Assembly (NCBI GenBank): GCA_020217265.1
Contig: JAIWOS010000020.1
Location: forward strand, 1-16,668
Source: Thiobacillus sp.
GTDB taxonomy: Bacteria > Pseudomonadota > Gammaproteobacteria > Burkholderiales > Thiobacillaceae
Direction of reading: 5' to 3'
DNA: 16,668 nucleotides
In this document: in pieces, positions 1 through 16,668 of the stretch
Layout of the letters: the number at the start of each line of letters is the position of its first letter
How positions within the stretch are numbered: position 1 is the first letter of the stretch
Program-made: the position numbers and the translations under genes
Notes under the pieces: model-generated
What the model was told of the DNA's origin: nothing
What the model saw: only the letters and a program-made list of their open reading frames with translations
Databases searched by the model: none

Positions 1-1224
<1,224 letters not shown>

Positions 1225-1412
1225 TCGAGTGCGTCCCAGAGGCGAGGTGTTCGAGTTGGTCGAGAAACCTGTCGCGCTGCGTGCAGTTGTGTTTCTTCTT
1301 GGCTGCATATTCCAGGGCGGAAAACTCGTTAGCATCGCTCGCCGCGTAAGCCTCGTGGATGATCGGAAAGCATACCCAACGCGAGAAATCAGGGGGTGAA
1401 AATCAGTGTTTC
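1225..1412 (-). mobile_element. IS5-like transposase N-terminal remnant, direct-repeat copy A
   Basis: This ~188-bp stretch is nearly identical, in the same orientation, to 6951-7140. On the minus strand it reads FPIIHEAYAASDANEF, then SALEYAAKKKHNCTQRDRFL and DQLEH. After a shift of one base it continues as WDALERVIAPHY. The order (EYAAKK...RDRFLDQLE...W-DALE..I.PHY) is the layout of the N terminus of IS5-family transposases, where a VPW-type segment joins the two blocks. Here the joining codons are one base short, so the frame is broken, and no catalytic DDE part follows. It starts about 15 bases beyond the stop of the TolC-like gene. The IS5 assignment rests on motif memory, not a search; the repeat itself is seen directly. 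Terminal inverted repeats and target duplications were not identified. Confidence 0.65.
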
Positions 1413-1428
1413 CCTAGGGAGACAATCC

Positions 1429-2850
1429 TCAAAAACTAGGCTGCAGAATCCACAGACCGAGTTGCCCCATGCTTGCCGCAAGGCGCACTCGGGCCGCATG
1501 CCAGTCGGTCTCTGCGTCCACTTTGAGGCGTTCGGTTTCCGCCTGGATTCGCTGGGCCTCGAGCCAGTCCGTGATTCCCACGACACCTTCCCGATACCGA
1601 CCCTCGGTGACGTGCAAGGTTTGCTTGACGCTGCCTGCCAGTGCCAGCACGGCTAGCCTGTTATCCCGGGCGGCCGTCCAGTCCTGATAGGCTGCCCAGA
1701 GTTCCTGCCTGACCTGTCGACGAACAGCGGCAAGCGCCACGCGCTGGCTTTCAAGCTCGGCATCTGCGGCCCGCGCCCGGTAATGCGGTTCAAACCCCTG
1801 AAACAGCGGGACACTCAGTTGCACACCGATGGATACAACATTATCAGGGGATAAGACACTGCTGTTTGGTGGGGGGGAGCGAACATACTGGCCATTCAAG
1901 GTCAGTGCAGGTCTGGCTTCTGCCTTGACGAGACGGAGACGTTGCTCTGCAGCCGAAACTTCGGCCATCGCCGCGGTCACCGCGGGATGGCGGTCCAGCA
2001 TGTCGTCGGACAACTGATCATAAGTTGGAACCGAGTCGTGTCGCAGATTCAGGTCAGCCAGGTCGGGGAGTTGCAATTCGGTTTCGGGCGACAATCCGAG
2101 CGTCAATGCCAGCCTGCCCCTTGCCTTCCGCCACGCGCGTTCTGCCTGCACGCGTTCTGCCGTGGCGCGGGAAGCGGCCGCCTCCGCCATCAACTTGTCC
2201 GTCAGAGCGGTTACTCCAGCTTCGTGAAGCGCCGTTGCGGTCTCGAGTGCGAGCACTGCGAGCCTCTCGGCTTCCCGGCTCGCACGCCAGCCCGCGTGCA
2301 TGCGGGCACTGTCGAGATAGGCCTGAAGAAAATCCAGCATGGCATCCTGCAAGGCCCGATCATGACCGGCATTGGCTGCGTCGAGCAGGGCGCGGGCCTG
2401 CTCCAGACGCGCACCGCGTCGTCCCATGTCGAGCAGCAGCCAATTCATGCGGATGCTGTATCCGCGTGTCGTGGCACTGAATTCCGTTCCCAGGGATCGT
2501 TGGTAGTCCTGTTCAGTTCGCGCGTAGTCCAGGGTCGACGAAAACTGGGGAAGGTACGCCCCCTTGGCCAGTCCGATCTCGGCTGCACGCATCTGCGCCT
2601 GCCGCCAGGATCGCTGTGCTTCGGGATGGTGACACAACGCCCGCGTGAGGGCTTCGAGCATGTCGAGTGGACTGTCCGGTGCACCAAACTTGCAGGTCGG
2701 ATCGTCTGCATTGGCTTGCCCACGAGCCACGCTGTAATGCTGGCTGACGTGTCGGCCTGTGCCAAAGGGATCCTCTAGCAACGAGGCTTCCGCCGACCAT
2801 GAGACGAGAACGGCTAACCACAGTCGGCCCCCCCTTCCTCTCCGCATCAC
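1429..2850 (-). CDS. TolC-family outer-membrane channel of the peptide exporter
   Basis: This protein forms the outer-membrane exit duct of a type I secretion system, docking to the HlyD-type adaptor encoded upstream. It has about 473 residues, the usual TolC-family length. A hydrophobic signal segment (LWLAVLVSWSAEAS) lies near the N terminus. Two repeated halves follow with long helices rich in Ala, Arg, Glu and Gln, as in the TolC alpha-barrel. Typical end-of-strand phrases are visible, such as LLLDMGRRGARLEQA in the first half and SVPLFQGFEPHYRARAA in the second. The start is either GTG at 2850 or ATG at 2847; both overlap the TGA stop of the ABC gene (GTGATG/TGATG), so translation is probably coupled. 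It is the last gene of the exporter operon. There is no clear terminator before the transposase remnant at 1412. Role as TolC-type channel is near certain; the cargo is inferred from context. Confidence 0.92.
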   Translation of the reverse strand: MMRRGRGGRLWLAVLVSWSAEASLLEDPFGTGRHVSQHYSVARGQANADDPTCKFGAPDSPLDMLEALTRALCHHPEAQRSWRQAQMRAAEIGLAKGAYLPQFSSTLDYARTEQDYQRSLGTEFSATTRGYSIRMNWLLLDMGRRGARLEQARALLDAANAGHDRALQDAMLDFLQAYLDSARMHAGWRASREAERLAVLALETATALHEAGVTALTDKLMAEAAASRATAERVQAERAWRKARGRLALTLGLSPETELQLPDLADLNLRHDSVPTYDQLSDDMLDRHPAVTAAMAEVSAAEQRLRLVKAEARPALTLNGQYVRSPPPNSSVLSPDNVVSIGVQLSVPLFQGFEPHYRARAADAELESQRVALAAVRRQVRQELWAAYQDWTAARDNRLAVLALAGSVKQTLHVTEGRYREGVVGITDWLEAQRIQAETERLKVDAETDWHAARVRLAASMGQLGLWILQPSF

Positions 2851-5039
2851 ATCACCGCCTCGGTAGGCTCCCCCTTCATTGCCCGGCGAATCGCCGCAAA
2901 GTTATCGGGAGGCAGGTTCGCCACGATGCGGCCATGGCGCAACACGACCACCCGGTCGGCGGTCGCGATGGTCTGGGGGCGGTGGGCGATGATGATGCGC
3001 GTGAGATCGAGGCTGCGAATGGCCGCATTCACGCGCTCTTCGGATTCGATGTCGAGACTGCTGGTCGCCTCGTCGAGCACGAGGATCTGCGGCTCCCGGT
3101 ACAGCGCGCGTGCCAGCAGCACACGCTGTTTCTGGCCGCCCGAGAGCACCGTGCCCATGTCGCCCACCAGGGTGTTGTAAGCCATGGGCATCGCCTCGAT
3201 ATCCTCATGAATGTCGGCCAGACGGGCACATTTTTCGATCCGCTCCCGATCAGCCGCCGGGTCGAAAAAGGCTATGTTGTCTGCCAGCGATCCAGCGAAC
3301 AGCAGATCATCCTGCGTCACCGCGCCAACCAGCCTGCGGATGCGTTGCGGTCCAATCTGCCGGATATCGGTGCCAAAAAAACAGATCTGCCCGGCGTCGA
3401 TCGCGCGCAACCCCAGGAGAACATGCATCAGCGTCGTCTTTCCACTCCCCGAAGGCCCGACGATGGCAACCGATTCCCCGCGCTCGATCCGGAGATCGAC
3501 ATCCTGGAGCACCCAGGGGGACAGCGCCCCGTAACGGAAACTGACCTTGCTCAATTCCACACACGGTCTGTCGGATGTCGTGTCGAACGTGGCCGCTTCG
3601 GCTCCGTTCGTTTCGAGCTCGATACGGTCCGGTTCCGGTTCGCTCAGCGCGATATCGGCCAGCCGCTCCCCGTGCAGCCGTAACATGCGCAACTCGAAAA
3701 GATGATCGATGAGCGTGGTGCCGCGCTGGCCGAACTGGTCCTTGTAGGCAAGAAACGCCATCAAGGCACCTACCGTGAACTGGTTGTCCATGACCAGCGA
3801 CGCGCCCAGGGCGATGATCGTGACTCGCTCGAGGCCGAACATGAACCCATTGATGTGCCGGTAGAACAATTGCATTTTCTGGGTGCGCACTCCGGCATTG
3901 ATCTCGTCCACCACCAGCGTCAGCCAGGTGTTGCGGCGCTCGCCCGTGCGCTGGAACAACTTGATCGGCTTGATGCCGCGCACGGTTTCCAGAAAATGCG
4001 ACTGCTGCCTGGCGGCATGCACGATCTGCTCCTCGGTCGCCAGCCTGAAGGGGCGCCACCACAGCCAGCGTATCAGGGCAAACGCGAGCATCACCCCCAG
4101 GGCAATGCCGGCCAGCTTGGGACTGTAGACGAACATGACCGCCAGCACGACGAGGGACATGACGCCATCAAGTACTGCCTCGATGAACTGCGACGTGATG
4201 CTCCGCTGAATCACGTCGACCGATCCGAAGCGGGAGACGATGTCACCAAGATGCCTGTTTTCGAAAAAATGCAGCGGCAAGCGCAGAAGATGTGTGAACA
4301 GATTGCTCCGCCACTGCAGATTGAGTGTCGTGGACAGGTAGAGCATCACCCAACCGCGCAAGAGCCCGATGGCCTGCTGGAACAGCACCAGCAAACCAAA
4401 GGCAAGCGCCAATGTCACCAGCAAGTCCCGGTCATTGGCCACGATCACGTCGTCGATCACCCACTGCAGATAGAACGGGCTGACAATGATGAAGACTTCG
4501 AGCACCAGCGCCAGCGCCAAAACCTGGATGAGCGACGGGACGAGTCCCGATACGCGCCCCATCAACTGTGAGAGCGTCACACGCTGTTTCACGACCGCCG
4601 GCATGAAGCCCTCGTCCGGCCAGGCCTCCAATGCCACGCCGGTGAAGCTTCGCGACACGTCCTCGCGGGACAACTCGCGCACCCCGACCGCCGGATCGTG
4701 GATCACGATGGATTTGCCGCGCACCTCCTTCAGGACAACGAAATGATTGAAGTTCCAGTGCAATATGCACGGGCGCCGCAATTCACCGAGGTCGTCCAGT
4801 TCGAGTTTCACCGCGCGGGTCGCCAGCGACATTGCGCCGGCAATCTGCACCAGCTGGTTGAGGGTCACGCCCATCATCGATACGGTGAAGCTGCGGCGAA
4901 GACTGGCAAGATCGATTTTCAGGCCATGGTAGCCGGCCACCATGGCAAGGCAGGCGAGCCCGCACTCGGCAGCCTCGTTCTGCAGGATGAGCGGCAGTTT
5001 GCGGCCGATGCCGAATGCCAGTGACGGAGTCTGATTCAT
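2847..5039 (-). CDS. C39-peptidase ABC exporter (CvaB/RaxB-type bacteriocin transporter)
   Basis: This inner-membrane protein cuts double-glycine leaders and exports the released peptide using ATP. Its 730 residues match the family. The N-terminal C39 peptidase domain has catalytic Cys26 in AECGLACLAM, His99 in HWNFNHFVVL and Asp115 in IHDPAVG, so proteolysis should be active, unlike HlyB-type exporters that have lost the Cys. The six-helix membrane domain spans about residues 165-450. The nucleotide-binding domain has Walker A GPSGSGKT at about 528-535, the signature LSGGQKQR near 630, Walker B ILVLDEATSSLD near 650 and the H-loop IIIAHRP. The gene begins 19 bases after the HlyD-type gene and overlaps the TolC-type gene, forming one operon. 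The obvious substrate is the double-glycine peptide encoded at 6640-6461. Confidence 0.96.
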   Translation of the reverse strand: MNQTPSLAFGIGRKLPLILQNEAAECGLACLAMVAGYHGLKIDLASLRRSFTVSMMGVTLNQLVQIAGAMSLATRAVKLELDDLGELRRPCILHWNFNHFVVLKEVRGKSIVIHDPAVGVRELSREDVSRSFTGVALEAWPDEGFMPAVVKQRVTLSQLMGRVSGLVPSLIQVLALALVLEVFIIVSPFYLQWVIDDVIVANDRDLLVTLALAFGLLVLFQQAIGLLRGWVMLYLSTTLNLQWRSNLFTHLLRLPLHFFENRHLGDIVSRFGSVDVIQRSITSQFIEAVLDGVMSLVVLAVMFVYSPKLAGIALGVMLAFALIRWLWWRPFRLATEEQIVHAARQQSHFLETVRGIKPIKLFQRTGERRNTWLTLVVDEINAGVRTQKMQLFYRHINGFMFGLERVTIIALGASLVMDNQFTVGALMAFLAYKDQFGQRGTTLIDHLFELRMLRLHGERLADIALSEPEPDRIELETNGAEAATFDTTSDRPCVELSKVSFRYGALSPWVLQDVDLRIERGESVAIVGPSGSGKTTLMHVLLGLRAIDAGQICFFGTDIRQIGPQRIRRLVGAVTQDDLLFAGSLADNIAFFDPAADRERIEKCARLADIHEDIEAMPMAYNTLVGDMGTVLSGGQKQRVLLARALYREPQILVLDEATSSLDIESEERVNAAIRSLDLTRIIIAHRPQTIATADRVVVLRHGRIVANLPPDNFAAIRRAMKGEPTEAVM

Positions 5040-5058
5040 GGGCTGCGCGTCGCTCCGT

Positions 5059-6315
5059 TCACAATTTTCCCGACAGGCTGAGCAGCGGTTCCAGTGCCCA
5101 TTCGTACAGGCGGCGGCTCTCGCTCATCAGATCCGCCTCGAGCAGCATCCCTGTCTGCAGGGCGACGGGCTTGCCGTAGGCCATGATCGACTGGTCCTGA
5201 AGCGCTACCTTCACCAGATACATGGGTTCCCCTCCCTGTTCGCCCTTTGCCGCGCCCAGTTCCGCAGGCAGCATCGGCGCGCGCGACACACTCAGCACAC
5301 GGCCTTCCGGCTGCCCGAATTTCTGGTAGGGAAAGGCGTGCAGGCGCAAGCGGACTCGCGTTCCCGCCCGCACGAACCCGGCGCTGCGACTCGGCGCGTA
5401 CAGATGTGCGATCAGCCGGGAGCCCTGCGGGACCACGCTTACCAGCGTCTGCCCGGCCTCGACGGCCTGACCCGGCTCGACCAGTGGCGCCGTGGCCACC
5501 CCGGGTGACGGGGACGGCACGCTGACGCCGCGACGCCCCTCGCTGAGCGTCAACTCCTGCTGATTGCCGGCAATTTCGCGCGCCAGTTGTGACAACTGGG
5601 CCTCGTAGCGGATTCGTGACGCAACCAACTCGCGCTGACGGTCTGCCATCTCTCGCCGAATGCGTACCTGATCACGTTCAAGACCGCGCAACTGCGCCGC
5701 CTGATCGAGCGCGTCCGACTTCTTCTGCTCGTATTGCTCACGTGAAACGTATTTTTTTTCCAGCAATTCGGAGTAGCGCCGCTCGACTTCAATAGAGAGA
5801 CTCGTTCGCTGCTGCTGCAGCGCGATCGCTTTGGCCAGTTTTTCCTCTTCGCTATCCAGCCCGGCAATCTGGCGATGCAGTCCCACGCTTTCCTCGGCCT
5901 GCAATTGCCGAATTTGACGCGCTTCTTCGGAGAGTAGCGCACCCTGAGTACGCACCTGCTCGCCTATCCTCGCCTCGATCTCCCCGCCGTTGCTGGTCTG
6001 CCGCTCACCTGAGAGTACGTACAGAATTTCGCCCGCCCGGATGGTCTGGCCTTCGTCAACCCTGCGTTCCGCAATTCGCCCTGCCTGCGGGGCTGTGATT
6101 CTTATCAGCCCCATATCGGGCATCATCAAACCCGCCACGGTACTACGCCGGGTGTAGGTGCCCAGCGTCAGCACCAGCACAACGGCGAGCCCGATTAGAA
6201 AGGCCAGAAAACTGAGGACACGGTAATTTGTGGGCTGGATGAGTACGACCTCGCCCATCCAGCGGGGTCGGTGCGTCTGAAGGGCTTCGCGCCGAAACAG
6301 CGACTTGCGCGTCAT
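5059..6315 (-). CDS. HlyD/CvaA-type membrane fusion protein
   Basis: This periplasmic adaptor links the C39 ABC exporter to the TolC-type channel. It has 418 residues. A single membrane helix at about residues 33-53 (LSFLAFLIGLAVVLVLTLG) follows a basic cytoplasmic start. The first half of the lipoyl-like domain (ITAPQAGRIAERRVDEGQTI) comes next. A long coiled coil rich in Glu, Gln, Arg and Leu covers about 105-265, followed by the second lipoyl half (VEPGQAVEAGQTLVSVVPQG) and the beta-barrel. The C terminus ALEPLLSLSGKL resembles the closing phrase of colicin V secretion protein CvaA and its relatives. No strong Shine-Dalgarno precedes the ATG, so expression may be modest. It is the first gene of the exporter operon and lies 145 bases after the peptide gene, with a terminator in between. 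Confidence 0.95.
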   Translation of the reverse strand: MTRKSLFRREALQTHRPRWMGEVVLIQPTNYRVLSFLAFLIGLAVVLVLTLGTYTRRSTVAGLMMPDMGLIRITAPQAGRIAERRVDEGQTIRAGEILYVLSGERQTSNGGEIEARIGEQVRTQGALLSEEARQIRQLQAEESVGLHRQIAGLDSEEEKLAKAIALQQQRTSLSIEVERRYSELLEKKYVSREQYEQKKSDALDQAAQLRGLERDQVRIRREMADRQRELVASRIRYEAQLSQLAREIAGNQQELTLSEGRRGVSVPSPSPGVATAPLVEPGQAVEAGQTLVSVVPQGSRLIAHLYAPSRSAGFVRAGTRVRLRLHAFPYQKFGQPEGRVLSVSRAPMLPAELGAAKGEQGGEPMYLVKVALQDQSIMAYGKPVALQTGMLLEADLMSESRRLYEWALEPLLSLSGKL

Positions 6316-6401
6316 CTGCGAAGCGTGCTGCGCGCTGAGAGCGCCGTGTAGGTAAAAGGTGTACGGATCATGTGGTCTGGCGCGTCCTTCGCGCAGGCAA
6401 A

Positions 6402-6429
6402 CAAAAAGCCCACTTTCGCGGGCTTTTTG
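6402..6429 (-). terminator. Intrinsic terminator between the peptide gene and the exporter operon
   Basis: A perfect 10-bp stem (CAAAAAGCCC at 6402-6411 with GGGCTTTTTG at 6420-6429) encloses an 8-base loop. Because the stem carries A5 on one side and T5 on the other, it has a U-tract on either strand and could act in both directions. It lies 31 bases after the stop of the minus-strand peptide gene. The peptide message would mostly end here and only read-through would reach hlyD, giving more peptide than exporter. Confidence 0.85.
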
Positions 6430-6430
6430 C

Positions 6431-6446
6431 CGGGCTATTCAGCCCG
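6431..6446. other. Second small hairpin next to the terminator
   Basis: CGGGCT at 6431-6436 pairs perfectly with AGCCCG at 6441-6446 around the loop ATTC. On the minus strand it lies between the peptide stop codon and the main terminator, so it may stabilise the 3' end of the short peptide mRNA or add to termination. It has no U-tract of its own. Confidence 0.5.
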
Positions 6447-6460
6447 AGTGCCGCTATCGA

Positions 6461-6640
6461 TCAGCGGAACAGGCCACCAAGGAGGCCCATTGCCCCGCCG
6501 AGCAGGCTGCCAAGAAGCGTGAAAGTGCCGCCGGGGGTCAAATTGAACCCGCCGTTCAGGATCGGGTTGTCGCCCACAGCAATGGACAGGCCACCGGACA
6601 CTTCGGACATTTCTGCTTTGTTCAGGACTTCGATCGACAT
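6461..6640 (-). CDS. Double-glycine-leader peptide precursor (candidate microcin/class II bacteriocin)
   Basis: This 59-residue precursor has a classic double-glycine leader. With start ATG 6640-6638 (GGAGGA ends six bases upstream) the leader is MSIEVLNKAEMSEVSGG. It has Leu at -12, Glu at -8, Met at -7, Val at -4 and Gly-Gly at -2/-1, which is the consensus read by C39 peptidases. An in-frame GTG at 6646 is possible but directly abuts the Shine-Dalgarno. The predicted core has 42 residues. Its first half is polar and Gly/Asn/Pro-rich (LSIAVGDNPILNGGFNL) and its last ~20 residues are strongly hydrophobic and glycine-spaced (TLLGSLLGGAMGLLGGLFR). It has no Cys, and no modifying enzyme is nearby, so an unmodified membrane-active peptide is the simplest reading. 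Antibacterial activity is an inference; a signalling or surface role is also possible. Confidence 0.88.
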   Translation of the reverse strand: MSIEVLNKAEMSEVSGGLSIAVGDNPILNGGFNLTPGGTFTLLGSLLGGAMGLLGGLFR

Positions 6641-6647
6641 TTTCACT

Positions 6648-6653
6648 CCTCCA
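6648..6653 (-). promoter_or_regulatory. Shine-Dalgarno that fixes the peptide start
   Basis: On the minus strand GGAGGA is followed directly by GTGAAAATG. The spacing is zero to the GTG and six bases to the ATG at 6640, so the ATG is the better start and shortens the leader from 19 to 17 residues. Confidence 0.8.
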
Positions 6654-6682
6654 ATCAGTTTGGTTGATAATATTACCGTTAA

Positions 6683-6708
6683 GTCAATAGTTAAAAGTAT
6701 CTATTGAC
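6683..6708. promoter_or_regulatory. Perfect 8-bp inverted repeat, operator-like, just downstream of the peptide promoter
   Basis: GTCAATAG at 6683-6690 and CTATTGAC at 6701-6708 are perfect inverse copies separated by 10 bases (centre spacing 18 bp). It lies immediately after the expected transcription start of the peptide gene, the usual place for a repressor operator. The regulator is unknown and is not encoded in the window by anything I recognise. An alternative is a weak A+T-rich hairpin in the 5' leader of the mRNA. Confidence 0.5.
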
Positions 6709-6719
6709 CACGGTTTGGT

Positions 6720-6748
6720 TATATTATTTTGATTGCTCGCATTGTCAA
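6720..6748 (-). promoter_or_regulatory. Sigma-70-type promoter for the peptide gene
   Basis: On the minus strand a consensus -35 TTGACA (6748-6743) is followed after 17 bases by AATATA (6725-6720), or after 16 by TAATAT. The region is A+T-rich in an otherwise G+C-rich genome. The start would fall near 6713, leaving a ~70-base leader before the ATG at 6640. Confidence 0.7.
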
Positions 6749-6950
6749 GTATTGCGATGCTTTTTTTATGGGCTCGGCTGGTTGATTTTTGATCGCCCAT
6801 AAGCGGTGTACGCGGCGACCCACCGACTGGATGCAAGACGATTAAAAAATTTATGCCGGGGAGTTATGCCGGGGTGCAACGGATATCCAGCAAGTCATCT
6901 ATCGACAGATGAATGCCGAGTCAGTGCCACCACGAACAGGCTTGATTAAC
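6749..6950. other. A+T-rich gene-free region with a short tandem repeat
   Basis: No gene is visible. TTATGCCGGGG occurs twice, at 6851-6861 and 6864-6874, two bases apart. Only very short frames (under 30 codons) occur, none with a ribosome binding site. The part next to 6950 may be decayed continuation of the transposase remnant (reading DALELIKP on the minus strand ends near here). Confidence 0.45.
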
Positions 6951-7140
6951 TCGAGTGCGTCCCGGAGAACGGGGCGCTCGCGTTAGTCGAGAAACCTGTC
7001 GCGCTGCGTGCAGTTGTGTTTCTTCTTGGCTGCATATTCCAGGGCGGAAAAACTCGTTAGCATCGCTCGCCGCGTAAGCCTCGTGGATGATCGGAAATCT
7101 TCGCCCATGCAAGAAATCAGGTTGTGAAAATCAGCGTTTC
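6951..7140 (-). mobile_element. IS5-like transposase N-terminal remnant, direct-repeat copy B
   Basis: This is the second copy of the ~190-bp sequence found at 1225-1412, in the same orientation, with long stretches identical. On the minus strand it starts FPIIHEAYAASDANEF. It then has one extra T compared with copy A (five instead of four), which breaks the frame. After correction the reading EYAAKKKHNCTQRDRFLD continues, meets a TAA and then, past a short divergent stretch, resumes as RDALELIKP. In intact IS5-family proteins the equivalent is a PW-DALLELIKPHYP-like segment. It is therefore a dead 5' fragment with lesions different from those of copy A. Together the copies bracket the peptide-export cassette. 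Confidence 0.65.
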
Positions 7141-7183
7141 ACCAAGCTAACGTGTCGTCCGTACCCCGACTTCTTGCCGCCCT

Positions 7184-7202
7184 CATGCGCGGCCCGCGCA
7201 TG
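7184..7202. repeat. Perfect G+C-rich palindrome downstream of the PEP-CTERM gene
   Basis: CATGCGCGG (7184-7192) and CCGCGCATG (7194-7202) are perfect inverse copies around one C. It lies 82 bases past the stop of the minus-strand PEP-CTERM gene. No U-tract follows on either strand, so it is not a canonical intrinsic terminator; a protein-binding palindrome or an mRNA 3'-end structure fits. Confidence 0.45.
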
Positions 7203-7224
7203 GCATCACCGGGCACATCGACTT

Positions 7225-7252
7225 TGTTTGCAACAGCGACCATTTGCAAACA
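7225..7252. repeat. 9-bp inverted repeat with a 10-base spacer
   Basis: TGTTTGCAA at 7225-7233 and TTGCAAACA at 7244-7252 are perfect inverse copies. It lies 33 bases past the stop of the PEP-CTERM gene, so it would form the first hairpin in the 3' untranslated part of that message. There is no U-tract; factor-binding or RNA stabilisation are both open. Confidence 0.45.
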
Positions 7253-7284
7253 GGCCGACATCCAGCACACGCGGGCTGATCGCA

Positions 7285-8043
7285 TCAGGCTATCGCATGA
7301 TTCATGTGTTTCCTGCGCCAATGCACTTTGTATGCAACAAGGCCCAGGCCAACCGCAAGCATTGCCCACTCGCCAGGCTCAGGCACGGTGCCAACCTGGT
7401 CCGGCCTTGGGATCCCTCGGGATAGCTGGACCGCTGACAATGTAGCCACCCCGCTGAACACGGGCGTAAAGCCATCAAAAGGCGATCCAGGCGCAACGAT
7501 TGCGCCTCCCGGCCGGCCATCTCCATCCGTATCCAAAGTCGTGACGTTGAATTGGAACCCCATTGGCAGCGCACTGAGTTGTCCTGAGAAAATCCCCCCG
7601 GGGCTCAAGGCAAAACTCGTTTCCACTGGAACCGATGCTCCATTGATCACAAAGTTGATACTGGCATCGGCGCACATCAACTCGGTTGTGGGGCCATTGC
7701 AGGGGCCCCCATTCACACCTAGCAAGCCCAACGGGTTCAAATACGCGGAGAGTGGCCCCGATGCCTGGAAGGGTAGCGGTCCAAAAAATCCAGACATCGA
7801 AGCTTGTCCGCCAAAAGTTAATGCATCGAGCTTGATCGTTCCCCCAATTGCCGCCGGAGATCCCAGCGCGGTTTCGCCAAAGAACAACTGGTAATCGCCA
7901 TCAAAGTCAAAAGTTAGAATAGGGTGCGTGTTGTTCAAGAGAGTCGTCACGGACCCCAACAAACCAGCTTGCGCCGCGCTGGAAATTGCCATGCTCCCGG
8001 CCAACAGCATGGCATAGGTGAGTTTTTTATTCCCGTTACCCAT
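7285..8043 (-). CDS. PEP-CTERM secreted/surface protein
   Basis: This 252-residue exported protein carries a C-terminal exosortase sorting signal. It starts at ATG 8043 with GAGGAGA upstream. A signal peptide covers residues 1-26 (hydrophobic stretch YAMLLAGSMAISSAAQA, likely cut before Gly27). The C terminus has the full tripartite signal: VPEPGEW at 220-226, a hydrophobic helix (AMLAVGLGLVAY) and a basic cluster (WRRK). In known systems an exosortase removes this signal and the protein is released or anchored with exopolysaccharide. The middle is rich in Gly, Ser, Leu and Phe. It holds a DTDGDG stretch that could bind calcium and two cysteines 11 residues apart that could pair. I do not recognise a named domain. 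It stands alone; no exosortase or EPS gene is in the window. The tail beyond the Arg cluster (HMNHAIA) is a little longer than usual. Confidence 0.88.
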   Translation of the reverse strand: MGNGNKKLTYAMLLAGSMAISSAAQAGLLGSVTTLLNNTHPILTFDFDGDYQLFFGETALGSPAAIGGTIKLDALTFGGQASMSGFFGPLPFQASGPLSAYLNPLGLLGVNGGPCNGPTTELMCADASINFVINGASVPVETSFALSPGGIFSGQLSALPMGFQFNVTTLDTDGDGRPGGAIVAPGSPFDGFTPVFSGVATLSAVQLSRGIPRPDQVGTVPEPGEWAMLAVGLGLVAYKVHWRRKHMNHAIA

Positions 8044-8168
8044 CGTTGTCTCCTCAAATTGTCGATTAATCGAGAGCCAGGCCCAAATCCCGCATTACCC
8101 AGAGATACGATCTGGACACTGCCCCAACTTGGGTACGCGGGCTTCGATGGATTGGATGCACTGCACTT

Positions 8169-8187
8169 AAAAAAGTCCTCCGGGGAC
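8169..8187 (-). terminator. Possible weak terminator after the P-type ATPase gene
   Basis: On the minus strand GTCC (8187-8184) can pair with GGAC (8178-8175) around a five-base loop, followed by a run of six T (8174-8169). The stem is only four base pairs, so this is tentative. It lies about 65 bases after the ATPase stop codon. Confidence 0.35.
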
Positions 8188-8251
8188 AGCAACGGTTTCA
8201 GTACAGCGGCTTTGAACGGCTTGTCATGCCGGGCAAATCAGACAAATCGGA

Positions 8252-10987
8252 TCATGGGGTTGAATCGGTACCCAAAGCGCTGTTCGCCGTTTTGTCAAAG
8301 CACATCCGGTGCCGCAGCCAGGCCTTGCGCGCCTCCTCCAGCGTTCCCATCAGCACTGCCAGCGCCAGTGCCAGCAGCCAGACCTCCATCCCGATCGGCG
8401 CGGTGCCGAACAGCCAGTTTCCGGCGGGTGTGTAGGCGATGAACAGCAACAGTCCGATCTCGCTCGCGATACCGAGCAGGAGGAGGGGGTTGTCGAACCG
8501 ACCGAATGCAAACAGGGAACGCCGCGGGTGGCGGCACAGCAGGACGTTCATCACCTGCATGATCACGATGGTGGCGAAGCAAGCGGTGGTGGCTTCGCGG
8601 TAGAGCGGCGCGCCGGACGCCAGGTGGGCGCCGGTCTGCCAACCGGCAGTTTCCAGCACAAAGAAATACACGGCCATGGCGGCGGCGGCTTCGAGCACAC
8701 CAAGAAACAAATAGGCGCGGGCGACCAGCGCCCATGACAGCAACCGCTCGCTGCGTGCGCGCGGCGGCCGGCGCATGACATCGGGATCGGGCTTTTCGGC
8801 GCCGAGCGCAAGCGCCGGCAGCATGTCAGTGCCGAGGTCGACGGCAAGAATCTGGATGATGGTCAGCGGCAGCGGAATGCGCAGCAGCACGAAGGCGAGG
8901 TAGGGCACCAGTTCGGGGATGTTGGACGACAGGATGTAGGTGAGGAACTTGCGCAGGTTGTCGTACACGGCGCGGCCTTCCTCGATGGCGGCGACGATGC
9001 TGGCGAAGTTGTCGTCGAGCAGGATCATGTCTGCCGCTGCCTTGGCCACGTCGGTTCCGGCCACGCCCATGGCGATGCCAATGTCGGCGGTCTTCAGGGC
9101 GGGCGCGTCGTTGACGCCGTCGCCTGTGACGGCAACGATCTCGCCTTTTTTCTGGAGCGCATCCACCAGTTGCATTTTCTGCTCTGCCGCGACGCGGGCG
9201 AAGAGGATTTCCGGCGCATCCAGCGCCAGCTGCAGCTGCGACGGCGACAGGCGGCGCAGGTCGTCACCGGTGATGACGGCCGGCTGTCCGCCTTGCGCCA
9301 GGCCGATCTCGCGGGCAATGGCCAGCGCCGTATGCGGATGATCACCCGTCACCATGATGACGCGGATGCCCGCCCCGGCGCAGCGAACGATGGCCTGCGG
9401 CACCTCTGGCCGCGGCGGATCTTCCAGCCCGACCAGCCCGGTGAGGATGAGGCCGCGTTCCACCGGCGGCCGCCCGTGCTCTGCCGGGCCATGGGCGAAG
9501 GCCAGCACGCGCAGGCCCGCCTCGGCCATTGCGTCCTGCGCCGCGAGCAACCGGTTTTTCGTGTCTGCATCGAGCGGCGCGATTGTGGCATCGAGCTGCA
9601 CGAAATCGCAGGTCGCGAGCACTGTCTCGAGCGCGCCCTTGCAATAGAGCGTGGCGCCCTGCGGGGTGTCGACACGCACCGACATGCGCTTGCGGTCGGT
9701 GTCGAACGGGATTTCGCCGGTGCGCGTATGGCCGTCTAGCGGCCCCGCAATCTGCCTCCCCATGTCGGCCAATGCCACTTCCATCGGGTCGCCCTGCCAG
9801 GCAGGCGTGCCGTGGTCGTCCATCATTTTGAGGTTGTGGCAGAGCGCGGCATTGATGAATAGCGCTCGGTGCGCCGTCGCCAGGCGCGGCTGCGCCAGCA
9901 ATTCTTCGGCGGCGACAAACCGGCCGCCCAGCCACAGGCGGCGCACCGACATGCGGTTCTGCGTCAGCGTGCCGGTCTTGTCCGACAGGATCACGGTCGT
10001 CGAGCCCAGCGCCTCCACAGCCGGCAGGTGCCGCACCAGCGCTTGACGCCTGGCCATGCGCTGCGTCGCCATGGCCAGCGACAGGGTCACCGTCGGCAGC
10101 AGGCCTTCCGGCACGTTGGCGACGATGATGCCAATGGCGAACAGCAGGTTCTCCCAGAACGGCAGGCCGATTGCCTGGCCGATCAGGTAGAACACGCCGC
10201 CGATGCCGCTGGCGAGAAAAGCCACCATGCGGGACAACCGCCGGATCTCGCGTTGCAGCGGCGAGTGGGCGGCGCCTGCGGTTTGGGTCAGGTGCGCAAT
10301 CCTGCCAAACTCGGTGTGCATGCCGGTGGCGACCACGACGGCGCGCGCGTGCCCCGATACCACCGCAGTGCCGGCCAGCGCCAGGTTTTTCGCGAGCAAG
10401 GGCGACACCTCGGGATGGGGATCGGCATCGCGCGCCCGCGGCAGGGATTCCCCCGTGAGCGTCGCCGTGTTGATCCGCAGTCCCACGGCCTCGATCAGCC
10501 GGCAGTCGGCGGGGACGAAATCGCCTTCTTCCAGCAAGACGACATCGCCGGGCACGAGATCGCTCGCCAGACACTGTTCGATCTTGCCATTGCGCACCAC
10601 CATCACCTGCTGCGGCAGCAAACGGCGCAATGCCGCAATGGCGCGTTCGGCCTTGTATTCCTGCCAGAAGGAAAAGACGCCGTTGACGAGAATGACGCCG
10701 ACGATGGCGATGCCCAGCCGCGCCATGCCCTGGCCGGGATCGAAATGCTCGGCGAGAAACGCCAGCGCCGCGCCCAGCCACAGGATGATGGCGAAGAAGT
10801 GGGTGAACTCGCGGGCAAGGCGCAGCAGCAGATGCGGTCGCGGCACCTCCTCGACGAGGTTGGGTCCGAATTCTCTGAGCCGGCGCTGCGCCTCGGCCGC
10901 AGTCAGGCCCGCCGCCGAGGAGTGCAGGCTGTCGAGGGACTGTTCTGCGCTGAGGCTCTGAATAGGCAAGATTGCGGGACACGGCAC
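8252..10987 (-). CDS. P-type cation-transporting ATPase (Na+/K+-type, IIC-like)
   Basis: This inner-membrane pump of 911 residues moves cations using a phosphoenzyme cycle. The N-terminal cation-ATPase domain is at about 10-75. The actuator motif TGES is at 178-181, the M4 ion-site phrase NVPEGLLPTV at 291-300, and phosphorylated Asp336 lies in DKTGTLTQN. The KGALE nucleotide-binding phrase, MVTGDHPHTA and TGDGVNDAPALKTADIG follow. The M5-M6 region has SNIPELVPYLAF and DLGTDMLPALAL. These membrane phrases match eukaryotic Na+/K+- and H+/K+-ATPases (NVPEG, SNIPE, DLGTD) better than SERCA-type or heavy-metal pumps, so Na+ or K+ is more likely than Ca2+. That is inference, and annotation pipelines often call such proteins Ca2+ or Mg2+ ATPases. 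The start is GTG 10987, as no in-frame ATG lies near. It is divergent from the MFS gene, 108 bases away. Confidence 0.93.
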   Translation of the reverse strand: MPCPAILPIQSLSAEQSLDSLHSSAAGLTAAEAQRRLREFGPNLVEEVPRPHLLLRLAREFTHFFAIILWLGAALAFLAEHFDPGQGMARLGIAIVGVILVNGVFSFWQEYKAERAIAALRRLLPQQVMVVRNGKIEQCLASDLVPGDVVLLEEGDFVPADCRLIEAVGLRINTATLTGESLPRARDADPHPEVSPLLAKNLALAGTAVVSGHARAVVVATGMHTEFGRIAHLTQTAGAAHSPLQREIRRLSRMVAFLASGIGGVFYLIGQAIGLPFWENLLFAIGIIVANVPEGLLPTVTLSLAMATQRMARRQALVRHLPAVEALGSTTVILSDKTGTLTQNRMSVRRLWLGGRFVAAEELLAQPRLATAHRALFINAALCHNLKMMDDHGTPAWQGDPMEVALADMGRQIAGPLDGHTRTGEIPFDTDRKRMSVRVDTPQGATLYCKGALETVLATCDFVQLDATIAPLDADTKNRLLAAQDAMAEAGLRVLAFAHGPAEHGRPPVERGLILTGLVGLEDPPRPEVPQAIVRCAGAGIRVIMVTGDHPHTALAIAREIGLAQGGQPAVITGDDLRRLSPSQLQLALDAPEILFARVAAEQKMQLVDALQKKGEIVAVTGDGVNDAPALKTADIGIAMGVAGTDVAKAAADMILLDDNFASIVAAIEEGRAVYDNLRKFLTYILSSNIPELVPYLAFVLLRIPLPLTIIQILAVDLGTDMLPALALGAEKPDPDVMRRPPRARSERLLSWALVARAYLFLGVLEAAAAMAVYFFVLETAGWQTGAHLASGAPLYREATTACFATIVIMQVMNVLLCRHPRRSLFAFGRFDNPLLLLGIASEIGLLLFIAYTPAGNWLFGTAPIGMEVWLLALALAVLMGTLEEARKAWLRHRMCFDKTANSALGTDSTP

Positions 10988-11095
10988 TGGACCTGTTCAG
11001 CATAGCCCAGCGCCGCGATGGCCGCCTGTCGTCCGCGGCAACGGTACTATGTTGACCCGCTGTTTCCAGTCGAGCTCTGCCTCGCCACCCGCTCG

Positions 11096-12508
11096 ATGAC
11101 GCTCTCCCCGGTTAAAACCACCCTGCCCTGGATCGTGGCGGTGGCGCTGTTCATGGAGCAGCTCGACACCACCATCGTGAACACCGCCGTGCCGGCGATG
11201 GCGGCGAGTCTCGGCGTGACGCCGCTGAGCCTGAAGGCGGTGGTGACGAGCTATATCCTGAGCCTCGCGGTGGGGATACCGGTGAGCGGCTGGATGGCGG
11301 ACCGCTTCGGCACGCGGCGGGTGTTCTTCACCGCGGTGGCGGTGTTCACCGGCGCTTCGATCCTGTGCGGGCTGGCGCAGAACCTGCCGATGCTGGTGGC
11401 GGGGCGCATACTGCAGGGGGCGGGCGCGGCGATGATGATGCCGGTGGGGCGGCTGGCGATCATCCGCACCTTTCCCAAGGGCGAGCTGTTGCGGGCGATG
11501 AATTTCGTGATCGTGCCGGCGCTGATCGGCCCCCTGATCGGGCCGACGCTGGGCGGGCTGATCGTGCACTGGGCGTCGTGGCGGCTGATCTTTTTCGTCA
11601 ACGTGCCGGTGGGGCTGGCGGCGCTGTGGCTGGCGCACCGCCACATGCCGGACTATCACGGCGAATCGCCGCGCCCGCTCGACGTGGTCGGGCTGGCGCT
11701 GTTCGGCGGCGGCGCGGCGCTGTTGTCGTGGCTGCTGGAAATCTTTGGCGAGCACGAGCTGGATGCGACCTCGGGCGTGTTGCTGCTGACGCTGAGCCTG
11801 GCCTTGCTGGCGGCGTATGGCTGGCACGCGCGCGAGGCCGCGCATCCGCTGTTGCGGCTGACGCTGTTCCGCGTGCGCACGTTTCGCGTGTCGGTGGCGG
11901 GCGGCTTCGCCACGCGCCTGGGGGTGGGTGGCATGCCGTTTCTGCTGCCGCTCTTCTACCAGGTGGGGCTCGGCATGCCGGCGTGGCAATCGGGTCTTTT
12001 GATGATGCCGGTGGCGGCGGCGGCGATGGCGATGAAGTTCATCGCGCCGCGCCTGCTGGCGCGCTTCGGCTACCGGCGGATTCTGACAGTGAACACGGTG
12101 ATGATCGGCGTGGTGATCTGCGGCTTCGCGACGGTGGGCCCGGACACGCCGCTGGCCGCGATCGTGCTGCTGGCGCTGGCGCTGGGCTTCTTCAACTCAT
12201 TGCAGTACACCAGCATGAACTCGATGGCGTATGCGGACATCGGGGCGGCCGACTCGAGCATGGCGAGCACGATCGCCAGTTCGATGCAGCAGATGTCGAT
12301 GAGCTTCGGGCTGGCCTGCGGCTCGCTGATCGCGGCGTGGTACCTGGGCGGCCTGCCGCAGACCGATCAGGCCGCGGTCGCATCCGCCCTGCATCACGCG
12401 TTTCTGACGGTGGGCGGGTTCACCGCCCTGTCCTCGCTGTCGTTCTGGAGCTTGCGCCAGCGCGATGGCGAAAGCGTCAGTCGCGGAACACGGGGGCTGA
12501 CGGAATAG
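11096..12508 (+). CDS. MFS drug-efflux transporter, DHA2 (14-helix) family
   Basis: This inner-membrane proton-driven exporter has 470 residues with start ATG 11096. The same frame is open from 11018, but the extra 26 residues are polar and unlike the family. The opening LPWIVAVALFMEQLDTTIVN is the hallmark first helix of DHA2-family pumps such as MdtD/EmrB (D-x-T-I-V-N). Motif A appears as GWMADRFGTRR and the antiporter motif C as ALIGPLIGPTLGG. About 14 hydrophobic helices can be traced. Charged residues in helix 1 (Glu and Asp of MEQLD) fit a proton-coupled antiporter. Likely substrates are small toxic organic compounds, but none can be named from sequence. No partner membrane fusion protein is adjacent, so it resembles the single-component MdtD type. 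No clear Shine-Dalgarno is seen. Confidence 0.92.
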   Translation: MTLSPVKTTLPWIVAVALFMEQLDTTIVNTAVPAMAASLGVTPLSLKAVVTSYILSLAVGIPVSGWMADRFGTRRVFFTAVAVFTGASILCGLAQNLPMLVAGRILQGAGAAMMMPVGRLAIIRTFPKGELLRAMNFVIVPALIGPLIGPTLGGLIVHWASWRLIFFVNVPVGLAALWLAHRHMPDYHGESPRPLDVVGLALFGGGAALLSWLLEIFGEHELDATSGVLLLTLSLALLAAYGWHAREAAHPLLRLTLFRVRTFRVSVAGGFATRLGVGGMPFLLPLFYQVGLGMPAWQSGLLMMPVAAAAMAMKFIAPRLLARFGYRRILTVNTVMIGVVICGFATVGPDTPLAAIVLLALALGFFNSLQYTSMNSMAYADIGAADSSMASTIASSMQQMSMSFGLACGSLIAAWYLGGLPQTDQAAVASALHHAFLTVGGFTALSSLSFWSLRQRDGESVSRGTRGLTE

Positions 12509-12544
12509 GTCGGCCAGCGGAGGGGTTCGGGCGCCCGCTGGCAT

Positions 12545-12571
12545 AAAAAAACCGGGCCACAGGTGCCCGGT
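12545..12571 (-). terminator. Intrinsic terminator of the small secreted-protein gene
   Basis: On the minus strand ACCGGGC (12571-12565) pairs with GCCCGGT (12557-12551) around a 7-base loop and is followed by T6 (12550-12545). It sits 27 bases past the stop of the gene at 12598-12891. On the plus strand there is no U-tract, so it mainly serves the minus-strand gene and only incidentally blocks read-through from the MFS gene. Confidence 0.8.
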
Positions 12572-12597
12572 CCGCACAGCCGCCGGACGGGCGGGAT

Positions 12598-12891
12598 TCA
12601 GCGCCGGCTGCCGCCGATCGCGGCGCCACCGGTCGCGGCGCGGTCGGACATGCCGCGCACGGTGGTCGTCGTGTCCTGGTAGCGGTTGACGCTGTCCGCG
12701 CCTGCGCCCTGGCGGACGAAGTCGCGGAATTGCGTGGTGCTGAGGTTGTCCTCGATGCGCGTGTTGTGAATGTCGTTGGGCATGTTGGCCCAGCCGGCGC
12801 CGTGGATGCTGTTGTGGTCGGCCATGGCAGCGACCGGGGAGAGGGCCGCCAGGGCAGCGCCAAGAACGAAGGTACGGGTAACAGCTTTCAT
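12598..12891 (-). CDS. Small secreted protein of unknown function
   Basis: This 97-residue protein has a clear Sec signal peptide: MKAVTR, then the hydrophobic stretch TFVLGAALAALSPVAAMA, with likely cleavage before Asp25. The mature part of about 73 residues is hydrophilic and Asn/Asp/Arg/Thr-rich, with phrases such as HNSIHGAGWANMPNDIHN and TTQFRDFVRQG. It has no Cys and no transmembrane helix, and ends in a Gly-rich, Arg-ended tail (GGAAIGGSRR). It starts at ATG 12891 with AGGAG upstream and ends just before a strong terminator, so it is a single-gene transcription unit. I do not recognise the family. A periplasmic location is well supported; the function is unknown. Confidence 0.78.
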   Translation of the reverse strand: MKAVTRTFVLGAALAALSPVAAMADHNSIHGAGWANMPNDIHNTRIEDNLSTTQFRDFVRQGAGADSVNRYQDTTTTVRGMSDRAATGGAAIGGSRR

Positions 12892-13337
12892 GAAAGGCTC
12901 CTAATTCAGGTTGACAAGCCTGCGCACGAACTTTCGCACGCAGTCCGGCCATGGTGCGGGCGTGCTGTGAGCCTTGTTTTTCCAAGCTGTTTCAGGTTGT
13001 TTGAAAATCGTTACGCCGCGTTCCCGGGCACGCGGCGGCAAGGTTTGCCTTACGCTGCCATGGCCCGGCAGCGTGCCCCTGTCGTCGTGCGGCGACAGCC
13101 TTTCCGGCTGCTATCTCGCTGATTTACTGAATGATTGCCCGGGCCTGGCGGTTGCGCTGTTGCCCCGGGGCGACATCCGGGCGGAAGTTTGCCCGCGGCA
13201 TGGGCCTGCATATTCTTCCATTGCATTGATTCATATCGGCTTTCATGGACTGGCCCGCGGCTTGCTGAGGATGGGCTGCCGCGTTCCGGCCCCCCCGCCC
13301 GGAGCGTTTTGCAACCCGTATCCGAAAGAGACCCGCC
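12892..13337. other. Gene-free divergent region with a G+C-rich hairpin
   Basis: This 446-base region separates two divergent genes and should hold both promoters. No convincing ORF is seen; the open frames lack ribosome binding sites and family resemblance. An 8-bp perfect stem (CGCCGCGT at 13014-13021 with ACGCGGCG at 13030-13037, loop TCCCGGGC) is present. I cannot assign promoters with confidence. Confidence 0.4.
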
Positions 13338-13913
13338 ATGCTCAAGACCCTGATGCACCCCGGCCCCAACGGCCACCCCCGCAGCGACACGTCCCGTCCC
13401 GCGGCGTCGGCGCCCGGCCGCACCCACGACGCCGACAAATCCTTCGAAACCGGCCGCGATGCGGCCAGCCGTTCAAACCCGAAGGACGAGGGCAGCAAGC
13501 TCATCGTCGGCCCGAACATCAAGCTCAAGGGCTCGGAAATCACCGACTGCGAAATTCTGGTGGTGGAAGGCCGGGTAGAGGCCTCGATGAACAGCCGCGA
13601 CATCCGCATCGCCGAAGGCGGCGTGTTTTCCGGCCGCGCGGAAATCGACGTGGCCGAGGTGCGCGGAACCTTCGAGGGCGATCTGGTCGCCCGCAAGCGG
13701 CTGGTGGTGTATGCCACCGGCCGGGTCAACGGCACCATCCGCTATGGCGCGATGATGGTCGAGCAAGGCGGCGTGATTTCCGGCAACGTGGCGCTGCATT
13801 CCGCCCATGCCCCGGAGAAGGTCGCTGCTGCCAGCGGGCCTGCCGACGACGCGGGCGCCTCCAATCTGGAAATCCTGCCTGCCGCGCGCAGCCTCGGCAG
13901 CCGCGCATCATGA
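13338..13913 (+). CDS. Bactofilin-family cytoskeletal protein
   Basis: Bactofilins polymerise without nucleotides into filaments at the inner membrane and organise cell-wall enzymes, polysaccharide synthesis or chromosome partners. This 191-residue protein starts at ATG 13338 with AAAGAGA upstream. A disordered, Pro/Ser/Arg-rich N tail of about 50 residues precedes the DUF583 beta-helix at about 52-150. The beta-helix shows the repeated short-strand pattern with Gly turns: KLIVGPNIKLKGSEITDCE, LVVEGRVEASM, RGTFEGDLVARKRLVVYATG, RVNGTIRYGAMMVEQGGVIS. A short tail follows. The first ~20 residues carry no obvious membrane helix. Its stop overlaps the start of a small downstream ORF by four bases. 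No M23 peptidase, a common bactofilin partner, is adjacent. Confidence 0.92.
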   Translation: MLKTLMHPGPNGHPRSDTSRPAASAPGRTHDADKSFETGRDAASRSNPKDEGSKLIVGPNIKLKGSEITDCEILVVEGRVEASMNSRDIRIAEGGVFSGRAEIDVAEVRGTFEGDLVARKRLVVYATGRVNGTIRYGAMMVEQGGVISGNVALHSAHAPEKVAAASGPADDAGASNLEILPAARSLGSRAS

Positions 13914-14104
13914 ACGCGCGGCAGAAAAGCGGCGGCTGTCACCATGCGGCGACGCCGGCCGTGCGCAGCCGCGCACGGGACCGCAATTTCCTGCGCTTCG
14001 GCGCGCGGCGCGTGCAGGCCCGGCTGCACGCGGTGCAGGCCAATGACCACGTCGAAGGCTTCGAGGGCTACCTGCCCGGCTGGCTGCGCGAGGTGCGCCG
14101 CTAG
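13910..14104 (+). CDS. Small basic protein, translationally coupled to the bactofilin
   Basis: This 64-codon ORF starts at ATG 13910, overlapping the bactofilin TGA as ATGA, and ends at TAG 14104. The product is very basic in its first two thirds (RSRARDRNFLRFGARR, then VQARLHAV). It closes with a more acidic and aromatic part (HVEGFEGYLPGWLREVRR). There are Cys and His residues near the N terminus (GGCHHAA) but no clear metal motif. No signal peptide or membrane helix is seen. The exact ATGA overlap and an open frame that ends one base before the next gene's stop support reality. I do not recognise the family. The coupling suggests a partner of the bactofilin, which is inference. In G+C-rich DNA, long open frames arise by chance, so doubt remains. 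Confidence 0.55.
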   Translation: MNARQKSGGCHHAATPAVRSRARDRNFLRFGARRVQARLHAVQANDHVEGFEGYLPGWLREVRR

Positions 14105-14845
14105 TCAGAGTTTGGCGCTGCGCCCGCCGTCCACCGCCAGAATCTGGCCGGTGACGAAGGGCGCATCCTTGGCGAAGTAGCGCACCGCCAGCGCAATGTC
14201 GTGCGGATCGCCGGCGCGCTTCAGCATGGTGTGCGAGATGATGCGCTGACGCGAAACCTCGTCGAAGTTGGCGTCGTCTTCCGGCCACAGGATCGGCCCC
14301 GGCGCGATGCCGTTGACGCGCACCTCGGGCGCGAGTTCACGCGCGAGCGACTTGGTGAGCCCCACCAGCCCGGCCTTGGCGATGGAATACACGACGTAAT
14401 TCTTCATCGGCCGCTCGGCGTGGATGTCGGTGATGTTGATGATGCAGCCGCGGCGCTTCTTGAGTTCGGGGGCCGCGGCCTGCGACAGGAACAGCGGCGC
14501 CTTGAGGTTGCTGCCCATGAGGTCGACCCAGTCCTTTTCGGCGATGCTGCCGACCGGCGTGGGATAGAAGCTCGACGCGTTGTTGAGCAGCACGTCCAGC
14601 CCGCCGAAGGTGGCGACGGTCTGGTTCACCAGCGCGGGCAGGCCGCCGATGTCGAGCAGGTCGGCCTGGATCAGCGCCACTGAATCGGCGCGCAGCGCGT
14701 TGAGTTCGGCCGACAGCGCGCGCGCGTCGGTTGCCGAGCTGCGGTAGTGGATCATCAGGTTGGCGCCGGCCGCGTGCAGCAGGCGCGCAGACGCCGCACC
14801 CACGCGCCGGGCGCCGCCGGTAATCAGCACGACTTTGCCTTGCAT
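14105..14845 (-). CDS. Pteridine reductase-like short-chain dehydrogenase (FolM/PTR1 type)
   Basis: This NADPH-dependent enzyme would reduce dihydro- or oxidised pterins/folates to the tetrahydro form. It has 246 residues, a normal SDR length. The cofactor loop TGGARRVG at 9-16 has the double Arg typical of pteridine reductases and favours NADPH. NNASSFYPTP at 88-97 is the characteristic active-site stretch. The catalytic trio is Asp140, Tyr153 and Lys157 (TDIHAERPMKNYVVYSIAK). An Asp sits where ordinary SDRs have Ser, spaced 13 residues from Tyr, exactly as in Leishmania PTR1. NGIAPGPILWPE follows. The gene is divergent from the MidA-type methyltransferase with only 47 bases between, and its TGA abuts the TAG of the convergent small ORF. 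A TATAAA at about 14857-14862 on the minus strand may be the -10 box. In vivo substrate is inferred. Confidence 0.9.
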   Translation of the reverse strand: MQGKVVLITGGARRVGAASARLLHAAGANLMIHYRSSATDARALSAELNALRADSVALIQADLLDIGGLPALVNQTVATFGGLDVLLNNASSFYPTPVGSIAEKDWVDLMGSNLKAPLFLSQAAAPELKKRRGCIINITDIHAERPMKNYVVYSIAKAGLVGLTKSLARELAPEVRVNGIAPGPILWPEDDANFDEVSRQRIISHTMLKRAGDPHDIALAVRYFAKDAPFVTGQILAVDGGRSAKL

Positions 14846-14892
14846 CGGAGTTCGCCTTTATAGTCGGTGGATTCCGCATTATCTCCGAAACG

Positions 14893-16038
14893 ATGCTCCC
14901 CGCTCCTTCGCCCGACGCCCTTGCGCACAGCCGCCGCGTGGCCGCGCACATCGCACGCCTGATCGACACCGCGGGCGGCTGGATCCCGTTTTCGCGCTAC
15001 ATGGACGCGGCGCTCTACGCGCCGGGCCTGGGCTACTACGCGGCCGGCAGCGCCAAGTTCGGCGCGGCGGGCGATTTCGTCACCGCACCGGAATTGACGC
15101 CGCTGTTCGGCCGCACGCTGGCGCGTGCGATCGCGCCGGTGCTGTCGGCCACCGGCGGCGAGGTGCTCGAACTCGGCGCGGGCAGCGGCCGGCTGGCGGC
15201 CGACGTGCTCGCCGAGCTCGAACGCATGGGCGCGCTGCCCGCGCGCTACGCCATACTCGACGTGAGCGCCGACCTCGCCCGCCGCCAGCGTCGCACGCTC
15301 GAACACGCCGTGCCGCAGCTTGCCGACCGCGTGGTCTGGCTCGATGCGCTGCCCGCGTCGTTTACCGGCGTCGTCCTCGGCAACGAAGTGCTCGACGCCC
15401 TGCCGGTCGAACTGGTGCACTGGACGGACGCCGGGCCATTGCAGCGCGGGGTTGCCGTTCGCGGCGATGCCCTGGTCTGGGAAGACCGCCCCATCGCCGA
15501 CCCCGCGCTTGCCGTGCGCGCCGCGGCGCTCGACCTAACACCGCCCTATCTGTCGGAAATCCATCCCGCCGCCGATGCGCTCGTCGCCTCGCTCGGCGAT
15601 AGCCTGCGGCACGGCATGGTGCTGCTGATCGACTACGGCTTTCCGGCGCGCGAGTTCTATCACCCGCAGCGGCACATGGGCACGCTGCGTGCGCACTACC
15701 GCCACCATGCGCTCGACGATCCGTTCTACCTGCCGGGCTTGTGCGACCTGACCGCGCACGTCGATTTCAGCGCAGTCGCCAAGTCCGGCATGGCAACCGG
15801 CTGCACCCTCGCGGGCTACAGCAGCCAGGCCGGCTTTCTCCTGAACAGCGGCCTGACAGAACTGCTGATGGAGACGTCGCCCGCCGACGCGGCGGTTTAC
15901 CTGCCGCAGGCCAACGCCGTGCAGCGGCTGGTGTCGCCGGCGGAAATGGGCGAGCTCTTCAAGGTCATCGCGCTATCGAAGGGCGAGGTGCCGGCGCTTG
16001 CGGGCTTCGCGCGCGGCAGTCGCTTGCATGTTCTGTAG
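14893..16038 (+). CDS. MidA/NDUFAF7-family SAM-dependent methyltransferase (DUF185)
   Basis: This family methylates protein arginines; the mitochondrial member NDUFAF7/MidA acts on a complex I subunit during assembly. The bacterial role is mostly untested. The protein has 381 residues. The family opening is clear: PFSRYMDAALYAPGLGYYA at 32-50 and then GDFVTAPELTPLFGR. The SAM-binding motif LELGAGSGR is at 92-100. GNEVLDALPVE and LLIDYGFPAREFYHP follow; these are the conserved catalytic and substrate-pocket phrases. The C terminus FKVIALSKG...GFARGSRLHVL is standard for the group, so the protein looks complete. The ATG at 14893 has no strong Shine-Dalgarno. Divergent pairing with a pteridine reductase is, to my knowledge, common in betaproteobacteria. 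Confidence 0.93.
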   Translation: MLPAPSPDALAHSRRVAAHIARLIDTAGGWIPFSRYMDAALYAPGLGYYAAGSAKFGAAGDFVTAPELTPLFGRTLARAIAPVLSATGGEVLELGAGSGRLAADVLAELERMGALPARYAILDVSADLARRQRRTLEHAVPQLADRVVWLDALPASFTGVVLGNEVLDALPVELVHWTDAGPLQRGVAVRGDALVWEDRPIADPALAVRAAALDLTPPYLSEIHPAADALVASLGDSLRHGMVLLIDYGFPAREFYHPQRHMGTLRAHYRHHALDDPFYLPGLCDLTAHVDFSAVAKSGMATGCTLAGYSSQAGFLLNSGLTELLMETSPADAAVYLPQANAVQRLVSPAEMGELFKVIALSKGEVPALAGFARGSRLHVL

Positions 16039-16047
16039 TGAATTTAC

Positions 16048-16111
16048 ACAGGGAGTAAAGGGAGGCAAGGGAGGACCCCGTTTTCCTCCCTTGCCTCCCA
16101 TACCTCCCTGT
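16048..16111. repeat. Long two-part hairpin after the methyltransferase gene
   Basis: A perfect 15-bp inverted repeat (16060-16074 with 16085-16099, key sequence GGGAGGCAAGGGAGG) encloses a 10-base loop. A 4/4 internal loop separates it from an outer 8-bp stem (ACAGGGAG 16048-16055 with CTCCCTGT 16104-16111). It starts ten bases after the methyltransferase stop. It is purine-only on one arm and pyrimidine-only (bar one G) on the other. No U-tract follows, so it is not a standard intrinsic terminator, but it could still stop or protect transcripts from both sides. Confidence 0.75.
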
Positions 16112-16245
16112 TAACTGGTTTTACCCTGACCCGGCCTACTCCAGCGGCAATTGCGCGTCAGCATCTTCTGGCGCGAGCCGCACCACGCGCAGCGCGTGCA
16201 GACGGCGGCTGCGGCTCGCAGCACGGTGAACTGGAAGCCGTCGAA
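16076..16245 (-). pseudogene. Duplicated, frameshifted 3' end of the CorC-type gene (copy 1 of a tandem repeat)
   Basis: These ~170 bases match 16273-16443, offset by 197-198 bases, with about half a dozen substitutions. The minus-strand coding part (16245-16136) reads FDGFQFTVLRA like the intact gene and then shifts frame, because one base is missing where the gene encodes the ADSRR segment. After the shift the stop-proximal bases are still recognisable (the intact gene ends QLPLV; here the equivalent bases would give QLPLE and a TAG). It has no start or upstream part, so it is a dead tail fragment. Confidence 0.85.
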
Positions 16246-16272
16246 CTTCACCGTTACGCGAGGAAGGGAGCG

Positions 16273-16443
16273 CCCCGTTTTCCTCCCTTGCCTCCCATAC
16301 CTCCCTGTTAACCGGTTTTACCCTGACCCGGCCTACACCAGCGGCAATTGCGCGTCAGCATCTTCTGGCGCGAGCCGCACCACGCGCAGCGCGTGCAGGC
16401 GGCGGCTGTCGGCGCGCAGCACGGTGAACTCGAAGCCGTCGAA
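16273..16443. repeat. Copy 2 of the tandem repeat (intact gene end plus its downstream flank)
   Basis: This copy contains the true end of the CorC-type gene (stop TAG 16335-16333) and the flank beyond it, including the pyrimidine-rich arm at 16282-16296 that equals the right arm of the hairpin at 16085-16099. Its left hairpin arm is imperfect (GAGGAAGGGAG around 16258-16270 against GAGGCAAGGGAG in copy 1), so this copy cannot fold as well. Confidence 0.85.
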
Positions 16444-16668
16444 GGCAACGCGCTCGCCGCGCTTGGGCAGATGGCCGAAGCGCGAGACGACCAGCCCGCC
16501 CAGGGTGTCGAATTCCTCGTCGGAGAAATGCGCGCCGAGGATCTGGTTGAAGTCGGCGATTTCGGTGCCGGCCTTCACGCGGAAGACGTTGTCCTTCTCG
16601 CGGATGATGTTGTCCTCGGTTTCGTCGAAGTCGTATTCGTCCTCGATGTCGCCGACGATCTGCTCCAG
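16333..16668 (-). CDS. CorC/HlyC-type transporter-associated protein, C-terminal part (runs off the right edge)
   Basis: The last 111 codons of a CorC-type protein are visible. These proteins carry paired CBS domains and a C-terminal CorC_HlyC domain, and are linked to Mg2+/Co2+ resistance or efflux. The visible segment begins LEQIVGDIEDEYD, the conserved phrase at the CBS-to-CorC_HlyC border. The domain itself follows: VKAGTEIADFNQILGAHF, then EEFDTLGGLVVSRFGHLPK, RGERVAFDGFEFTVLRADSR and RLHALRVVRL. It ends with the short acidic tail APEDADAQLPLV. In many betaproteobacteria corC lies near ybeY and lnt, but those would be outside the window. Whether this is the soluble CorC or a longer membrane-bound DUF21 relative cannot be decided from the part seen. 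Its 3' end has been tandemly duplicated. Confidence 0.9.
   Translation of the reverse strand: MEQIVGDIEDEYDFDETEDNIIREKDNVFRVKAGTEIADFNQILGAHFSDEEFDTLGGLVVSRFGHLPKRGERVAFDGFEFTVLRADSRRLHALRVVRLAPEDADAQLPLV

Follow-up and report, generated by a model that had tools for sequence, protein, structure and literature searches.

Does a short double-glycine peptide gene, followed in a betaproteobacterium by the genes of a complete type I exporter, constitute a microcin system, or does it encode an exported peptide of another kind? According to the available text of two sources (PMC10233263; PMC9746304), nearly all microcins described to date are from Enterobacteriaceae. A small gene set in chemolithotrophic betaproteobacteria that combines export genes, a channel of its own and a conserved, unnamed peptide family makes competition or signalling by peptides in sulfur-cycle communities open to test. 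The missing adjacent immunity gene (see below) raises an obvious question; should the peptide prove an ordinary bacteriocin, it would add another member to a known type. The locus lies in a stretch of 16,668 nucleotides of DNA from Thiobacillus sp., a sulfur-oxidising bacterium, hereafter the window.

Layout of the export cassette

The cassette is a four-gene unit on the minus strand, in the order peptide, HlyD, C39-ABC and TolC type, with the following elements:

6721..6748, minus strand: sigma-70-like promoter TTGACA-16-TAATAT, 5' of the peptide gene (consensus match only)
6683..6708, minus strand: inverted repeat GTCAATA-N12-TATTGAC, a candidate operator or 5' UTR stem-loop (pattern scans, RNA fold)
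6461..6640, minus strand: 59-aa double-glycine precursor peptide (ATG start, GGAGGA upstream; homologues; dN/dS)
6401..6446, minus strand: two hairpins immediately 3' of the peptide gene; that at 6401-6430, the second, resembles a terminator and has a U run (RNA fold; conservation)
5059..6315, minus strand: HlyD/CvaA-type periplasmic adaptor, 418 aa (Pfam HlyD_3, E 4.8e-16)
2847..5039, minus strand: C39-peptidase ABC transporter (CvaB/PCAT type), 730 aa (Peptidase_C39, E 1.3e-37; ABC_membrane; ABC_tran)
1429..2850, minus strand: TolC-family outer-membrane channel, 473 aa from GTG (OEP, E 2.8e-48)
1243..1412, minus strand: flanking direct repeat, copy 1, a probable remnant (5' part) of an IS5-family transposase gene
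6951..7140, minus strand: flanking direct repeat, copy 2, oriented as copy 1 and 90% identical to it

The initial annotation had proposed a self-contained export cassette with its own TolC-type gene, and in this respect it was borne out by the coordinates and the Pfam matches of the precursor, HlyD, C39-ABC and TolC-type genes. The close packing that it described is also present: 19 nt separate the hlyD stop from the ABC start (5040-5058) and the ABC stop overlaps the tolC start by 4 nt (2847-2850), while 145 nt lie between the peptide gene and hlyD. In an alignment to the peptidase-containing transporter 4ry2, the C39 domain carries the three expected residues C26, H99 and D115, which we take to be catalytic, as well as Q20. 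With this Cys-His-Asp set, ABC membrane and ATPase domains, and adjoining adaptor and channel genes, the locus belongs to the peptidase-containing ABC exporter cassettes. The initial annotation had remarked that many microcin loci borrow the outer-membrane channel from the host; its presence here is not special, as a TolC-type gene adjoins the transporter also in 5 of 20 relatives fetched from the order and on a Paraburkholderia plasmid. An NHLP (nitrile-hydratase-like leader) export system was rejected on profile scores (TIGR03796, 497.5 against a cut-off of 853.3 bits; TIGR03794, 52.2 against 156.2).

The putative promoter agrees with the consensus at 10 of 12 bases, and positions 1000-8200 contain five promoter-like sites where shuffled sequence has 2.4 on average. 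The inverted repeat is exact and at an equal position in both Thiobacillus cassettes known from the genus genomes, which account for two of its three exact matches in 56 genomes; with one mismatch allowed it occurs in 14/56 (reversed control pattern, 2/56), it is absent from 200 window shuffles, and its RNA fold z values are -3.26 and -3.81. The peptide-hlyD spacer also folds strongly (z -3.74; -4.61 in a second computation), the region of the second hairpin is identical at 41 of 42 bases in the second Thiobacillus species, and each of the five cassettes examined has hairpins 3' of its peptide gene. The spacer hairpin is missing from the output of a simple terminator scan. No Rfam family matches at its gathering score, and sub-threshold matches in the spacer (e.g., Trp_leader, 24 against 41 bits) were taken as chance. 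Neither the spacer hairpin nor the 5' UTR inverted repeat figured in the initial annotation.

A peptide under purifying selection

The precursor comprises a leader (residues 1-17) and a predicted mature peptide (residues 18-59) of 42 aa, 4103 Da and a charge of about 0. From L6 onward the leader fits the double-glycine consensus M(R/K)ELX3E(I/L)X2(I/V)XG(G/A), as given in the available text of PMC3140520, with M11 replacing I/L; L6, E10, V14, G16 and G17 are invariant in all 22 alignment rows. This short GG-ended leader, whose hydrophobic and acidic positions follow the published pattern, identifies a double-glycine precursor, which the cognate C39 domain would cut after G17. The mature peptide is neutral, hydrophobic and Gly/Leu-rich, with a glycine-spaced C-terminal half. 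Its C terminus (GGAMGLLGGLFR) contains no serine and hence no Gly/Ser-rich siderophore attachment motif, so a class IIb microcin was rejected; siderophore-modification families are absent from the window ORFs that were profiled.

The gene is more than a chance reading frame, because 14 other proteins match the peptide at E <= 2.4e-14 and because change relative to the second Thiobacillus copy is predominantly synonymous. With a dN/dS of 0.087 for the peptide, 0.098 for HlyD, 0.107 for the ABC transporter and 0.136 for the TolC type, purifying selection on the peptide is as strong as on the exporter genes. The family members, annotated as hypothetical proteins in Thiobacillus, Sulfuricella, Piscinibacter, Propionivibrio and Thiomicrospira, are conserved in leader and core and belong to a wider set of double-glycine peptides rich in Gly and Leu. 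Mean alignment entropy is 1.11 bits in the core and 0.98 in the leader, so that the core appears nearly as conserved, in a comparison that is biased because the rows were picked by similarity; mature peptides of class II microcins are described as having low to no sequence homology (PMC10233263, available text).

The statement that the peptide is undescribed agrees with the profile searches, in which no curated family reaches its own cut-off. The best Pfam match is PF10439 Bacteriocin_IIc, whose profile is covered by leader and Gly-rich hydrophobic core at 53 of 59 positions. The score of 17.8-18 bits is below the curated cut-off of 27.1, and the peptide is not assigned to this family. Several weak profile matches of the peptide set fall in bacteriocin families. 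Relatives were not found in viral contigs, plasmids or phages, nor was a description of the family in the open-licence PubMed Central texts as far as these were available; the family is without a name, and its export machinery is of the known bacteriocin-export type. In 33 further genus genomes the profile gave weak matches (E 0.005 to 1), for the most part covering residues 33-61 within frames of 161-168 aa, and in the genomes G056, G116, G160 and G273 it gave matches covering residues 18-56 within frames of 357-371 aa. All of these lack the leader and were set aside as effects of hydrophobic composition.

Peptide and exporter occur in the same 2 of 56 Thiobacillus genomes (Fisher p 0.0006), with equal gene order, an equal 145-nt gap and different flanking genes. 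An exporter always accompanied by a different substrate would have refuted the initial annotation by its own terms; both copies found in the genus pair the exporter with this peptide. A broad peptide profile matches 9 of 40 exporter-bearing genomes against none of 40 taken as exporter-lacking (p 0.0024), or 6 of 37 against 0 of 40 when the three genomes that donated alignment rows are removed (p 0.0098), and for 10 of its 13 matches an exporter gene is no more than about 5 kb away; a Sulfuricella relative (L026) is not linked to one. Related exporters of other genera often have other double-glycine peptides at that position. Hits of a loose double-glycine pattern at more than about 500 bp from hlyD were not counted, because its background is 0.18 hits per kb and strand.

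Immunity and the nature of the peptide

A bacteriocin normally needs an immunity gene. For microcins, the available text of PMC10233263 names the immunity protein as a basic component and assigns one to each class II member, encoded typically in an adjacent position. The gene sought here was an adjacent one of 51-216 aa, typically for a predicted membrane protein; hydrophobicity is not a requirement of such genes. The comparison of the 187 open frames of positions 1-8200 with the second copy (L027) brought up none beside either cassette copy: matches at E <= 0.01 fall within the four genes, opposite them or in the peptide-hlyD spacer, and the rest are short matches by chance or to PEP-CTERM tails. 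No small ORF except the peptide is common to both copies, and none beside the peptide combines a hydrophobic stretch with a ribosome site. The one other strongly hydrophobic small ORF with a ribosome-site-like stretch (plus strand, 1190-1399) lies inside a flanking repeat, 0.03 kb beyond tolC, and has no L027 counterpart. The adjacent immunity gene of a class II microcin is thus not evident at the locus, and the earlier claim of a complete microcin-type system is not supported. A distant immunity gene is conceivable, since the assembly (G000) is fragmented, with 84.6% completeness.

Microcin V (colicin V; cvaC-cvi / cvaA-cvaB / tolC) likewise combines a double-glycine precursor, a C39-ABC transporter, an HlyD-type adaptor and a TolC-type channel (PMC10233263, available text). 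In the window, by contrast, the peptide gene comes first, before a terminator-like hairpin, no immunity gene was found next to it, the TolC-type gene is inside the cassette, and the peptide has no Pfam MccV match; within the wider set, MccV is matched by one member of 30 (E 0.037). The mcbABCI locus of Moraxella catarrhalis (pLQ510) also has HlyD, C39-ABC (51% identical) and a small double-glycine peptide, whereas there the peptide and an overlapping immunity gene, mcbI, follow the transporter, and the stretch as listed is without a TolC gene. A tblastn search of the plasmid collection, pLQ510 included, gave no match to the window's peptide at E <= 1. A Sulfuricella cassette (L090) and that of a relative in the order, genome G117 (L062), share the arrangement peptide-hairpins-HlyD-C39 ABC-TolC, exporters 58-60% identical to those of the window and a similar leader (MAIQELNKQEIAVVSGG), but their core is another Gly/Leu-rich sequence without the NPI..NG..TPGG motif. 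Bacteroidetocins, too, are double-glycine peptides with a C39-ABC and no obvious immunity protein; they differ in being cysteine-bearing peptides of Bacteroidota, encoded with thiol oxidoreductase and TM protein genes and, in the text available, without an HlyD/TolC set (PMC6671954).

The interpretation that we favor, with a probability of roughly 0.55, is a dedicated, horizontally acquired type I export cassette for one secreted, membrane-active, bacteriocin-like peptide without a dedicated adjacent immunity protein. The peptide gene would be transcribed from its own promoter, and most transcripts would stop at the hairpin while a minority read through into hlyD-ABC-tolC, therefore giving much peptide and little exporter. 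After cleavage, the transporter, adaptor and channel would, judging from their families, carry the 42-residue peptide outside, where it would most likely insert into membranes through its glycine-spaced C-terminal half and act against related bacteria. The domains and C39 residues, the joint occurrence of peptide and exporter, the purifying selection, the hairpins 3' of the peptide gene and Bacteriocin_IIc as best Pfam match speak for this interpretation. Against it speak the immunity gene not found beside the peptide, the nearly leader-like conservation of the core, the sub-threshold PF10439 score, the unlinked L026 relative, the hairpin's absence from the terminator scan and the high E values of the IS5 matches.

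The peptide could instead be a signal, a surface or biofilm component or a trigger of self-lysis, a tentative reading for which the lack of an adjoining immunity gene and the conserved core under purifying selection argue. Such roles are known for some double-glycine peptides of Gram-negative bacteria; precedents, from the available texts, include the EbfG biofilm proteins (PMC4997328), RaxX (PMC6637879) and the Neisseria Nap peptides, which promote autolysis without detectable antimicrobial activity (PMC11798529). Its patchy occurrence (2/56 genus genomes) and probable IS bracketing nevertheless suit an accessory weapon, several of the weak profile matches fall in bacteriocin families, and no receptor or regulator gene is seen in the cassette. 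A more specific form appears doubtful, namely a distinct Gram-negative exported family of sulfur-oxidising and other Proteobacteria, with the conserved core NPI-NG-TPGG-FTL-GSLLGG and no immunity protein, expressed as a hairpin-bounded monocistron, in which orphan peptides share one exporter and which belongs to a secreted signal or self-lysis class and not to the microcins.

A class II microcin proper, whose immunity gene is distant or unrecognised or whose exporter takes that role, is unlikely: although leader, C39 transporter, adaptor and channel are all there, and the transporter resembles that of pLQ510, for which killing and immunity are published, both the ORF comparison and the immunity protein described for each class II microcin weigh against it. 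Still more improbable, and by far, is that the main substrates are encoded elsewhere and the peptide is one passenger among several or an incidental one. In Sulfuricella, a different peptide is linked to the cassette and a peptide of this family lies apart from it, and exporters of other genera carry other peptides, but the broad profile finds this peptide alone in the incomplete G000 assembly and the genus copies keep peptide, hairpin and exporter together.

Flanking repeats

The repeats that bracket the cassette, which the initial annotation did not include, are of ~170 bp. They are probably IS5-family remnants, an assignment based on matches with E 0.1-0.3, and the cassette may have been acquired by transfer.

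Anatomy and expression signals of the export cassette

The four genes occupy the minus-strand positions assigned to them in the initial annotation, and the spacing it reported (19 nt between two genes and a 4-nt overlap between others) is borne out by their coordinates:

1429-2850, minus strand: TolC-type gene
2847-5039, minus strand: C39-ABC exporter gene
5059-6315, minus strand: HlyD gene
6461-6640, minus strand: double-glycine peptide gene
1243-1412 and 6951-7140, same orientation: two direct repeats (about 170 bp; 90% identity) bracketing the cassette
1190-1399, plus strand: strongly hydrophobic small ORF in a flanking repeat

The TolC-type, C39-ABC and HlyD proteins are matched with strong E-values by Pfam and NCBIfam profiles, residues 14-708 of the ABC protein align to the solved bacteriocin transporter 4ry2, and C26, H99 and D115 are located in it. 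The cassette is real and its anatomy had been correctly read; peptide export, as originally inferred, is well supported.

A promoter-like match (TTGACA-16-TAATAT) occurs upstream of the peptide gene, followed, ahead of the start codon, by the inverted repeat GTCAATA-N12-TATTGAC, which is exact in the two Thiobacillus cassettes (the second in genome G031). Three exact occurrences were found in 56 genomes of the genus, the third in G029; with one mismatch the motif is present in 14/56 genomes vs. 2/56 for the reversed control, and its RNA form folds better than shuffled sequences. It could equally be an RNA stem-loop or an operator. Two hairpins, the second carrying a U run, directly follow the peptide stop codon; in this region, GCCCGGCAAAAAGCCCGCGaAAGTGGGCTTTTTGTTTGCCTG, one base (lower case) differs between the two species, and outside it the 145-nt spacer has diverged. 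Strong hairpins are also found 3' of the peptide gene in the relatives' stretches L062, L064 and L090. The site was not listed by a simple terminator scan, and the hairpins are read as a putative terminator with partial read-through.

Distribution and linkage of peptide and exporter

Searches of the 56 genus genomes found the peptide (at E < 1e-30) and the exporter (at E <= 1e-100, up to 19 candidates scored per genome) in the same two, the window's own and G031. The G031 cassette, on contig 22 (JAIWOL010000079.1, "Thiobacillus sp. isolate W96"), has the same gene order and different flanks: a PEP-CTERM-like protein and motA/motB-like genes, named from reading of translations. In the window, one flank holds a PEP-CTERM protein and a P-type ATPase, and the genes of the opposite flank have no Pfam match. 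Within a draw of 399 genomes from the order, the own genome included, the exporter is found at E <= 1e-150 in at least 44, a lower bound as the two best candidates per genome were scored; a leader-bearing peptide match was obtained in the own genome only. A pattern scan of genome_contigs matched 56 stretches, of which two loci encode a relative, one on the contig of G031 and one on a contig of Sulfuricella.

The first homologue search with the peptide returned eight proteins, seven besides the window's own. A profile search and a third search, both scoring the 8000 candidates sharing most words, gave 16 proteins at E <= 10 (15 at E <= 2.4e-14) and 73 at E <= 10 (25 at E <= 1e-5, the window's own included), respectively. 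Source names, given for a minority of these 25, include Thiobacillus, Propionivibrio, Sulfuricella, Piscinibacter and Thiomicrospira microaerophila, with the proteins labelled hypothetical. Residues L6, E10, V14, G16, G17, L18, P26, P36 and L57 are invariant in a 22-row alignment, and the two Thiobacillus copies differ by 27.5 synonymous and 11.5 non-synonymous changes (dN/dS 0.087). The fetched members of the small-protein set P0030 to P0072 show a near-constant leader (e.g., MAIQVLKQEEINEVSGG), together with variable repeats rich in Gly, Leu and Val (for example GLVGSL..VTGLLGGLL); source names in this set also include Gallionellaceae (P0044) and Hydrogenophilaceae (P0066), and P0035 is named bacteriocin-like.

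Twenty neighbourhoods of related exporters (51-63% identical to the window's) were fetched. The HlyD gene precedes the ABC gene in all of them, although cut by the contig end in two (L072, L075), and a gene similar to the window TolC directly follows the exporter in 5/20, a count that more distant TolC types would escape and in which some contigs are short. Among the 18 that include the hlyD start, seven (L062, L064, L066, L067, L070, L071, L078) have a candidate double-glycine ORF no more than 500 bp upstream of it, compared with about 1.6 expected from background under the same loose leader pattern, and one further candidate (L076) was spotted by eye; within 4 kb, this pattern gave no candidate in L063, L065, L074, L079 and L080. 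These peptides are mostly unlike the window's. The nearest in type, from the order relative G117 (L062) and Sulfuricella (L090), combine the leader MAIQELNKQEIAVVSGG with a Gly/Leu-rich core, and both loci likewise present peptide, hairpins, HlyD, C39 ABC and TolC in order. The G117 cassette has a second wider-family peptide right behind its TolC gene (L101, G117:C10:127199-127357). The Sulfuricella genome encodes an unlinked family peptide (L026:10001-10201) and also a complete cassette whose own peptide is a different one (L090:7699-7923), an arrangement that may reflect orphan substrates of one exporter. The transporter tree unites the two Thiobacillus proteins (100/100), and L066 groups with the pair (99/95); deeper branching in this half is mostly without resolution.

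Association was also examined using a profile built on 30 rows from the wider set of Gly/Leu-rich double-glycine peptides. At E <= 0.01 it matched 9/40 exporter-bearing and 0/40 exporter-lacking genomes, or 6/37 vs. 0/40 without the three matching genomes that had supplied profile rows. The exporter-bearing sample was 40 of 46 (44 from the order draw, G031 and G451, six being left out). The exporter-lacking genomes were hand-chosen rather than random, 23 of them from the window's own family; 31 were named as without match in exporter searches, and nine (G046, G047, G049, G052-G055, G058, G059) were taken as lacking because they were absent where matching genomes were listed in full. Of the 13 profile matches, ten have an exporter gene no more than about 5 kb away, the others being on G451 contig 50, in G382 and on G056 contig 113; G451 and G456, apparently one Sulfuricella genome (same coordinates), were counted once.

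Immunity and possible roles of the peptide

A review counts an immunity protein among the basic components that class II microcin loci share (PMC10233263). Open frames of 25 codons or more from window positions 1-8200, 187 in all, were compared with the G031 stretch (L027), on an incomplete assembly of the window genome. The matches fall on either strand of the four genes or on the hairpin of the peptide-hlyD spacer, or are short, namely a PEP-CTERM tail and chance pieces. A scan of the stretches around either end of the cassettes for small ORFs with a ribosome-site-like stretch turned up a single strongly hydrophobic one apart from the peptide, at 1190-1399, which has no counterpart in L027. 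No immunity gene was thus found beside the peptide; the cassette is therefore not filed as a class II microcin, and this result weakens the earlier reading as a complete microcin system. Bacteroidetocins provide a precedent for absence of an immunity protein (PMC6671954), and neither hydrophobicity nor adjacency is required of immunity proteins, as a cupin-like example shows (PMC10333792); the peptide may still work like a class II microcin.

The predicted mature peptide (42 residues, 4103 Da, GRAVY 0.84, no net charge) has leucines spaced by glycines in its second half, features that would suit membrane insertion. Double-glycine peptides of Gram-negative bacteria include killers such as Moraxella McbC (PMC2761928) and Acinetobacter Mcc17978 (PMC10333792), biofilm proteins (PMC4997328) and autolysis peptides (PMC11798529).

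Flanking repeats and neighbouring sequence

The bracketing repeats suggest that the cassette was acquired by recombination or as a composite element. One repeat frame matches the N-terminal part of plasmid proteins annotated as IS5-family or DDE transposases (63-67% over 27 residues, with E of only 0.1-0.3), and the repeats are probable remnants of an IS5-family transposase gene. Contig 31 carries a third, short match of 46 bp, weak matches occur in three other genomes of the genus, and a search of G031 gave none. The GC content of the cassette (0.59-0.64) is slightly under that of 8.4-16.2 kb (0.65-0.73), and the 6.6-8.4 kb stretch is lower still (0.50-0.58).

The PEP-CTERM protein adjoining the cassette (7285-8043, minus strand) scores 22.8 bits against a cut-off of 20.7. 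Ordinary neighbours occupy 8252-16038 (P-type cation ATPase, DHA2-type MFS transporter, bactofilin, pteridine reductase and a Methyltransf_28 protein), and the contig end carries a 145-bp repeat (16067-16211 and 16264-16408, 97% identical, 197 bp apart) with G-rich/C-rich inverted arms.
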